A stretch of DNA of 61,068 bases, taken from Candidatus Woesearchaeota archaeon. GTDB lineage: Archaea; Nanobdellota; Nanobdellia; Woesearchaeales; GW2011-AR4. A program made the position numbers and the translations under genes. Where the stretch lies: NCBI GenBank assembly GCA_018303655.1, contig JAGVXT010000014.1:1-61068 (forward strand). The letters run 5' to 3'. Shown here one piece after another: positions 1-61,068 of this stretch. The stretch's first letter is position 1, and the number at the start of each line of letters is the position of its first letter. Under the pieces are notes generated by a model, which saw only the letters and a program-made list of their open reading frames with translations, ran no database searches and was not told the origin of the DNA.

Positions 1-260
1 TTAACCACCTTGATTCTTTTGTTTAAATTTTCCCAGAAAATAAGCTGTTCCCAAGCCGGATGCTCTTCAATTTTGCCCTTCTCGATTTTACTTTTGAGTT
101 CTTTCGGATTGGACACATTAAACTGTTTCCTGATTTTCAAAATCTCAGCAGATGCGTTTCTTAGTTCTGCATCAAGGAAAACATTTAAACTTTCATCTAG
201 TATTTTCTTCTCAGGAATTTCCAGTTCTTTGGACAATTTGCTTAATAAAGACTTTTCCAT
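1..260 (-). CDS. Small charged helical protein, possible antitoxin (partial)
   Basis: The reading frame starts at ATG 260 and stays open to the left edge, so its C-terminus is missing. A TATA-like TTTTTATAG at about 283-292 places transcription start at or near the ATG, as in a leaderless archaeal gene. The 86 visible residues are acidic/basic and helical, starting MEKSLLSKLSKELEIPEKK, with an EHPAWEQLIFWENL stretch near the edge. I recall small archaeal proteins of this style next to toxin genes, but the partner would lie outside the window, so the antitoxin idea is inference only. Confidence 0.6.
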   Translation of the reverse strand, partial: MEKSLLSKLSKELEIPEKKILDESLNVFLDAELRNASAEILKIRKQFNVSNPKELKSKIEKGKIEEHPAWEQLIFWENLNKRIKVV

Positions 261-321
261 AGTGTAAATCCAATACTAACTCCTATAAAAACCTTTGCCA
301 AATGTACGCTGAGGACGATTT

Positions 322-528
322 TTATATTTTAAAATGTTTTCTTTTTTCTTTTATAATTTCTTTTTTTATGTACCTGCTTTCTGCAATGCACTTAAAACAT
401 CTTTCTGCATATTCGCTTATCCAAGTTTTGTCCTTGCCGCCTCTTTGCCAGCATTTCCTCTTGCATTTAACCAAAGTCAAGCCATGTATTTCACATATCA
501 AGAATTTCTTTCTCATTCTGGACACCAT
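322..528 (-). CDS. Small Cys/His-rich protein, possible zinc binder
   Basis: A 68-residue frame with a good AGAGGT Shine-Dalgarno six bases before the ATG. It has C12, H15, C22, C26 and a CFKC pair near residue 44, a pattern that could bind one zinc. The rest is strongly basic (KEIIKEKRKHFKI at the end). I do not recognise a family. A nearly perfect palindrome TGCTCTTAGAGCA (570-582) lies just upstream. It could still be a chance ORF, because the overlapping plus-strand frames are also open, but the ribosome binding site and the Cys spacing favour a real gene. Confidence 0.45.
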   Translation of the reverse strand: MVSRMRKKFLICEIHGLTLVKCKRKCWQRGGKDKTWISEYAERCFKCIAESRYIKKEIIKEKRKHFKI

Positions 529-646
529 CCAGACCTCTTAACCAAAGACTGCCTTGCCTTAGGTTAATTTGCTCTTAGAGCATTGGTCTTAATGTGTGTC
601 CATTATCATGTATTCCATTTCGATTTTAATTTATATTTTTGAATTT

Positions 647-799
647 TTACCTATGGTAACTTGGGTTAACCCCAATCGCTTTCATCTCCTCGTGCCCGCA
701 TTCATTGCATTTGTAAACTTCGTATTTGGAGTTGCCGCTTTGGATGATTCCTTTCTTCATCAGCTTTTCGTCGCATTTCTTGCAGTTCATTCCCATCAT
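647..799 (-). CDS. Small zinc-ribbon protein
   Basis: A 50-residue protein, MMGMNCKKCDEKLMKK at the start, with two CxxC knuckles (CKKC and CNEC) about 25 residues apart, the classical zinc-ribbon arrangement found in many small archaeal proteins that bind nucleic acid or other proteins. It overlaps no other convincing gene. A TATTTAAAG box at 821-828 on this strand sits about 25 bases before the first ATG, so the mRNA is probably leaderless. Three ATGs occur in the first four codons and any may be used. The precise partner is unknown. Confidence 0.75.
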   Translation of the reverse strand: MMGMNCKKCDEKLMKKGIIQSGNSKYEVYKCNECGHEEMKAIGVNPSYHR

Positions 800-819
800 T
801 TTGGATTTTTTGAAAGCAT

Positions 820-829
820 GTATTTAAAG
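820..829 (-). promoter_or_regulatory. TATA box of the zinc-ribbon gene
   Basis: On the minus strand this reads CTTTAAATAC, a strong archaeal box A, about 25 bases upstream of ATG 799. It lies just past the 3' end of the DUF192 gene, so the zinc-ribbon gene can be transcribed independently. Confidence 0.6.
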
Positions 830-847
830 TTTTGTAATTTTGAGGTT

Positions 848-1306
848 TTATCCTCTTTTGTTAAGGGTAATTTTGTCGCCTATCATGATGCCCCTTTTTG
901 CCGTTAGATCTCCATTAACCTCCAGGACATACTTTGCCGGCTTTGAAGATTTGTACAAAGCGCAAGGCTCTCCTTTGCAGGGAACAGCGTTTTTGATGTC
1001 AACAATTTCAAAATTATTGCCGATAAAAATAATGTCCAGCGGAATCAAGGTATTTTTCATCCAGAATGTCCGCTCCTGCTCATTTTCAAAAACAAAAAAC
1101 ATTCCATCATTCTCGTTTAATTTTTCCCTGAACATCAGGCCTTTCATTTGCTCCTGCTCGTCGTCGGCAATTTCAGCATTTATTTTTATTAATCCATTCC
1201 CGTTGTCAATTGAAATTACTTCAAAATTTTTATCAGGATTTTTTGCGCAGCTTATTAAAGAAATCAGCAAAAAAATTGTTAAAATTTTCACAAGATTTTC
1301 TTTCAT
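848..1306 (-). CDS. DUF192-family secreted lipoprotein
   Basis: 152 residues. The N-terminus is a signal peptide with a lipobox-like LISC (Cys about residue 20), so the mature protein is probably anchored by lipid outside the membrane. The body matches the DUF192 family: MKGLMFREKLNENDGMFFVF, then TFWMKNTLIPLDIIFI, then VPCKGEPCALY and a GD-containing strand near the end. DUF192 proteins are small extracytoplasmic beta proteins of unknown role. The lipobox is notable because an Lgt homologue is encoded at 29411-30208. Upstream is AT-rich with no strong Shine-Dalgarno. Confidence 0.85.
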   Translation of the reverse strand: MKENLVKILTIFLLISLISCAKNPDKNFEVISIDNGNGLIKINAEIADDEQEQMKGLMFREKLNENDGMFFVFENEQERTFWMKNTLIPLDIIFIGNNFEIVDIKNAVPCKGEPCALYKSSKPAKYVLEVNGDLTAKRGIMIGDKITLNKRG

Positions 1307-2048
1307 TTGTCAAAAATTAAAAATTTTTGATCATGCTCGGAAATTTTTACAAAATTCAATATTATAATAAAAATTTCCAACATTTTAATTAAAATTTTGC
1401 AAGAATTTAATGTTTTTGATTAAATTTTACAATTAACATTTATCAAATATTCTAGTTTTTTACTGTATCTTTTAGTTATTTTATTACAATCAATAATATA
1501 TTTTATATTATAACATTTTAAATAAATTTATTCTTAAATATTTTTTCTAACATATACTTTAAAATAGCTATTTATTCCATACTTAATTTTCTATATAGAA
1601 AATTTTTATTAAAAGTGAAGTTGCATAGTGAAAAGTGAGAGTTCATAGAGCAAAAATGAGTGAAACAAAATTAAGAGAATAATGTTTACTTAATGTTTAT
1701 TGTCTGTTGTAGGACTCTCTGAGGATTTAAGATTGTAGGGAGAACAAAGCAGCAGAAAAAAGGATTTATGCCTAGACTTGGTTTAGCCAAAGTATGCAAT
1801 AACAGGCCAGCCCAAACAGGCAAAACAAGGGCAAAGCCGGAATAAGCACAAAAGACATGCCTTAAAGCCGACAACCAAAGCAAAAGTGAGACTATGCTAT
1901 TAGAATTAGGCACCATGAAAATTAGTATATAGTTTAACCTTATAAACTGTATAAAGCTAATATTCTGCCTTTTTAAGCGTTCCAGAAAGCCACCAATAAT
2001 CATATAAATTCCAAAGGATTAACAGTAAAGTGAGAATTCAAGGTTAAA
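1307..2048. other. Long region without a convincing gene
   Basis: About 740 bases. Positions 1307-1680 are extremely AT-rich with no coding signal. Positions 1690-1930 are less AT-rich and could hold a degraded gene or an RNA; a 105-residue hydrophobic frame on the minus strand (1686-2003) has no start signal or family resemblance and I do not call it. A 17-base motif, AAAGTGAGAGTTCATAG at about 1630, recurs imperfectly as AAAGTGAGAATTCAAGG at about 2027, bracketing the better-composed part. Confidence 0.5.
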
Positions 2049-2840
2049 ATGAACTATTCAAGCGGCTTGGAGTACATTGTTGGAGGTTCTTCCTATAGCA
2101 ATAATTACGCAAGAATCAATTATTTTTCAAAAAATACCGACGATAATTATGATTTTGAGGTAAATAATTCAATAAACTTTGAACCCCAATATACGAAGAA
2201 ATCATCAATAGTTCAATATAATAATCAACAAGAATATTCAGCAAATTATGTTGCAGAACACTCATTCATCCCGGAACTTTTCTTAAATCCTTCAAGGCCA
2301 AAAGCAAGGTTTATCGGCGATAACAACGAAGCAAGAAGCATTGCAGAAGAAGTTTTTGAGTTGATGATGAAAGAGAGATTGTCAGAAAATATTTCAATAA
2401 GCATTTTGCCGTTTGAAGAATTCAAAGCCCTCCATTTAATATTCGGCGCATGGAGCAGCGGCATTCTTGGGTTCTCCATTAACGGCGGCGATAAAAGAAT
2501 ATTCATCAGGGAAAACCATCTTGATGCCTTAATGCTTGTCATAGGCCATGAAATAGGTCATGTATTGACAGAAACCCTTCCAAACAAGCACGATGAAGAG
2601 GCAAAGGCATTTGCCTTCTCAATAGAATGGGCTCGCACAATTAAAGAGCACAACATAGCAAATTTGGGATTAAGCATCAAAGGCGAGCTTGACTTCCAGC
2701 CTGCAAGAAACGGGCTGCATGATGTTGCCTTTGCCTTTGTTGATTTTATGGTTAAGAAAGGAAGAAAGGCAATGCAATTGCATGATGATTTGGTTAAGAG
2801 ATATGTTTCTATGTTTAATGCGCTTTATCACCCAAAATAA
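2049..2840 (+). CDS. Putative zinc metallopeptidase (HExxH, minigluzincin-like)
   Basis: 263 residues, no signal peptide. A catalytic helix VIGHEIGHVLTE at 164-175 supplies the two zinc histidines (H167, H171) and the general base E168, and the following DEEAKAFAF (182-190) offers a third ligand glutamate, as in gluzincin-type peptidases and their short minigluzincin relatives. The first 80 residues are Asn/Ser/Tyr-rich and look disordered. The C-terminal 60 residues are helical. The start has an AAGG Shine-Dalgarno seven bases before ATG. It is convergent with the PAC2 operon, overlapping its 3' end by 13 bases. Substrate unknown. Confidence 0.7.
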   Translation: MNYSSGLEYIVGGSSYSNNYARINYFSKNTDDNYDFEVNNSINFEPQYTKKSSIVQYNNQQEYSANYVAEHSFIPELFLNPSRPKARFIGDNNEARSIAEEVFELMMKERLSENISISILPFEEFKALHLIFGAWSSGILGFSINGGDKRIFIRENHLDALMLVIGHEIGHVLTETLPNKHDEEAKAFAFSIEWARTIKEHNIANLGLSIKGELDFQPARNGLHDVAFAFVDFMVKKGRKAMQLHDDLVKRYVSMFNALYHPK

Positions 2841-3538
2841 CTCAATTTCTTCTTCTCGCTGATTTCCTGGGCTTCCTGGCTTTTCTGCAGTATTGTCTTA
2901 AGCTTTTCCTCGAACTTCTGTGCCTGCTCCAGCAGCGGCTTGTAATCCAAGTCCATGCCAAGGTACTTGTCAAGCGCCTCTATAACTTTTGCAGCAGCCT
3001 TGCTGTCGGGCAGGTTAGAATGTGTTTCAGCAAAAAGGCAGCTTATCGGGATTTTTTCAACCCTTAGCAGAACAGCACCTGTAACTCCAATTATGATGCC
3101 TTCTTTCAAAGCCTCTATGCCTGCTTTTTCAAAAAGCTTGGCGTTTTTATCATTATTTGAATAGTAAAATACCTTTGAGCCTTCGCTTTCCTCTCCTGAG
3201 CCTACCCCTTCAAGTGATATTATCTCTTTTGCGCTTAAGTCAGAGGCAATCTTCGCAATAGTGGCTGCCATGTCCCATTCATAATGCGTTGCGGCTGTTA
3301 TGGCATGCAAAACAACAATGTTGTATTTCTGGTTGTAGAATATGCCAAGAGGCTCAACAAGCTTGTTTTCGTGTATTGCCACCATTGCAGGCATGTCATC
3401 AAACAGAATCTTGCCAATCTGCTCCGTATTCAAATGCTCCATCAGGAATTCTGAAGCGATTGTGCCTACAAGCCCAAATCCCGGAAATCCCTCAACTATA
3501 GTGCAATTTTTTGGCTTCTTCCATAATTTAACTTCCAT
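2828..3538 (-). CDS. PAC2-family proteasome-assembly-chaperone-like protein
   Basis: 236 residues from ATG 3538, chosen because GAGGTG lies six bases upstream; a longer frame to 3595 lacks such a site. The sequence fits the archaeal PAC2/PbaB family: a PGFGLVGTIASEFL opening, an AATHYEWDMAATIA helix, GVGSGEE and an IIGVTGAVLL strand, ending in a long helix (about 190-230). Family members are ATP-independent chaperones that help assemble the 20S proteasome, or related proteins. Last gene of a three-gene operon with two small unknowns. Confidence 0.85.
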   Translation of the reverse strand: MEVKLWKKPKNCTIVEGFPGFGLVGTIASEFLMEHLNTEQIGKILFDDMPAMVAIHENKLVEPLGIFYNQKYNIVVLHAITAATHYEWDMAATIAKIASDLSAKEIISLEGVGSGEESEGSKVFYYSNNDKNAKLFEKAGIEALKEGIIIGVTGAVLLRVEKIPISCLFAETHSNLPDSKAAAKVIEALDKYLGMDLDYKPLLEQAQKFEEKLKTILQKSQEAQEISEKKKLSYFG

Positions 3539-3557
3539 ACAACACCTCTTTTTTTTA

Positions 3558-3770
3558 TTAAAACCGCCTTGTTTCAACATACTTGTGCTCAACAAATAAA
3601 TTCCTGAAAATATGCATCAAGTCTTTGTTTATCTCCTCTTCTATGTTTTTGATTGAATTGTTCCAATGATCAAATATCCCTTTTTTGATAGCTTCTCTTT
3701 TTTTGCCTTCCTTCACCAATATATCAATCTTCTTTTTAAGGTTTTCTACAATTTCCTTTAAGATTTTCAT
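3558..3770 (-). CDS. Small coiled-coil protein of unknown function
   Basis: 70 residues from ATG 3770 (MKILKEIVENLKKKID), almost entirely charged helix with heptad-like spacing, ending NLFVEHKYVETRRF. An in-frame ATG at 3821 would overlap the upstream gene by 44 bases, so the internal start, eight bases after the upstream stop, is preferred. It sits between another small unknown gene and the PAC2 gene in the same direction, 19 bases from the PAC2 start. No family recognised. Confidence 0.65.
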   Translation of the reverse strand: MKILKEIVENLKKKIDILVKEGKKREAIKKGIFDHWNNSIKNIEEEINKDLMHIFRNLFVEHKYVETRRF

Positions 3771-3777
3771 TTCTCTT

Positions 3778-3987
3778 TCAAACTTTGAGATTAGCTTGCT
3801 GAATAATGCACACATACACACTTTTGCTTATGCGCTCTATCGCCTTTGAAACAAGCTTTGCAAGTTCAATCACATCTTGCGGATCTGGCTTTTTCCTTAG
3901 TCTTAGCATCAAAGCTGCTTTTCTTGGCACTATTTTGTTCTTTGCTTTTATCACCTTCACCTTGATTTTCCTGTTCAGGTTTTCCAT
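3778..3987 (-). CDS. Small basic protein of unknown function
   Basis: 69 residues, very basic N-terminal half (NRKIKVKVIKAKNKIVPRK) followed by an amphipathic helix containing VIELAKLVSKAIERI. A TTTTTATAAG box at about 4005-4014 on this strand, some 25 bases upstream, marks it as the first, leaderless gene of the PAC2 operon. No family recognised; basic charge makes nucleic-acid or ribosome contact possible, but that is a guess. Confidence 0.65.
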   Translation of the reverse strand: MENLNRKIKVKVIKAKNKIVPRKAALMLRLRKKPDPQDVIELAKLVSKAIERISKSVYVCIIQQANLKV

Positions 3988-4085
3988 GCTCTTCTTTTAA
4001 CTTTTCTTATAAAAACCTTTCCAAAATAGAAATGTTTAAATACAGGCTTTTTCAGAGTTCGGATATTAACCAAAAAGGTGATTGC

Positions 4086-4220
4086 ATGAAAATCTTCAAG
4101 AATAAAAAAGGAATTGTGACACACCCTGTTACGCTGTTTTTTGTAGGCGTGCTGGTTGGATTGATACTGGCTTATCTATGGATAAAGTACACAACAATAG
4201 CAAACCCATTCTGCCCATAG
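4086..4220 (+). CDS. 44-residue single-span membrane protein
   Basis: ATG 4086 has GGTG six bases upstream and a GTTTAAATA box at 4034-4042. The peptide starts MKIFKNKKGIVTHPV and continues into one hydrophobic segment (about 15-35) rich in G, L and V, ending in NPFCP. Likely inserted with a short basic cytoplasmic tail. The stop is TAG followed four codons later by TGA. No function can be assigned. Confidence 0.6.
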   Translation: MKIFKNKKGIVTHPVTLFFVGVLVGLILAYLWIKYTTIANPFCP

Positions 4221-4233
4221 AAAAATCTTTGAT

Positions 4234-4608
4234 TTATAATTCCATAGCGAAAGTAGCTATCATCAGGAAAACCCCTTCTATTATAAAGATTATGTTGTAA
4301 GCCGCCCTGTTGAGCCAGTTGAACTGGAACCACGCAGACCCAATGCCAAAGCTGTGCAATAACGGAAACAATCCAATTATTAAAACAGCGATTGCAACTC
4401 CAAAGCTCCACCACCCTATGACGTTGCTGTTGGTTATTTCAATTATAGAGTTTATTGCCAAGTAAAAGCCAGCTCCTGCAACAATCCATGTCAGCAAAGA
4501 AACAGGCAGATTGTTGAGGAATTCAAATTTTCCCATCAAAGGCATCAAGCCAAGCAAAAACACCAGAGCACCAACTAATCCAGAAATCCAATCACGCATC
4601 TGCATCAT
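4234..4608 (-). CDS. Four-span membrane protein of unknown function
   Basis: 124 residues with about four hydrophobic segments (10-30, 38-58, 67-88, 100-120) and few charges. GAGGTAAT precedes the ATG pair at the start. It lies 19 bases downstream of the 331-residue helical protein gene and is probably co-transcribed with it. Such proteins are common in DPANN genomes without known role. Confidence 0.7.
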   Translation of the reverse strand: MMQMRDWISGLVGALVFLLGLMPLMGKFEFLNNLPVSLLTWIVAGAGFYLAINSIIEITNSNVIGWWSFGVAIAVLIIGLFPLLHSFGIGSAWFQFNWLNRAAYNIIFIIEGVFLMIATFAMEL

Positions 4609-4627
4609 TTGCTATTACCTCTTTTTA

Positions 4628-5623
4628 TTATCTTATTAGAACTTTCAATTTTTGCTCTATACCTTTTTCTCCTTTAAGAATCACACCAAAGCCATTAGCA
4701 AGCGTGTGGGCTTTTTCTGATATTTTTTTACCCAATTCTTCAAGTGACATTTCTTCTTCGTGTATTGGTTTTTCTGGCATGAAATGTACCTGAATCCATT
4801 TAGATCCAAGCCTTTCCATTATTTCTTTGTCCGCTAAAACCATTATCATCAAAATAAGGTCTCTTTTCATAATGAGATGAGCTGCCTTAAACATCTTTTC
4901 AAGATCATGTTCCCCCTCTAATAATATTTTTTCAAATTCCCCAAGCATCTTGTCATAATTTTCTCCTTTTCTGTTACCTTCTAAACTTTTATCAAGGCGT
5001 TCAAGTTGAACTGAAAGAGCTTCCAGTTTTCTTTCATTAGCCACTTCTATTTTAATGTCCATCCTTAGGGCAAATTTTCCCAGTAAAGATAAGTTATTCT
5101 CTTCCTTAAATGCCAATCGCAGCTCATCCAAAAATTTTGCTTGCCCCTTGTTTAGCGCTTCATTTATGATAGCCATCAACCTTTTTAAGTCATCGCCACC
5201 CCACTTTTCAGCTTTTATAATCGCAGCAGTCATTCTATGTGTCATCTCTTGAGCCACAGCATCAACTCTTCCTTTGAAGACATCACCCCTCGACCTTGCA
5301 TGACTAACAAATTTGCCGAGAACTTCAACAAAGTGATTTGTTATTTTTATAACATGGAAGTACTGAAAAATTTGGCTCATGCCTAGCTTAACTTCTTTAT
5401 CAACTGCTTTTGCAATTTGAAGATGCCATTTTTTTATACCTTTTAAAGCTTGAGATACCTTATGCTCAGAAACAAGAGATTGTATTTTTCTAAGTTCTTT
5501 TTTTTCTGCATGCATGTAATAATAAGCTTTTCTGCCTTCAAGTCTTTCTTCAAGCCCAAGAAATCCTTTAAAATAACTGGCAAATCTTTTCCACTTCTCA
5601 CTATAAATTCCAAATATACTCAT
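4628..5623 (-). CDS. Large all-helical protein of unknown function
   Basis: 331 residues, ATG preceded by AAAGGTGAG, a good ribosome binding site. The sequence is charged and helical throughout, with no membrane span, no signal peptide and no recognisable catalytic motif. A repeated style of long helices (for example LEALSVQLERLDKSLEG) suggests a helical bundle. Pairs with the downstream four-span membrane protein. I do not recognise the family. Confidence 0.7.
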   Translation of the reverse strand: MSIFGIYSEKWKRFASYFKGFLGLEERLEGRKAYYYMHAEKKELRKIQSLVSEHKVSQALKGIKKWHLQIAKAVDKEVKLGMSQIFQYFHVIKITNHFVEVLGKFVSHARSRGDVFKGRVDAVAQEMTHRMTAAIIKAEKWGGDDLKRLMAIINEALNKGQAKFLDELRLAFKEENNLSLLGKFALRMDIKIEVANERKLEALSVQLERLDKSLEGNRKGENYDKMLGEFEKILLEGEHDLEKMFKAAHLIMKRDLILMIMVLADKEIMERLGSKWIQVHFMPEKPIHEEEMSLEELGKKISEKAHTLANGFGVILKGEKGIEQKLKVLIR

Positions 5624-5766
5624 TCATCTCACCTTTTTAACAACTTTTAATCCTTTTAATTGTTTTATTTAAATCTTTCCTTTTTGTTGAGTTTTCGGTA
5701 GTGGTAAAATGTATTGGCGAGATGTCACGATATGGCAAAATAGCGAAGCCGAGCACAAAAGTTTGT

Positions 5767-5815
5767 CGCAGTGAGCTGGTGAGCGAGTTTCTCGCGAACC
5801 TCGCAAGTCACTGCG
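5767..5815. repeat. Inverted repeat with nested hairpin
   Basis: CGCAGTGA (5767-5774) pairs with TCACTGCG (5808-5815). Inside, GCGAG (5783-5787) pairs with CTCGC (5791-5795). GC content is far above the flanks. It lies between the divergent start regions of the 331-residue gene and the XPD-like helicase. It may be a short repeat element or an RNA hairpin; no copy was seen elsewhere in the window. Confidence 0.55.
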
Positions 5816-5891
5816 ATGTATTGAAATTTAAAAATCAATATAAAGATTAAAATAAAAAACAATTATAAATAACAAATTATTCTTTTAAAAT

Positions 5892-7760
5892 ATGCTTAAT
5901 GAAGAAATCCAAAAAGAAATCTACTTTCCTTATTCTAAAATAAGAGACGTTCAAACAGACATGATTTCCGATGTTTATAATGCAGTCAAGGGCAAAAAAC
6001 ACATCATAATGCATGCTCCTACAGGAATAGGCAAGACAATTGCTGTTTTAGCCCCTGCATTGTCCTTGGCAATGAAAAGCAATCTGTCAATTTTCTTCCT
6101 CACATCAAGGCAAACCCAGCATAAGATTGTCATTGACACATTAAGGCAGATAAAGCAAAAATTCAGCATCAATTTTGAGGCTGCCGATGTAATAGGCAAG
6201 AAATGGATGTGTCTGCAAAAAGGAGTTGAGGCAATGCCAGCAGGCTCTTTCCATGAGTATTGCAGGGCTTTAAGGGATGAAAGTCAATGTGATTTTTACT
6301 TGAATTCAAGAAAGCCAGACTTGCAGCCAACCGTCAATGCAAAGCTTGCAATTGAGGAATTAAAAATAACAGGCCCCTGCCATGTGCAAAACATTGTTGA
6401 GCAGGGCGAAAAGGGCAAAATGTGCCCTTATGAGCTGACAACTATGGTAGCAGCAAATGCAAAAGTCATAATTGCGGATTATTATTATATTTTTAACAAC
6501 AGCATCAGAGACGCTTTTTTGGCTAAGATAAATAAAAAACTGGAAAATATTATTTTGATTGTTGATGAAGCCCACAACCTTCCACACAGGATAAGGGAGC
6601 TTTTGACGCAAAAGACTTCAAGCTTTATCATAGACAATGCAAAAAAAGAAGCGAGAAAATATGGGTACGAGGAAACGCTTGAAAACCTTGAGATTGTAGA
6701 AAATGCTATTTTTGAGCTGGCAAAAGACTCAGGGAATGAAACCGTCATCAGCAAAAATTCATTAGTTGATTTAATAAATAAGTCAAAAGACTACAATGAC
6801 ATTGCTGCAGAGCTTTTGTTTAGCGGAGAGGACATAAGAGACAAGCAAAAGAAGAGCTTTGTATTGAGCATTGCGAAATTCCTGGAGGCATGGCTTGGCT
6901 CTGATATTGGGTTTGGAAGGATATTGTCAAAAACAATGGAAAGGAACAAGCTGAAGGTAAGCTTAACTTACAGATGTTTAGATCCTTCATTGGCAGCAAA
7001 AGAAGTGATTGAAAAAAGCTACTCAGCAATCCTGATGTCAGGCACTTTGACCCCAACAGCAATGTACAAGGATATTCTTGGCTTTAATGATGTTGTTGAA
7101 AAAGAGTACAAAAGCCCTTTTCCAAAGAAAAACAGGTTAAACTTAATAATCCCGAAAACAACAACAAAGTTTGTTGAGAGAAATGCAAAGCAATATGGGG
7201 AGATAGCATCCATATGCTCAGATATTGCTAATTTGATTGATGGAAATGCCGCAATCTTTTTTCCAAGCTACGAACTGATGGAAAACATTGCAGCCCATTT
7301 AAAGTGCAGCAAGCCTGTTTTCAGGGAAAAACAAATTTTAACAAAACAGGAAAAAGAGAACTTATTGTCTGTTTTTAAGAGCTACAAGGATAAAGGCGCA
7401 TTGCTGCTTGGCACATCAACAGGCTCTTTTGGAGAGGGAATTGACATGCCGGGTGTTCTGAAAGCGGTAATTATAGTTGGATTGCCGCTGCAAAAGCCGG
7501 ATGCTGAAGCCAAACTGCTAATTGAATATTATGATGACAAGTTTGGCAAGGGCTTTGAATACGGGTATGTGCTTCCGGCAATTACAAAATGCCTGCAGAA
7601 TGCAGGAAGATGTATACGCTCAGAAACAGACAAGGGAGCAATCATATTTCTTGATGAAAGGTACGCATGGAGAAATTATTACCAATGCTTTCCCGAGGAC
7701 TGGGATATGGAAGTTGATTTGGATTATGAAAATGTTTTGAAAGGGTTTTTTGGGAGATAA
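5892..7760 (+). CDS. XPD/Rad3-like superfamily 2 DNA helicase with Fe-S cluster
   Basis: 622 residues. Walker A HAPTGIGKT at 41-49, DEAH box VDEAHN at 224-229, and between them four cysteines in the XPD pattern (C107, C124, C133, C178 in CPYE) that bind a 4Fe-4S cluster. Late motifs include LMSGTL, GSFGEGIDMPG and a QNAGRCIRS arginine-finger motif VI. Archaeal XPD proteins are 5'-3' DNA helicases linked to repair. An ATTATAAATA box at 5861-5870 gives a leaderless mRNA at ATG 5892. Complete length for the family. Confidence 0.93.
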   Translation: MLNEEIQKEIYFPYSKIRDVQTDMISDVYNAVKGKKHIIMHAPTGIGKTIAVLAPALSLAMKSNLSIFFLTSRQTQHKIVIDTLRQIKQKFSINFEAADVIGKKWMCLQKGVEAMPAGSFHEYCRALRDESQCDFYLNSRKPDLQPTVNAKLAIEELKITGPCHVQNIVEQGEKGKMCPYELTTMVAANAKVIIADYYYIFNNSIRDAFLAKINKKLENIILIVDEAHNLPHRIRELLTQKTSSFIIDNAKKEARKYGYEETLENLEIVENAIFELAKDSGNETVISKNSLVDLINKSKDYNDIAAELLFSGEDIRDKQKKSFVLSIAKFLEAWLGSDIGFGRILSKTMERNKLKVSLTYRCLDPSLAAKEVIEKSYSAILMSGTLTPTAMYKDILGFNDVVEKEYKSPFPKKNRLNLIIPKTTTKFVERNAKQYGEIASICSDIANLIDGNAAIFFPSYELMENIAAHLKCSKPVFREKQILTKQEKENLLSVFKSYKDKGALLLGTSTGSFGEGIDMPGVLKAVIIVGLPLQKPDAEAKLLIEYYDDKFGKGFEYGYVLPAITKCLQNAGRCIRSETDKGAIIFLDERYAWRNYYQCFPEDWDMEVDLDYENVLKGFFGR

Positions 7761-7778
7761 ACTTTTAATAAGTATTTG

Positions 7779-8180
7779 TTAAGGCAAAGGTGCAAAATCT
7801 GATTCTGTAAATCCTAACCCATCTGCCATTTTCTTAAACATCAATTTTACACTTGCATAATCTAATTCCATAACTGCCCTTATATCTTGAGGTCTAACCC
7901 CGTCTTGTATCCAGAATTCATCAAATTGCCACCTCACAAGAGAATATCTATCAGTCATGACACCGAGTGCTACATAGGCAGTGGCTGGCTGTGATTTTCT
8001 TTTGTAATAAGTGACTTCGTCTAAATCGTCTGCGAAAGCTGCCAAAATGGCTCTCTTGGGAGAAGTCCTGAGAGGCACAACTGCAAAACTACCGCTTTCA
8101 AATTCAATTTGCTTAGGTTTTATACCCTCCTTAAGTAAACCTTCAAGACCTTCTTTTGTTACACCATAATATAACTCCAT
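7779..8180 (-). CDS. Hypothetical protein, possible ADP-ribosyltransferase-like fold
   Basis: 133 residues. The opening YYGVTKEGLEGLLKEGIKP resembles the first strand-helix of ADP-ribosyltransferase-fold proteins such as Tpt1/KptA and DarT relatives (where the pattern is xYHGTxxxxLxxIlxeGl), followed by a TSPKRAILAAFAD segment that matches the usual second motif in style. The canonical histidine is replaced by Tyr, and I cannot see a clear catalytic glutamate, so activity is doubtful. A TTTTTAAAC box lies upstream. Convergent with the XPD gene. Confidence 0.55.
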   Translation of the reverse strand: MELYYGVTKEGLEGLLKEGIKPKQIEFESGSFAVVPLRTSPKRAILAAFADDLDEVTYYKRKSQPATAYVALGVMTDRYSLVRWQFDEFWIQDGVRPQDIRAVMELDYASVKLMFKKMADGLGFTESDFAPLP

Positions 8181-8311
8181 ATAAAAATGGCAATCTATTG
8201 TTGTTTAAAAAGATTAGGTAATTTAATTACTGTCCAATAATCAATATACTTTTCTCTATACTAGTATCTGAAAACGAAATATTTAAATATATGTTATGCT
8301 TTCTGTTTAAA

Positions 8312-8722
8312 ATGGTTATTTTGTTCGACAGGTTTAACCTGCCGGAAGACATATATGAGGTTGTTTTTGCGACAAAGCAGCAGATAATCGTTGCAAAACT
8401 GCTTATAGAGATGATGAAAGACAACGGCGGAGAGATAGGCAAAACAGAGATGTCTTTGTTCGCAACCAAGCTTCATGAAGGCAGCTTAATAACAGATTTG
8501 ATAGAGGAACCTCCCTTCAGAGGCAAGAAAGTCAAGGTTTCGTACAACAAAAGGCAGTTTTACGACAGGATATTAACCCCAATGAAAAGCATGGGAATGA
8601 TTGATTACGATCTTTACAAGAAGACATACAGGATAAGCGACAAATTCAACAAGGATTTGCAGCACATTGGACTGACCTGGATCAGGGAAATGCGAAAGCC
8701 TCCAAGGTCATTGGTAAGGTAA
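8312..8722 (+). CDS. Archaeal winged-helix-like DNA-binding protein
   Basis: 136 residues from ATG 8312, chosen because the ATATTTAAATAT box at 8276-8287 would place the transcript start near it; an in-frame ATG at 8291 is too close to the box. Content: helices (KQQIIVAKLLIEMMKDNGGEIGK split over residues 20-45) then a basic hairpin YNKRQFYDRILTPMKSMGMID and YKKTYRIS, typical of archaeal wHTH proteins. No ligand domain. Monocistronic. Confidence 0.6.
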   Translation: MVILFDRFNLPEDIYEVVFATKQQIIVAKLLIEMMKDNGGEIGKTEMSLFATKLHEGSLITDLIEEPPFRGKKVKVSYNKRQFYDRILTPMKSMGMIDYDLYKKTYRISDKFNKDLQHIGLTWIREMRKPPRSLVR

Positions 8723-8787
8723 AAAGCAATTAAAAATTAAAAAATCGAGGTGTACAGGATAAATTAACAAAATTTCAAACTCTTCAA

Positions 8788-8857
8788 TTTGGCCCCCTTA
8801 AAAACGATTTCTTCTCAAACCACCCCCACGTATGAACGTATAATAAGGGGGGCCAAA
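8788..8857 (+). other. Long inverted repeat in the leader of the secreted DUF5667-like gene
   Basis: TTTGGCCCCCTTA at 8788-8800 is complementary to TAAGGGGGGCCAAA at 8844-8857 (one G bulge), enclosing a 43-base loop. The G/C-rich arms stand out in an AT-rich context. It ends 33 bases before the ATG of the next gene, so it may fold in its 5' leader, or be a terminator or a small mobile repeat. Confidence 0.6.
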
Positions 8858-8890
8858 CCCTATTACAAAAGAGGTGATAAGGGGCAAATT

Positions 8891-10369
8891 ATGAAAAAAA
8901 TCAGCTTTATCGGAATTTTACTGATTGTTCTTATATTGCCTATCGCTAATGCTCAACAACCTGCAGAAGACGCAGGTGTAACTCCAGATAGTTTTCTATG
9001 GGGCTTGGATAAAGCTTTAGACAATCTAAACCTTCTTCTGACTTTTGATAAAGGCGAAAAGGCAAAGAAAGGAATAGAAATTGCAAGAGAAAGGCTGCTA
9101 GAAGTTAAAGCTATGGTTGAAGAAAACAAATTAGGGGCAGCAGAAAAGGCAAAAGAAGAGCATGGAAAAACTTTAGTAAAAGTAAATCAAAACATTAATG
9201 AAATAGAAGATGATGATTCAACAGAAGAAATAAAGGAAGTAATTGAAATTGAAAAAGAATTAGAAGAGCTTAACGAAGATGTTGAGCAGACTTTTGATGA
9301 GGTAAAAGTAAAAATTGAAGTAAAAGGCGAACTTAATCAGCAGCAAAAAGATTTAATTGACTCTATTCTAAGCGGCTTACAGGAACAAACAAGAGAAGTT
9401 GAGATAGAAATCAAAAATAAAAAAGACAAAACAAAAATCAAAATAAAAACAGAAACTGGAAAATCTGAAAAGGAAGTCGAGGAAGAAGTGGATGGTATAG
9501 AAGAAGAAAAGGGACTTGCCGATATCAAAAAAGAAAAAGCCGTAGAAGAGATTGAAAATGCTAAGGAAGATTTGGAGGAATTGGAAAAAGATTTGCAGGA
9601 GCACAAAGCAGAGGGGCATGTCGCAGATGAAAAGCCGATAACCCAATTGATGGACAACGCCAGGAAAAGATTGTCCAATGCGGATGAAGCATTCAAAAAC
9701 AATGACTTTGGCGAGGCTTTTGGCCAGGCTAATGCAGCTAGGCAGTTAATCAAGAATGCTGATAGGATTTTGGAGAAGGTTGTAGAGAAGTTTGAAGAAG
9801 AGCAAGAAGAGGAAGAGCAAATTGATGTTGAGATAGAGGATGGGAAAGCAAAGATAGAGATAGAGGTTAATGACGAAAAATTGAAGTTCTCATTAGAAAC
9901 TGCTGACAAAAACACGATAGTTCAGGAAATAGCAGCAAAAACAGGGTTAAGCGTTGATGAAGTCACTAAATTGACAGATTTTGAAGAGGAAGAAGGGAAA
10001 GAAGAAGTTAAAGAATCAAAAGATAAAAAGTCTATAATCATCAAAAATGAAGAAGTCTCGCTAAAGTGCGATTCAGATGCTGATTGTCTATTAATAAATA
10101 AAGATTTAGGTTTTGGATGTTGCTGGGCTGGTGCTTGTGAATCAATTGATTATTCTCTTGATAAATATGCTTCAGTTAATAAAGAATCTTTCTTGGAATC
10201 AAGGAAAGAAAATTGCCCAAAAGGCGATCTATGGGGAGCGCACACATCCGAAGAAAAGATACAAAAATATGAAGCATGCGGATCTGCTCCAGGATGCCCA
10301 TCAGGTTTAAATAACAACAATTTTGTAGCTAAGTGTATGGATAATTTGTGTACTAAGCTTCCTAAATAA
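8891..10369 (+). CDS. Secreted DUF5667-like coiled-coil protein with Cys-rich C-terminus
   Basis: 492 residues from ATG 8891, where a cleavable signal peptide begins (MKKISFIGILLIVLILPIAN, then AQQ). The next ~90 residues (GVTPDSFLWGLDKALDNLNL onward) resemble DUF5667, a domain of exported archaeal and actinobacterial proteins. Residues 95-330 are very acidic/lysine-rich coiled coil. The last ~110 residues contain about ten cysteines (CDSDADC, CCWAGAC, CGSAPGC, C..NLC), probably disulfide-bonded outside the cell. GAGGTG lies about 15 bases upstream. Probably a surface or periplasm-like protein; function unknown. Confidence 0.75.
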   Translation: MKKISFIGILLIVLILPIANAQQPAEDAGVTPDSFLWGLDKALDNLNLLLTFDKGEKAKKGIEIARERLLEVKAMVEENKLGAAEKAKEEHGKTLVKVNQNINEIEDDDSTEEIKEVIEIEKELEELNEDVEQTFDEVKVKIEVKGELNQQQKDLIDSILSGLQEQTREVEIEIKNKKDKTKIKIKTETGKSEKEVEEEVDGIEEEKGLADIKKEKAVEEIENAKEDLEELEKDLQEHKAEGHVADEKPITQLMDNARKRLSNADEAFKNNDFGEAFGQANAARQLIKNADRILEKVVEKFEEEQEEEEQIDVEIEDGKAKIEIEVNDEKLKFSLETADKNTIVQEIAAKTGLSVDEVTKLTDFEEEEGKEEVKESKDKKSIIIKNEEVSLKCDSDADCLLINKDLGFGCCWAGACESIDYSLDKYASVNKESFLESRKENCPKGDLWGAHTSEEKIQKYEACGSAPGCPSGLNNNNFVAKCMDNLCTKLPK

Positions 10370-10393
10370 AAAAGATACACCTCATCAGATTCT

Positions 10394-10660
10394 ATGGCTC
10401 ATGCACATCTTGTCAAATGGGGAAAAGACGCTTTTGATAAAGGGCTTTCTCTGGCGCACATTGAAAATTACCTTTTGAAAAGAGGCATGAAAAGGCAAGA
10501 AGCACTGAATGCATTGCACGAGATAACATCCTTTGAGCATAAGATTCATCATGAAGCTGAGAATATAAGAAAAGAGCTGATAAGCATTCCAATATTGCTC
10601 TTGCTGGCTGTTGCCGCTCTTTTATTTCTTTATTTTGCCGGAATTATAAAGATAAAGTAA
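10394..10660 (+). CDS. Small tail-anchored membrane protein
   Basis: 88 residues: an N-terminal helical domain resembling a short SAM/UBA-type bundle (WGKDAFDKGLSLAHIENYLL, then KRGMKRQEALNALHEI), a linker and one C-terminal hydrophobic segment (about 66-86) ending KIK. It follows the secreted coiled-coil gene by 24 bases in the same direction. No family recognised. Confidence 0.65.
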   Translation: MAHAHLVKWGKDAFDKGLSLAHIENYLLKRGMKRQEALNALHEITSFEHKIHHEAENIRKELISIPILLLLAVAALLFLYFAGIIKIK

Positions 10661-10694
10661 TAAATATTTAAATCACTGATTTCTCAATAAAAAG

Positions 10695-10705
10695 CTTTTA
10701 TAAAG
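10695..10705 (+). promoter_or_regulatory. TATA box of tRNA-Val
   Basis: CTTTTATAAAG centred about 33 bases before the first tRNA base, the expected place for a box A directing pre-tRNA transcription. Confidence 0.6.
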
Positions 10706-10732
10706 AAACAGCTTAGCACCTTTGTCCTTTGA

Positions 10733-10838
10733 GGGCCCATGGTCTAGTGGCTAGGACATAACCTTCACACAGATGGACATTGCAAATGTCCTCGCTTTGA
10801 GACGGGTTAGGGCAGGAGTTCAATTCTCCTTGGGCCCA
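10733..10838 (+). tRNA. tRNA-Val(CAC) with a 34-base intron
   Basis: Acceptor GGGCCCA (10733-10739) pairs perfectly with TGGGCCC (10831-10837), discriminator A at 10838. D-stem GTCT/GGAC, anticodon stem TAACC (10759-10763) with GGTTA (10805-10809), T-stem AGGAG/CTCCT with loop TTCAATT. The anticodon loop starts TTCACA, giving anticodon CAC (10766-10768). The intron, about 10770-10803, lies at the canonical 37/38 site and contains a GGACAT/ATGTCC hairpin. The 3' CCA is not encoded. Confidence 0.93.
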
Positions 10839-10848
10839 TTTATCTATA

Positions 10849-11103
10849 TTATTTATCATATTTTATTTTCAAATAAAGAAGATAAGAGATTAATATTGCT
10901 AAAACAGCATTAACTGCAAGTACTGGCTTGTCTTTGACAAGCAATGCATAAATTATCCACAATATTGTTCCAGTAATGATAAGAACAATCATCATGCTTG
11001 ACAGGTCATTCACGCTTTTTGTCCTATATGACTTTACAACCTGCGGAATCCAGCTTATGATTATAACAATTCCGGCAATATAGCCAATAATGTCCTCAAT
11101 CAT
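10849..11103 (-). CDS. SemiSWEET/PQ-loop family membrane transporter
   Basis: 84 residues from ATG 11103, just after the stop of the upstream gene. Three hydrophobic segments and the SWIPQVVKSYRTKSVNDLS stretch carry the PQ motif and following T-K-S-V-x-D/G-L-S pattern of SemiSWEETs, small proteins that dimerise to move sugars across the membrane. A longer start at 11127 would overlap the SufT-like gene. Substrate is not predictable from sequence. Confidence 0.85.
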   Translation of the reverse strand: MIEDIIGYIAGIVIIISWIPQVVKSYRTKSVNDLSSMMIVLIITGTILWIIYALLVKDKPVLAVNAVLAILISYLLYLKIKYDK

Positions 11104-11104
11104 T

Positions 11105-11407
11105 TTATCCAGTAATCCCCAAAGCAATCTTTGCCTCTTCAGTCATCCTGTCAGGCCCCCATGCAGGAGAAAATGTCAGCTCAATTACAACTTCTCCAAC
11201 TCCGTCAATTGCAGAAACCTGCCTTCTTACATCATCCATTAAAACAGGCCCGTAAGGGCACATTGGTGAAGTAAAAGTCATCAGTATCTTTACCTTGCTG
11301 CCTTCAATTTCAACATTGTAAACAAGCCCAAGGCTCCATATGTCGTATTGTATTTCAGGGTCCTGGACTTTCTTCAAAACCTCAATGACTTGCTCCTTTT
11401 CAACCAT
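11105..11407 (-). CDS. MIP18/DUF59 family Fe-S assembly protein (SufT-like)
   Basis: 100 residues from ATG 11407; an ATG two codons earlier is also possible. Motifs match the family: VQDPEIQYDIWSLGLVYNV near the start, FTSPMCPYGPVL with the single conserved Cys, and LTFSPAWGPDRMTEEAK near the end. Members help mature iron-sulfur proteins in the cytosol. The box around 11429-11437 (CTATAAAAA / its complement) is shared with the divergent pcm gene. Followed directly by the SemiSWEET gene. Confidence 0.88.
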   Translation of the reverse strand: MVEKEQVIEVLKKVQDPEIQYDIWSLGLVYNVEIEGSKVKILMTFTSPMCPYGPVLMDDVRRQVSAIDGVGEVVIELTFSPAWGPDRMTEEAKIALGITG

Positions 11408-11451
11408 TCCCATAGCAATCTTTTTATGCTATAAAAATGTTTTCCTTAAAT

Positions 11452-12093
11452 ATGAACCAGAAAACCGAGCTTATTGACTTTTGGAAGGATAATTTTGGAT
11501 TCAGGGAGATTGAATTAAAAGCTTTCAAAGAGGTTGAAAGGGAAAACTTTATACCGCAAGAGCTTAAAAGTGAAGCATACAATGACATGCCTCTTCCCTT
11601 GCTTAGAGGCAAGACAATTTCCCAGCCGACAACAGTAATGATAATGACGCACGCCTTGGAACTTCAGCCAGGTGAAAAAGTCTTTGAAATTGGCACAGGC
11701 TCTGGCTATCAATCTGCCATAATAGCAAAAATAATTGGTCCAAAAGGCAAGGTTATAACAACAGAGGTTGTGCCGGAGCTTGTGCATTTTGCAAAGCAAA
11801 ACCTGAAAAATGCAAAAATAGAAAATGTTCATGTTTATGAGGAAGACGGCTCAAACGGAATGCCAAGCGAAGCTCTCTTTGATAAAATAATAATAACATC
11901 TGCTTGCAAAGAATTTCCAAGGCCGTTGCTTAAGCAGATGAAGCCGGAAGGCATAATTATCGGACCAGTGGGCAACGAAAACGAGCAGGAAATGATAAAA
12001 GGAGTAAAAGACAAAAGCGGGCATTTGGATCTGGAGTTTTTAGGTCCTTTTTTGTTTACACCAATGTATGGAAAGTACGGGTTTGAAATTTAA
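11452..12093 (+). CDS. pcm: Protein-L-isoaspartate O-methyltransferase
   Basis: 213 residues from ATG 11452, preferred to the in-frame ATG 11437 that lies inside the TATA-like box. The SAM-binding motif FEIGTGSGYQSAIIAKI, the ISQPTTVMIM segment before it (the family has S/T-QP) and the PEGIIIGPVG strand are typical of PCMT, which methylates isomerised aspartates in damaged proteins so they can be repaired. Full length for the family. Divergent from the SufT-like gene. Confidence 0.9.
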   Translation: MNQKTELIDFWKDNFGFREIELKAFKEVERENFIPQELKSEAYNDMPLPLLRGKTISQPTTVMIMTHALELQPGEKVFEIGTGSGYQSAIIAKIIGPKGKVITTEVVPELVHFAKQNLKNAKIENVHVYEEDGSNGMPSEALFDKIIITSACKEFPRPLLKQMKPEGIIIGPVGNENEQEMIKGVKDKSGHLDLEFLGPFLFTPMYGKYGFEI

Positions 12094-12175
12094 TTTCCTG
12101 CCAAGAATCGTTCCCAGCGTACATTTGGCAAAACTCAATAGAAAGATTTTTATAAGAGGTTAACATTAGTTTTTT

Positions 12176-12409
12176 ATGAAGTTTGAGTATTCGCTTCATT
12201 GGAAAAGAAAAAGAGATATTAGAAAAGAAATTACCGACGATTTGATTGAATATGCGATACAGCACTCGAATGTGCTGAAAGATAAAAATTGGCCAGATGC
12301 TTTGAATGCAATTTGTCGTATTCCTCCAATGGGTAGGATACTTAAAGTTGTCTACAAAAGAATCGGAAAAGATAAAATTAAGATAATAACCGCTTTTTGG
12401 CTTGATTAA
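12176..12409 (+). CDS. DUF4258-like toxin-type protein
   Basis: 77 residues with the layout of DUF4258/RelE-like small proteins: HWKRKRDIRKEITDDLIEYAI at 8-28, then IPPMGRILKVVYK and a terminal strand IKIITAFWLD. A TTTTTATAAG box at 12147-12156 sits about 25 bases before ATG. It is followed one base after its stop by a DUF2283 gene, a known toxin-antitoxin-type pairing; RNA cleavage is only inferred. Confidence 0.75.
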   Translation: MKFEYSLHWKRKRDIRKEITDDLIEYAIQHSNVLKDKNWPDALNAICRIPPMGRILKVVYKRIGKDKIKIITAFWLD

Positions 12410-12410
12410 A

Positions 12411-12623
12411 ATGGAAGAAACATGGTACGATAAGGAAGAGGATATTTTGAACATTGAATTAGTGAAAAAAGACTATTGGAAGACTGTAGAATTACCAAGC
12501 GGAATAAACATTGACGTAGCGAAAGACGGCACAATCACCGGAATTGAAATTCTGAGAGCAAGCAAGGTTTTTTCTGGTGATGTTAAGAAAGTAATTCAGC
12601 AGGCAAAGCCGCTAGTTGCGTGA
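12411..12623 (+). CDS. DUF2283 protein, likely antitoxin
   Basis: 70 residues from ATG 12411. WYDKEEDILNIEL near the start, then INIDVAKDGTITGIEILRASKVF is the signature of DUF2283. It is translationally coupled to the preceding DUF4258 gene (TAAAATG). The C-terminal residues KKVIQQAKPLVA may wrap the partner. Convergent with, and 50 bases from, the DEAD-box helicase gene. Confidence 0.8.
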   Translation: MEETWYDKEEDILNIELVKKDYWKTVELPSGINIDVAKDGTITGIEILRASKVFSGDVKKVIQQAKPLVA

Positions 12624-12673
12624 GTTTTGCCAAATGTTTGTGTAATCTCCCAAGATTATGCAAATATGTAGAT

Positions 12674-13978
12674 TTACCTAAACCTTCTATGACTGCGGAA
12701 ATGCCCCCTGTGGCTTCTGCTTCCTTCTTCAGAATGTGATTCCCTGTCTTTCGGATGATAAGGCCTTCTTTCCTGCCCGCTTTCCCTGTGGCCATAAGAC
12801 CTTTGGCCATAATGAGCCCTTGGTCTTCCAAATTGCCTTGGGCGATATTCTCTTATCGAAGCTGCAAACGGCACCCTCTCGAATTCCGGCAGTTGAAGCT
12901 GCTGCACAACTATTGACCTGTCGCCAAGCACATTTCTGAAATTGTCATGATCCTGCTCTGCAATCAATGAGATTACCTTGCCCTCGCTGCCTGCCCTTGC
13001 AGTCCTTCCTATCCTGTGAATGTACTCTTTGGAAGTTTTTGGGCTGTCATAATTTATAATGTGGCTTACATTCTTGATGTCAAGCCCTCTTGCAGCAACA
13101 TCGCTTGCTACAAGTATTTTTGCCTCGTTTTTATGGAACATATCCAAGGATTTTTTCCTTCTGGTTTGCGACAAGCCTCCATGAAGGCTCAAGGCATTTA
13201 TGCCATTCTTGTTCAGGTTTGTCCCGACAACATCAACCCTTTTTCTTGTTGCGCAGAAGATTATTGCGAGCTTTGGAGCTTCATGCTTCAGGATATGGAT
13301 AAGAAGCGAGAATTTGTCCCTTGAATTCACGCTGTAAAAATACTGCGACATCTTTGCTTCCTCAACATAGGTTTGCACCTTAATCTTTACAGGATGCTTC
13401 ATGTAATGCTGCACAATATCATGGACCTGCTGGGAGATAGTTGCGCTGAACAGCAAAGTCTGCCTTTCCCTTGGAACTTGCGAGATTATCCTTTTTACAT
13501 CATCTATAAATCCCATCTCAAACATCTTGTCAGCTTCGTCAAGAACAAGTATATTGACTCTGCTAAGGTTGATTGTACTCCTCTGGAGATGATCAAGGAT
13601 TCTTCCGGGAGTTCCTACAACAATTTCTGCATATCTTAAATGGTCAATCTGCGGGTTTATTGAAACTCCTCCATAAACTGAGGTTATGCTGGTTTTCTTG
13701 TATTTTGCGAATTTCCTAAGCTCAGAAGTCACTTGTTCGCAAAGCTCCCTTGTTGGTACAAGCACAAGAGACTGTATTCCGTGATTGTGCTGAACTTTTT
13801 CCAGCATTGGAAACCCGAAAGCAGCTGTCTTTCCTGAGCCTGTTTGAGACTGCCCTATCACATCCTTCCCTTCCTGTATCAAAGGAATTGACTTTTGCTG
13901 TATGTCCGTCATTTCCTCAAACCCGAGCTCCAAGAAGGCTTTTTTCAATTCTGGTTGTAAGTGAATTCCTGAAATCAT
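12674..13978 (-). CDS. DEAD-box RNA helicase (RhlE/CshA-like)
   Basis: 434 residues. Motifs in order: Q motif with TDIQQKSIP, Walker A QTGSGKT (45-51), PTRELC, TPGRILDH, DEAD (147-150), SAT, and HRIGRTARAG in the second RecA domain. The last ~65 residues are rich in Arg, His, Ser and Gly, an RNA-binding tail common in cold-shock or ribosome-assembly helicases. AAGGTAAAT lies before the ATG and a CTATTTAAAA box near 14014-14023. Bacterial-like in architecture, possibly acquired. Confidence 0.93.
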   Translation of the reverse strand: MISGIHLQPELKKAFLELGFEEMTDIQQKSIPLIQEGKDVIGQSQTGSGKTAAFGFPMLEKVQHNHGIQSLVLVPTRELCEQVTSELRKFAKYKKTSITSVYGGVSINPQIDHLRYAEIVVGTPGRILDHLQRSTINLSRVNILVLDEADKMFEMGFIDDVKRIISQVPRERQTLLFSATISQQVHDIVQHYMKHPVKIKVQTYVEEAKMSQYFYSVNSRDKFSLLIHILKHEAPKLAIIFCATRKRVDVVGTNLNKNGINALSLHGGLSQTRRKKSLDMFHKNEAKILVASDVAARGLDIKNVSHIINYDSPKTSKEYIHRIGRTARAGSEGKVISLIAEQDHDNFRNVLGDRSIVVQQLQLPEFERVPFAASIREYRPRQFGRPRAHYGQRSYGHRESGQERRPYHPKDRESHSEEGSRSHRGHFRSHRRFR

Positions 13979-14111
13979 TTTATATTTACCTTGTTTTATG
14001 TATGTAACTAGCTCATTTTAAATAGGTTTGTGTTTTTTGAATCACTCAAAATTCCCGCATGCAAAAACTTTAAATACCTGCCTTCAAAATTGTAGCTTTA
14101 AGGGTGGTTTA

Positions 14112-15578
14112 ATGCTGAGGGACAGGTGGCCTACAAGACTGACTTTTTTGTTTGCAGCCGTAACATCAGCTATCGGCTTGGGAGCTGTCTGGAGATTTCC
14201 TTACCTGACTTACAAGTATGGAGGAGGGGCATTTCTTTTGCCTTACTTGATTGCTCTTGTTGTTGCAGGCATCCCTTTATTGATTCTTGAATTTGCTTTG
14301 GGGCAAAAGCTGCAGAAAGGCGCAGTTGACGCTCTTGCTTCCATTAAGCGGAAATTCAGCTTTATAGGGTGGTGGGCATTGTTTATCGGATTTATTGTGA
14401 TAAGCTATTATTCTGTTGTCATGGGTTGGAGCATCATCTATTTTTTCGCTTCAATCGGCACCCAGTGGGGCGATGACCCAAAGGCATATTTTTTTAATAA
14501 TGTTCTTCAGCTAAGCGACAGCATAAATCACATAGGGAGCGTAACAGCTATTGTCTTTATAGCATTGGTTGTGGGTTGGATAGGCTTGTATTTCAGCGTC
14601 TGGAAAGGCACAAAAAGCGTTTCAAAAGTTGTCAATTTCACAACCCCATTTGCGCTTGTCTTGTTTTTGGTAATGCTGGTGAGGGCTGTAACGCTGGAAG
14701 GCTCTATGGAAGGCATGGCGTATTACTTAAAGCCGAATTTCAGCGCTTTGCTTGATGCGGAAGTCTGGATAGCGGCATTTTCGCAGATTTTCTTTCAGTT
14801 GAGCGTTGGCTTTGGAGTGATGATAGCTTACGCAAGCTTCAATGACAGAAAAGAGGACATATCAAAAAACGCAGTTGTTGTCGGCGTTGCAACCGTGATA
14901 TTTTCAATATTGGCAGGAGTCATAATCTTCGGCACTTTGGGCTTTATGGCATCTTCGCAAAATGTACCAATAGACAAAGTTGTTGCGTCAGGGCCTGGAT
15001 TGGCATTTGTTGTTTTCCCAAAAGCGCTAAGCTTGATGCCTTTTGCGTCATTTTTCAGCATGCTTTTCTTCCTCATACTGGTGACAATCGCCTATGACAG
15101 CGCATTTTCCCTTGTTGAGGCAATAGACACCGTTATGGTTGAAAAGACAAAAATGAAAAGAGAAGTGATAGCATTAATTGTATGCATTTTTGGGCTTTTC
15201 TCAGGCATAGTATTCACAACAAATGCCGGACTTTACTTCCTTGATGTGATTGATCATTTTGTCAACAGCTACAGCCTTGTCGCAGTCGGCATTCTGGAAT
15301 GCATCGCAGTCGGCTGGTTCCTTGGCGCCGGCAAATTAAGGGTTTACATAAACAAGGTTTCAGACATTAAAATAGGCAAATGGTGGGAATATTCAATAAA
15401 ATACACAGTTCCAATCATACTTTCTATTGCAATCATAGCCCAGTTAATGAAAGAGCTTAAGTCCCCTTACGAGGGCTATCCCCAATGGGCTATATGGCTC
15501 GGATGGATTGCTGCAGTTATTGCGCCATTTGCGATTGCTTTTTTGATACCTCAAAAAAATGTGCAGAAAAGACAATAA
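14112..15578 (+). CDS. Neurotransmitter:sodium symporter (NSS/SNF) family transporter
   Basis: 488 residues from ATG 14112, supported by GGGTGG seven bases upstream and a CTTTAAATAC box at 14070-14079. About 12 membrane spans. The first helix carries the family's substrate and sodium site (SAIGLGAVWRFPYLTYKYGG), followed by ALGQKLQKG. Prokaryotic members such as LeuT take up amino acids with sodium. Substrate not predictable. Monocistronic. Confidence 0.92.
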   Translation: MLRDRWPTRLTFLFAAVTSAIGLGAVWRFPYLTYKYGGGAFLLPYLIALVVAGIPLLILEFALGQKLQKGAVDALASIKRKFSFIGWWALFIGFIVISYYSVVMGWSIIYFFASIGTQWGDDPKAYFFNNVLQLSDSINHIGSVTAIVFIALVVGWIGLYFSVWKGTKSVSKVVNFTTPFALVLFLVMLVRAVTLEGSMEGMAYYLKPNFSALLDAEVWIAAFSQIFFQLSVGFGVMIAYASFNDRKEDISKNAVVVGVATVIFSILAGVIIFGTLGFMASSQNVPIDKVVASGPGLAFVVFPKALSLMPFASFFSMLFFLILVTIAYDSAFSLVEAIDTVMVEKTKMKREVIALIVCIFGLFSGIVFTTNAGLYFLDVIDHFVNSYSLVAVGILECIAVGWFLGAGKLRVYINKVSDIKIGKWWEYSIKYTVPIILSIAIIAQLMKELKSPYEGYPQWAIWLGWIAAVIAPFAIAFLIPQKNVQKRQ

Positions 15579-15617
15579 GTTATTTCTTAACTTTATGTTT
15601 TTCACCTCCGCCATTTT

Positions 15618-16040
15618 CTATTTGACTATTAACACCAGAACAGTAGATTTTTTCAATACTTTTGTTGAAACGCTTCCAAGCAAGAGCTTTTTCAATCCAG
15701 TCAAGCCATGAGGGCCCATTACGACAATATACGGATTCTGCACTTCTATCTCATCTATAATTGTTTGAGGTGTGCTTCTTGAGACAAGCATCTTCGTCTT
15801 GAACTGCACTTCGGCGCTTTTAGCCCCTGCCTCAAGCACATTTTTGAGCTTTTTTACATTTTCTGACATTTTGCCCACTTCATCTTCATAGCTCACAGAG
15901 ACAGGTTTTAAAGATGGGATTTCTTCCTTAACGTCATATATGTGAACTGCGCTTATAGCCTAAAGTGTACTTGCAACTGTTTCAAGCCTGTCTTTCGGAA
16001 ACACGCGGTATATTTTCGCAAGCTGCTCTGGCATAATCAT
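15618..16040 (-). pseudogene. Universal stress protein (UspA) gene with in-frame TAG
   Basis: The frame begins at ATG 16040, overlapping the stop of the upstream DUF5676 gene (TAATG), and is interrupted by TAG at 15962-15960. After the stop it continues AISAVHIYDVKEEIPS and on to a typical UspA C-terminus: VVMGPHGLTGLKKLLLGS followed by STKVLKKSTVLVLIVK, with the nucleotide-binding GxxGxxxxxxGS. The N-terminal part before TAG does not show the usual PTDGS start, so the gene is both interrupted and rearranged. A GTG at 15896 could start a 92-residue remnant. Confidence 0.75.
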
Positions 16041-16321
16041 TATGAGCTAAATTTCTGTCCAAGCCAGTTATACAAAAATGTGAATATGTAACCTGTCGTA
16101 GCGGCAATAATAAACCAACCAACAATTCCAAAAATTATTCTTGTAGCAGAGATGCTTTTTGTCACAATGCCAGACACGTCAATGCTGTGCTGCAGCGCAT
16201 TAACAAAACTTACCATAACTGGTATTGGTGTTATTGCAACTAATGCTAGGCAAATCACATATAAAACAGTTGTTGTAAATCCAAGCGACAACGCAACTAC
16301 ATTATAATCTAGTTTTTCCAT
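16040..16321 (-). CDS. DUF5676-like two-span membrane protein
   Basis: 93 residues from ATG 16321, which has a perfect GGAGGT seven bases upstream. Two membrane spans (about 10-33 and 55-85), with a short polar loop LQHSIDVSGIVTKS between. Small proteins of this type are regularly found beside copper/heavy-metal ATPases, and here CopA lies 34 bases upstream in the same operon. Exact role unknown. Confidence 0.75.
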   Translation of the reverse strand: MEKLDYNVVALSLGFTTTVLYVICLALVAITPIPVMVSFVNALQHSIDVSGIVTKSISATRIIFGIVGWFIIAATTGYIFTFLYNWLGQKFSS

Positions 16322-16355
16322 TTTTATTACCTCCTTCCTGTTCATCAAAATATAG

Positions 16356-18971
16356 TCATGCCTTCCACGTTCTCATGAGAAGGCTGTTGCTTACAACTGA
16401 TACAGAAGAGAAAGCCATTGCAGCTCCTGCAACTATGGGATTTAATAAAAATCCTGTGAATGGATATAAAATTCCTGCTGCAATTGGAATCCCCGCAACA
16501 TTGTAAAAAAACGCCCAGAACAAATTCTGCTTTATTTTTTTAATCGTATACGAGCTTAATTTAATTGCCGTTACAGCATCCCTTAAATCATTTTTGATTA
16601 AAATAATTGAACCGGTTTCAATTGCAATGTCCGTGCCTGCGCCTATTGCAATCCCGACATCAGAAGCAGCTAAAGCAGGAGCGTCATTGATTCCATCACC
16701 AACCATTGCAACTACTTTGCCTCCCTTCTGAAGCTTTTTTATTTCGCTTTCCTTATCCTGCGGAAGAACCTCTGCAATTACCTTGTCAATTCCAACTTGC
16801 GAAGCAATTGCTTTTGCAGTCCTTTCATTGTCGCCTGTGATCATTACAACTTCTTTCCCTAGCTTGTGAAGCTCCTCAACAGCTTCTTTTGAATTTTCCT
16901 TTAATGTATCGGCAATCGCAATCAAGCCTATAACAGATTTGTCCAAGCCCAGTATTACTGTCGTTTTCCCCTGCTCTTCAAGCCTGCTTATTTTACTGTC
17001 CACATCATCAGAAATTTTTATCTTGTGCTGCTGCATGAGCTTGTCATTTCCAATCAAAATTTCATGATTCTTATACTTTGCAACAGCACCTTTGCCATGT
17101 ATTGCCTCAAATTTGTCAGGCTCATTTATTACAATCTTCTTGCTTTTTGCATTGTTTACTATTGCATCTGCAAGAGGATGCTGAGACCCTTTTTCAGCAA
17201 TTGCAGCGAACCTCAAAACATCATTTTCAGCATATTTTTTTTCAAGAACAACAATATCGGTAACTTCCGGCTTTCCTTTTGTCAGCGTGCCTGTTTTGTC
17301 GAACACAATTGTTGTCAGTTTATGCGCAGTTTCAAGCGCTTCTGCATTCTTAATCAAAATTCCATTCTCGGCTCCTTTGCCGGTGCCTACCATTATTGCA
17401 GTTGGCGTTGCTAGTCCAAGCGCACAGGGGCATGCAATTATCAGGACTGCCACAAAAATAGTAAAAGAAAACAGAAAAGGTGCATTTATTTCCATGAAAC
17501 TGGGAGAAATAAAATACCAGAAAAGAAAGGACAATATTGCAATCAAAATTACAATCGGGACAAAGATTGAAGAAACCTTGTCAGCCAGCCTTTGAATAGG
17601 TGCCTTTGAACCTTGGGCATCCTCAACTAATTTTATAATTTGGGCAAGCATTGTGTCGCTTCCAACTTTAGTTGCCTTAACTTTCAGCATTCCGCTTTTA
17701 TTAATTGTTGCCCCAATAACTTTGTCTTTTTCCTTTTTCGATGCCGGCATACTCTCTCCGGTAATCATTGATTCGTCAACATGAGAATCTCCGGAAACGA
17801 CAATCCCATCGGTCGCTATCTTTTGCCCAGGCTTGACTATGAACACATCATCAATCTGCAGTTCTTCTATAGGAATTTCCTGCTCTTTTCCACCTCTAAT
17901 AACAATTGCGGTCCTTGCCTGAAGCCCAATCAGCTTCCTTATTGCCTCTGAAGCTTTTCCTTTTGTAAGCGCCTCGAAATACTTGCCGAGCAATATGAGG
18001 GTGATTATTATTGCAGAGGTGTCAAAATATAGCTTATCACCAAGCAGGCTTGGCAGGAAAACGACAAGCACGCTGAAAATGTAAGCGGCAGTGGTTCCTA
18101 TAGCTATCAGTGTGTCCATGTTTGCCGTCTTATTTCTTAGGGCAATCCAAGTCCCTGTATAAAATCTGTGGCCCAAAATGAACTGGACAGGGGTTGCAAG
18201 CGCAAGAAGAATGTAATTGTGAAATGGCAGCATCCTTATTCCAAACCATTCAGAGAATGACAGGACAAATATGGGGATGCTCAATACGAACCCGAAAATC
18301 ACCTCAAGCCTAAGCCGTTTTATTTCTCTTTGCCTTGCTTCTTTTTCTCTGTCAACGCTTGAGGTCGTCTGTTCAACTGGCTCGTAACCGGCTTGTTTTA
18401 TGGCTTTTTTTATTTCCTCAACATTAGTCTGATTTGGGTCATATTTAATGAAAGCATGCTCATTTATCAAAAGCTCTTTTGAGGTTATCCCTTTGATAAG
18501 ATTTAAAGCATTTGAAACTGTTCCTACGCAATGAGGATTATTCATCCCAATGACTTTAAGCCTGGTCTCGCCAATATTTTTTTCATTTTTGGGAGCATCA
18601 GCAACTTTATACCCTGATTTCAAAATTGCCTGTTTTATTGCATCTTCATCAACTTCGTTTTCATTAAATTCCACGCTTGCTTTTTCAGAGGCAAAATTAA
18701 CGCTTGCTTTAGCCACTCCTTTTGTTTTCTTGAGGGCTCTTTCAATTGTCATCGCGCATGAGGCGCAGTGCATTCCAGAAATTGAGATTGATGTTTTTTT
18801 TACGCTAGATTTCTGTCCAGTTTTATTATGCTCTTCTGCTTTTTGGCTGTCTTCGGCGAATTTTTCATAGCAATCCTTGCTGCAGAAATAACATTTTTTC
18901 CCATTCTTAACAGTGCTGAACTTGGCTTTTTTCTCGTCAACTTTCATTCCGCATATTGGATCTTTTGCCAT
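16356..18971 (-). CDS. copA: Copper-translocating P1B-type ATPase with YHS domain
   Basis: 871 residues. Order: YHS/TRASH-type metal domain (1-45, CGMKV, CYFC, C34), HMA domain with CASC (69-72), a second HMA-like domain whose CxxC is replaced by NPHC (145-148), eight membrane spans, TGES (404-407), the CPC metal-transport motif (514-516), DKTGT phosphorylation site (558-562) and the GDGINDAPAL hinge. It exports Cu+ from the cytoplasm using ATP. Lies in a long minus-strand operon downstream of a DUF302 gene, a membrane protein, DUF2892 and a Cys-rich protein. Confidence 0.95.
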   Translation of the reverse strand: MAKDPICGMKVDEKKAKFSTVKNGKKCYFCSKDCYEKFAEDSQKAEEHNKTGQKSSVKKTSISISGMHCASCAMTIERALKKTKGVAKASVNFASEKASVEFNENEVDEDAIKQAILKSGYKVADAPKNEKNIGETRLKVIGMNNPHCVGTVSNALNLIKGITSKELLINEHAFIKYDPNQTNVEEIKKAIKQAGYEPVEQTTSSVDREKEARQREIKRLRLEVIFGFVLSIPIFVLSFSEWFGIRMLPFHNYILLALATPVQFILGHRFYTGTWIALRNKTANMDTLIAIGTTAAYIFSVLVVFLPSLLGDKLYFDTSAIIITLILLGKYFEALTKGKASEAIRKLIGLQARTAIVIRGGKEQEIPIEELQIDDVFIVKPGQKIATDGIVVSGDSHVDESMITGESMPASKKEKDKVIGATINKSGMLKVKATKVGSDTMLAQIIKLVEDAQGSKAPIQRLADKVSSIFVPIVILIAILSFLFWYFISPSFMEINAPFLFSFTIFVAVLIIACPCALGLATPTAIMVGTGKGAENGILIKNAEALETAHKLTTIVFDKTGTLTKGKPEVTDIVVLEKKYAENDVLRFAAIAEKGSQHPLADAIVNNAKSKKIVINEPDKFEAIHGKGAVAKYKNHEILIGNDKLMQQHKIKISDDVDSKISRLEEQGKTTVILGLDKSVIGLIAIADTLKENSKEAVEELHKLGKEVVMITGDNERTAKAIASQVGIDKVIAEVLPQDKESEIKKLQKGGKVVAMVGDGINDAPALAASDVGIAIGAGTDIAIETGSIILIKNDLRDAVTAIKLSSYTIKKIKQNLFWAFFYNVAGIPIAAGILYPFTGFLLNPIVAGAAMAFSSVSVVSNSLLMRTWKA

Positions 18972-18972
18972 T

Positions 18973-19116
18973 TTACAATTTCACCGCAAGCTTTGTTATT
19001 TCCATGTTGCATGAATGATATTTCTTGCAATAATTTTCACATTCCTTAGCTGTTCTTCTATCTTTGTAAACAAATTTGCATTCTTCGCATTCATAATACC
19101 TTCCACTTGATTTCAT
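18973..19116 (-). CDS. Small Cys-rich zinc- or copper-binding protein
   Basis: 47 residues from ATG 19116, which has TGGAG six bases upstream; the longer frame to 19164 overlaps the previous gene. Seven cysteines-or-histidines: CEECKF, CENYCKKYHSC. The YECEECKFVYKDRRTAKECE stretch looks like a C2H2/zinc-ribbon knuckle. It sits directly before copA (TAAAATG), so a copper-handling or sensing role is likely but unproven. Confidence 0.7.
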   Translation of the reverse strand: MKSSGRYYECEECKFVYKDRRTAKECENYCKKYHSCNMEITKLAVKL

Positions 19117-19138
19117 TAATTCTCCAACTATTGCAAAA

Positions 19139-19339
19139 TCATTGGTTTTTGTTAGGTATTCCAAATAAATTGTGAAGCCAGCAAAAGCCTATGAAACTCT
19201 CGATAAGCGAAATCCATCCCACAATGAATATGAGCCAATTCGCCCATGCTGCATTGTATTGCGGAGCCCAAGGCCCAAGCCACCAAAATGCCAATGCAAA
19301 CCTTAAAACCCTATCCACCCTTCCTAAATTTTGTTTCAT
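19139..19339 (-). CDS. DUF2892 (YgaP-like) membrane protein
   Basis: 66 residues: MKQNLGRVDRVLRFAL at the start, then two membrane segments separated by a short loop and GFCWLHNLFG at the end, the pattern of DUF2892, the membrane part of YgaP-type sulfur/rhodanese proteins. GAGGTG is nine bases upstream of ATG. In the copA operon. Confidence 0.85.
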   Translation of the reverse strand: MKQNLGRVDRVLRFALAFWWLGPWAPQYNAAWANWLIFIVGWISLIESFIGFCWLHNLFGIPNKNQ

Positions 19340-19354
19340 TTTTCCACCTCGATA

Positions 19355-20200
19355 TTATTTTAAATTCCAGCTGAATTCTCTTTTTGCGCTGTCAGTTATC
19401 ACAAGCTTAATTAATGTTGCTTTGCTGTCTACTTGAGGAAACTTTAAAGTTCCGCTTCTGTGATGCCCTCCAGGTTCAGATCCCTCCCAATGCAGCGGCT
19501 TGTAACTATTTCCGAGATTATCGTATAGCGTTGATATCTGGATTAAATCAAAATCAAGAGCAACTGAATGTGTGTTCATCTCGATATCAAATTGAGAAGC
19601 GCTTAATGGTTTAACCTGAAAATCCACGCTGTTTTGGCTGTCTGTCAACGGCTGCAAGAATATACCAGAATCGGCAGTTGAAGCAGGAGATTTTGAAACA
19701 AAGAAATAAGATGCTCCTGCGATTGCAATTGATACCACAAGCAAGGAATAGAATAGTGCCTTGAGATGCCGCCTTGGAATCTTCGTTTCCATTAGAGTGA
19801 ACATATAAGTGACTCCTAATATATTTGAGAGCATTCCTATCAAAAGAAATGTAGACTGATATTTCGTAAGAAAAATTCCAAGCGCTGTTATGCCTAGAAA
19901 AGGAGCTATGTCAGCAATGTGGTGGGCGCAGCATGCTACCATCGCCCCTGTCGAAATTCCAGTTGAGGCCGCAGCTTCTGCAGCTGCCTTTTTGTGCATC
20001 TCATTTTTTACGTAAAAGAACATACCCATCTGAATTCCAAAGCCAACAACAAGTGGAACCATCCAATACCAAAGTTGGATAAAATTATCAACGGCAAATT
20101 GAAATCCGCCGAGCAAAGATGAAACTATGAAATAGAATAACAAAAGCAAGCCGCTTGCTGACAATCCTATTAAAATATATTTGTCCTTGATTTCTGCCAT
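19355..20200 (-). CDS. Membrane protein with CCAHH motif and extracytoplasmic domain
   Basis: 281 residues. Five or so membrane spans in the first 180 residues, with a VACCAHHIADI motif (about 88-98) that looks metal-binding, then a soluble C-terminal domain (about 185-281) with strands and a GGHHRSG loop, predicted outside the cell. GGTG precedes ATG. It lies in the copA operon right after DUF302. I know similar unnamed proteins from copper islands, but the biochemical role is not established. Confidence 0.65.
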   Translation of the reverse strand: MAEIKDKYILIGLSASGLLLLFYFIVSSLLGGFQFAVDNFIQLWYWMVPLVVGFGIQMGMFFYVKNEMHKKAAAEAAASTGISTGAMVACCAHHIADIAPFLGITALGIFLTKYQSTFLLIGMLSNILGVTYMFTLMETKIPRRHLKALFYSLLVVSIAIAGASYFFVSKSPASTADSGIFLQPLTDSQNSVDFQVKPLSASQFDIEMNTHSVALDFDLIQISTLYDNLGNSYKPLHWEGSEPGGHHRSGTLKFPQVDSKATLIKLVITDSAKREFSWNLK

Positions 20201-20209
20201 GAAGCACCG

Positions 20210-20589
20210 CTAAATAGAGCCTACAACTTTTTTGAGCTTTTCCTCAACCTGCGCCGCAATCCCGCTTAGTTTCGGATTTCCTATTTTTTCCATTTGAACA
20301 GTCGGCTTTATTGCCGCAATAAATGCCTCCCCCTTCTTTGAATAGACAATCAAATTGCATGGCAGCATAAGCCCCAAATCCTGCTCTGATTGAAGTGCTT
20401 TGTAAGCCATGGGGGGTTGCAAGCTCCGAGTATGATATAATCATTGAAATCAACGTCCAACTTCTTTTTCAATGTAGCTTTCACGTCAATTTCGGTAAAC
20501 ACCCCAAATCCTTCTTTCTGAAGTTCTTCCCTTGCTCTCGCAACAGCCTCGCTGTAACTCATCCCGACTTCTCTTTTGTATTGATACAT
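20210..20589 (-). pseudogene. DUF302 protein, frameshifted at a C6 tract
   Basis: The first frame (20589 to 20350) begins MYQYKREVGMSYSEAVARA, and reads correctly to ILGACNPP; the remainder, MAYKALQSEQDLGLMLPCNL and on to KVVGSI, continues in another frame (20422 to 20210). The switch falls in a run of six C on this strand (20411-20416), where one more C would restore a normal ~126-residue DUF302 protein. GGGTG precedes the ATG. First gene of the copA operon, divergent from padR1. Sequencing error, slippage or true inactivation cannot be separated here. Confidence 0.85.
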
Positions 20590-20600
20590 TTTTCACCCAA

Positions 20601-20675
20601 ATATGTCAAATTTGGATATATTGCGCAGGAAGTATTTAAACTTTTCTCTTTGTATCGAATTTTGACATGTCAAAA
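20601..20675. promoter_or_regulatory. Divergent promoter and operator between DUF302/copA operon and padR1
   Basis: Contains a perfect 16-base palindrome TTTTGACATGTCAAAA (20660-20675), a related half-palindrome ATGTCAAATTTGGATATA (20603-20620) over the minus-strand start, and a TATTTAAA box (20633-20640) for the minus operon. A plus-strand TATATTTATAC box follows at about 20682-20692. The same layout occurs before the second PadR gene, so these are probably PadR operators. Confidence 0.65.
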
Positions 20676-20714
20676 ATAGAAATATATTTATACATGTTCG
20701 ATTTAAATGATATT

Positions 20715-21101
20715 ATGGCTGGCATTAAAATAAACAACATGCTGAAATTTTACACACTACTGCTTCTAACCACAGGACCAAAGCATGGTTATGAATTAAT
20801 CAAGGAGCTGAAAGAAAAACTGGAGAGAAAAGTAAGCACAAGCAATGTCTATCCATTTCTTGATAACCTGAGAAAAAACAAACTGGTAAAAATTGATAAA
20901 ATTGGCAAGAGGGATAAAAAAGTTTATCATCTAACACCGGAAGGGAGAAGTTTCACAAAGCACATGTTCAGCAAGTTTGGCGACCTTATCAACATTGCTA
21001 TCGAGCCGAGAATTTCAACATGCCCGTGCGGATGCAAGATTTATTCTGGAACAGTTAAATTTTGCTGCAGTCACTGCGCTAATGAGTATAAGTCGAAGTG
21101 A
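20715..21101 (+). CDS. PadR-family regulator with Cys-rich metal-sensing tail (copy 1)
   Basis: 128 residues from ATG 20715, just after a TATA box, so leaderless; the longer frame from 20667 starts inside the operator. The winged helix contains GPKHGYELIKELKEKLERKV and VYPFLDNLRKNKLV, typical of PadR. The tail carries CPCGC, then FCCSHC, five or six ligands suited to a copper or other soft metal (TRASH-like). Probably represses the divergent DUF302/copA operon and responds to metal. Confidence 0.85.
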   Translation: MAGIKINNMLKFYTLLLLTTGPKHGYELIKELKEKLERKVSTSNVYPFLDNLRKNKLVKIDKIGKRDKKVYHLTPEGRSFTKHMFSKFGDLINIAIEPRISTCPCGCKIYSGTVKFCCSHCANEYKSK

Positions 21102-21114
21102 TTGAGAGGAAAAA

Positions 21115-21195
21115 ATGAAAAAAATATTTTTGAAGATAAAAGAGAAAGAATGCAAGACCCCCTTCCCAAATCTTGAAAATGTCAAAAAAACTTAA
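21115..21195 (+). CDS. Very short ORF after padR1
   Basis: 26 codons with GAGAGG seven bases before ATG 21115, starting MKKIFLKIKEKECKTPFPNL. It begins 13 bases after padR1 and could be coupled to it, but it has no recognised family and its end touches the decayed lgt fragment. It may be the stump of a truncated gene. Confidence 0.3.
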   Translation: MKKIFLKIKEKECKTPFPNLENVKKT

Positions 21196-21428
21196 AGGCA
21201 TGCCCTTTGGCTAGTAAAAAAGGACGTAAAATAGCCTTGCCCCCATATGCCACCAAAGAGAAGGTACAAAGCAATATAGTGAATCACATCTTCTTTAACA
21301 TTTCTTTTTCTGGCTTCCTTTGCAGCAATTTTGATCGCAATGAATACTCCAAGCGCAAACATAATCCCATACATGTTAACATGAAAAGGACCTATCTGCA
21401 AAGGGGGAATTATTTTGTAAGGAATCAT
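21192..21428 (-). pseudogene. Truncated prolipoprotein diacylglyceryl transferase (lgt) fragment
   Basis: 78 residues beginning MIPYKIIPPLQIGPFHVNMY, matching the N-terminus of Lgt (compare IGPFQVRYYGLFYALGFVIA in the intact copy at 29411-30208). It ends soon after FGGIWG, where a real Lgt would continue GARL; the catalytic HGGL and GRxxNF regions are absent. It overlaps the CcdA-like gene stop by four bases (ATGA), so an lgt once belonged to this operon and lost its 3' part. Confidence 0.8.
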
Positions 21429-22285
21429 TTTGAATCATTTCTCTTTAATCTTCTTAGCAAAAACATTGCAATGGGCGCGGCAGCAATAATTATCCAGATT
21501 ATAGTTGGTATTCCTGCAATGAACTTGTTAACAGATGCTGTCAAATTGCTCATGAAAATATTTATTGAAGTCTGCATAGCGCTGTTTTCCATTGCAATTT
21601 TTCCAGCATATGCCAGGTAGAGTATCAAAATTCCAAGAAGCAAAAACATTGCTCCGGAAATGGATTCTGCTACTGTGACATTAACTTCCTTTCCAGCAAT
21701 CTTGTAAGAGATGCCCTTGCTAAGCTTTTTAAATTTCTTTGTGAAATCAAACTTGTCGATGAAGAATGCGATCAGGAGCAACGGCACTGTCATACCCGCA
21801 ACATACATAAGGGCATACATTCCGCCCCAGAACAGAGAGCCTGGGAGTATTGAAAGCGCAAGCACTCCTGCCAAAACAGGAGCACAGCAAAGCGTTGCCA
21901 AGGCAGAGAAAATTCCAAGAATGAAAACAGAGCCTGCCCCTTTAATTTTCGTTTTCGGATGCTTCGTGAATGGAATTGAAAAGTGAAATCCCGATAATAT
22001 CGATGCTCCTAAAAGAAGCAAGAATGTCCCGCCTATAATAAAAATCCAGTCATGGTATTTGCTAAATAAATTTCCAATGCCTGCAAATCCCAAACCAAGC
22101 GGAAGAAACACTGCAAGCAATCCCAGAAAAAATACAAGCGTCATTGCGACAACTGTTCTTTTCTGACGAAATATAGAGCTAAGGTATGTCGGCAGCAAAA
22201 CAGTAATGCAGCATGGCGCAAACAATGCTGCGATCCCGGCTATGAAAGCTGTTACCAGAGATGCCAGGAGAAGCGTTGGCTCCAT
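21425..22285 (-). CDS. CcdA/DsbD-type thiol-disulfide membrane protein
   Basis: 286 residues. Six to eight membrane spans with paired cysteines in FAPCCITVLLPTYLS near the start and SALATLCCAPVLAG in the fourth span, as in CcdA/DsbD proteins that move reducing power across the membrane. A soluble loop follows (KLSKGISYKIAGKEVNV), then two extra spans. It starts immediately after the stop of the peroxiredoxin-like gene, its likely client. Confidence 0.85.
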   Translation of the reverse strand: MEPTLLLASLVTAFIAGIAALFAPCCITVLLPTYLSSIFRQKRTVVAMTLVFFLGLLAVFLPLGLGFAGIGNLFSKYHDWIFIIGGTFLLLLGASILSGFHFSIPFTKHPKTKIKGAGSVFILGIFSALATLCCAPVLAGVLALSILPGSLFWGGMYALMYVAGMTVPLLLIAFFIDKFDFTKKFKKLSKGISYKIAGKEVNVTVAESISGAMFLLLGILILYLAYAGKIAMENSAMQTSINIFMSNLTASVNKFIAGIPTIIWIIIAAAPIAMFLLRRLKRNDSK

Positions 22286-22975
22286 CTAGACACCTTTAAT
22301 CTTTTCCAGCTCTGAGGCTATTTCATCATTGTTTATTGCCATATTTGAGTCGTCTTTGGTATATCTTATGACCCCATCCTTGTCAACGATAAAATAGGTA
22401 TGCCCAGGATAAGAGCCTTTGTGCATAGAAGAATCAACGTACAGCACATCGTACTCTGCTGAAACTTTCTTGGTTGTATCGAAAAGAATTTTTGATTTCG
22501 ATAACTGAGGGACTTTTTGCAGTATTTGTTGCCACTGGGATATTGAATCAACGACAATAGAGAGAGCAACTACATCCTCCTTGCTGAATCTCTCGTCGTT
22601 AGCAAGAGATGATATTTGGTTCCAGCATGCGGGATAGCACATGCTTCCCTCATTGAAAAATAATATGATATTCTTCCCTTTATAATCGCTTAATTTTATA
22701 GTATTTCCATTTATGTCTTGCAATTCAAAATCAGGAGCCCGTTTTCCAACTGCATTTTCGAAAAATCCGCTTGGCTTTGCTTGGGCTGGCTTGTGATGGT
22801 CAGCCATTGAATTGCTGCTTGGATTTTCATTCATCATTCCAGTTGCTTGATTCCTTGCAGAAGAATTGTTATTTTTGGCTCCAAGCGAATAAGCCACAAA
22901 CCCTAATACTAGCACTATCAAAACTAATCCTGCATAAACATACTTTTTCTTTATCCTAAATGAGCTTTCTTCCAT
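22286..22975 (-). CDS. Membrane-anchored peroxiredoxin/TlpA-like thioredoxin-fold protein
   Basis: 229 residues from ATG 22975, with GAGGTG seven bases upstream. A single N-terminal membrane anchor (about 10-30), a Ser/Asn/Met-rich linker, then an AhpC/TSA fold: GKRAPDFELQDINGNTIKLS, LFFNEGSMCYPACWNQI with two cysteines, and HTYFIVDKDGVIRY. The thiols face outside the cytoplasm and may be served by the CcdA-like protein next door. The linker's Met and His residues suit a copper-rich setting. Confidence 0.85.
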   Translation of the reverse strand: MEESSFRIKKKYVYAGLVLIVLVLGFVAYSLGAKNNNSSARNQATGMMNENPSSNSMADHHKPAQAKPSGFFENAVGKRAPDFELQDINGNTIKLSDYKGKNIILFFNEGSMCYPACWNQISSLANDERFSKEDVVALSIVVDSISQWQQILQKVPQLSKSKILFDTTKKVSAEYDVLYVDSSMHKGSYPGHTYFIVDKDGVIRYTKDDSNMAINNDEIASELEKIKGV

Positions 22976-22985
22976 TTTTTTCACC

Positions 22986-23165
22986 TCATTGCAAAACATT
23001 GAATTTAGTTGTCATTCCTGCTTCCAGATGCTCTGCTATGTGGCAGTGCATAACCCATTCTCCAGGGTTTGAAAATTCAGCAAGGATATCAACAGTTTTT
23101 CCAGCAGGGACTAATACAGTGTCCTTCCACGCCAAATTTTCATTTTTATTGACTTTATTTTTCAT
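22986..23165 (-). pseudogene. C-terminal remnant of a multicopper oxidase
   Basis: 59 codons from an ATG at 23165. The sequence DTVLVPAGKTVDILAEFSN, then GEWVMHCHIAEHLEAGM, is the conserved last cupredoxin domain of multicopper oxidases, with the HCHIxxHxxxGM copper T1/T3 ligands intact. Everything upstream (three-quarters of a normal enzyme) is missing, and the frame has a TAG four codons before the ATG. Whether the fragment is still translated is unclear; it overlaps the Cys-rich peptide gene by 11 bases. Confidence 0.8.
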
Positions 23166-23274
23166 CCAAACCCTCTATGTTGTTGTTATCCAGCGTATCC
23201 AAGTCCAAGCATGTCCTCTTGCAGTGGCCGCATGCGCAATTTGGTCCACAGCTACATGCATTTGGGATTTTCAT
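23155..23274 (-). CDS. 39-residue metallothionein-like peptide
   Basis: ATG 23274, preceded by AAGTGATTT, starts MKIPNACSCGPNCACGHCKR. Cysteines at 7, 9, 13, 15, 18 and 22 give CxCxxxCxCxxC, very like bacterial metallothioneins that chelate copper or zinc. After residue 22 the frame is acidic and less plausible; a shift of one base there would instead give an ending EDMLGLGYAG. It follows the 48-residue gene by 13 bases and leads into the multicopper oxidase remnant. Confidence 0.65.
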   Translation of the reverse strand: MKIPNACSCGPNCACGHCKRTCLDLDTLDNNNIEGLDEK

Positions 23275-23287
23275 TCAAATCACTTCT

Positions 23288-23434
23288 CTATATGGCATTG
23301 TCATATCCTTCCATGAACGCTTCTTCAATGGGGCTTAGCTCATCATCCTCAAGCTGGCTTTTCCTATTGTGTCTTGAGTATATGCTGAAATAATCTTCAG
23401 TTGATTCTTCAGCAATGAAATTTCTTTTTTTCAT
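23288..23434 (-). CDS. 48-residue acidic protein, SPEEEAFMEGY-type
   Basis: Starts MKKRNFIAEESTEDYFSIYS and ends in DDELSPIEEAFMEGYDNA, a C-terminal style shared by many short archaeal proteins. A TTTATATAAATAAT box at 23463-23476 lies about 30 bases upstream. It heads a short transcription unit with the Cys-rich peptide. Function unknown. Confidence 0.65.
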   Translation of the reverse strand: MKKRNFIAEESTEDYFSIYSRHNRKSQLEDDELSPIEEAFMEGYDNAI

Positions 23435-23518
23435 TATATCGCCCCTTGCATTATTTATCGGATTATTTATATAAAAAGAAAAAATAAAAAATTTTGTTAG
23501 GTAACCACCCCAAACGCC

Positions 23519-23551
23519 TTAGCAACAGCCTTTTGATTTTCCTTTTCCCAT
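23519..23551 (-). CDS. 10-residue mini-ORF ending in CysCys
   Basis: ATG 23551 is preceded by a perfect GGAGGC five bases upstream and encodes MGKGKSKGCC, then TAA. It lies 18 bases after the DUF2933 stop in the same operon. The strong ribosome binding site and a similar mini-ORF near 27680 argue for translation, but it is too short to be sure. Confidence 0.4.
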   Translation of the reverse strand: MGKGKSKGCC

Positions 23552-23569
23552 TTTTTCGCCTCCTGATTT

Positions 23570-23785
23570 TTAATGATCCTTATGATTCTGCATCATAAAC
23601 ATATGCCCAAACATACATGCCGCTAAAAATACAGACAAAAGCAGGCTGTTGTTTTTCCAGCCAAAAAAATAGCTTCCAACAAGCAGCAAGACAATTGGCG
23701 CCACGCAGGTCAAAACCATAAAAAAATGATTGTGTTTTATCTTTTGAAAAAATCCTTCTTTTTGCCTGTGGTCATGCTCATTCAT
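23570..23785 (-). CDS. DUF2933-like small membrane protein
   Basis: 71 residues, His-rich ends (MNEHDHRQKEGFFQ and FGHMFMMQNHKDH) and two membrane segments. DUF2933 proteins occur in copper-resistance clusters. AAAGGTG precedes ATG. Third gene of the 24356-23519 operon, after a SHOCT protein. Confidence 0.8.
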   Translation of the reverse strand: MNEHDHRQKEGFFQKIKHNHFFMVLTCVAPIVLLLVGSYFFGWKNNSLLLSVFLAACMFGHMFMMQNHKDH

Positions 23786-23797
23786 TGTTTCACCTTT

Positions 23798-24070
23798 CTA
23801 TGACAATTCCTTTTTTATCTGCTCAAACTGCTTTTTGCTTATTTCGCCTCTGGCAAATCTGTTCTTAAGTATTTCAAGCGAATCTGTTTTCTCATGCTCT
23901 TTTCCAAACAGCTCAAACACCAACCATACCACTGCTATCCAAAACACTAGCATAAGAACAAACCCAAGCCCCATGCTGAAGCCCATGTGGCCTCTTCCCA
24001 TTAGCATGCTGCTTCCGAGCAGCAGCAGTATTAACGCCACCAAAATCCAGCTGTATGGTTCCCTTTCCAT
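23798..24070 (-). CDS. SHOCT-domain membrane protein
   Basis: 90 residues. Two membrane spans rich in Gly and Met (LMGRGHMGFSMGLGFVLM), then a C-terminal SHOCT domain, SLEILKNRFARGEISKKQFE and onward. SHOCT is a short oligomerisation module. A homologue with a frameshift is at 58731-59020. Follows the Met-rich protein by one base (TAAAATG). Confidence 0.85.
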   Translation of the reverse strand: MEREPYSWILVALILLLLGSSMLMGRGHMGFSMGLGFVLMLVFWIAVVWLVFELFGKEHEKTDSLEILKNRFARGEISKKQFEQIKKELS

Positions 24071-24071
24071 T

Positions 24072-24356
24072 TTACTGCATCATTCCTTCTTCTAATGGTT
24101 CACCATCCTGCAATTTTTCACATTGCTCGTGCATCTTGTCCATTTGCTCTCTTGTCTCTGGGTCAAGATTCTTTGTCATCTGCTTGTGCATCTGATCCAT
24201 GCCTTTACCTCCCATCATATCCATCATGTCGTTGTTTGACATATGATTTTTGTTGCTGTTTTCCTGCGCATAGGCAATTGCAACTAAAGATAGAAGTGCT
24301 GCGGCGACAACTGCAACAACAATCCAATTAATTGATTTCCTTCCTTGTTTTTTCAT
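24072..24356 (-). CDS. Secreted Met/His-rich protein, probable copper binder
   Basis: 94 residues from ATG 24356, with GGAGG nine bases upstream and a TTTATAAAT box at 24397-24405. A signal peptide (about 1-30, ending AYAQ) is followed by SNNDMMDMMGGKGMDQMHKQ and further Met/Glu-rich helix. Such Met clusters bind Cu+ outside the cell. First gene of the operon with SHOCT and DUF2933. Confidence 0.75.
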   Translation of the reverse strand: MKKQGRKSINWIVVAVVAAALLSLVAIAYAQENSNKNHMSNNDMMDMMGGKGMDQMHKQMTKNLDPETREQMDKMHEQCEKLQDGEPLEEGMMQ

Positions 24357-24472
24357 GGTTATTCCCTCCAAATTGGATTTATTTATGCATACCATTTATA
24401 AATCGCTTCTTAAGGAAAAATCCAGATTTATCCTTCGGAAAGTTTAAAAAGAGGAAAAATCGACTATGGATT

Positions 24473-25132
24473 ATGATGGACTATGTAATAGTTCCGCACT
24501 GGTTTATAGGTTATAATTCAATCCTTGAGATGATGTTTTTTGTTATTACATCTCTCGTAGGAGCTTACGCTCTAAGAATTTACAAGTTATCTGGCCAAAG
24601 GCAATCGAAATTATTTGGAATTTCTTTTCTTTTGATTTCTGCTGCTTATCTTATCCAGTCAATTTTGAATTTTGCCGCAAGCTATTCAATGGCAGAAGGA
24701 TGCAGCATGCGGTCAATGACTGCTGTTCACAGCTTAAGCAATTTTGGCATATATGTCCATATGATTCTTTTCATCACGGGACTCGTGACGCTTGCCTACA
24801 TGACTCTGAAAATCAAAAATATTAAAGCTTATGCGCTGTTTTTGGCTGCGATATTAGCAGTGCTTCTGTTAAGCTCAAACAAGCTTTACTTCTTTTACGC
24901 CCTGTCGTCAATACTGCTTATTTACATCTCATTTTACTATTTGAGAAATTACTTGAAGAACAAAAAAATGAGCGCGCTGATTGTGTTTGCGGCATTTTTG
25001 TCCCTGCTGTTCGGCAAGATTCATTTCATTTTCTCTATTGATCACGGAGCTTTCTATGTCGCAGGCCATTTGCTTGAGCTTGTTGCCTATGTATTAATCA
25101 TGATAAACCTGATTAATGTTGTAAGAAAATGA
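24473..25132 (+). CDS. Six-span membrane protein of unknown function
   Basis: 219 residues from ATG 24473, where the GTTTAAAAAG box at 24442-24451 would start the message; the upstream open frame (24332) overlaps the divergent promoter. About six to seven hydrophobic segments, one conserved-looking EGCSMRSM and SIDHGAFYVAGH loop. Overlaps the following winged-helix gene by four bases (ATGA). Confidence 0.7.
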   Translation: MMDYVIVPHWFIGYNSILEMMFFVITSLVGAYALRIYKLSGQRQSKLFGISFLLISAAYLIQSILNFAASYSMAEGCSMRSMTAVHSLSNFGIYVHMILFITGLVTLAYMTLKIKNIKAYALFLAAILAVLLLSSNKLYFFYALSSILLIYISFYYLRNYLKNKKMSALIVFAAFLSLLFGKIHFIFSIDHGAFYVAGHLLELVAYVLIMINLINVVRK

Positions 25133-25407
25133 GCAAAAAGAGAGACAGGCTTCAGATTATTTATGATATTCTGAGCGTCATAAAAGAGAAGAATGGAAAA
25201 ATAAAGCCCACAAACGTTCTTTACAGGTCAAACCTTTCAAACCAAATGTTCATCGAGTATATGAATGAGTTACTCCAAAAGGGCTTTATTGTTGAGAACA
25301 AGACGAAGAAAGGAAAAACCTACTCTCTAATGCAAAAGGGATTTGATTACGTCAATAAATATCAGATGATTATAGATTTTTCCAGTTCATTTGGGCTAAG
25401 CGAATAA
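25129..25407 (+). CDS. Small winged-helix protein (HTH_45/SSO10a-like)
   Basis: 92 residues; IIYDILSVIKEKNGKIKPTN, LSNQMFIEYMNELLQKGFI and a wing KTKKGKTYSLMQKG followed by a C-terminal helix that could dimerise. This form is widespread in archaea. Coupled to the membrane gene before it, so it may act on that operon. Confidence 0.8.
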   Translation: MSKKRDRLQIIYDILSVIKEKNGKIKPTNVLYRSNLSNQMFIEYMNELLQKGFIVENKTKKGKTYSLMQKGFDYVNKYQMIIDFSSSFGLSE

Positions 25408-25523
25408 TTATTTTTCCGCAGCAAGAAGCTTAATGCTCAATTTGTACTCGGAAATTTGTTCTGCGGATTTGAAACCTGCACTTAATAGCATCGACGGTAT
25501 GGCAAAGGGCAAGGTTTGATTTT

Positions 25524-25856
25524 CTATTTCAGACCGTTTGTAATTAGTATACAGTCTATTCCATCTAACAATATGTGAAGCAAAATACCAATTGACAAAT
25601 ATCTTGTTTTCTTATAAAATAATCCAACTAGATAAATTGGAAACATAAGCCACGAGTGCAAAGGATGAAAATTTATTCCGCATCTTAAAGGATTATAAAT
25701 CGGATTTGCAAGCAAATGGTCCAAATCTATAAGATTTGCAAGAGAAAACCACAAAACCATTCCTTTGAATTCTTCTTTGCTTCGGAGTTTCTTGAAAGTC
25801 AATACAAGAATTAATGCAAGCAAAACTCCAGCAAGAAGATGTATTATAAGATTCAT
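25524..25856 (-). CDS. DUF6122-like membrane protein
   Basis: 110 residues, three to four spans. It carries LANLIDLDHLLANPIYNPLRC and HPLHSWLMFPIYL, the D-x-D-H and H-x-LHS pattern of the membrane-bound DUF6122/YdjM-type families that resemble metal-dependent hydrolases. Overlaps the upstream gene by four bases. Confidence 0.75.
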   Translation of the reverse strand: MNLIIHLLAGVLLALILVLTFKKLRSKEEFKGMVLWFSLANLIDLDHLLANPIYNPLRCGINFHPLHSWLMFPIYLVGLFYKKTRYLSIGILLHILLDGIDCILITNGLK

Positions 25857-26284
25857 GCTGCCGTTATATTTTCTGCTTTTTTATAAATAGCAAATCCAAG
25901 AAAAAAAATGCTAACAATTCCAAGAAATGGCCTTAGTGGGTCAAAATAAGTCAATACTCCTGCAACTCCTAAAAAGAAGACTAATATTTTGTTGCAGATT
26001 GAGCAGCCAAAAGTTAGAAAACCGAAAACTCCTCCTGCGGCTGCTGTCGTATCGCAAACCTTATTTGCTGATTTTGCATAAAAAGCAATCCCAAAATAAG
26101 CACCCATCATTAATGATGTTAACCCAAGAGAAGCATATTCAAGCCATCCAACAGGCGTCATTCTTGTGAAAAACCTGTTTTGGATAACTGATGTGACCAT
26201 CCCAAATACTAAGTAAATAAGCGCAGCAGAGCCTATTCCGATAAGCACTGCCAATAATTTTTTATTAATAATTTCTTTTTTCAT
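25853..26284 (-). CDS. Four-span membrane protein with GCSICNK motif
   Basis: 143 residues. After two spans comes VCDTTAAAGGVFGFLTFGC and SICNKILV; the cysteines lie at the membrane face and could be redox or metal ligands. Two more spans end in YKKAENITAA. No family name known to me. Part of the minus-strand thiol operon with rhodanese and TlpA-like genes upstream. Confidence 0.65.
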   Translation of the reverse strand: MKKEIINKKLLAVLIGIGSAALIYLVFGMVTSVIQNRFFTRMTPVGWLEYASLGLTSLMMGAYFGIAFYAKSANKVCDTTAAAGGVFGFLTFGCSICNKILVFFLGVAGVLTYFDPLRPFLGIVSIFFLGFAIYKKAENITAA

Positions 26285-26305
26285 TTTCTTCTATTACAAT
26301 TACTC

Positions 26306-26446
26306 TTATGTAACTTCAGCTCTTGCATTGGTGTTTGCAGAATTGGGCTCCAATGTAAGGGTGATATCTATAGAGTTGCATTGAGGGCATTTAATTAAAT
26401 CAATCTCTTTATTCTCTATTTTTGGTCTTATCCTTTTCCTACCCAC
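26306..26446 (-). CDS. Small zinc-knuckle ORF with GTG start
   Basis: 46 codons from GTG 26446, overlapping the rhodanese gene's last codons. MGRKRIRPKIENKEIDLIKC, then PQCNSIDITLTLEP. Only one CxxC is present, so the zinc site would be completed in a dimer, or the gene is a remnant. Nothing else covers this interval. Confidence 0.4.
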   Translation of the reverse strand: MGRKRIRPKIENKEIDLIKCPQCNSIDITLTLEPNSANTNARAEVT

Positions 26447-26829
26447 TCAACCATGCCGCCAACAACATTATAAACACTTGTGTACCCTTTTTCAGCGAGT
26501 TTTTGCGCAGCTATCTCGCTCATTCTTCCTGTCCTGCAATAAAGTACAATTTTAGCGTCCTTATCCTGTGGAAGCCTATCAAGCTGATTTTCTATTTCGT
26601 CGTATGGTATAAAGGATTCAGTGCCATTTATGTGATTCTGTTCTGGAATATTCACATCTACAAGCACAAAGTCTTTAGTCTTTAACTGTTGATTCAATTC
26701 GTCCACTGTCATGTTTTTATAAGTGGCTTTTTCAAAAGCAGAACCTGTATTAATTGTATCTTGCTCATTTACGGCACATCCCAAAAAAATTAATGAAAAT
26801 GCAATCAAAAAATAAATTGCTAATCTCAT
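26428..26829 (-). CDS. Rhodanese-domain lipoprotein
   Basis: 133 residues from ATG 26829 (AGGTG eight bases upstream); GTG 26838 is an alternative. Signal peptide with lipobox FLGCA, then a single rhodanese domain: DFVLVDVNIPEQNHINGTES, active-site loop YCRTGRMS with the catalytic Cys, and NVVGGMVEW. It would act outside the membrane in sulfur transfer or thiol redox. Follows the TlpA-like gene directly. Confidence 0.88.
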   Translation of the reverse strand: MRLAIYFLIAFSLIFLGCAVNEQDTINTGSAFEKATYKNMTVDELNQQLKTKDFVLVDVNIPEQNHINGTESFIPYDEIENQLDRLPQDKDAKIVLYCRTGRMSEIAAQKLAEKGYTSVYNVVGGMVEWVGKG

Positions 26830-26838
26830 TTCCATCAC

Positions 26839-27432
26839 CTATTCATTAACTAGTTTGTCAAGCAGTGCTTCCCATTGTTCTTCATCAAATGCGCCAATTG
26901 TGCGGTATATTATAGTTCCATTTCTGCCAATTGCATATTTGGTAGTTGTTTTTGTGATGCCATAGTCAATAAGTATCTCTTCTTTTCCCTGCGCAAATAT
27001 AGTTTTTTGCAACTCTGGGTATTTTTTCCTGTATTCCTTAAGCTCAATAAAATCCTCGCTTAAGTCCAGGCTTATTGATATAAAGGTTATGTTATTTTCA
27101 TATTTCTTGTATACTTTTGATAATGCGGCATAGTCCTTTGCGCACCATGGGCACCAAGTTGCCATAAAATATACAATAACTGGCTTTTTCCGCTCAATGA
27201 GATCATATAACCTTACGAGCTTTCCTTCTGTAGTTATTGCAACAAAATCCGAAGGGGCTTGGCCAACTCTGGTGCCGATAACTTGAACTTGATTCAGGTT
27301 TTGATAAACTGTTGTTGACTTCTCTTCAAGTTTGCCTTTGCTTGAAAATTCATAGATGACCAAAGCCAATAGCAATATTATAATTGCTACCAAAAAATAA
27401 CTTGCATTCAACTTTCTAGTAATTTTTGGCAT
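26839..27432 (-). CDS. Membrane-anchored TlpA/ResA-like thioredoxin
   Basis: 197 residues. N-terminal anchor (about 10-30), then a thioredoxin fold with active site ATWCPWCAKD (two cysteines, WCxWC type), FISISLDLSEDF, and KYAIGRNGTIIYR carrying the cis-proline region. Likely reduces exported disulfides, perhaps with the CcdA-like protein at 21425. Its start overlaps the small ORF upstream by 17 bases. Confidence 0.88.
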   Translation of the reverse strand: MPKITRKLNASYFLVAIIILLLALVIYEFSSKGKLEEKSTTVYQNLNQVQVIGTRVGQAPSDFVAITTEGKLVRLYDLIERKKPVIVYFMATWCPWCAKDYAALSKVYKKYENNITFISISLDLSEDFIELKEYRKKYPELQKTIFAQGKEEILIDYGITKTTTKYAIGRNGTIIYRTIGAFDEEQWEALLDKLVNE

Positions 27433-27571
27433 AATCCGTCACGGATTTTATTTGTTCTATTAGTTCTTGGCCCGTTTCATCTCCATAGCTAACAAGAATC
27501 TTATCATTGTCCTTAAAAACATAATTTCCGATATTATCGGTCTTATTTTCATTTGCGTATTTTCTTCTCAA
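27416..27571 (-). CDS. 51-residue small protein of unknown function (TTG start)
   Basis: The frame is bounded upstream by TAA and can start only at TTG 27571. MRRKYANENKTDNIGNYVFK then KDNDKILVSYGDETGQELIE: a beta-rich start with a terminal helix. A TTTAAATA box at 27632-27642 is about 65 bases upstream. It overlaps the TlpA-like gene, so it may be translated just before it. Confidence 0.5.
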   Translation of the reverse strand: MRRKYANENKTDNIGNYVFKDNDKILVSYGDETGQELIEQIKSVTDYAKNY

Positions 27572-27671
27572 AAATTATTATCCTATCCCTATTAACTATT
27601 TAGTTTTGCACCTCAACTTATTTTGAACTTCATATTTAAATAAATTCAAACAAATAAACTTAATTGGTTTC

Positions 27672-27692
27672 TTAGCAACTTCCTTTTTCCAT
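27672..27692 (-). CDS. 6-residue mini-ORF ending in Cys
   Basis: ATG 27692 has a perfect GGAGGC seven bases upstream and encodes MEKGSC, then TAA, in the first leader of the operon divergent from padR2. It resembles the mini-ORF at 23519-23551 in site and composition. It may be a leader peptide or the stump of a lost gene. Confidence 0.35.
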   Translation of the reverse strand: MEKGSC

Positions 27693-27738
27693 TTTATTGC
27701 CTCCGATACATCCATTTTTGATATATTATTCACGCAAG

Positions 27739-27773
27739 TATTTAAACTTTTCCATGTATATCCAATTTGGATA
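27739..27773. promoter_or_regulatory. Divergent promoter and operator before padR2
   Basis: A TATTTAAA box (27739-27746) serves the minus operon, and TATCCAATTTGGATA (27759-27773) is a near-perfect palindrome. The block to 27788 matches the padR1 control region almost base for base in places (TGTCAAAAATAGAAA). It is probably bound by one or both PadR proteins. Confidence 0.6.
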
Positions 27774-27820
27774 TGTCAAAAATAGAAAGTTTTTTATACA
27801 CATATATTTTTCAACTCTTT

Positions 27821-28177
27821 GTGGCAGACATAAAAATAAACAACATGGTTAAATTCTACACATTGTGCCTTTTGGCAAATGAGCCAAAGCACGGCTATGA
27901 CTTAATACAGGAATTGAAGGAAAAGCTGGAGAGAAAAATAAGCGCAAGCAACGTGTACCCTTTCCTTAACACATTAAGGAAAAAGAGGCTGATAAAGTTT
28001 GACAAAGTCGGCAAAAGGGACAAAAAAATATACCATTTAACGTCTAAAGGCAAAAATTTCACAAAGCACATGTTCAGCAAGTTTGGCGACCTTATCAACA
28101 TTGCTATCGAGCCGAGAATTTCAACATGCCCGTGCGGATGCAAGATTTATTCTGGTTTGCTGCTCGCATTGCGCTAA
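27821..28177 (+). pseudogene. PadR-family regulator (copy 2), frameshifted metal tail
   Basis: 118 residues if translated from GTG 27821, about 25 bases after a TTTTTTATACAC box. The winged helix parallels copy 1 (EPKHGYDLIQELKEKLERKI). Positions 28057-28155 are identical to 20951-21049 over 99 bases. Right at the end of that block the frame slips: it ends SGLLLALR instead of the FCCSHC tail, which is still encoded in another frame (CCSHCAKMFKPK). So the protein has CPCGC only, and its metal response may be lost. Confidence 0.8.
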
Positions 28178-28295
28178 GATGTTTAAGCCAAAATAATAAT
28201 TTCTCGTAGCAACCTGTAATTTTTTGATTATTTATGGGAATTTGTTAAGTTAAAATTTAGAAAATTATATATACTAAGATAAGAATAGAAATATC

Positions 28296-29312
28296 ATGCC
28301 CAAAAAGCCTTTAAAAATAACATTCTTCGAACTTGAACATTGGGAGAAAGAGTATTTCTCTAAGCATTTAAAAAATTGCGACATGCAATTCATTGGCGAG
28401 CACCTCAATGAAATCAATGTTAATAAAATTAAAAATGCGGATGCTATAGGAATATTCATTTATTCTGCTGTTAATAAAAAAATACTTGATAAGCTTCCAA
28501 ACTTGAAACTAATTGTTACCTTGTCAACCGGCTTCGACCACATTGACCTGAAAGAGTGCAGGAAAAGAAAAATCACAGTTTGCAACGTGCCCCATTACGG
28601 CGAAAACACGGTTGCAGAGCATACTTTTGCCTTGATTCTGAACCTAACTAGGATGCTGCACAAGGCTTATGAAAGAACCATAAAGGGGGACTTCTCAATT
28701 GAAGGCTTAAGAGGCATTGACTTGCAGGGCAGAATACTTGGTGTTGTAGGAGTTGGAAGCATCGGGCAGCATGTAATAAGGATTGCAAAAGGCTTTGAGA
28801 TGAAAGTAATTGCTTATGACAAATTTAAAAATTTAAAACTGGCAAAAAGGCTTGGATTCAAATATGTAAACCTGGATTATTTATTAAAAAATTCAGACAT
28901 CATTACTTTGCATGTTCCATACAGCAAATCAACACACCACCTCATTGATAAAAAAGCAATCTCAAAAATGAAAAAAGGAGCTTTGATAATTAACACAGCA
29001 AGAGGCGGCATAGTAGAAACTTCTGCTTTGCTTGAAGGCATGCAGTCCGGCAAAATTGGAGGGGCAGGTCTTGACGTTCTTGAGGAAGAGTGCTTCATAA
29101 GGGAGGAAAAACAGATACTGTCAAAGCATTTCTTAAAGGAATGCGACTTAAAAACAGTCCTTCAAAACCATATCCTTTTGAAGCAGGATAATGTTATAAT
29201 AACTCCTCATAACGCATTCAACAGCTGGGAGGCGCTGCACAGAATTTTGGATACAATAATTCTCAACATAAATTCCTTCCTGAAGAAAAAGCCAGTTAAT
29301 GTCGTGAAATAG
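28296..29312 (+). CDS. D-isomer-specific 2-hydroxyacid dehydrogenase (D-LDH-like)
   Basis: 338 residues. NAD-binding GVVGVGSIGQHVIRIAKGF, catalytic Arg in NTARGGIVET, Glu in GLDVLEEECF and His in ITPHNAFNS, the standard order for this family. The insert after LDVLEEE (KHFLKECDLKTVLQN) is as in D-lactate dehydrogenase-type members. A TTATATATAC box at 28263-28272 is 25 bases before ATG. Interconverts a 2-oxoacid and D-2-hydroxyacid with NAD(H); substrate not predicted. Stop is TAG. Confidence 0.9.
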   Translation: MPKKPLKITFFELEHWEKEYFSKHLKNCDMQFIGEHLNEINVNKIKNADAIGIFIYSAVNKKILDKLPNLKLIVTLSTGFDHIDLKECRKRKITVCNVPHYGENTVAEHTFALILNLTRMLHKAYERTIKGDFSIEGLRGIDLQGRILGVVGVGSIGQHVIRIAKGFEMKVIAYDKFKNLKLAKRLGFKYVNLDYLLKNSDIITLHVPYSKSTHHLIDKKAISKMKKGALIINTARGGIVETSALLEGMQSGKIGGAGLDVLEEECFIREEKQILSKHFLKECDLKTVLQNHILLKQDNVIITPHNAFNSWEALHRILDTIILNINSFLKKKPVNVVK

Positions 29313-29410
29313 CACAAGCGGATTACTTTTATCACTTTGCAGTTAAATGTTGATAAATCACAAAGCGATTTTCGATGAGTCGCTCTTGTTTTTATTTAAT
29401 TTTTATTGAT

Positions 29411-30208
29411 TCAATGTAAATTACCTTTCCTTTTTAATCTAAACAGCATATAACCTCCCAATAAAAACAATGGAAAGCTCAATAACTGCCCCATTGTGAA
29501 ATAATTAAAAATAAATCCAACCTGTTCGTCCGGTGCCCTGAAAAATTCAACAAATGTCCTGAATAATCCATACAAGGCTACGAAGCTCCAGAACATGGAG
29601 CCTTTTGGCAGCTTTTTGTCCTTGATAAGCCATAAAATTGAGAAAATTGCCAGATTCTTTATTGATGAGTATATTTGCGACGGGTGCCTGCACCCGCTTG
29701 GAAGGTTTTCAACAAATTCGTTTTTGGAATAGTCAACGCACCATGCGGTATCTATTATTCTTCCGTAAAGCTCTGCATTCATGAAATTTCCCAATCTGCC
29801 TAAAGCTAATGCTAGCGCAACTGGCAAAACAGCAATGTCTGCAATGTCATAAAACTCAACTTTCTTTTTTTTGCAGAAAAGGTAGGTTGCAGCTATTGCC
29901 CCAATCAAGCCTCCATGAAAGCTTAATCCACCGTGCCAGACTGCAATTATTTCCAGGGGATTTTGCAGGTAGAATAACGGGCTGTAAACAAAAACATAAA
30001 CTAGCCTTGCTCCCAAAACAACGCCAACAATGACATAAACCAAAAAATCAGAAATATCGTCTTTTGTTATTTGCAATTCCTTTCTTTTTGCCAGGTGGCT
30101 TATCAAAAAATAAGCGATGACAAAGCCTAGTGCATAGAACAATCCATAATACCTAACCTGAAAAGGGCCTATTTCAAGCAGCACGGGGTTTATGTTGTGG
30201 AAAAGCAT
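29411..30208 (-). CDS. lgt: Prolipoprotein diacylglyceryl transferase
   Basis: 265 residues, about seven spans. Signature regions: IGPFQVRYYGLFYALGF, VVLGARLVYV, AVWHGGLSFHGGLIGA and ALGRLGNFMNAELYGRI. Lgt puts diacylglycerol on the lipobox Cys of prolipoproteins. Most archaea lack it, but lipobox proteins are encoded nearby (848-1306 and 26428-26829), so lipid attachment is plausible in this organism. Starts just after the stop of the membrane gene upstream. Confidence 0.93.
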   Translation of the reverse strand: MLFHNINPVLLEIGPFQVRYYGLFYALGFVIAYFLISHLAKRKELQITKDDISDFLVYVIVGVVLGARLVYVFVYSPLFYLQNPLEIIAVWHGGLSFHGGLIGAIAATYLFCKKKKVEFYDIADIAVLPVALALALGRLGNFMNAELYGRIIDTAWCVDYSKNEFVENLPSGCRHPSQIYSSIKNLAIFSILWLIKDKKLPKGSMFWSFVALYGLFRTFVEFFRAPDEQVGFIFNYFTMGQLLSFPLFLLGGYMLFRLKRKGNLH

Positions 30209-30209
30209 T

Positions 30210-31019
30210 TTATTTGATTTCTTTTGTTATTGAGTAGAATGAAATCCTGTTTACTAAAATTGCTAAATAAAACACTATATCAAGGACAATGATTGATGCC
30301 TGCTTGAAATATGCATAAGCATTCAGGTAAAGGCTGTAGTTTTTTGCCCCAATAAGCCTTATTAAATATCCGCTGCCAAAGAACAAAAGCCACAGCACTA
30401 AAGCTAGAAGAATCATTATTAGTATAGTTTCCCTGTAAACTTTCATTTTTGTGAATGTTATCCTAAAGCTTTTTTTAATTGAGTCCTTTATTGAACTGCC
30501 CTGGTAAAATAAAGAGTGGGATATATTGGCTATAACATACAAGAACAACAAATAGGGAATTGCCAGGAAAATAAACACAAAAGGCCTGTATTGCACTTTT
30601 ATGCTTACCAACAGATAATTGCCCAAAAGCATTATGGCAAAAAATATTCCGGCAATTATGATGTTTAATGAGTAGAATTGCGCCAATCTTTTGAATGAAA
30701 ACTCCGTCTTTTCAAATAATGAATTTATACAATCCAGAACGCTGTATTTAAAGAATGAATATGCAAACAGCGCTATCAGGTAATAAATCAATGAAAAAGC
30801 GATGAAAACAAGTGCAGAAGACAATATTGTTGGGGCAGCAAGGCTTTGCGCAAAATATGTTGCCAAGGCGTTCAACGCAAAAATCGAAACCAGAAACAAT
30901 GCATCAAACAAAATCATCAAGCCGGTTTTGTTCGGGTTGGATTTTGCTAATTTGAAGCTCTTGATGAATAATGACTCTTTTTTCTCAATCTTTATTTTTG
31001 GAACTGGTTTTAGTTTCAT
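30210..31019 (-). CDS. Six-span membrane protein of unknown function
   Basis: 269 residues. A basic N-terminal tail (KPVPKIKIEKKESLFIKSFK) and six hydrophobic segments, with internal repeats of long loops, like DUF-type archaeal membrane proteins of glycerophospho-ester families. An ACATTTAAATAC box at 31038-31049 gives a leaderless start. A truncated relative of its N-terminus is at 32485-32598. Confidence 0.7.
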   Translation of the reverse strand: MKLKPVPKIKIEKKESLFIKSFKLAKSNPNKTGLMILFDALFLVSIFALNALATYFAQSLAAPTILSSALVFIAFSLIYYLIALFAYSFFKYSVLDCINSLFEKTEFSFKRLAQFYSLNIIIAGIFFAIMLLGNYLLVSIKVQYRPFVFIFLAIPYLLFLYVIANISHSLFYQGSSIKDSIKKSFRITFTKMKVYRETILIMILLALVLWLLFFGSGYLIRLIGAKNYSLYLNAYAYFKQASIIVLDIVFYLAILVNRISFYSITKEIK

Positions 31020-31053
31020 TTAAAACAATGAACTAAGGTAGTATTTAAATGTT

Positions 31054-31752
31054 TTATTTTTTGTATTTTGTGACTTTTATTAATTGATCTTTTTTCTTAA
31101 GCTCCTCTAATTTTTTTTCTGCAATGACAAGCAGCTCTTTTGTTATATTTTTTGGAATGTCTGATTTGAAATTATCCCTAAGTTCTGTCAGAAAATCATA
31201 AAGCAGTATAGGAAAAGCAGCGATGCCAATTTTTGTTTGTTCTGCAGTTTCATTTATGACAATATTCCAGTCTATTTTGAACTTCCTCACTAATTCTGCA
31301 GCATCATCCCTGTCCCGCTCCCTTTCTGTGCAGCCTTTCATCATCAGTATGTCTTCAGGGCTTGCTGTTTTTACTATAAAATTGCCGAACTCGTGAACTT
31401 CTCTTATTCTTTCAATTACCTTTTCATGTATTTTGTACCCAATAACCTCATTTAAGAAAAGGTCGAATCTTGTCTCTTTTCCATCCATCATCACAGGCTT
31501 GCCAGCATCCTCGTCTTCCCTAAATATGCCCTTTATGTTTTTTCTTTCGTTAAATCCCGAGTTATAAAGTATTTCTTTAACTGCAATCAATTCTTTTTCC
31601 TTTAAAAAAACTAAGTCAACATCTTTTGTTGCATTCTTTGCCCCATAAAACATCATTGCAGAGCCGCCTATAGCAATGCATTCCACCTTATTTTTTAGTT
31701 GGCTGCCTATTACATTCTTAAAAAGGTCTATTTGCTCCTGTAAGTTAATCAT
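31054..31752 (-). CDS. Nucleotidyltransferase (DUF6036/AbiEii-like)
   Basis: 232 residues. The nucleotidyltransferase core is visible at the start: CIAIGGSAMMFYGAKNATKD and VDLVFLKE (GS...DxD). A mid-part RFDLFLNEVIGYKIHEK and a terminal helical region follow. With the HTH gene that precedes it (overlap ATGA) it forms a two-gene unit like AbiE-type toxin-antitoxin or a regulatory NTase pair. NMP transfer to RNA or protein is inferred. Confidence 0.8.
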   Translation of the reverse strand: MINLQEQIDLFKNVIGSQLKNKVECIAIGGSAMMFYGAKNATKDVDLVFLKEKELIAVKEILYNSGFNERKNIKGIFREDEDAGKPVMMDGKETRFDLFLNEVIGYKIHEKVIERIREVHEFGNFIVKTASPEDILMMKGCTERERDRDDAAELVRKFKIDWNIVINETAEQTKIGIAAFPILLYDFLTELRDNFKSDIPKNITKELLVIAEKKLEELKKKDQLIKVTKYKK

Positions 31753-32375
31753 TCTTTATAAGCCTCCAAGTCAGCTTTGTTAAAAGGCAAGTATACGTTC
31801 CATTCTTTTTCTATTTGCTTTAAATCCTTTGTTCTTGCATTTTTTACAATAAAATTATTGTCTATATTGCTTCTTAGTAGTGCTTTTCTTGTCTTTTTAT
31901 CCATTTTTCTAACCCTAATCACTGTTCTGGCAGCATCGTACAAAGCCCCTATTTTTCTGCCGATAAGCTCTTTTCTCGCAATTTGGCTTAGTCTCTGCCA
32001 GTTCTTTACTTTATTAAATAAAGCCAGTGATGAGAGCACAGTCCTTAAATCTCCTGTTTTAACAGCCTTCACAACCATTTCCTCTGGAGTTGGTTCATGG
32101 TCGTAAATCCTGTTTGTATAAGGCGCGTAAATCTTTATTTTGGAATTTTTGTTTAAGTATTCATAAAGCCCAGAATAGCCAAACTTATTTGGCTTTAAAG
32201 GCGATATTTTATACATCCTTATCTTTCTTTTTCCATAAACTGTTTCAACAAATCCTTTTTTCCTCAGCATCCATACATAGTTGACAGCCGTTCTTCTATC
32301 TATATCAAGGATTTTTGCTATGCTGTCAACTGTCTGCAGTCCTTCAAGCCTTTTGGCAGTGCCAATTATGTCCAT
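31749..32375 (-). CDS. HTH regulator, AbiEi-like antitoxin partner
   Basis: 208 residues. The N-terminal wHTH, TVDSIAKILDIDRRTAVNYV and WMLRKKGFVETVYGKRKIRMY, is followed by a helical region of unknown fold. Located between its own operator (inverted repeat 32377-32412) and the nucleotidyltransferase gene. The combination suggests autoregulation. Confidence 0.75.
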   Translation of the reverse strand: MDIIGTAKRLEGLQTVDSIAKILDIDRRTAVNYVWMLRKKGFVETVYGKRKIRMYKISPLKPNKFGYSGLYEYLNKNSKIKIYAPYTNRIYDHEPTPEEMVVKAVKTGDLRTVLSSLALFNKVKNWQRLSQIARKELIGRKIGALYDAARTVIRVRKMDKKTRKALLRSNIDNNFIVKNARTKDLKQIEKEWNVYLPFNKADLEAYKE

Positions 32376-32376
32376 T

Positions 32377-32412
32377 TTACATCACATATTTACCTAATTT
32401 TAAGTGATGTAA
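32377..32412. promoter_or_regulatory. Operator of the HTH/nucleotidyltransferase pair
   Basis: TTACATCAC (32377-32385) and GTGATGTAA (32404-32412) are exact 9-base inverted repeats separated by 18 bases, lying between a CTTTAAATATT box (32421-32431, minus strand) and the ATG at 32375. Its position over the transcription start suits a repressor, most simply the HTH protein itself. Confidence 0.7.
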
Positions 32413-32484
32413 CAGAAGTAATATTTAAAGTTTTCTATATTCTAATTGGTTATTGCCAGCAAAAAAGACTGATATATGTTTATT

Positions 32485-32598
32485 CTAAAAACTTGTGTCC
32501 TTTACTATAAGATTGGATTTTGCGAGCCTGAGGTTTTTAACGAATTGGGATTCCTTTATTTGAATGTTATTTTTTGGAATGGTGATTTTTGGTTTCAT
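32485..32598 (-). pseudogene. Truncated N-terminus related to the 30210 membrane protein
   Basis: 37 codons: MKPKITIPKNNIQIKESQFV, KNLRLAKSN, compared with KIKIEKKESLFIKSFKLAKS in the intact gene. It stops before any membrane span. Probably the stump of a second copy cut off when the neighbouring DNA arrived. Confidence 0.55.
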
Positions 32599-32612
32599 TT
32601 AAAACAATAAAA

Positions 32613-34679
32613 TCAAGCAGCTTCTGCTACTGTTCTGTCTGTTCTTATAATTGCTTTCAAGACACAATTATGTTTAATCGAAAGTACTCTATCCAAATTA
32701 GAAATAAAAACATCTTTTCCTCTCTGATGCAGAACCTTTCCTTCTCCCAAATATAATGCCATGTGGGTGTAACTTCTGTTTGGCATATTTTCCGGAGAAG
32801 TTCTTAAATATATTCCCACTAAATCGCCAGGTTTGATTACCTTATGGTAATCTTCTTTGGACTCATTTTTTCTCCATACAACATAATTTCCAGGCATTCT
32901 TCCCATATCCCATGCATCTGCCGAAGCATACTTAAGACCAAATAATTTCTCTGCTGCAAGACGGGCATATTTAGCGCAGTTTTTCTCACCTATACCTTCG
33001 ATAGGAGGCAAAGCATCAGTTTTTGTTTTTAAACTATCATATCTCATTCTAAATTCATATTTAGGCCTATCATATAAAAAGCCAATATTTTCCAATTGTT
33101 TTTTTCCAGCTCTTCTTAGTAGCCTAAGAATTTTTGGTTTTTCTTTTAATAGACCACTATATAACTTTAGGTGCTCATTTAAAAATCTTATAGGTCCATA
33201 GACGTCCAACGCTTTAACATATATTTCATGACAATACCTTTCATAGAAACTGTAACTTTCCATGATCCTAACAACACTCTTGTATAAATTTTTAGGATTA
33301 TCTGCAATGCCAGATGATAATTCCCCCGGTACTGTAACAACAGGCTTTCTTGCTGCCATGGCCTCTATTGCAGAAATAGAATATAGATTTGGTGTTCTTC
33401 CAGGCTGGACTAATATGTCTCCTGCAAGATAATAAGCTGCGTATTCTTTTATATTTTTAATCCACCCAGTAGGAATAATATTACCAATAAATTTCTCATT
33501 TAAACCGTAGGATTTAACCAAACTATTCATTGTATCAGAATCTTTTCCGGCACCAATCAATAACAGCTTAGTACTCGGATATTCCTCACATACTTTATTA
33601 AAACCCAACATTAAGGTTTCAATCATTTTTTCTTTAGAAATCCTTCCTGAATAAAAAAGAACAAAATTATTCTCTTTGTGTATACCTTCTCTTATTATTT
33701 TTGCATTTTCCATAACTTCAGGAGAATCTAATATAAACCAAAGTGGCGTTGTATTTTTTATTGTACTGGTTTTTTTACCTATCTCTCTTCCAAATATCTT
33801 GCCCATTGCTATTTGGTGGCTTTCTGATACGTTAATAATTGCATCTGCCTTTTTTATCATATCTATCTGGCCTGGGTTGCGTTTAGATGTGTAGTAAGAG
33901 AGATCTATAGCTCTTCTGATGGCATTTGGATCTACTCCCCCAGTTAAAAGCTCTTCTGGTCCGTAATCCACTAATATCTGCCTATATGGAAGAAGGTCGT
34001 GAATAGTATAAACAAGTGGGGGGTTCTCTAATTCAATGAGGAGTATATTCAACATACCTCTTGATTGGATTGTGTGGGTATGAGCATGTATAACATCAGG
34101 ATAGAACTTAAGTTCTTGCATATTCCTTAAAATTACATCCAAGTCCCGGTGTACCACAATTACCTCTAATTTAAGTTCGTCTTCTTCTACTCTGCATAAT
34201 ACAAGGTTAAAATCTTTGCTTGCAACTGGAAAATAATTTAACATTAAAACCTCATGACCAGCCAACACAAGAACTCTTGCTAAATCTTTTTGTACTGATG
34301 TAACTCCGCAGAGTATTGACAGGGGCAATCCAAAAATCAATATTTTAAGCTTAAATGGAGATTTTGGAATTGCAATTCTTTTTCTGGGTTTAATGGGTAA
34401 TCTCGTTTTACTTTCATAAATTCTCCTTATTTCAGCATCTTTACCAATTACTGTCAAACTGCCATTTATGATTCTACTTTCTACAGTGCTTAAATCTGTG
34501 ATGGTGGTATTAGTCAGATCTACAACTCTCAAATATGGTAATCCTGCAAGAATATCAACTCTATCAAACATAGTGTTAGAAACATTAAGTTCCTGTAAAC
34601 TAGCAAATCCAGCTAAACCAGAAAAAAAGAACTTTTTATCTGATAAATCTAAGGAAACCACATCCTCTGGTTTAACCAT
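32613..34679 (-). CDS. Fusion: leucine-rich segment + GT4 glycosyltransferase + NlpC/P60-like domain
   Basis: 688 residues. Residues 5-75 are two to three leucine-rich repeats (SLQELNVSNTMF, YLRVVDLTNTTITDL). Residues 110-520 are a group 1 glycosyltransferase: KILIFGLPLSILCGVTSVQK, HAHTHTIQSRGML, FYSGRISKEKMIE and SISAIEAMAARKPVV with the EX7E-type motif. Residues 560-688 look like a Cys-His peptidase/amidase: C568 in GEKNCAKYARLA, H639 in YTHMALYLGEG, H651. No signal peptide or span. Three bases after the membrane/coiled-coil gene. Acts perhaps in surface glycan building and trimming. Confidence 0.75.
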   Translation of the reverse strand: MVKPEDVVSLDLSDKKFFFSGLAGFASLQELNVSNTMFDRVDILAGLPYLRVVDLTNTTITDLSTVESRIINGSLTVIGKDAEIRRIYESKTRLPIKPRKRIAIPKSPFKLKILIFGLPLSILCGVTSVQKDLARVLVLAGHEVLMLNYFPVASKDFNLVLCRVEEDELKLEVIVVHRDLDVILRNMQELKFYPDVIHAHTHTIQSRGMLNILLIELENPPLVYTIHDLLPYRQILVDYGPEELLTGGVDPNAIRRAIDLSYYTSKRNPGQIDMIKKADAIINVSESHQIAMGKIFGREIGKKTSTIKNTTPLWFILDSPEVMENAKIIREGIHKENNFVLFYSGRISKEKMIETLMLGFNKVCEEYPSTKLLLIGAGKDSDTMNSLVKSYGLNEKFIGNIIPTGWIKNIKEYAAYYLAGDILVQPGRTPNLYSISAIEAMAARKPVVTVPGELSSGIADNPKNLYKSVVRIMESYSFYERYCHEIYVKALDVYGPIRFLNEHLKLYSGLLKEKPKILRLLRRAGKKQLENIGFLYDRPKYEFRMRYDSLKTKTDALPPIEGIGEKNCAKYARLAAEKLFGLKYASADAWDMGRMPGNYVVWRKNESKEDYHKVIKPGDLVGIYLRTSPENMPNRSYTHMALYLGEGKVLHQRGKDVFISNLDRVLSIKHNCVLKAIIRTDRTVAEAA

Positions 34680-34682
34680 ACT

Positions 34683-36683
34683 CTATCTACCCCTAAACCT
34701 AATTCTTCCCTGTGCTTCTAATTCCCTTTCATCAATGCCTAACAGCTTAGTAATATCTTCCGCTTGAGTTTTTTGAACTGGAGTTTTGGTTTTTTTGGTT
34801 CTTGCCTTTATTCCATTCACAAACTCCTCTATTCTCTTTCTTCTCTCTCTAATATTTGTTAAAATAACTCTTGTGAAATTAGAAATGCCTACCTTGACAT
34901 TTCTAGTCCTGCTTAGATATTCTGCTAGCGAATCCCATAATCCCCTGAATCTGCTCACCTTACTGATCTTTTTTGCTTCATCAACAATTTTATCAGCATC
35001 CGGGCTAGCAGAAATTTCTTCAGTTTTTAATAATTCATAAATATCTTGGCTAATTTCTTCTTCAATCGTTTTCCTTGATTCTCGTAGAATTTCTAAGGTC
35101 TTTACTTCCTCATTCAATTCCTTTAATTTTCCTATTTCTTCTTCAACCTCGGGATAAACTGGTTCTTCATAAGGAGATTCCGGCTGAGGTGTTGGTGCAG
35201 GAGCTTCAGGTCTAGGTTGTGCAGTTGGTGTTAGACCGCTTATTATCCTCTTCAACTCTTCCAATTTACTTTTCTGCAGCTCAATTTTTTGGTTTAGTAG
35301 TTTGTTTATAATCCCAACTTCCATAGCATTATAGTGATGCAATTTTGTATTATCTTCCTTGACTTTAGCAAATTTATCCCTTATAAGCTCTTCAACATTA
35401 TGCTCCTGCAGCAACTGATCCAATTCTTTGTTTAACTTCGCTTCTCTTTTTTCATAATCATAGCAAATAACAATCAGCCACAATATGCCCATGTTTCTTA
35501 TGTCCCTTATTGTTGGTTTGTATGTTATCAAATTTCTTAGTTCTTCCAATTGCTGCAATATCCTTTGTTTGCTAGCATCATCAATTCCAGTTTCTCTCAT
35601 GATTCTTTCTTGCCAATTATTTAATTTGCTGTCTAAAAATTCTGTCTTTTCCAGGTCTATCAATTCCTTTAGCTTGATTATCAATTGCAGTTCTTTATTG
35701 TAAAGATCCTTAAGCGGATGTCCTTCTTCTATGCCTCTTACAGCTTCCCAAGCATAAGCCGGATCCTGTAATTTTTCTATCACTGCCATTCTGTTCTCAG
35801 CCATTTGAATCATTTGGTTTTTTTCTTGATTTGCTTGTTTTACCTCATTCATTTTAGCGGTTTTTTTATTAATAATTTCATCAATTTCATTAATGATTGT
35901 TGATGCTTGCCTTCTTTCTCCTCTTACCCTTCTAAACAACCTAAAACCCCCATACGATAAAGCCACCAACAAAGGTATTATCCAAAGTAAATGTCCAGCA
36001 GAATAACCACCAGGTAGCCAGCCTTGGCCTCTTTTCTCCTCAACAGGAGTTGTTGCAGATGGCAAAGTAGTCAAATCAGGCCCTGTGGGAGCTGCAACTT
36101 GCGCTCCAAACAAATCAGTCAGGTAATCAGGCACTCCTGGCGTTTCGGGAAACTGAATGCTGGCAAAACTCTTGGACAACGAGCTGAAAAATCCCTCTGT
36201 GTCAGGAGATAACGCATCAAACAATCCCTGTATCAATCCAATTGTCAGCAATGTCAGCAGCAAAGCCAGGATAAATCTCCAGAACTTGCTTTTTATCCCT
36301 TTCAATATAAACAATAAGGTATACAAAAGCCAGTGTATGTAGGGCAGCAGTATAGTTGCTGAAAATCCTCCTAAAACAAGCAAAAATGCAGTCATCAACC
36401 CAAGCAAAATTGCTATTACTTTCTCAGGCTTTTTGACTTCTTTAAACGCGTACCTTACTCCAATCATATAAACGGATATAAACAACAATGCAAAGAAGAA
36501 AAAATCTATTGCTGTTGTATAAGCCTTGTACTGCTCATTGGCAAAAAAATCATTGATTTGTGTTAATCCTCCTGTGAAAGCGTCTGTGAAGGGCTTGGCA
36601 TAAGTGAGTGTTGAGAGTAATAATATCAATGCAATTATCAAAATTACACTTATTATTTTTTTGTTGATATTGATTATTTTCAT
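34683..36683 (-). CDS. Membrane protein with long coiled-coil cytoplasmic region
   Basis: 666 residues from ATG 36683, with AAGGTTTT upstream. A signal-like first segment (ending TYAKPF), then three or four spans (about 45-165), a linker, another span around 225-245 (HLLWIIPLLVALSYGG), and from 255 on a Lys/Glu-rich coiled coil with a Pro-rich break (PRPEAPAPTPQPESPYEEP). Ends in RIRFRGR. No enzyme motif. Coupled to the glycosyltransferase fusion; perhaps its membrane anchor or a scaffold. Confidence 0.7.
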   Translation of the reverse strand: MKIININKKIISVILIIALILLLSTLTYAKPFTDAFTGGLTQINDFFANEQYKAYTTAIDFFFFALLFISVYMIGVRYAFKEVKKPEKVIAILLGLMTAFLLVLGGFSATILLPYIHWLLYTLLFILKGIKSKFWRFILALLLTLLTIGLIQGLFDALSPDTEGFFSSLSKSFASIQFPETPGVPDYLTDLFGAQVAAPTGPDLTTLPSATTPVEEKRGQGWLPGGYSAGHLLWIIPLLVALSYGGFRLFRRVRGERRQASTIINEIDEIINKKTAKMNEVKQANQEKNQMIQMAENRMAVIEKLQDPAYAWEAVRGIEEGHPLKDLYNKELQLIIKLKELIDLEKTEFLDSKLNNWQERIMRETGIDDASKQRILQQLEELRNLITYKPTIRDIRNMGILWLIVICYDYEKREAKLNKELDQLLQEHNVEELIRDKFAKVKEDNTKLHHYNAMEVGIINKLLNQKIELQKSKLEELKRIISGLTPTAQPRPEAPAPTPQPESPYEEPVYPEVEEEIGKLKELNEEVKTLEILRESRKTIEEEISQDIYELLKTEEISASPDADKIVDEAKKISKVSRFRGLWDSLAEYLSRTRNVKVGISNFTRVILTNIRERRKRIEEFVNGIKARTKKTKTPVQKTQAEDITKLLGIDERELEAQGRIRFRGR

Positions 36684-36685
36684 TT

Positions 36686-37204
36686 TTAAAACCTTGAAAT
36701 ACATTGTTTTATTATCTCAACAATTTTATCTTCGCCGAACAAAACAGCACCTTTTTTCAAAATCTGGAGCATTTGCGAGTCTTTTTTCCTGAATAACCCA
36801 ATAAGCTCGTCTTCTGTTTTTGCAGTAACCTCGACATTTGGGATTGAAACATCAAGAACAGTGATGTTGTCTGTTATCAACAACAATATTTTTTTATCAA
36901 AGATAGCGGCATCTGCTTGCTTTAATTTCTCAATATCAATCTCAATTTTTTCTTCAGAATAAAGTAAAACAACTGCAGCCAGATGCTCTGCAATCTTGTT
37001 TTCAAAGTTAATTCCATAGAACAATCCAGTTCCAAGCTTCTGGCCGACAACAATGCTTTGCTTTTCCAGTTTCTTTAGAATGTTAAAAACACCAGCAGGG
37101 CTGAAGTTTAGCCTTTGGGCAATGTTCCTTATTGTGAGCTTTTCAGCGAAGTTTCTAACTAGAAAGCTAATTACGCTAAACTCGTTATCTGATAAGGATA
37201 TCAT
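36686..37204 (-). CDS. Winged-helix regulator
   Basis: 172 residues: FSVISFLVRNFAEKLTIRNI, AQRLNFSPAGVFNILKKLEK and KQSIVVGQKLGTGLFY form a wHTH. The C-terminal half has NTase-neighbour-like character (VLLYSEEKIEIDIE and KKILLLITDNITVLDV), seen with archaeal wHTH/nucleotidyltransferase proteins. It heads the operon with the membrane/coiled-coil and glycosyltransferase fusion genes, which it probably regulates. The 230 bases upstream are very AT-rich. Confidence 0.7.
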   Translation of the reverse strand: MISLSDNEFSVISFLVRNFAEKLTIRNIAQRLNFSPAGVFNILKKLEKQSIVVGQKLGTGLFYGINFENKIAEHLAAVVLLYSEEKIEIDIEKLKQADAAIFDKKILLLITDNITVLDVSIPNVEVTAKTEDELIGLFRKKDSQMLQILKKGAVLFGEDKIVEIIKQCISRF

Positions 37205-37433
37205 TGTTTACTATTAATTAATATATATCTATTATTTCCAGTTTAATTATCAGTATTTAAAGCTTTCTATTTTATATTTAAGATTTAATGTTTAGTTTTT
37301 AAGAATAAATAATTAAAATTTATAATTAAATATACTTAAATTTAAAATGAATGATTAGTATTTTTAAATAATATTGTTTTTGAGAAGTAAAACGAAAGAT
37401 TTATATATTTTAATTAATTCATTAATTAATGAA

Positions 37434-37670
37434 ATGATAAAGAAAATATCCAAAGGATACCAAATAACAATTCCAGCAGAAATAAGAAAAACGTTTGATT
37501 TAACTATAGGAACACCAATAGATATAGAAGTCAATAAGGACGAGATTGTGTTAAAACCTTTTAATGCTAAAAAAGAATTGGAAAAACTTTTCAAAGAAGC
37601 GGACAAATTTCCAAGACACAATTTAAGTCCAGAAGACTTGGAGAGAATGGAAGAGGGCATTTATGAATAG
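37434..37670 (+). CDS. vapB: AbrB/VapB-type antitoxin
   Basis: 78 residues from ATG 37434 (MIKKISKGYQITIPAEIRKT), a swapped-hairpin AbrB fold, with a TTTATATATT box at 37399-37408; the longer frame from 37374 overlaps the box. The tail ADKFPRHNLSPEDLERM should bind the toxin. A palindrome, TTAATTAATTCATTAATTAA, lies at about 37412-37431, over the start site, and suits autoregulation. Its stop overlaps the PIN gene start. Confidence 0.88.
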   Translation: MIKKISKGYQITIPAEIRKTFDLTIGTPIDIEVNKDEIVLKPFNAKKELEKLFKEADKFPRHNLSPEDLERMEEGIYE

Positions 37671-38043
37671 GTTTGTTGATTCAAATGTTATAATATATGC
37701 GTTTACAAATAGCAATCAAAAACAAGAATGCAGAAACATTTTAACTCAGGAAAATCTTATCATCAACACTCTTGTTCTTCTAGAGAGTTATGCTAAAATA
37801 TCAACGATAAACTCAGAGGTGTATGCAAGAGTAGTGGCAAGGAACATCTTAAGTTTAGCAAATATAAGAGTTGTGGACTTTACTAACAATTTATTCTTCG
37901 AATCAATTAAAAGAAGCCAGAAATATAAGCTAAAGATAAGTGATTTAGTTCACTACGCAACAGCCTTATTGCATAACTGCAGTGAAATAATAAGCTATGA
38001 CGCGCATTTTGATGGTTTGGATGTGAAGAGGGTTGAGCCTTAA
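37663..38043 (+). CDS. vapC: VapC-type PIN-domain toxin ribonuclease
   Basis: 126 residues. PIN acidic residues are in place: D6 (FVDSNVIIYAF), E41 (LLESYAK), D94 (KISDLVHYATA), D113/D117 (SYDAHFDGL). Cleaves RNA when free of VapB. The eight-base overlap with vapB ensures coupled synthesis. Confidence 0.92.
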   Translation: MNRFVDSNVIIYAFTNSNQKQECRNILTQENLIINTLVLLESYAKISTINSEVYARVVARNILSLANIRVVDFTNNLFFESIKRSQKYKLKISDLVHYATALLHNCSEIISYDAHFDGLDVKRVEP

Positions 38044-38096
38044 GTTCTGCTGTAAAAGAAACATTTAAATATAAGTGTCTATACCCAGTCTATACG

Positions 38097-38924
38097 ATGC
38101 AGATACAAAAATTAGCAATAAAAGAGCAAATAGTTAAAAAGGTAGTAAAATCAGGCAATGGCGGAGCTGTCTGGGTTCCAAAAAACTGGCTTGGCCAAGA
38201 AGTAATTATCATACTTCCAGAAAAGCCTAGGCTAGGCCTCAGAGAGAAAGTTATACATTTGCTCGAGCCTTATTTGAAAGATGTTATTGCGGTTTTTATT
38301 TATGGCTCATATGCAAGACACGAAGAAACAAAAGATTCTGATATTGATGTGATGGTTATTACAAAAGATAAAACTATTTCAATAGAAGTTAAAGAACCGA
38401 ATTTGGAAATAACAGCTTTTGAATTGGATAAATTCAAGAAAGCAATTCAGAGATATCCTGTCATGTACTATCAAATTGTTCAAGAAGCGGAGCCTTTGAT
38501 CAATGCATATGTTTTGGATGAATTAAAAGATATTCAAATTGACAATGAAAACTTTAAAACATACATTGATGAAACAAAAGGGAATATAGAAAGCAATAAA
38601 GAGCTTATAGAGCTTGATAAATTGGATAACAAATATGCAAAATCTTATTCTGTATTATACTCAACAATGCTTAGATTAAGAGGAATGTTTATTATAAAAT
38701 GTATACTAGACAGTAACAAATTTTCTAATAACTCATTTCAAGAATGGCTAATTCAAAGTGGAATGGCACATCAGGAATTTGAGCAATGTTATACTGCTTA
38801 CATGGCAGTTAAAAATGATAAAAGCACTCAAAATATAAAGATTGAAATTTCTATTGCAGAGAAATTATTAAATATTTTAATAAAGTGTGTAAATTCTATA
38901 GAAGCTGAGCTTTATGGTAAATAG
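38097..38924 (+). CDS. DUF2080-like/nucleotidyltransferase fusion protein
   Basis: 275 residues. Residues 10-42 (KKVVKSGNGGAVWVPKNWLG) are AbrB-like, of the DUF2080 type known from transposon-encoded proteins. Residues 60-100 are an MNT nucleotidyltransferase core, FIYGSYARHEETKDSDIDVM. The rest is helical, perhaps HEPN-like (PVMYYQIV, YMAVKNDKST). CATTTAAATATAA at 38065-38077 precedes ATG by about 25. Two direct TCTATAC repeats (38080-38095) lie at the start. Possible self-regulated toxin/antitoxin module. Confidence 0.8.
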   Translation: MQIQKLAIKEQIVKKVVKSGNGGAVWVPKNWLGQEVIIILPEKPRLGLREKVIHLLEPYLKDVIAVFIYGSYARHEETKDSDIDVMVITKDKTISIEVKEPNLEITAFELDKFKKAIQRYPVMYYQIVQEAEPLINAYVLDELKDIQIDNENFKTYIDETKGNIESNKELIELDKLDNKYAKSYSVLYSTMLRLRGMFIIKCILDSNKFSNNSFQEWLIQSGMAHQEFEQCYTAYMAVKNDKSTQNIKIEISIAEKLLNILIKCVNSIEAELYGK

Positions 38925-39105
38925 AAAAAAGAGGTTGCAAAAAGGAATTGAATCACTCGAACAACAAATAAAATTACATGAAGAAAAACTCAAGAAATCC
39001 TAGGAAGAAGATAATATAGAGCTTGCTTCATATTATAAAAAAGAGATAGAAGCAAAGAAAATAGATAAAGACGAAAAGAAAAGATTGCTTGAAAAGGGAG
39101 GGTGA
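38914..39105 (+). pseudogene. Small coiled-coil gene with in-frame TAG
   Basis: ATG 38914 overlaps the end of the nucleotidyltransferase gene. The frame reads IESLEQQIKLHEEKLKKS, then TAG at 39001-39003, then continues EEDNIELASYYKKEIEAKKI and KKRLLEKGG before TGA. The continuity of the helix across the stop suggests one nonsense mutation in a 63-residue gene that may be linked with the enzyme upstream. Confidence 0.7.
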
Positions 39106-39142
39106 AAATGATTAAATATGTTTTTGTTTAGGATGAATGTTT
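39094..39142. repeat. 49-bp direct repeat, left copy
   Basis: Identical to 40411-40459 over 49 bases, with near-identity continuing ~20 bases leftward. It covers the last codons and GGAGGGTG of a small gene plus a mini-ORF MIKYVFV. The two copies bracket the Fic gene, 1,317 bases apart, like ends of an insertion or a recombination scar. Confidence 0.85.
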
Positions 39143-39253
39143 ATTTTTTATATATATTCTATATTTAAGAATAATTCAGTTTTCTTTATTTTAGTAATTA
39201 ACTTTGTCTGGCAAAACTGCTTAATATTTGATGGAATGAGAGAAAGACTGATT

Positions 39254-40237
39254 TCAACCCCATCTAGCGAATATGGTATTGTAAGTTTTTAATAAACTAA
39301 AATAGCAAAAATCAACCATCTTTTTATGCTCTAATTGAGTTTTGTTAAGTTCCGTATTATCAGCTTCTGATAATGCATTGTAGTATCTTTTTCTTTGCGC
39401 ATCAGGAACTATTAATGGAGGCATTTTATTGTTAATGAGGATAAGGTTTAATAGCATTCTTCCTGTCCTTCCATTACCATCATAAAAGGGATGAATATTT
39501 TCAAACTTATGATGAAATGCAGATGCTAAGATTAAAGGATGTAATCTATTTTTTTCCTTTCTGAACCATTTTAAAAGAATATTCATGTCTATTCTCACAA
39601 ATTCTGCTGGACTTGCTTCAAAAGTTGCGCCAAAAACCCTTACATTATGTATTCTGTAATAACCTATTCTTTTATCTATGTTTTTCATTAATAGTGAATG
39701 AATTTTTATAATTGTTTCATGATTGATTTTAGGCTTTTTTTCTAGCATAAAATTAAAAGTGTCCTTAGAATTCAAATGATCATTTATTTCCCTAAGACTT
39801 TTGCCGCTAGGAGTTATATTTTTATTCAACAAAAGATCTGTATCCCTCAATGTTAAAGTATTGCCTTCGATAGCATTTGTGTTAAAGACAAAAAGAGTTA
39901 TAAAATCATTATACATATCTTTCAATGTTTCTTTGTCCAGAATTTTTAATTTTTTATTAAAGCTGTTTTCTATTTGCTTTAACTTGTTTAATTGCTGCTC
40001 GCTTAAAATTTCTTTATTTATATCTACGCTTTCTAGCTTTAACTCTTCCAATGTTTTTTGCTTTACCTCATCAGCATTTTTTTTGAATCTTTCAAAAATT
40101 CTTTTAGCTTTATTTTTATGAATATTGCCTTTCCCTAAATAGGCTATAGTCTTAGTCCTGACTTTATCTCTCAATCTAACAGAAATCTTTAAGTAATTAT
40201 AGTAGTCCTTTCCAATTTTCTTCTTTTCTATGTACAT
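39254..40237 (-). CDS. Fic-domain protein AMPylase (Fido)
   Basis: 327 residues. Fic motif HPFYDGNGRTGR at 249-260 with catalytic His, plus an inhibitory helix TNAIEGN (120-126) of the S/TxxxEG type, so it is a self-inhibited class. The N-terminal 90 residues are basic and helical (IAYLGKGNIHKNKAKRIFER), perhaps recognition. Fic enzymes transfer AMP or other groups to hydroxyls of target proteins. Lies between the 49-bp repeats, antiparallel to the small genes on either side. Confidence 0.9.
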   Translation of the reverse strand: MYIEKKKIGKDYYNYLKISVRLRDKVRTKTIAYLGKGNIHKNKAKRIFERFKKNADEVKQKTLEELKLESVDINKEILSEQQLNKLKQIENSFNKKLKILDKETLKDMYNDFITLFVFNTNAIEGNTLTLRDTDLLLNKNITPSGKSLREINDHLNSKDTFNFMLEKKPKINHETIIKIHSLLMKNIDKRIGYYRIHNVRVFGATFEASPAEFVRIDMNILLKWFRKEKNRLHPLILASAFHHKFENIHPFYDGNGRTGRMLLNLILINNKMPPLIVPDAQRKRYYNALSEADNTELNKTQLEHKKMVDFCYFSLLKTYNTIFARWG

Positions 40238-40341
40238 TAACAGATGTTAGGGACTACACCTATTTAAATCTTTTGATTTTAGGGATTACAATTAAATAAA
40301 ATTTGCTAACAAGAACTAAATAAAAACAGCATAGTATTTGA

Positions 40342-40422
40342 ATGGGAAGGGTTGTGCGGAAGATAAGTGCCAAGAAAAGGGATTTGGAAGAGAAGAAAAG
40401 ACTGCTTGAGAAGGGAGGGTGA
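40342..40422 (+). pseudogene. C-terminal fragment of the small coiled-coil gene
   Basis: 26 codons, ending KKRDLEEKKRLLEKGG, homologous to the end of the gene at 38914-39105, including the following repeat. It lacks the N-terminal half and looks like a duplicated remnant on the far side of the Fic gene. Confidence 0.6.
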
Positions 40423-40459
40423 AAATGATTAAATATGTTTTTGTTTAGGATGAATGTTT
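40411..40459. repeat. 49-bp direct repeat, right copy
   Basis: Same 49 bases as 39094-39142, same orientation. After it the sequence differs at once and the large minus-strand operon ends at 40471. Confidence 0.85.
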
Positions 40460-40470
40460 GAAAAATAAAA

Positions 40471-42321
40471 TTATCCTGATTGCTGCGGCTTAAATGGATC
40501 TTTTGTTAATGGTCTGCCCCATCTTCCTAGATTCGGACCAATATCGTAACCATGTGTCTGGTTGGCTATTCTGCTTAGTAGCTGCAATACACCTTGATTG
40601 TTTCCTGTATTCCCCCAATATTTAGTTTGGTCTATAACCCTGTGCAGTATGTAAAGGGCAGCACCTCTTGTAGTAAGTGTTGGTTCTTTTGATTGCACGC
40701 TCTGGTCTTGTCCATCATAATAATACTTTCTTCCCCAGTGAATCGCCTTGCTTGTTGCATTTTTCAAATCAAACGCTGGATTTAAATGAGTTGACTTTAT
40801 AGTCTCGTGGACCACATCTGGGTCAGTGTTAGGTCTGAATTGACTTGCTCCACGTTTATTAAGCTGCACCCGGACTTTGGCGTGAGGTTTTTCTCTACTT
40901 CTGCTAAAATCAGGAGACAAAACCGTCCCGTCAGGAGCCCGAACATAATTTCTTACATTACTTGGTTCTAATGGGTCAAGATTTTCCATTAGATACTCCA
41001 TTATAGACATAGAGTCTTCATGGTATCGTGCATCTCTCATGTCATCTCTATAAGAATCAAAGTGAGCATAAACATACACAGCAATATCAATCGGATGGCA
41101 TTCAGTCACAAATCTCGGGTCCACTTCTCTGACCGTTACGGCTGGGTCAGTTACTCCTGTAAGTTCTCTATGGGTCACATCCCAGTTGTGGAATATGTCT
41201 ATCACAACCTTATTTTCTTCTAAAACTCCATTTCTAAATCCTGTTTTTCCATCTCCAATTTCAAGCGGCATTCCATTTTCATCTAATCCAGCCGCAAATT
41301 CTTTTCCTCTGCGAAAATTTTGATGAAAATCAGCAAATCTTCTAACAACACCATTTACAATAATTTCTTTGTGCATGTCTATAATTTTATAAGTGTGAGT
41401 GTAATGAACTTCTCCAGGCTCAAGCCTTAAACCCATTATCTGCTTCTTTATACCATCCATCAACTGGAACATATTTCCAGCTCCAACTCTTCCGCTCACT
41501 AAACTGTAATGAATCTTACTTTCAAATGCTCTGATTTTTTCTTCCACAGCCTTTATTGCTGTGAGATACCTTTCTCTAATTATATCTAAATTTTTATTGA
41601 TATTTTCTTGCTGTTCTCCAGTCTTACCTGCCCTTATTCTGTTACCATAGTCATTGATTATATTACTAATATCCCTACTTAAAAGTTCAATATACTGGTT
41701 TATACCCCTCTCCCCAAAAAAAGCTGCTCTGTAAGTAAGATTGCCATGCCTAAATTCTTCTTCTTTTGGCAAAATATAACGATACTCCAAAGGCTGTCCT
41801 CTTAGATTACTTGGGTCGCTAATTTTTATCCAAGGTCTATCAGCTATATCTTTAAAGCCTGTGCCTGTGTTCAAGTAGCCCCCCTCCCTTTCTATTTCCT
41901 CTTCATCAGTAAAATATCCAATTCCCTGATTGTGTCTTACAAATTCATGTGTATCTAATCCTACTTTCACACTGAACTTTTCTTGGTCATTGAAATTATT
42001 TGCATAGTAATCAATCATTTGGGCCATTTTTCCAGCAGCAGAATTTGGATCTGTCTTTTTGTCTGGTCTTTCTTCTTTTGGAATGCCGTCCCATTTTAGC
42101 TCTGTATTTACCATTAAATCATTCAAATTTGCAATTGTTTGAAAATTGATTTCGCCCTTTAGTTCGTCGTAAATGTTAATATCTGTTAATTCAAAACCAG
42201 GTTCTGGCTCATCTTTAAAGCCACTGAACCCCATTTTCCTTAGAAGCCATTTTCTCCATTGAGTTATTGGCACTAAATGCCGTATTCCTTTTTTCTCCGG
42301 TTTTGGTTGTTCATCAGCCAT
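40471..42321 (-). CDS. Large soluble protein of unknown function (operon protein C)
   Basis: 616 residues, ATG after AGGTGT. No signal peptide, span or known catalytic motif. A helical middle (residues about 215-290) lies between beta-like ends. Near the C-terminus it has DPRF about residue 427 and HWGRKYYYD about residue 551, matched by DARF and YWGRKKYFD in protein A of the same operon (43938-45272), so the two are probably distant relatives. Last gene of the five-gene operon; overlaps protein B by eight bases. Confidence 0.75.
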   Translation of the reverse strand: MADEQPKPEKKGIRHLVPITQWRKWLLRKMGFSGFKDEPEPGFELTDINIYDELKGEINFQTIANLNDLMVNTELKWDGIPKEERPDKKTDPNSAAGKMAQMIDYYANNFNDQEKFSVKVGLDTHEFVRHNQGIGYFTDEEEIEREGGYLNTGTGFKDIADRPWIKISDPSNLRGQPLEYRYILPKEEEFRHGNLTYRAAFFGERGINQYIELLSRDISNIINDYGNRIRAGKTGEQQENINKNLDIIRERYLTAIKAVEEKIRAFESKIHYSLVSGRVGAGNMFQLMDGIKKQIMGLRLEPGEVHYTHTYKIIDMHKEIIVNGVVRRFADFHQNFRRGKEFAAGLDENGMPLEIGDGKTGFRNGVLEENKVVIDIFHNWDVTHRELTGVTDPAVTVREVDPRFVTECHPIDIAVYVYAHFDSYRDDMRDARYHEDSMSIMEYLMENLDPLEPSNVRNYVRAPDGTVLSPDFSRSREKPHAKVRVQLNKRGASQFRPNTDPDVVHETIKSTHLNPAFDLKNATSKAIHWGRKYYYDGQDQSVQSKEPTLTTRGAALYILHRVIDQTKYWGNTGNNQGVLQLLSRIANQTHGYDIGPNLGRWGRPLTKDPFKPQQSG

Positions 42322-43945
42322 TTTTTACACCTGCAAATGCAACAAACATTTCTCTTGCTTTATTTAAATCAATTCCTTCAATATTTAATTTTATTGAAAT
42401 CACAAAATCAACAAAACCAACATTTCTATTAATTAATGTACTCATATCTCCGCTTATATATTTGACAGCACTATTTAAATATTCAGATTTTTGTTTCATT
42501 TCAGCTTCGTTTTTCTTCAAGCTATAAAATAAGTCACGCATCCTTGCTAAATCAAAATCAAGCATCAGCAAATGCGGAAATATATTTTTTCCAGTCTTAA
42601 GATTTTGGAATAATATATTCTTATGTATTCTAAAATCATTCAAGGCCTTTAGTTTCAGCATGAACAAGCGTGTATTTCTGTCTATCATACCTTTTTCAAA
42701 TATATCTTTCATTATCGGCTCTAATTTTGAATGCACATCAAAAATTTCTCTAATAAATTGTGCTAATTGTCTTTTCCTCGCTTCCCACAACCTTCCAACA
42801 AACCTTTCGATTTTTTTGATTGTTTTTTCTAGGAAATCATCAATATATTTTGATGATTCCCTAAATATTTCTTGGATAAAATTTTGTGCGCTTGTTAATA
42901 ACCAATCCTGTCTTTTTCTGAAGACATCTACCAAAAATTCCTGTGAGCTTCTGATAGCATATTCTTTTTTGCCAATTGCCCCTTCAACTATTTTAATCAT
43001 TTGCCGAAGCATATCTCTTAACTTGAACGGCTGCTCACCAATTTCTCTGGCTTGCCGTCTAAGCATATTTGCTAAATAAACATTCTTGTAGTTATTTACT
43101 AGGGTGCCAGCATTACTATCAACATCATCTAAAAATAGTTTAGTGCTTTTATCTTGGACCCAGACATCTCCCGAGATATCTTGCTCTAAATTTCTAATAA
43201 GTGATGCTAGAAATCCTTTTTGCGCTTCTGCCTTGTATGTTAAGTGAGCAATAGCTCTTAAGTACCTAATAGGACGTGAAGCATAAACTATTCTTTTCAA
43301 TTCAGTATCTTTAAATTTATCAATTCCAGCAAAATTGCTTGGGATTATCGGTCTAAAGTAAGAACCCACACGCGTCAAATAAAATTCTATCTCATTGTGC
43401 GGCAGACGGTCCCAATTCTTTAGATCAGTTATTGCAATCTGCAATGCATCTGACTCTTCTAGTTTATTTTTTATTGAAAGTATTCTATTCCTAATTTGCA
43501 CTTTTAGTTTTTCCTGGCTTAATTCTTCTATATCCTTCAGGACAATATTTGTGTTTGCCCTGAATTCATTAACATCTTTTGTCATTCCTAAAACCTTTTC
43601 AAGAATTTCAAAATCCCTAATTATTTTGGCTAAATCCGATTCCACCAGTCTATAAGCATTTTTGTCTGATTGGATTTGGAGAATAATCTGCCTCAGTGCA
43701 GGCATCAACCGACTTATGTCTAAAATTTTGCCTTTCATTTGTTCCTTTTGTCGCCTTATAATAGAGATTAGCCTATATTCTGCTGCAAAAGCTTTCAATT
43801 TTTTATCATCATTGATCACAACAGAGTAATTAGTAATCATTAAATCTGAAGTGTCGAGAATATCCAAAGAAGCCTCTAAATACTGCATGATTTCTTCATT
43901 AATAAGTTGCACTTCTTCCTCAGGATTTATTATTTCTTCAGCCAC
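42314..43945 (-). CDS. Large helical protein of unknown function (operon protein B)
   Basis: 543 residues from GTG 43945, with AGGAG eight bases upstream. Nearly all helix, with coiled-coil-like runs (KKIERFVGRLWEARKRQLAQ, KKNEAEMKQKSEYLNSAVKY). No membrane or enzyme motif. It overlaps the genes on both sides by eight bases, so the three large proteins are made together and perhaps in fixed ratio. No family recognised. Confidence 0.72.
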   Translation of the reverse strand: MAEEIINPEEEVQLINEEIMQYLEASLDILDTSDLMITNYSVVINDDKKLKAFAAEYRLISIIRRQKEQMKGKILDISRLMPALRQIILQIQSDKNAYRLVESDLAKIIRDFEILEKVLGMTKDVNEFRANTNIVLKDIEELSQEKLKVQIRNRILSIKNKLEESDALQIAITDLKNWDRLPHNEIEFYLTRVGSYFRPIIPSNFAGIDKFKDTELKRIVYASRPIRYLRAIAHLTYKAEAQKGFLASLIRNLEQDISGDVWVQDKSTKLFLDDVDSNAGTLVNNYKNVYLANMLRRQAREIGEQPFKLRDMLRQMIKIVEGAIGKKEYAIRSSQEFLVDVFRKRQDWLLTSAQNFIQEIFRESSKYIDDFLEKTIKKIERFVGRLWEARKRQLAQFIREIFDVHSKLEPIMKDIFEKGMIDRNTRLFMLKLKALNDFRIHKNILFQNLKTGKNIFPHLLMLDFDLARMRDLFYSLKKNEAEMKQKSEYLNSAVKYISGDMSTLINRNVGFVDFVISIKLNIEGIDLNKAREMFVAFAGVKNG

Positions 43946-45272
43946 CTTGTTTCTCCTGGTGTGTTTTTTCTATTATATCATAACCTTGCTTGAAATAATC
44001 ATTTAATAACTTCTTTGTTCGTTCTGGATCACCAGCAGTTCCAGTTGAATATTTGAAAATAAAGTCCCATAATCCTTTTAAAGATATTCCAGGATACGGA
44101 TTGGCAGGGAATTGCCTGATTTCGCTTCCATTTGGAGATTGATCAAAATATTTTTTTCTACCCCAGTAGTTTAGTGCATGTGGTATCTTAAGAGCTTCTC
44201 TGTCAAATGCAACTTCTCCCATACCTATAGGCCTGTTAAATTGTGCAGTGCTGAATTTTTCATAGGATATATTGAAATGCCTTTGGTAGTCCTCTACTCG
44301 TCTACTCAAAGGATGGAAAAATCCATCTAACATATCCTTAGTGGCATACTCCCAATCCTTTTCCGAAAATGTTAAAACATGTTGAAACCTTGCATCCATA
44401 TTTGATGTTACATGTAGTTCGCTGACATCAGACTTGTATTTTTCATCCGCTGTATCTATATAACCGACTCTGAACCTCCTTATATATGGAAGATTAATTC
44501 CCTCTACCCGTATTTTATTAATGTCTGTGATACTAAAACCATATATATTCAGTTCCAAAAGTTCCTCGCCATTTGGATCTTCTTTATACTCATTCCGGAA
44601 AAGTCCAGGAATTTTTACAACTTTTGTAAAGTCAATTGATCTTGTGACTGTGTGACCTACATCTTCTTGAGATGGCTGCTCAATTGCTTGATTGTAAGAG
44701 TAGTGTTCTGCAAGTGCTTCTGGCTTCGCAAACAAATACCCTCTTTTGTATGTGCCGTACATGTTAAGTAAATCCCAAAATGCTAGCTTATTTGCCCTTG
44801 TTACTAGCAAACCCTTGTACCTTCCTATTCCTGATAAATATCGATTGTACCTAGTATCAATATGATTTTTCCACGCATTAGAGATAATTTCTCCACCTTC
44901 TCCAGTTTGAACCCAATTTCCTGCTTGAGTTGATGCGGACTCCGCTATTTCAGGTCTTCGGGTTAGGTCTTTCTCCAAATCCTGCTTCAATTGATTCATC
45001 AATTGAACAAAAATAAAATAAAACCTGCCCCATCCAACAGAATTTCTTGGGTCTCCAAGCATGTTCCATATGTCACCAGCAGGCCCGATTTCCGCACCTT
45101 CAATATGGTCTTTAATTCCCTTCAAAATTTCCTCTTCAGTAGGCTTCGTAGTCCCCAATCTTCTTTCAGTTTCCTTAACTTGTTCCTTTATATCAGTAAC
45201 GACAGCACCCTTTCTCATCCAAACTTCGTGTCTCAACATCCAGTTTAACAAAGTGTAAATCTCCAGTCTCAT
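43938..45272 (-). CDS. Large soluble protein of unknown function (operon protein A)
   Basis: 444 residues from ATG 45272, six bases after the upstream stop; a TTG at 45293 is another possible start. N-terminal helices (LLNWMLRHEVWMRKG), a mixed middle, and near the C-terminus DARFQHVLTFSEKDWEY and LNYWGRKKYFD, features shared with protein C. No signal, span or catalytic motif. Possibly a structural or substrate-recognition part. Confidence 0.72.
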   Translation of the reverse strand: MRLEIYTLLNWMLRHEVWMRKGAVVTDIKEQVKETERRLGTTKPTEEEILKGIKDHIEGAEIGPAGDIWNMLGDPRNSVGWGRFYFIFVQLMNQLKQDLEKDLTRRPEIAESASTQAGNWVQTGEGGEIISNAWKNHIDTRYNRYLSGIGRYKGLLVTRANKLAFWDLLNMYGTYKRGYLFAKPEALAEHYSYNQAIEQPSQEDVGHTVTRSIDFTKVVKIPGLFRNEYKEDPNGEELLELNIYGFSITDINKIRVEGINLPYIRRFRVGYIDTADEKYKSDVSELHVTSNMDARFQHVLTFSEKDWEYATKDMLDGFFHPLSRRVEDYQRHFNISYEKFSTAQFNRPIGMGEVAFDREALKIPHALNYWGRKKYFDQSPNGSEIRQFPANPYPGISLKGLWDFIFKYSTGTAGDPERTKKLLNDYFKQGYDIIEKTHQEKQGG

Positions 45273-45277
45273 ATCTT

Positions 45278-46477
45278 TTATATCAAATGGCAACTCATCA
45301 GAACTTCATTTCTTAATCTGAAAACTTTTCTCATTACCCATGCAGCAGCTCTATTTTGCCTTAATTTTCTTTTTATTTCTTGCCAACCTCTTGATCTTCC
45401 TTCCTGTACCATAGACTGTTTGTCTGCTCTTTGTTTAGACCTCCCAATCACAAACAACAATATTAAACCTATAATTGCAATTACCAGCGCACCTCCGCCC
45501 ATCTTGAATATCCAGCCAAACCATCCTGTGCCAGATGGCTGTGCAGCCGCTCCGGTCGGCCCAACCTGAATTAAGCCCATAGCCCAAAGAGGTGTGCCAA
45601 CTATCCATGCAAGCCATCCCTGGTATTCTGTCCCATAAGTCATTGCAGCCGATGCCCATCCGATCAAGAATGCTGCAAGTATCCAGTTAGTGCTCTTGCC
45701 TTTGACGTCAGGAGCAGTTCCCTTCAAGGCTTCTGCCAGAACTATTGTGAAAATCGCCTCTCCAAGCAAAACAATGCTTGCAAAGCTTATGCCAGCTCTT
45801 GCAACGCTCGAGCCAATTAAAATTGCCAGGGCATAATTGACTTTATTTGTGCCGCCTGCTCCTCCTTTCAGCAAAAATCCGTTAAAAAAGAAAGACAATA
45901 AAGTTGCCACAGTTATGAAAGCCCATAGCCTGTATTCAGGAGGCGCCGGGTTTAAAATTCCCTGCGATCCGAACAAATAGTCAATAAACTGCCGCACAAC
46001 CGCTTTTTGCCATATCCATTGGTTGCCAATCTGAACAGCAAATAGCGCTGCTATCAGGAATATTATTATTCCAAGTCCGCCTTTTCCTTCTGGCGAGCCA
46101 CCTAACTTTTTGTTTATATCCAAAAAGCCAGATAGGAAATACAAGACAATTCCAATTACAACGGCATTAACCAAAACATAAATGCTGAAAAACTTTGCAA
46201 AAACCGGGTGCAGCCATATAAACCCGCTTCTTCCGAACAGGAATCCAATCAGCAAAGAGCCGGCAATTATTGCAACCCATACGGCAGTTTGTTCTTTTGG
46301 TTCTTTTTTAGGGATTAAAAAAGTCTGCAAAATAAACAAGACAATTCCAACAATTAGTGAATTAACTATAATAAAAAACAAGCTGCTTTGTGTGAATGCT
46401 TGAGCATGAACTATAGGCAATGAGATTCCTACTATCAAAAACAATGCAATATTCCATATTAACTTATTTTTTCTCAT
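45278..46477 (-). CDS. Multi-span membrane protein of the ATPase operon
   Basis: 399 residues. A signal-like start (IWNIALFLIVGISLPIVHAQ) and about nine to ten hydrophobic segments, ending in a basic cytoplasmic tail (GRSKQRADKQSMVQEGRSRG, KLRQNRAAAWVMRKVFRLRN). Overlaps the ATPase stop by four bases (ATGA). No transporter signature seen; most simply the membrane platform of the operon's complex. Its general layout recalls the 34683 membrane protein. Confidence 0.75.
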   Translation of the reverse strand: MRKNKLIWNIALFLIVGISLPIVHAQAFTQSSLFFIIVNSLIVGIVLFILQTFLIPKKEPKEQTAVWVAIIAGSLLIGFLFGRSGFIWLHPVFAKFFSIYVLVNAVVIGIVLYFLSGFLDINKKLGGSPEGKGGLGIIIFLIAALFAVQIGNQWIWQKAVVRQFIDYLFGSQGILNPAPPEYRLWAFITVATLLSFFFNGFLLKGGAGGTNKVNYALAILIGSSVARAGISFASIVLLGEAIFTIVLAEALKGTAPDVKGKSTNWILAAFLIGWASAAMTYGTEYQGWLAWIVGTPLWAMGLIQVGPTGAAAQPSGTGWFGWIFKMGGGALVIAIIGLILLFVIGRSKQRADKQSMVQEGRSRGWQEIKRKLRQNRAAAWVMRKVFRLRNEVLMSCHLI

Positions 46478-47631
46478 AATTCCTTTGCAGCCTCATCCAA
46501 AATTTTGTCATCAGGAGCATCATCAAACTCATAGCCTTGAGAAGTCAGCTTCAGCCAAAGCCTCAAAACATTGTCAGCAAAATAGAACTTGTTGTCTTTC
46601 TTGTGGATGATGTCAACTTCCATCAATCTTTCAAGAATGCTTTTTGTAACAGGAGCGCTCCTGTAGATTTTCTTTGCGATTTCTGTAAGCCTTAATTCAT
46701 CGTTTGCAACAACTTTCAGGATTGTTTTGAGAAGAGTCTGGCCCCTTGCCCTGTTGTAATAATAATCAAATGATTCGCTGCAATAATCATAAATGGAATT
46801 ATTTTTCTGCAATAACTCAATCAGGAAGGCTTTTTTAACATCCTTTATTTTGTTGTATTTTTCAGAAATCAGTATTGTTACAAGAGGCTGCCCGCTGCTT
46901 AAAGCAAAAACTTCATCAATAGTCTTCTGCTCAGCCTTTTCAATAATTGCTTTGATTAATTCTGCTGCCTCATTTTTCTCCAGATTTTTTATTTCATAGC
47001 ATTCAAAGTTTTTCAATAAATGAAGAGATTGCTTTATGGAAGAGCTTGCGGCAATATAGCTTACATTCTCAGCCTTAAAATTAATGATTGACAAAATATC
47101 CTTAATCTGGGAGAAATTGTTCAGGTCAAGCAGATTCTCAAAATTGTCCAAAACAATCAGGAATTTTTTGCCGCTTTCCTTTCCCAATGCTTCAGCAAAC
47201 TTAAAGGCGCTCTCAACAAGCAGTTTTTGGTTTGGCTTTATCTTCAGCAGCTCGTTTTCAACTGTTTTTATTAAAGAAAAAGCGCTTTTGCTTTTCAGCT
47301 CATTTTCAAGCTTTAACAAATGCTCAAGTATCAGGCATTTTTTGTATTCTTTTAATGGTTTTTTTAAATAATGAAAAACAACATTTCCAATGAATTCAAT
47401 CGAGAAATTCTCAGGATTTAAGCTTATTTTTTCCAAATCAATATAGACAGGAACAATATCCTTGGCATTCTTAAGATGCTCTTTGACAATTGATGTTTTG
47501 CCTGACTTCCTTGGGCCAAGCAAAGCAATGTTCTTTGCAGCGCCTTTCCTGAAAGAATCTGTATTCTTATCTAGCAAATCAAGGTAATACTTTCTCCTGA
47601 CAAATGCCTCTTTTCCAGCCAAACAATTCAC
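46474..47631 (-). CDS. AAA/STAND-type archaeal ATPase
   Basis: 385 residues from GTG 47631. Walker A GPRKSGKTSIVKEH at 39-52, Walker B FLIVLDNFENLL in the middle, and a sensor-like SYIAASSSI. The C-terminal 90 residues form a winged helix (RLTEIAKKIYRSAPVTKSIL and a MEVDIIHKKDNKFYFADN wing), as in the archaeal ATPase family PF01637. First gene of the five-gene operon. Such ATPases act as NTP switches or motors. Confidence 0.88.
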   Translation of the reverse strand: MNCLAGKEAFVRRKYYLDLLDKNTDSFRKGAAKNIALLGPRKSGKTSIVKEHLKNAKDIVPVYIDLEKISLNPENFSIEFIGNVVFHYLKKPLKEYKKCLILEHLLKLENELKSKSAFSLIKTVENELLKIKPNQKLLVESAFKFAEALGKESGKKFLIVLDNFENLLDLNNFSQIKDILSIINFKAENVSYIAASSSIKQSLHLLKNFECYEIKNLEKNEAAELIKAIIEKAEQKTIDEVFALSSGQPLVTILISEKYNKIKDVKKAFLIELLQKNNSIYDYCSESFDYYYNRARGQTLLKTILKVVANDELRLTEIAKKIYRSAPVTKSILERLMEVDIIHKKDNKFYFADNVLRLWLKLTSQGYEFDDAPDDKILDEAAKEL

Positions 47632-47676
47632 TCTTTATTTTGCTTGTGAGTTTCGGGTAAATCCTCAACATCTGCT

Positions 47677-47845
47677 TATACCAATTGGCATATATACTTA
47701 TAATATAAAAACATTTCGATTATGTATAAGTATACCTTTTGGTATATTATTTTAAAATTAATATTCCATTTTGTATAGAACTTATATATAAGCTTTACGA
47801 TTCTCTATAATTCTACTAATTGGTATATATATTTTTTGGTATAAA
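47677..47845. promoter_or_regulatory. Array of TATACC-N4-GGTATA palindromes
   Basis: TATACCTTTTGGTATA at 47731-47746 is a perfect palindrome; TATACCAATTGGCATA at 47677-47692 differs by one base; GGTATA half-sites recur at 47822-47827 and 47838-47843. The array fills the AT-rich space between the ATPase operon and the divergent RHH gene, and probably controls the former. Confidence 0.6.
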
Positions 47846-47906
47846 TTACTATATACAAAATCCCCTCATGATTACTGTAACCATTTTAAAGTAATAAATA
47901 TAGAAA

Positions 47907-47943
47907 GATTTAAAAGTGGTAGTATTTTACACTACTTAGTAGT
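47907..47943 (+). promoter_or_regulatory. TATA box and RHH-type palindromes before the RHH gene
   Basis: GATTTAAAAG (47907-47916) followed by GTAGT...ACTAC and the palindrome ACTACTTAGTAGT (47931-47943). Short TAGTA-type repeats beside the start site are typical of ribbon-helix-helix operators. Confidence 0.55.
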
Positions 47944-47967
47944 ACTTACAACGTTGGTGCGGGACAT

Positions 47968-47988
47968 GCGTGCAATTTTTTTGCACGC
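47968..47988 (+). other. Hairpin in the leader of the RHH gene
   Basis: GCGTGCAA and TTGCACGC form a perfect 8-bp stem around TTTTT, 12 bases before ATG 48001. The GC-rich stem contrasts with its AT-rich setting. It could block or gate translation of the RHH gene. Confidence 0.6.
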
Positions 47989-48000
47989 TCGCGTTCAAAA

Positions 48001-48144
48001 ATGAAGCAGAAATTAAGCATAACTCTTGATGAAGAATTAGTCAATGAAATAATCAAAGCTCTTTCTAGCGGCAAGTTCAGGAACAAAAGCCATGTTGTAG
48101 AGTATGCTGTGAAGAAGCTGCTTGAGGTGGAAAATGGCAGATAA
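48001..48144 (+). CDS. Ribbon-helix-helix (CopG-type) regulator
   Basis: 47 residues: MKQKLSITLDEELVNEIIKA then KFRNKSHVVEYAVKKLLEVE. The first strand plus two helices are the RHH DNA-binding fold, which acts as a dimer. It is probably autoregulated through the palindromes just upstream and may also control the divergent ATPase operon. Overlaps the next gene by 11 bases. Confidence 0.85.
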   Translation: MKQKLSITLDEELVNEIIKALSSGKFRNKSHVVEYAVKKLLEVENGR

Positions 48145-49009
48145 CAATGCGGCTCAAGCTCCTGAAGCTAAAAAAGAAGAGAAGCCAAAAGCGCCAACTA
48201 CATTAGAAAGCGCGCTTAAGGAATCTTCTGATGCAGTCAAATCTTCTGCAAATGCATTGATAGGCACAGGCGCAATTGCAGCAGCAACCGCTTTGTTTGG
48301 TTTGGATGGCTTGATCCTTGCATCCTCTTTTCCAATAGGCAGAGCGATTCATGAATATTCAAAAGCCGATGGCAAAGGAAAATTCACAAGCGGAAATTTC
48401 AGGGATGAGTCAATTTCAGGAGTTATCTTCACAGGGCTTGCAAAATACGGAGTTGATGCAACAATGCAAATTCCTAAATCATTCGGGCTTGAGAATGCAG
48501 TTGTAAATATTCTTGGTCATTCTGTGTCCACAGGAGCATTGGCTGTCGGCGCAGCAACAGGCCTTGCTCTGAACCCGTTGCTGAATGCTGCTTACTACCC
48601 ATTACAATACCTGATACAAAATAAAACCTTCAAGGGCATGGGGCAGGATTTCAAAAAGAATTATGTAAAGAGCTTGATAAGAACAGCGCCTTTGTCAGCG
48701 ATAACCTCGGTAGCTGTTGGATTAGCTTACGCAATGCCAGCTTTTGCTCCGTTGCTGTTTCCTTACTTTGCTTTGTCCGGCCTGGCTTATAGGGTTTTGA
48801 TGTCTCCTGAAAAGATAAGATACAAAAAGCTAGGCAAAACTTTGTTATCACCGCTTTACGCGCCATTCTATCTAACAAGCGGCATTGCAACTGCCGCAGG
48901 CAAAGCATACAGCAAAGCTGCAGCAGCAGCATACAGCTTAGGCTCTGCAATTGGAAGTTTATTCAAAAAAGCGCCAGCCCCAGCGGCAGCATCGGTGCCA
49001 GCTCATTAG
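48134..49009 (+). CDS. Ala-rich multi-span membrane protein
   Basis: 291 residues from ATG 48134, with GAGGTGG upstream inside the RHH gene. A polar Pro/Ala/Lys-rich start, then about six hydrophobic segments (about 40-60, 130-155, 180-220, 245-275), and an Ala/Pro-rich end. No family recognised. Co-expressed with the RHH regulator and facing the ATPase operon, so it may belong to the same system. Ends with TAG. Confidence 0.72.
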   Translation: MADNNAAQAPEAKKEEKPKAPTTLESALKESSDAVKSSANALIGTGAIAAATALFGLDGLILASSFPIGRAIHEYSKADGKGKFTSGNFRDESISGVIFTGLAKYGVDATMQIPKSFGLENAVVNILGHSVSTGALAVGAATGLALNPLLNAAYYPLQYLIQNKTFKGMGQDFKKNYVKSLIRTAPLSAITSVAVGLAYAMPAFAPLLFPYFALSGLAYRVLMSPEKIRYKKLGKTLLSPLYAPFYLTSGIATAAGKAYSKAAAAAYSLGSAIGSLFKKAPAPAAASVPAH

Positions 49010-49050
49010 GAAAAGTATCCTGGATGAATAACTTCAATCAAAATTAAAAA

Positions 49051-49602
49051 TCACTTGCCCAACGCCTTTATTATCTCCCTGCAAAATGCCGGCAGGTCGC
49101 TTGGCATTCTAGACGTGATTATGCTGCCGTCAACAACAACCTCTTTATCGAAATATTTTGCGCCTGCATTTGTCATATCATCTTTTATTGCACTGACGCA
49201 AGTCACTTTCCTGCCCTTGGCAATTCCAGCACTTGCCAAGACCCAGCCTGCATGACAGATTGCCGCAATAACCTTCCCGCTCTTATTCATCTCCCTGACA
49301 AAATCGAGAACTTCTTTGTACCTTCTCAGCCTGTCAGGTGCAAAACCGCCTGGAATAACAACAGCATCGAAATCCCTTGCTTTGTAATCTTTGATGTTGC
49401 CGTCCACTTCTAAAGGATACCCGTTTTTTCCTTTGTATGCTTTATCGCCGGTTCCAGCAACAACAACATCAGCCCCCTCTTCCATCAGCCTCAGTTTTGG
49501 ATACCAAAGCTCCAGGTCCTCATAATAATTTTCCGCAAAAATAATGACTTTTTTGTTTTTTAGAATTTTTGCCACCTTATTTTTAATTTTTTTATTGAAC
49601 AA
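49051..49602 (-). CDS. DJ-1/PfpI-family protein
   Basis: 183 residues from TTG 49602, directly after the trxB stop; GTG 49575 is an alternative start. Nucleophile elbow AAICHAGWVL with Cys116 and His117, and Glu in FAENYYEDLE, the triad of PfpI. The family includes intracellular peptidases and glyoxalase/deglycase-type stress enzymes. Co-transcribed with thioredoxin reductase. Confidence 0.9.
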   Translation of the reverse strand: MFNKKIKNKVAKILKNKKVIIFAENYYEDLELWYPKLRLMEEGADVVVAGTGDKAYKGKNGYPLEVDGNIKDYKARDFDAVVIPGGFAPDRLRRYKEVLDFVREMNKSGKVIAAICHAGWVLASAGIAKGRKVTCVSAIKDDMTNAGAKYFDKEVVVDGSIITSRMPSDLPAFCREIIKALGK

Positions 49603-50538
49603 TCAATGCGTCCAGTCCAGGACAGCTCCTTTTCCACCAGTTAACCACCTGTAGCATTCCAATGCAGCTTTTGCGCCTTCTCCTGCAGCTATGACAGTTT
49701 GCTTGAACGGAACTGGAGTTATGTCGCCGCATGCAAATATTCCAGGGCATGATGTGTTGCCCCTCTCATCAACAATAATCTCTTTTTTTTCATTGACTTT
49801 TACAAGATGCTGCACGAATGAGGTGTCAACAACATACCCAATCTCAATGAAAACCCCATCAACCTTTATCTCTCTTTTTTCTTTTGTAACAATATTCTCA
49901 ACCCCTATTCCGTCTACATTCTTGTCCCCGATCACTTTTGATGGTATGCTGTTAAGCACAAGCTCAATCTGTTCGCTGTTTTTTAATTTTTCAACTGTTG
50001 CCTCATCAGCCCTGAAGGCGTCTCTTCTATGGACAAGGTAAACCTTCTTGGCAATTGTTGCAAGCTCAAGAGCACCTTCAACAGCGCTGTTTCCGCCGCC
50101 GATTACAGCAACTTCCCTGTTTTTGTAAAGGGGAGCGTCGCAAGTCACGCAGGTTGAAACCCCCCTTCCCATGAATTTTTCCTCGCCTTCAATCCCAAGA
50201 GATTTTGGCACTTTTCCATAAGCAAGAATCAAGGCTTTGCATTCATATTCTTCGCCGTTTGCCAATCCTATTCTAAAACCATTTTCAATTTTATCAACCT
50301 TGTTGGCTTTCCCCATTATCAATTCTGCGCCAAACCCGATTGCCTCATTCTGGAACCTTTGCATTAGCTCAATCCCGCTCATTGGTCCTGTGCCGGGGTA
50401 ATTCTCAATATGGCTTGTCAGGTTCGTTTGTCCGCCTACATCAATGCTTAAAATGGCCGTTTTCAGCTTCTTCCTGCAGGTGTAAACTGCAGCTGTCAGC
50501 CCGGCAGCGCCTGCCCCTAAAATAATTACATCGTACAT
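49603..50538 (-). CDS. trxB: Thioredoxin reductase
   Basis: 311 residues. FAD site ILGAGAAGLTAAVYTCR at the start, redox pair CVTC at 130-133, NADPH site VIGGGNSAVEGAL, and GIFACGDITPVPFKQ near the end. It reduces thioredoxin-like proteins with NAD(P)H. CTTTTTAAAAC at 50561-50571 gives a leaderless start. First gene of a two-gene unit with the PfpI protein. Confidence 0.93.
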   Translation of the reverse strand: MYDVIILGAGAAGLTAAVYTCRKKLKTAILSIDVGGQTNLTSHIENYPGTGPMSGIELMQRFQNEAIGFGAELIMGKANKVDKIENGFRIGLANGEEYECKALILAYGKVPKSLGIEGEEKFMGRGVSTCVTCDAPLYKNREVAVIGGGNSAVEGALELATIAKKVYLVHRRDAFRADEATVEKLKNSEQIELVLNSIPSKVIGDKNVDGIGVENIVTKEKREIKVDGVFIEIGYVVDTSFVQHLVKVNEKKEIIVDERGNTSCPGIFACGDITPVPFKQTVIAAGEGAKAALECYRWLTGGKGAVLDWTH

Positions 50539-50594
50539 AACTTTTAGAAATTGATTTTGTTTTAAAAAGGTTGTTGTTTGGTTATTTTGGAATT

Positions 50595-51392
50595 CTATGC
50601 TTTGTCCAATGAAAGTGCAAGTTTCGCGTGCTCTTCCAGCATTAATCTTTCAGCAACGCTTAATTCTAATGGAGAAGCACTCAGGATAATATCAAGTGTC
50701 GAATTGTTCAGCATACTATCTGCATAAATTATACGCCTTCTGACTGTTCCTTCTCCTTTGCTTTGGTCATACTGCAACCCGACAAATCTTTCTACTATCT
50801 GCCCATTACCAACCATCAGAATTGATTCAGCAGAATTTATCTCGCTTAAAAATTTATCATTTAGATGTCCAAATAAAAATGGTGCATCATGGTATTGCCT
50901 CGCTTCGTCTTCCTTACCTGCAGCGGCTACAGTTTTTACAAGATAAGGGATATCTCCTTTTCCTTCGGCTATTCTCTCAAGTCTGCCGAGAAAATTATTT
51001 GGAACCTGATGAACAGAGTTGCTATCATACATCAAAGCCGTAATTTTTGCTGTTAGAGGAAATCCCAATTTTTTGAATAAATCAACTGCTTCTGCAAAAT
51101 TTAATCTTGTATCAACGGTTAAAGTGAAAAACATAGGCTCTATATGCCCTTCAAATGGCTTCATGCTGCCGTCACACATCATATATTCCCCTTTCACAAA
51201 TCTGTAGGAGTTTAGAACTAACTTCCATCTTGAATTTCCGGTTTGGCTACTTTTAGAATCCTGTTTAATAAACACAGAATATGTTCTCTTTACATAGTTA
51301 TCAGCGTGAAGCCCAAAAATACTGCTACTATCCCCCATAAAACATTGTTTTGTGCTTGTATTAATAAAAGTTGCTGTTGAATTTACTTCCAC
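50595..51392 (-). CDS. Protein of unknown function after pepA
   Basis: 265 residues if started at GTG 51392, ten bases inside the pepA end; the longer frame to 51473 overlaps pepA more. Mixed alpha/beta, no signal or span, one VDTRLNFAEAVDLFKKLGF stretch and an acidic helical end (SPLELSVAERLMLEEHAKLA). No family recognised. Translational coupling with pepA is likely. Confidence 0.6.
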   Translation of the reverse strand: MEVNSTATFINTSTKQCFMGDSSSIFGLHADNYVKRTYSVFIKQDSKSSQTGNSRWKLVLNSYRFVKGEYMMCDGSMKPFEGHIEPMFFTLTVDTRLNFAEAVDLFKKLGFPLTAKITALMYDSNSVHQVPNNFLGRLERIAEGKGDIPYLVKTVAAAGKEDEARQYHDAPFLFGHLNDKFLSEINSAESILMVGNGQIVERFVGLQYDQSKGEGTVRRRIIYADSMLNNSTLDIILSASPLELSVAERLMLEEHAKLALSLDKA

Positions 51393-52885
51393 TCCCTCAA
51401 CATTTCCATCATCAGCCTTACAGTTGCTCCAGTCGCTCCTTTTGTCAAAACTCCTTTGTCTACCTTTGACCATACTGTTGTTCCTATGTCAATATGCGCC
51501 CATGGAATGTCATTCACAAAATTCTTCAAGAATGTTGCCCCAATTATCACTCCTGCATCGCCATCATCGCTTATGTGCTTGACATCAGCAACATCGCTTT
51601 TAATGCTTTCCTCATATTCGCTCCATAGCGGAAGCTCCCACACTTTTTCAAGGCTTTTTTTTGAAGCGTTTTTGATTTTTTCAGCAACCTTTTCATCTGT
51701 GCTTAAAAAAGGCGTTCCAACATATCCCAGCACTATCATGCTAGCTCCTGTCAAGGTTGCAATATCAATGATTGCCTGCGGCTTTTGCTCTGCCGCATAT
51801 GCAAGCGCGTCAGCAAGCACAAGCCTGCCTTCCGCATCTGTGTTTCTTATTTCCACAGTCATTTTATTGTAAGCAGTCAATACATCATCAGGCCTATAGG
51901 AAGCAGCGTCTATCATATTCTCGCATAATGGAGTCACAACAATCAGATTTATGTTTAATTTTAATTTGGAACAAGCCTCAATAATATGCATTGCAGCAAC
52001 CGCTCCCCCTTTGTCGTCTTTCATGTTTAAAATGTAAGGATATGGTTTCACATTTAATCCGCCGCTGTCAAAAGTTATTCCCTTGCCAACTATAGCAATT
52101 GGCTTTTGATTTTTATCAGTCCCATAATATTCAAGAACAACAAGTCTTGGCCTGTTTATGCTGCCCTGCGCTACTCCGATAAAGCAGCCCATCTTCATTT
52201 TTTCAATCTGCTTTTCATCAAAAACCGTGCATTTCAGGTTTGATATTTTTGCAAGCCCTTTTGCATAGTCTGCAACATAAGCCGGAGTTGCAGCATTTGG
52301 CGGCGTGTTAACCAAGTCTCTTGTCTTGCTGACCGCATCGGCAACAATGGAAGCATATTTTATCTGATTTTCAAAATTTTTATTGGAATTTGCTATTATT
52401 GTTATCTCTCTGATGTTTTTTACTTCGTCTTTGTCCTTTGTCTTGTATTCATTGAATTTGTACAAGCCCATCAATGCGCTTAATGCTATTTTTTCAACCA
52501 GTTCCTCGTCATTTAATTTTGAGTTTTTGAAAGATTCAGAATAGATTCCAAAGCTTTCAGTTCCATTATCCCTTAATTTTTTTGAAGCATCTGCAATTGT
52601 ATTTGACAGAACATCAAAGTTGTATTTTTTCTCTTCACCCAAACCAACAAGAACAATGTTTTTTACGTTTTTATTTATGAATACATTTTTTACCTCGCCT
52701 TTTTCCCCCTTGAAATTGTTGTTTTTAATGCAGGATCCCATAATGTTGCCATGCTCGTTATCTAATTTTTTTAATTCAGAACTTAAACTAACTTTTTCCT
52801 TGAAAAATCCGATTAGCAATGAATCATCCTTAACTTTGCTTAGCTCAATTTTCAATGATTTCACAGAAGTAGCTGCCCTATCCAT
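51383..52885 (-). CDS. pepA: Leucyl aminopeptidase, M17 family
   Basis: 500 residues from ATG 52885 (MDRAATSVKSLKIELSKVK); a longer frame would overlap the upstream gene by 112 bases. N-terminal macro-like domain, then the catalytic domain: GKGITFDSGGLNVKP and MKDDKGGA supply Lys/Asp metal ligands, and NTDAEGRLVLADALAYA is the family signature. A two-metal exopeptidase for cytosolic peptide turnover. Confidence 0.93.
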   Translation of the reverse strand: MDRAATSVKSLKIELSKVKDDSLLIGFFKEKVSLSSELKKLDNEHGNIMGSCIKNNNFKGEKGEVKNVFINKNVKNIVLVGLGEEKKYNFDVLSNTIADASKKLRDNGTESFGIYSESFKNSKLNDEELVEKIALSALMGLYKFNEYKTKDKDEVKNIREITIIANSNKNFENQIKYASIVADAVSKTRDLVNTPPNAATPAYVADYAKGLAKISNLKCTVFDEKQIEKMKMGCFIGVAQGSINRPRLVVLEYYGTDKNQKPIAIVGKGITFDSGGLNVKPYPYILNMKDDKGGAVAAMHIIEACSKLKLNINLIVVTPLCENMIDAASYRPDDVLTAYNKMTVEIRNTDAEGRLVLADALAYAAEQKPQAIIDIATLTGASMIVLGYVGTPFLSTDEKVAEKIKNASKKSLEKVWELPLWSEYEESIKSDVADVKHISDDGDAGVIIGATFLKNFVNDIPWAHIDIGTTVWSKVDKGVLTKGATGATVRLMMEMLREWK

Positions 52886-52911
52886 AAAAGCAATGATTTT
52901 GAGGTTATTTA

Positions 52912-54420
52912 TTAATTTTTGCCTTCCGGCGCATTGGCAATTTCTTTGTTTAGCAGCATGCCAACAGCAATTGCATACATGGCTGCAAAATACCCAAAAT
53001 TCAGGTAACTGCCGGCAAAGCACAATAAAGTATTTTCTGCAGCCTGCTTGTACCCGTCATCTTTGGTCAAAAAATACAGCTTTAAGAATACAATCGCGCA
53101 AAACGAATTCTCCAAAAATTGCCTATCCCTGTCTCTTAAAGTTCCTAAGTCATCATCCTTAAGCATCCTGTCAAAAAAACCATGATTTTTCTTATCATAA
53201 AAATTTTTTAAAATGAACGCAGCTATTTCCTGTATTTTGTCAAAGTATTTTTTGCCTTTTTTTACAAAATCAATGTCTATCAAGCAATTTAAGAAATATA
53301 TATTGTCGCTTAACAAGCCATTAATGCTTTGTTTTCCGTCAAAATAGTGAAACAGGCCATTTTTATTGTCATAGCACTTGTCAAGAATAAAATTAGCTGT
53401 TTTTATTGCAAAATTTACAGCATTTTCATCATTTAAAACCATTCCAGCCTTGATGTAGGAAGAAATTATCATTGCATTCCAGTCAACGTAACTTATATGG
53501 TCGACATAAGGCTGCTTTTTATTTTTTCTTTCTTCTGGCTTTGAAAGATAAAATTCCTCATCAGCATCCTGCGAGCCGTAAAATCCGCCATTTTTCTGGT
53601 CAGATAAAAATTTGTTAATATATCCCATAGTTTCTCCAGCAATTTTTTTATATTTATCCTCTTTTGTTATCTCATAGGCAACTGCATAATTCTTCAATAA
53701 ACCTGCATTTGTGTCAAGCATTTTCTCGTAATGCGGCACTTTCCAGTCCTGGGTTACAGAGTACCTGAAAAAGCCAAAATCAGCATTGTCATAAATCCCT
53801 TCATGCATGCAGTCAAGCGTCTTCAAAGCCATGTCAAGGTATTTTTTATTCTGGGTTTTTTGATATTGCATAAATAATAAATCCAGCACTTCAGGATGCG
53901 GAAATTTCGGCTGGGTTCCAAATCCTCCATAAAACCTGTCAAAATTGTCTTCGACAGAAAGCAGAACTTCCTTTATAACATCCTCATTTACCTCTGCTTT
54001 GTTTATTGTTTGTTCATTTTTTGTTTTTTCAATTGTTTCTAAAACCCTCTGCTTAATTTCATCTTTCCTGTTTTTATATGCGCTTTTTACGGTCTCCAGC
54101 ATCAGCTTGAGCCTTTCAGGAGGGACATAGGTTTCACCGGCTATGATATAGCCGTCAGGATTAAGAAAAATTGTTGAGGGAAACCCGCCCATATTGTACC
54201 TTTCTTTTATGTCAGGCCTTTTGTCAATGTAAACTTTTATCGGCACAAAATCCTCATTTATAATATTGGCGCACTCTTCGTTAGAATATGATGTTGAGTC
54301 CATGACATGGCACCAATGGCACCATACAGCTGTTAGGTCAAGCAAAACAGGCTTGTCTTCCCGTTTTGCCTTTTCAAAAGATTCGTTGCACCACTCCAGC
54401 CAGTTTACTTTGGATTTCAT
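52912..54420 (-). CDS. DUF255/YyaL-type thioredoxin-fold protein
   Basis: 502 residues. N-terminal thioredoxin fold with WCHWCHVM (C34, C37), then GGFPSTIFLNPDG, followed by an alpha/alpha-toroid region (KVPHYEKMLDTNAGLLKNYA) as in the YyaL/spermatogenesis-associated-protein family. Biological role unknown, redox or glycan-related. Slightly shorter than typical members (~600-680). Ends upstream of pepA by 26 bases. Confidence 0.9.
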   Translation of the reverse strand: MKSKVNWLEWCNESFEKAKREDKPVLLDLTAVWCHWCHVMDSTSYSNEECANIINEDFVPIKVYIDKRPDIKERYNMGGFPSTIFLNPDGYIIAGETYVPPERLKLMLETVKSAYKNRKDEIKQRVLETIEKTKNEQTINKAEVNEDVIKEVLLSVEDNFDRFYGGFGTQPKFPHPEVLDLLFMQYQKTQNKKYLDMALKTLDCMHEGIYDNADFGFFRYSVTQDWKVPHYEKMLDTNAGLLKNYAVAYEITKEDKYKKIAGETMGYINKFLSDQKNGGFYGSQDADEEFYLSKPEERKNKKQPYVDHISYVDWNAMIISSYIKAGMVLNDENAVNFAIKTANFILDKCYDNKNGLFHYFDGKQSINGLLSDNIYFLNCLIDIDFVKKGKKYFDKIQEIAAFILKNFYDKKNHGFFDRMLKDDDLGTLRDRDRQFLENSFCAIVFLKLYFLTKDDGYKQAAENTLLCFAGSYLNFGYFAAMYAIAVGMLLNKEIANAPEGKN

Positions 54421-54825
54421 TTATTGCTCAAGGTCTATAATTGGTTTTCTGCCTGCAAATCCCGAATCTGTTTCATGCCACACCTTTACCCTTTCCTCTC
54501 CAAACTTCCAGCACAGAAGAACATCCCTGTTTTCAAATTTGCAGTAGAAATCCACCATACCCTGCTCCAAATCTTTAAGCAGGCATCTTGTTTCTTCAAG
54601 CTTCTCAAGCTCCTTATAGAATTCATAATATAATTTATGGAAATCTTTGCTTAATTTTGTGCTGGTTTCAGCAAATTCCTCGTATTCAATTTCTTCGGGA
54701 TCAATCATGACAGACGTAATATCACCTATTGCTTTTTTCAAATTCTGAAGTTTTGATAAAGATTTTTTAATTTTATGAAGTTGCTTTTGGGCTCCCTCAA
54801 CTGTAAAATATTTTTTTGACATCAT
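54421..54825 (-). CDS. DUF2203-like protein
   Basis: 134 residues from ATG 54825 (MMSKKYFTVEGAQKQLHKIK); the longer frame reaches into the shared promoter. Helical first half, then VDFYCKFENRDVLLCWKFGE and WHETDSGFAGRKPI, the DUF2203 end pattern (W...HxxxxGFxGR). Starts 1 base before the DUF255 gene's ATG in the same direction. Confidence 0.82.
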   Translation of the reverse strand: MMSKKYFTVEGAQKQLHKIKKSLSKLQNLKKAIGDITSVMIDPEEIEYEEFAETSTKLSKDFHKLYYEFYKELEKLEETRCLLKDLEQGMVDFYCKFENRDVLLCWKFGEERVKVWHETDSGFAGRKPIIDLEQ

Positions 54826-54910
54826 GACTTGGTATTTTTTGAAGTTTAAATTATTTTTGATTGTTTCATGATAAAAAGCTTTAAATACACATAACACAAT
54901 GATTAATTTG

Positions 54911-55429
54911 ATGGATATAAAAATAAAAAATTTGGTGACATTCTTTTTTACTCCTGCACTATTAGGTGCTTTTGCTTATTTTTTATCTACAAATGAATTT
55001 CTAAGTGGTGAAGTAGTGAGAAGGCAATTCGTAAACACTTATGTGTCGGTTTATGGGCTTGTGATTATGCTGCTGATTCTTATCACATCAGGATTGTTAG
55101 CTTATAGTAAAAATAAGGAATTAATGAGTTCCATTGAACCAAAAATACTGATTAAATTACTTATCCTGAATGCTATCCTTGGACTTTTTTTCTTTACACC
55201 TTATTCGTTGTCACATGCTTGGTTTCGATGGACTTTAACAAGACGTCTTGAAATACTAAATATAAATCTCCTTATATCTTTTATTCCGTCGTTAATTCTA
55301 TTGTTATTTCTTTTAAGGAAAAAATTTAGCTTTAGAAAGGATCCCTATCTGTATTTGACACTTATTTTTTGGGGTTATATAATTGCAAGTTTATTCAAAA
55401 TGGTATTCTCACTTGCCCCTGTAGAATAA
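54911..55429 (+). CDS. Four-span membrane protein of unknown function
   Basis: 172 residues from ATG 54911, about 25 bases after CTTTAAATAC (54879-54888). Four hydrophobic segments with short polar loops. The TATA region is shared with the divergent DUF2203 gene. No family recognised. Confidence 0.65.
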   Translation: MDIKIKNLVTFFFTPALLGAFAYFLSTNEFLSGEVVRRQFVNTYVSVYGLVIMLLILITSGLLAYSKNKELMSSIEPKILIKLLILNAILGLFFFTPYSLSHAWFRWTLTRRLEILNINLLISFIPSLILLLFLLRKKFSFRKDPYLYLTLIFWGYIIASLFKMVFSLAPVE

Positions 55430-55477
55430 AATCCTGTGTAACACAGATTGCTTCATGATAGAAACCTTTATATATAA

Positions 55478-55493
55478 GTTAGGTTATCCTAAC
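55478..55493. promoter_or_regulatory. Palindromic operator of the DtxR-type regulator
   Basis: GTTAGG-TTAT-CCTAAC is a perfect inverted repeat directly after the TTTATATATAAG box (55466-55477) and six bases before ATG 55499. It matches the TTAGG...CCTAA style of DtxR/IdeR/MDR1 boxes. Confidence 0.8.
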
Positions 55494-55498
55494 TTTCT

Positions 55499-55897
55499 AT
55501 GTTCACTGCAAGCAGGGAAGACTATCTAAGGGGATTGTACATTCTGGAGGAGGAAAAAGTAACGATTAAATCCATAGATTTAGCGCATTACTTAGATGTT
55601 TCAAAGCCGAGCGTCTCAGAAATGGTGAAGGAGCTCAGCAGGGAAGGCCTGATATCCCATAAAAGATATTCAAGCTTGAATTTTACGCCCAAAGGAAGAA
55701 AAATCGCAAAAAAATTAACATCGAAGCACCGGTTAATTGAATTATTTTTAAAAAAAATATTGAGAATACAGTCAAAGAGAATACATGAGGAAGCGCATCG
55801 GCTTGAGCATGCCTTTAGTGATGATTCAATAAACAGGATAAAAAAACTGCTGGGCAATCCAAAGAAGGATCCGCACGGAAAGCCGATACCTAGTTAA
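55499..55897 (+). CDS. DtxR/MntR-family metal-dependent repressor
   Basis: 132 residues. wHTH: REDYLRGLYILEEEKVTIKS and LDVSKPSVSEMVKELSREGL; dimer/metal domain with E and H ligands in KHRLIELFLKKIL, then HEEAHRLEHAFSDDSINRI and a GKPIPS end. No SH3-like third domain. It probably represses the NRAMP transporter gene 19 bases downstream when Mn or Fe is plentiful, and itself through the palindrome. Confidence 0.9.
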   Translation: MFTASREDYLRGLYILEEEKVTIKSIDLAHYLDVSKPSVSEMVKELSREGLISHKRYSSLNFTPKGRKIAKKLTSKHRLIELFLKKILRIQSKRIHEEAHRLEHAFSDDSINRIKKLLGNPKKDPHGKPIPS

Positions 55898-55916
55898 CTT
55901 CTTTATTTTTAATAAA

Positions 55917-57185
55917 ATGAAAATACTGCAAAAATTCACAAATTACTTTAAAATATTTTCTGACAGAAAGTTATGGCTTTTTATGGGCTCTGGATTGATT
56001 GTCAGCGTTGCCTACATGGACCCGGGCAACTGGGGAACTGATATTGCAGGAGGCGCTTCTTTTAATTATGATTTATTATGGGTTGTGTGGCTTGCCTCTG
56101 GCATGGCCATGCTTTTCCAGTACTTGTCAGGCAAGCTTGGAATTGCTGGCTATTCTCTTCCTGAACTGGTAAAGGAGAAATTAAAGAAAAAATGGATGGT
56201 GCTTTCTTACTGGATTTTTGCAGAGATTGTAATCTTAGCAACCGATTTAGCTGAATTTCTTGGAATTGTTGTCGCATTGAACCTGCTTTTTGGGATCCCA
56301 TTGCTTTGGGGCACCTACATTGCTGTGGCTGATGTTTTGCTTATAATATTGCTTACACAAAAAAGATTCAGGACTTTAGAGCAGTCTTTTATCATCTTTG
56401 TGTCGATAATTGGCTTAGGCTTTGTTTATGAATTATTCATTACCAAGCCGGATTTGCCGCTGATATTTGCGCATTCGGTCAGGCCAATCCTTACAAAAGA
56501 AAGCGCCTTGATTGCCGTCGGCATTATTGGCGCAACTGTCATGCCGCACGCATTATTTGTCCATTCATGGCTTATCAAGAATAAGATAATAAATGCAAAC
56601 TTTGGCAGCAAGTTCAAGACATTGAAGTACCATTTAATAGACAATGTAGTTTCTCTTACAATTGCCGGCTTTATTAATGCAGCAATCATAATAATGTCTG
56701 CAGCCGCTTTCTATAAATCAGGCATAAATGTCGGGACTCTTGACCAGGCATACAGGACTTTAATTCCATTATTCGGAAATTTTGCAGCTTTGGTTTTCGC
56801 GCTTGCCTTGCTTTCTGCAGGCATTTCTTCTTCTGTTACAGGCACTTTGGCAGGCCAGTCAGTTATGGACGGCTTAACAGGATTTAGAATAAAGCTTTGG
56901 GTTAGAAGGCTTATAACAAGGTTCATCAACGTCATACCAGTTACAATTGCAATTCTGCTTGGCATAGAGCCCTTGAAAATTCTGGTTTTCAGCCAGGTTG
57001 GATTAAGCTTGCTTATACCATTGCCTTTGATACCTTTGATTATTTACACTGCAGACAAAAGCATAATGAAAGAGCTGGTTAACAAGAAAATTACAAATGT
57101 ATTTGCAGTGATATTTGCTTTGGTTATCCTTGGATTCAATGCCTATCTCCTTTATCAGGTGTTTTTCCAGGACACTGGAATTTGA
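55917..57185 (+). CDS. NRAMP-family Mn2+/Fe2+ transporter
   Basis: 422 residues, 11 spans. Metal site in the first helix, AYMDPGNWGTDIAGGA (D-P-G-N), and in the sixth, GATVMPHALFVHSWL (M-P-H). Imports divalent metals with protons. Co-transcribed with the DtxR-type gene, which supports manganese or iron as substrate. Confidence 0.93.
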   Translation: MKILQKFTNYFKIFSDRKLWLFMGSGLIVSVAYMDPGNWGTDIAGGASFNYDLLWVVWLASGMAMLFQYLSGKLGIAGYSLPELVKEKLKKKWMVLSYWIFAEIVILATDLAEFLGIVVALNLLFGIPLLWGTYIAVADVLLIILLTQKRFRTLEQSFIIFVSIIGLGFVYELFITKPDLPLIFAHSVRPILTKESALIAVGIIGATVMPHALFVHSWLIKNKIINANFGSKFKTLKYHLIDNVVSLTIAGFINAAIIIMSAAAFYKSGINVGTLDQAYRTLIPLFGNFAALVFALALLSAGISSSVTGTLAGQSVMDGLTGFRIKLWVRRLITRFINVIPVTIAILLGIEPLKILVFSQVGLSLLIPLPLIPLIIYTADKSIMKELVNKKITNVFAVIFALVILGFNAYLLYQVFFQDTGI

Positions 57186-57221
57186 TTTTTGACGTATTTG
57201 CTATTCTAAATTGAACCAAAA

Positions 57222-57250
57222 GATATTTAAATATTAGACTATTCTAATAT
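57222..57250. promoter_or_regulatory. Promoter and palindromic operator of the ArsR gene
   Basis: GATATTTAAATATT box at 57221-57235, overlapped by the perfect inverted repeat ATATTAGA-CTAT-TCTAATAT (57231-57250), seven bases before ATG 57257. A related half-site is at 59601-59611. Confidence 0.75.
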
Positions 57251-57256
57251 GTTATT

Positions 57257-57571
57257 ATGAAGGAATTGTATAAAATCCACGCTGAAATGTGCAAGGTTTT
57301 TTCAAATTCAACTAGACTTGAAATCTTGAATCTTTTGAGAGACAAAGAAATGTCAGTAACAGAACTTATTGAAAAAACAAAATTAAGCCAGGCCAACATT
57401 TCCCAGCATTTGTCAATTATGAAGTCCAAGGGAATTGTTACATCAAACAGAATAGGCAAAAATATTTATTACAAACTTACAAATCCAAAAATCATAAAGG
57501 CATTTGACATAATAAGGGAAGTTTTAAGTGAAAGGTTAAGAAAAAATAGTAAAATTATTGGGCAGTTATGA
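57257..57571 (+). CDS. ArsR-family regulator
   Basis: 104 residues: MCKVFSNSTRLEILNLLRDK, MSVTELIEKTKLSQANISQH and LSIMKSKGIVTSNRIGKNIY form the ArsR wHTH. No obvious metal-binding Cys cluster beyond C12, so it may sense something other than soft metals. It stands alone before a membrane wHTH protein gene, two bases apart (TGATATG). Confidence 0.9.
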   Translation: MKELYKIHAEMCKVFSNSTRLEILNLLRDKEMSVTELIEKTKLSQANISQHLSIMKSKGIVTSNRIGKNIYYKLTNPKIIKAFDIIREVLSERLRKNSKIIGQL

Positions 57572-57572
57572 T

Positions 57573-58070
57573 ATGATGAATAAGCTAAATTTGAAAGAAG
57601 TCGACAATGTATCAAAAATAGTGTTAGTTATCCTAGTTGCCATAATCGGGTATTTCCTTGTATTTTTAGTTACAAACTCATTATTAATACCAAAACAAAC
57701 ACCCATGATGCGGATGATGGGCGAAGCGATGGGCACGAACATAATGAACTTTTCCACAACAAACTCAATTATAATAAATCTAATTTCATTGGTTTTTGCT
57801 GCTGGATTAGGATTTTTTGCATCACTATACCTATTTGGCCTGCAATCAAAAGATAAAGAATATAGTATCATGAAAAAGGCGCTTTCAGAGGATGAAAAAG
57901 CAATTTTAGACGAAATAAAAAAAGCAGGTGAAATAACCCAGGACTCATTAAGGTTTAGATTAGACTGGAGCAAAGCAAAAGTTTCAACCATCCTGACAAA
58001 TCTTGATAAAAGAGATTTAATACAAAGGGAAAGAATTGGGAAAACATACAATGTATATTTGCAAAGATAA
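57573..58070 (+). CDS. Membrane-bound winged-helix protein
   Basis: 165 residues. Two spans (about 15-40 and 65-90) with a Met-rich outer loop (QTPMMRMMGEAMGTNIMNF) and a cytoplasmic wHTH (LSEDEKAILDEIKKAGEITQ, WSKAKVSTILTNLDKRDLIQ). It could signal outer metal to DNA or the SHOCT proteins downstream. Known as a common but uncharacterised archaeal design. Confidence 0.75.
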   Translation: MMNKLNLKEVDNVSKIVLVILVAIIGYFLVFLVTNSLLIPKQTPMMRMMGEAMGTNIMNFSTTNSIIINLISLVFAAGLGFFASLYLFGLQSKDKEYSIMKKALSEDEKAILDEIKKAGEITQDSLRFRLDWSKAKVSTILTNLDKRDLIQRERIGKTYNVYLQR

Positions 58071-58140
58071 CGGTTTTAAACGATTTAAGTGGCAAAATAG
58101 TTATAGTTATTTTACTGCTTAGTTTATTGGTGACGTTGAA

Positions 58141-58725
58141 ATGAAAAAAATAATTTATGTTATGGCTATGATTTTATTGTTGAACCTAAGTTTAGTAAGT
58201 GCAATCACGCAACAGGAAATCGATGAAGCTAAAAAATTGATTGACTCGAAAGCGGACTGTAAGAGCTTGTCAAACTCACAACTGGAAATAATGGGCGAGT
58301 ATTACATGGAGCAGATGCATCCTGGAGAAAGCCACGAGCTTATGCACCAGATGATGGGCCTTAAGGAAGGCTCTGAAGATGAAGAGCAATTCCACATTAA
58401 TATGGCAAAAGCGATATATTGCGGCGAAGAGAATGCTTTTGGGTCTGGCGGCATGATGGGCGGAGGAATGATGAACATGATGATGGGCGGCGGTAATATG
58501 ATGGGTAACAATCCATTTGGATATGGCTATGGTTATTGGAGTTTTTGGAATATAGTCTGGTCATTATTACGGATTGGATTAATTGTTTTAGTCATATGGC
58601 TCATTTATAAGTTTATAATAAAAAAAGAGACCGAAACTCCAATCAATATTTTACAGAAAAGATATGCCAAAGGTGAGATAAACAAAAAACAATTTGAAGA
58701 GATGAAAAAGGAGATAGGAAAGTGA
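58141..58725 (+). CDS. Secreted Met/Gly-rich protein with SHOCT domain
   Basis: 194 residues. Signal-like start, a helical part with EYYMEQMHPGESHELMHQM, a Met/Gly loop (GGMMGGGMMNMMMGGGNMM), a membrane span (about 140-162) and a SHOCT end, NILQKRYAKGEINKKQFEEM. The Met and His clusters suit copper binding outside the cell. Confidence 0.82.
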   Translation: MKKIIYVMAMILLLNLSLVSAITQQEIDEAKKLIDSKADCKSLSNSQLEIMGEYYMEQMHPGESHELMHQMMGLKEGSEDEEQFHINMAKAIYCGEENAFGSGGMMGGGMMNMMMGGGNMMGNNPFGYGYGYWSFWNIVWSLLRIGLIVLVIWLIYKFIIKKETETPINILQKRYAKGEINKKQFEEMKKEIGK

Positions 58726-58730
58726 AAATT

Positions 58731-59020
58731 ATGGAAAAAAATAAAAACACATTGGTATGGATATTCATTGCCGTAATTGTTGCGCTTTTTTTCATAGGAA
58801 GCTTCGGAATGGGTGGGTATGGCCTGATGGGATTTGGAATGGGCTTTGGATTTATCTTTATGTTGCTTTTCTGGGGACTCATTATTTGGCTCATAGTTAC
58901 CTTAATCAATGCAAGCCAATCTAACAAGAATATTCATTAACCATCCTAAAGAAAAGATACGCTTCTGGGGAAATCACAAAGAAGCAGTTTGAGAAAATGA
59001 AAAAAGAATTACTTGGGTGA
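58731..59020 (+). pseudogene. SHOCT membrane protein, frameshifted before the SHOCT part
   Basis: The first frame ends at TAA 58938 after two spans; the SHOCT domain (EYSLTILKKRYASGEITKKQ, then FEKMKKELLG) follows in another frame up to TGA 59018. The shift lies between about 58905 and 58935. Compare the intact homologue at 23798-24070. The short membrane product may still be made. Confidence 0.75.
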
Positions 59021-59025
59021 GGGCT

Positions 59026-59550
59026 ATGAAATTAAACAACATAAACTTAGACAAAGCAGGCACTTTTGTTGAAGAAGTTAAACAAGACAAAAGCAAGGCA
59101 ATAAAGATAAAGAAAGTCGAAGGCGCTTGGAATTTTAATGAAGGAAAGCCGCAGTTTGCATCAACTTTAGAGCATGCGAATGGAATAACTATTGTTGAGG
59201 CCGATGGCCCGCCATTTATGGGCGGCTCTGGAATTAAGCCGGACCCTGTGCAGTATTGCTTGTTTGGACTAGCAGCCTGCTTTGCCCAGACATTTGCATC
59301 AATTGCAGCAGAGAAGGGCATTGAATTGAAAAAATTAAAGGTTTCTGCTGAGAACAAAGTAAATTTATCAATGGCATTAGGCTTGGGCAATGAGCCGATT
59401 GTTGAGAAGGTTAAACTATCTGTAGAAGTTTTAAGCGAAGCTGAAAAAGATGAATTGAAAGAAATTGAAGAGCTTGCCAAGCAAAGATGCCCAGGCGTTT
59501 ACTGCCTTACAAACCCTATAAAGCTTGATATAGAAGTAAACGCACAGTGA
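59026..59550 (+). CDS. OsmC/Ohr-family redox protein
   Basis: 174 residues from ATG 59026 (TGAGGG upstream). DPVQYCLFGLAACFAQTFAS and QRCPGVYCLTNPI hold the two cysteines of OsmC-type peroxidases or related sulfur-transfer proteins. Cytosolic. Follows the broken SHOCT gene. Confidence 0.88.
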   Translation: MKLNNINLDKAGTFVEEVKQDKSKAIKIKKVEGAWNFNEGKPQFASTLEHANGITIVEADGPPFMGGSGIKPDPVQYCLFGLAACFAQTFASIAAEKGIELKKLKVSAENKVNLSMALGLGNEPIVEKVKLSVEVLSEAEKDELKEIEELAKQRCPGVYCLTNPIKLDIEVNAQ

Positions 59551-59600
59551 TTTTTTTTAATTTGAATATGACTATTATTTTGATTTAATAACATATAAGA

Positions 59601-59611
59601 ATATTAGAATA
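59601..59611 (+). promoter_or_regulatory. ArsR-like half-site before the MMPL gene
   Basis: ATATTAGAATA matches one arm of the ArsR operator and lies just after an ACATATAAG box (59589-59597), close to the probable transcription start of the exporter. Confidence 0.4.
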
Positions 59612-59627
59612 ACTTAATTTGTCTGCA

Positions 59628-60800
59628 ATGGGGCTCTACAAAAAAACATTAAGAAGGATTGCGAATTTTCAAACACATAATCCATTCGCTGTAATTTTTG
59701 CACTTCTGGCTTTGACTGTTTTTATAGCAGGGGGAATACCTTATGTCAGAACCGTTGCTTCCCTCGAAAAAATGATGCCGGAGGACATGGAGGAAATCAA
59801 ATACTTCAATGTTCTTCGCGATAACTTCTTGGGAAAAGATATGATTGGCATAGTCATAGATGTTGACATGGAAAGCCAAAATGAAAAAGGGATTTTTAGC
59901 GTAAAAGACAAAAGGGTTCTTGAATACATTGAAAGCTTAAAGGAGCAAATAAGCGAAGAAGATGATGTAATAGAAATATTTGCTGTCACCGATGCGCTAA
60001 GAAAAATTAACGGCAATCAGCTTCCGGATGAACAAGAATTTGATTCCCTTCTTAAAAACAAAGAAACTGCAAATTTGATTAGAAATTATATAAATGACGA
60101 TTTTTCTACAACTTATATAATTGTCAACACAGATGTTGGCAGAGATGACAGACGATTAAACAATTTAGCAGAAGCCATAAAAAATGATATAGAAGACGCT
60201 GGCAGGCCGCCAGGGATAAGCATACGGCTTGCCGGCGTGCCGCTAATCCAGCAGGAATTAAGCAAGATGATTAAGTCCAGCATGCTGAATTCTTTGTGGT
60301 TTTCTATCCTGCTTGTGTTCTTAATAACTTTTCTGCTTTACAGAAGCTTTGTTTCTTCGCTCCTTCCCCTTATTGTTGTGTTTGTCAGCGTTGCATGGCT
60401 TTATGGGACAATGGGCTACTTCAATCTTGGCATATCTACTTTAGCTGGAGGAGTTGCAGCTATTGTAATTGGCGTTGGAATAGACTATGCCATCCATCTA
60501 ATGAATAGGTACAAATATGAAAGAAAGCAAGGCAAGAAAATTGAAGAGGCAGTTGAAGAGGCCGTTGTAAGCACAGGCACTGCTTTGTTTGCGACTGCTG
60601 CAACAACTTTGGCAGCTTTTTTTGCGTTTCTCTTTGGAACAATGCCTGAAATGGGAAGATTCGGGGCATTAATGATTATTGGCATTTCATATTCTTTGGT
60701 TTTCACAATAATAGGGCTTCCTGCAATGCTTGTTGCAGAGGAAAAGCTTGTTGCCCTCTATAAAAACAAAAGACATTATTTAAAAATTAAAAATGCTTGA
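59628..60800 (+). CDS. MMPL/RND-type exporter, first half-gene
   Basis: 390 residues from ATG 59628 (TTG 59619 is in frame and nearer the expected start of transcription). One span, an extracellular domain (about 35-215), then five to six spans ending at residue ~375. ALLIVGIGVDYAIHL-type motif is present as IVIGVGIDYAIHLMNRYK. Usual RND/MMPL proteins carry two such halves in one chain; here the second half is a separate gene overlapping by eight bases. Exports hydrophobic compounds or lipids in known relatives. Confidence 0.88.
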   Translation: MGLYKKTLRRIANFQTHNPFAVIFALLALTVFIAGGIPYVRTVASLEKMMPEDMEEIKYFNVLRDNFLGKDMIGIVIDVDMESQNEKGIFSVKDKRVLEYIESLKEQISEEDDVIEIFAVTDALRKINGNQLPDEQEFDSLLKNKETANLIRNYINDDFSTTYIIVNTDVGRDDRRLNNLAEAIKNDIEDAGRPPGISIRLAGVPLIQQELSKMIKSSMLNSLWFSILLVFLITFLLYRSFVSSLLPLIVVFVSVAWLYGTMGYFNLGISTLAGGVAAIVIGVGIDYAIHLMNRYKYERKQGKKIEEAVEEAVVSTGTALFATAATTLAAFFAFLFGTMPEMGRFGALMIIGISYSLVFTIIGLPAMLVAEEKLVALYKNKRHYLKIKNA

Positions 60801-61068
60801 AGAATTCGCTGAGAAAATAGTGAAATTGCAGGTTAAATATCCCAAGGCAGTGCTCCTTGTAATTCTATTCGTAACGCTTCTGCTTATCCCCGGCATAATC
60901 AAGGTTAAGATTGAGCCAAGTTTGGAAAAAGTGCTGCCAGAAGATTTACCTGTTATCAAGACAATGAACGACATGCGAACTCAGTTTGGGGCTGATATGG
61001 TTTATGTTGTTTTAGAGCCTGATTATGCTGCTGATATCAGAGAGCCTAAAATATTAAAGTACATTGAT
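60793..61068 (+). CDS. MMPL/RND-type exporter, second half-gene (partial)
   Basis: 92 residues visible from ATG 60793, running off the right edge. VKYPKAVLLVILFVTLLLIP is the first span, followed by the family pattern LEKVLPEDLPVIKTMNDMRT and FGADMVYVV, parallel to the start of the first half. Probably forms a heterodimer with it. Confidence 0.85.
   Translation, partial: MLEEFAEKIVKLQVKYPKAVLLVILFVTLLLIPGIIKVKIEPSLEKVLPEDLPVIKTMNDMRTQFGADMVYVVLEPDYAADIREPKILKYID

Follow-up and report, generated by a model that had tools for sequence, protein, structure and literature searches.

Within a 61,068-nt stretch of DNA from a Candidatus Woesearchaeota archaeon (hereafter the window), we describe a five-gene operon that is, judged by the collections searched without a match, an undescribed conserved locus of the order Woesearchaeales. 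A unit of ~5 kb, comprising the 451-aa soluble half of a membrane protein and the 543-aa and 616-aa proteins, moves between species, and sharp identity breakpoints together with phylogenetic conflict with the flanks identify it as a horizontally exchanged polymorphic cassette. The reading that we favour, at a probability of about 0.5, is that the operon would encode an autoregulated membrane-tethered cytoplasmic complex with a soluble cassette under diversifying selection. An earlier note had proposed an undescribed system here, and this has held up: the gene set is conserved, membrane-associated, travels with its neighbours and is unmatched in the collections searched. Features are collected in Table 1.

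Table 1. Positions of the operon, its promoter elements, the exchanged unit and neighbouring genes in the window (protein motifs by residue)
Feature	Position	Strand	Remarks
F4 family	34683-36704	-	673 aa
MarR-like HTH protein	36686-37204	-	172 aa; neighbour of the 673-aa gene in some genomes of the genus
Exchange cassette	40471-45490	-	from the anchor's last TM helix to the stop codon of the 616-aa gene
Soluble alpha/beta protein	40471-42321	-	616 aa
Helical soluble protein F1	42314-43945	-	543 aa
Membrane-protein soluble half	43938-45293	-	451 aa; fused to the anchor in most relatives
Membrane anchor	45278-46477	-	399 aa
wHTH-ATPase, gene 1, likely autoregulator	46474-47631	-	385 aa
ATPase Walker A	about aa 39-46		
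ATPase Walker B	about aa 158-165		
ATPase winged helix	about aa 290-352		
Operator-like palindrome TGCCAATTGGTA	47679-47690	-	adjoins the ATPase start
Operator-like palindrome TACCAAAAGGTA	47733-47744	-	
Operator-like palindrome TACCAATTAGTA	47814-47825	-	135 bp upstream of the proximal copy
F3 family	48122-49009	+	295 aa; divergently transcribed

The five overlapping genes that had been claimed are all present on the minus strand, as ORFs of 385, 399, 451, 543 and 616 aa (2,394 residues in total). Three of the junctions lie where they had been placed, with overlaps of 4 nt (46474-46477), 8 nt (43938-43945) and 8 nt (42314-42321), but the second had been put at 45272-45278 and is instead a 16-nt overlap at 45278-45293, counted with a TTG start. 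The 399-aa and 451-aa ORFs correspond to one protein of about 820-1,100 aa in most relatives, with a length of 820-1,002 aa in many genomes of the genus and family, and the boundary between its membrane and soluble parts is the point at which the genes are split in the window and in several other lineages. The split occurs in G000 and G009 with an identical frame change at 45270-45311 (...RNEVLMSCHLI* / ...ELPFDIKDMRLEIY); it lies near the cassette edge, and separate genes or programmed frameshifting would both fit. The ATPase had been described as the sole gene of recognisable family, which agrees with our searches: it has only weak ATPase_2 and AAA_14 matches and the other four genes have no family. 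For these four, Pfam gave only coiled-coil noise; the membrane protein and the three soluble proteins matched no Pfam, NCBIfam or PHROG family and no PDB chain, and PDB profile searches with four alignments returned only coiled-coil look-alikes.

The locus (ATPase, soluble proteins or both) is present in about 16 of the 20 genomes of the genus, most of the genomes compared being incomplete metagenome assemblies, and the 616-type protein in 16 of 20. The ATPase was found in 17/36 family genomes and in 14/149 sampled genera of the order, and in a 279-genome sample of the phylum it is restricted to this order, in ten families of which the locus occurs in reduced form. Whether the five genes stay together had been suggested as a check. 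Throughout the genus and family the ATPase gene comes first and the membrane-protein gene second, and those of the ~550-aa helical protein and the ~600-970-aa 616-type protein come next. Nine other families (f3, f42, f57, f64, f70, f76, f78, f79 and f83) also have a homologous membrane protein after the ATPase, followed in many of them by a homologous helical protein. Such conservation of order far exceeds what chance would give. The more distant families lack the 616-type protein, and its profile did not reach into f70/f83-type operons. The nearest named relative, and the only one found in a scan of named genomes, is Woesearchaeota RIFCSPLOWO2_01_FULL_35_20. The part of the Woesearchaeota and DPANN symbiosis literature covered here describes nothing similar.

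Evidence for exchange of the cassette comes from nucleotide breakpoints, dS and AU tests, which concur. G000 and G011, sisters by the ATPase, are 82% identical at the nucleotide level between 49034 and 45447; beyond a stretch with almost no similarity, that identity returns at 36631. Their protein identities are 89% for the ATPase, 83% for the anchor and 84% for F4, and only 37, 28 and 39% for the three cassette proteins; in G004 and G010 the corresponding series runs 90 and 68% for the ATPase and anchor, 29, 28 and 33% for the cassette, and then 94 and 87%. One cassette edge lies in the anchor's last TM helix, at about 45465-45490, and the other at about 40465, where the 616-aa gene reaches its stop codon. 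Both pairs are supported in the ATPase tree (G000+G011, 100/99; G004+G010, 99/97), whereas the tree of the 616-type protein rejects them (AU p 8e-8 and 6e-8, respectively) and groups G010 with G001 and G002. As flanks and cassette are on single contigs in all four of these genomes, binning is not the cause. Between G000 and G009, dS is 0.25-0.55 for the cassette versus 1.03-1.92 for the flanking genes and the cassette is therefore younger than the genome split; its dN/dS of 0.13-0.22 indicates purifying selection and hence functional proteins.

The soluble proteins, mostly 20-40% identical within the genus, also covary. Similarity of the soluble half (MC) is correlated with that of the 616-type protein (S; rho 0.63, p 0.0005) and of the 543-type protein (F1; rho 0.41, p 0.004), as is similarity of F1 with that of S (rho 0.43, p 0.0005), and similarity of the set bears no significant relation to that of the ATPase or the anchor. 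Two members are paralogues, as the 616-aa protein and the soluble half of the membrane protein align with an HHalign probability of 99.2% (E 2e-19) and have in common the motifs D.R.G..HP.S, AFD..A...WGR..Y and NP.P..S..G; in the 451-aa half it is the C-terminal domain that is paralogous, and the 616-aa protein has the motifs RDDLRDGRYHP, AFD..A..HWGR.YY and NP.PH.STRG. An AlphaFold model of the latter is moderately confident (pLDDT 74, pTM 0.68), and Foldseek found nothing significant for it in the PDB and nothing in BFVD. We suggest that the three soluble proteins are exchanged only as a set because they bind one another, and swapping of the whole set under purifying selection suggests a specificity that is maintained by viruses, rivals or partners. 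Type I restriction and other polymorphic loci have conserved flanks and a specificity part that is replaced between strains by recombination. The present locus resembles them in having a recombined part, putatively for specificity, inside conserved flanking parts, but differs in that three proteins of unmatched fold are exchanged together and in the lack of a methylase, nuclease or toxin domain.

Such a pattern may also reflect an antiviral or inter-strain conflict system, in which a membrane-anchored cytoplasmic set would detect or block an invader and allele swapping would keep pace with adapting viruses or rivals. We hold this to be a serious rival, if a tentative one. It would account for the exchange and sharp edges of the cassette, for the presence of VapBC, Fic and nucleotidyltransferase genes within this variable stretch and for a nearby HTH and nucleotidyltransferase pair that is likewise exchanged as alleles. 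However, no nuclease, methylase, toxin or other effector domain was recognised in the soluble set, PADLOC's curated antiphage system models gave only weak partial matches (mad8, LeoBC and CasR) to the ATPase or to coiled coils, and the locus is near-core in the genus while many defence systems are patchy. A second serious rival, which we consider possible though doubtful, is a cytoskeleton-like membrane scaffold, such as an array organizing adhesion or polarity, whose proteins evolve fast since only their helical shape matters. Long coiled coils tethered to the membrane are indeed encoded by relatives in f70 and f83, and one of them, of 1,680 aa, carries an FHA domain; F1 and F4 are largely helical. 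Drift alone would give neither sharp nucleotide breakpoints nor a dS below that of the flanks, however, and specific polar motifs are kept in the 616-type protein. Giant proteins of 1,668-1,680 aa, with two TM helices each, are present in the f70 operons (L100, 12569-17611; L101, 4449-9455); the L100 protein has its helices at the N-terminus, then a long coiled coil and, close to the C-terminus, an FHA domain.

The remaining conserved component, the ATPase, is 71-90% identical within the genus. Its Pfam matches are weak (ATPase_2, E 1.3e-5; AAA_14, E 6e-6; HTH_45, E 0.002); 13/20 members of the family match PF01637 at E<=0.01 and two match HTH_24. The true start is probably three codons downstream of the listed GTG, because relatives start at (M)AGKEAF. 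A P-loop NTPase domain is present and Walker A is intact in most members, with key residues of Walker A and/or B lost in f70 and both f79 genomes. Across ten families the winged helix is the best conserved segment (mean majority fraction of 0.66 versus 0.46 for the Walker A region). The protein resembles ATPase_2/STAND-type ATPases (PF01637) in its P-loop, Walker-B-like segment and C-terminal wHTH, but it scores below the Pfam gathering threshold and is set apart as a family by strong conservation of the wHTH core, a promoter palindrome of its own, a fixed operon and the decay of Walker motifs in some families. The winged helices of STAND-type ATPases do not necessarily bind DNA.

Upstream of the ATPase start, the palindrome TACCAATTGGTA occurs with <=2 mismatches in 24/27 loci, against 0.83 in shuffles, and with <=1 mismatch in 18 of the 27 (0.02 in shuffles). 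In eight genomes searched, exact copies are found at this promoter only, and one-mismatch copies elsewhere in the genomes are at about the background level of control patterns, so no wider regulon is claimed. The promoter is conserved in the genus, where the distal and proximal palindromes are usually spaced by 133-135 bp. A genus of f57 has two ATPase paralogues: the one with recognition helix SAGVTKN (versus SAPVTKS) carries TACTAGCTAGTA, and the other, with the SAPVTKS helix, retains TACCAATTGGTA. The ATPase is, moreover, the sole putative DNA-binding protein recognised in all these operons. We infer that it regulates its own operon, as an autoregulator instead of a motor; this is a better fit because the wHTH is best conserved, the Walker motifs are degenerate in some families and the promoter palindrome is operon-specific. 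For the same reasons, of the membrane-based ATP-driven complex proposed earlier we retain the membrane association and not the ATP drive. Alternatively, the operator could be bound by the MarR-like protein in some members of the genus. Another gene, for an HTH-nucleotidyltransferase protein, likewise has a one-mismatch palindrome, 40 nt upstream (L113, 3534-3545).

The anchor has a signal-peptide-like N-terminus followed by about 8-9 TM helices and a positively charged C-terminus that is predicted to be cytoplasmic, whereas the 451-, 543- and 616-aa proteins have no signal peptide or TM helix, all of these calls being made by hydropathy and not by a dedicated predictor. Loop charges of the membrane protein alternate according to the positive-inside rule, with RSKQR...KRK after the last TM helix, and the topology thus predicted would place the soluble half in the cytoplasm. 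A model of the fused membrane protein is of low confidence (pLDDT 70, pTM 0.47) and Foldseek found nothing significant for it in the PDB.

These features bear on the proposal that the operon is an ATP-driven secretion, pilus or surface-attachment machine, with the ATPase driving export or assembly by way of the membrane protein. An ATPase beside a multi-TM protein in one operon does recall type II/IV secretion and archaeal pili, and relatives of F4 have OmpA or Cys-rich extracellular domains. The predicted cytoplasmic location of the soluble half, and the lack of TM helices or signal peptides in the 543-aa and 616-aa proteins, nevertheless argue against a surface appendage, and surface attachment is not upheld. 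Nor is secretion: the ATPase matches ATPase_2/AAA-type families in Pfam and NCBIfam, with no match to secretion-type ATPases (VirB4, VirD4, GspE/PilT), and has degenerate Walker A or B motifs in f70 and f79, the soluble proteins lack export signals and PHROG, NCBIfam or PDB matches, and profile searches of the operon and its relatives detected no secretion ATPase, platform protein, prepilin, peptidase or VirB homologue. We therefore regard such a machine as unlikely. Refuting matches to secretion, pilus or viral systems, sought by HMM and structure searches, were not found, and gene order is conserved. A domesticated or resident structural module of a virus or provirus would suit large, horizontally exchanged proteins without recognised fold, but is very unlikely, since there was no IMG/VR relative, BFVD fold match or PHROG match and the chromosomal neighbours are fixed across the genus.

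Under the favoured reading of an autoregulated, membrane-tethered complex, the winged-helix ATPase would bind TACCAATTGGTA operators in its own promoter and adjust operon expression; the ATPase domain may act as the switch, according to its nucleotide or ligand state. The multi-TM protein would tether its own C-terminal soluble domain at the inner face of the membrane, where this domain, its 616-aa paralogue and the helical 543-aa protein may bind one another. The soluble set would be the specificity-determining part, with diversity maintained by viruses, rivals or partners. That related species swap this set as one cassette suggests a previously undescribed role for the locus in specificity or conflict.

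Links with neighbours at 48-49 kb and 32.6-37.2 kb had also been proposed; the genes at 48122-49009 and 34683-37204 do belong with the operon, but the 688-aa glycosyltransferase gene at 32613 is not conserved. F3 relatives are divergent and upstream also in f42 and f57, and in six other families the operon has an F4 relative nearby. Hydropathy predicts that F4 begins with a signal-peptide-like segment, has four TM helices before an extracellular loop and a further one after it, and continues into a charged cytoplasmic coiled coil; homology between its TM part and that of the anchor was not found. An OmpA domain (PF00691) is present in the loop of 4/14 F4 members, with no match in the window copy. 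With its loop or OmpA domain outside and its coiled coil inside, F4 may bridge the two sides of the membrane and may pass external contact on to the complex. Zorya (ZorA/ZorB) has membrane proteins with an OmpA-type extracellular domain, long cytoplasmic coiled coils and variable cytosolic partners. The locus family is similar in all three respects, but its TM and OmpA parts are in a single protein, the window copy lacks OmpA, and there was no MotA/MotB or Zor match in Pfam or PADLOC. We weighed Zorya-like, secretion and viral readings and adopted none of them. OmpA-type domains with a GYAS.EG-like motif occur in the predicted extracellular loops of the F4 proteins at L110 (9927-11324), L103 (1-2007), L104 (420-1631) and L101 (2133-4376), which is unusual in archaea that have no known peptidoglycan.

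Woesearchaeota are widespread and uncultured, and their proteins are largely unexplained; here several kilobases of near-core genome encode proteins without a matched family or fold. Claims open to testing follow from the locus: an operator sequence, a putative DNA-binding regulator, a soluble set proposed to bind together and exact cassette edges. It is unusual for the cassette of a predicted cytoplasmic complex to be exchanged while the membrane frame stays fixed; such exchange points to strong diversifying pressure and could open the question of the partners with which Woesearchaeota interact or compete. In its fullest and rather unlikely form, our proposal would be a polymorphic recognition machine, so far of one DPANN order, combining a self-regulating wHTH-ATPase, three traded cytoplasmic specificity subunits and outside contact by F4/OmpA; if true, it would decide with which partner, rival or virus a Woesearchaeon interacts.

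Inserted between the operon and its F5/F4 neighbours, at positions 37374-40237, are a VapBC-like pair, a Fic protein and a nucleotidyltransferase whose start is AbrB-like; like the cassette, this nucleotidyltransferase is shared with G009 at low dS (0.55). An AbiE-like HTH and nucleotidyltransferase gene pair at 31054-32375 has alleles exchanged between conserved flanks, with identities of 44/39% for G000/G009, 77/80% for G000/G013 and 81/84% for G009/G011. The 688-aa protein at 32613-34679, present only in this genome among those examined, joins a glycosyltransferase to an LRR-like start and an NlpC/P60-like end. Finally, a 106-base tRNA at 10733-10838, called by Rfam and not by ARAGORN (bacterial settings), probably contains an intron.
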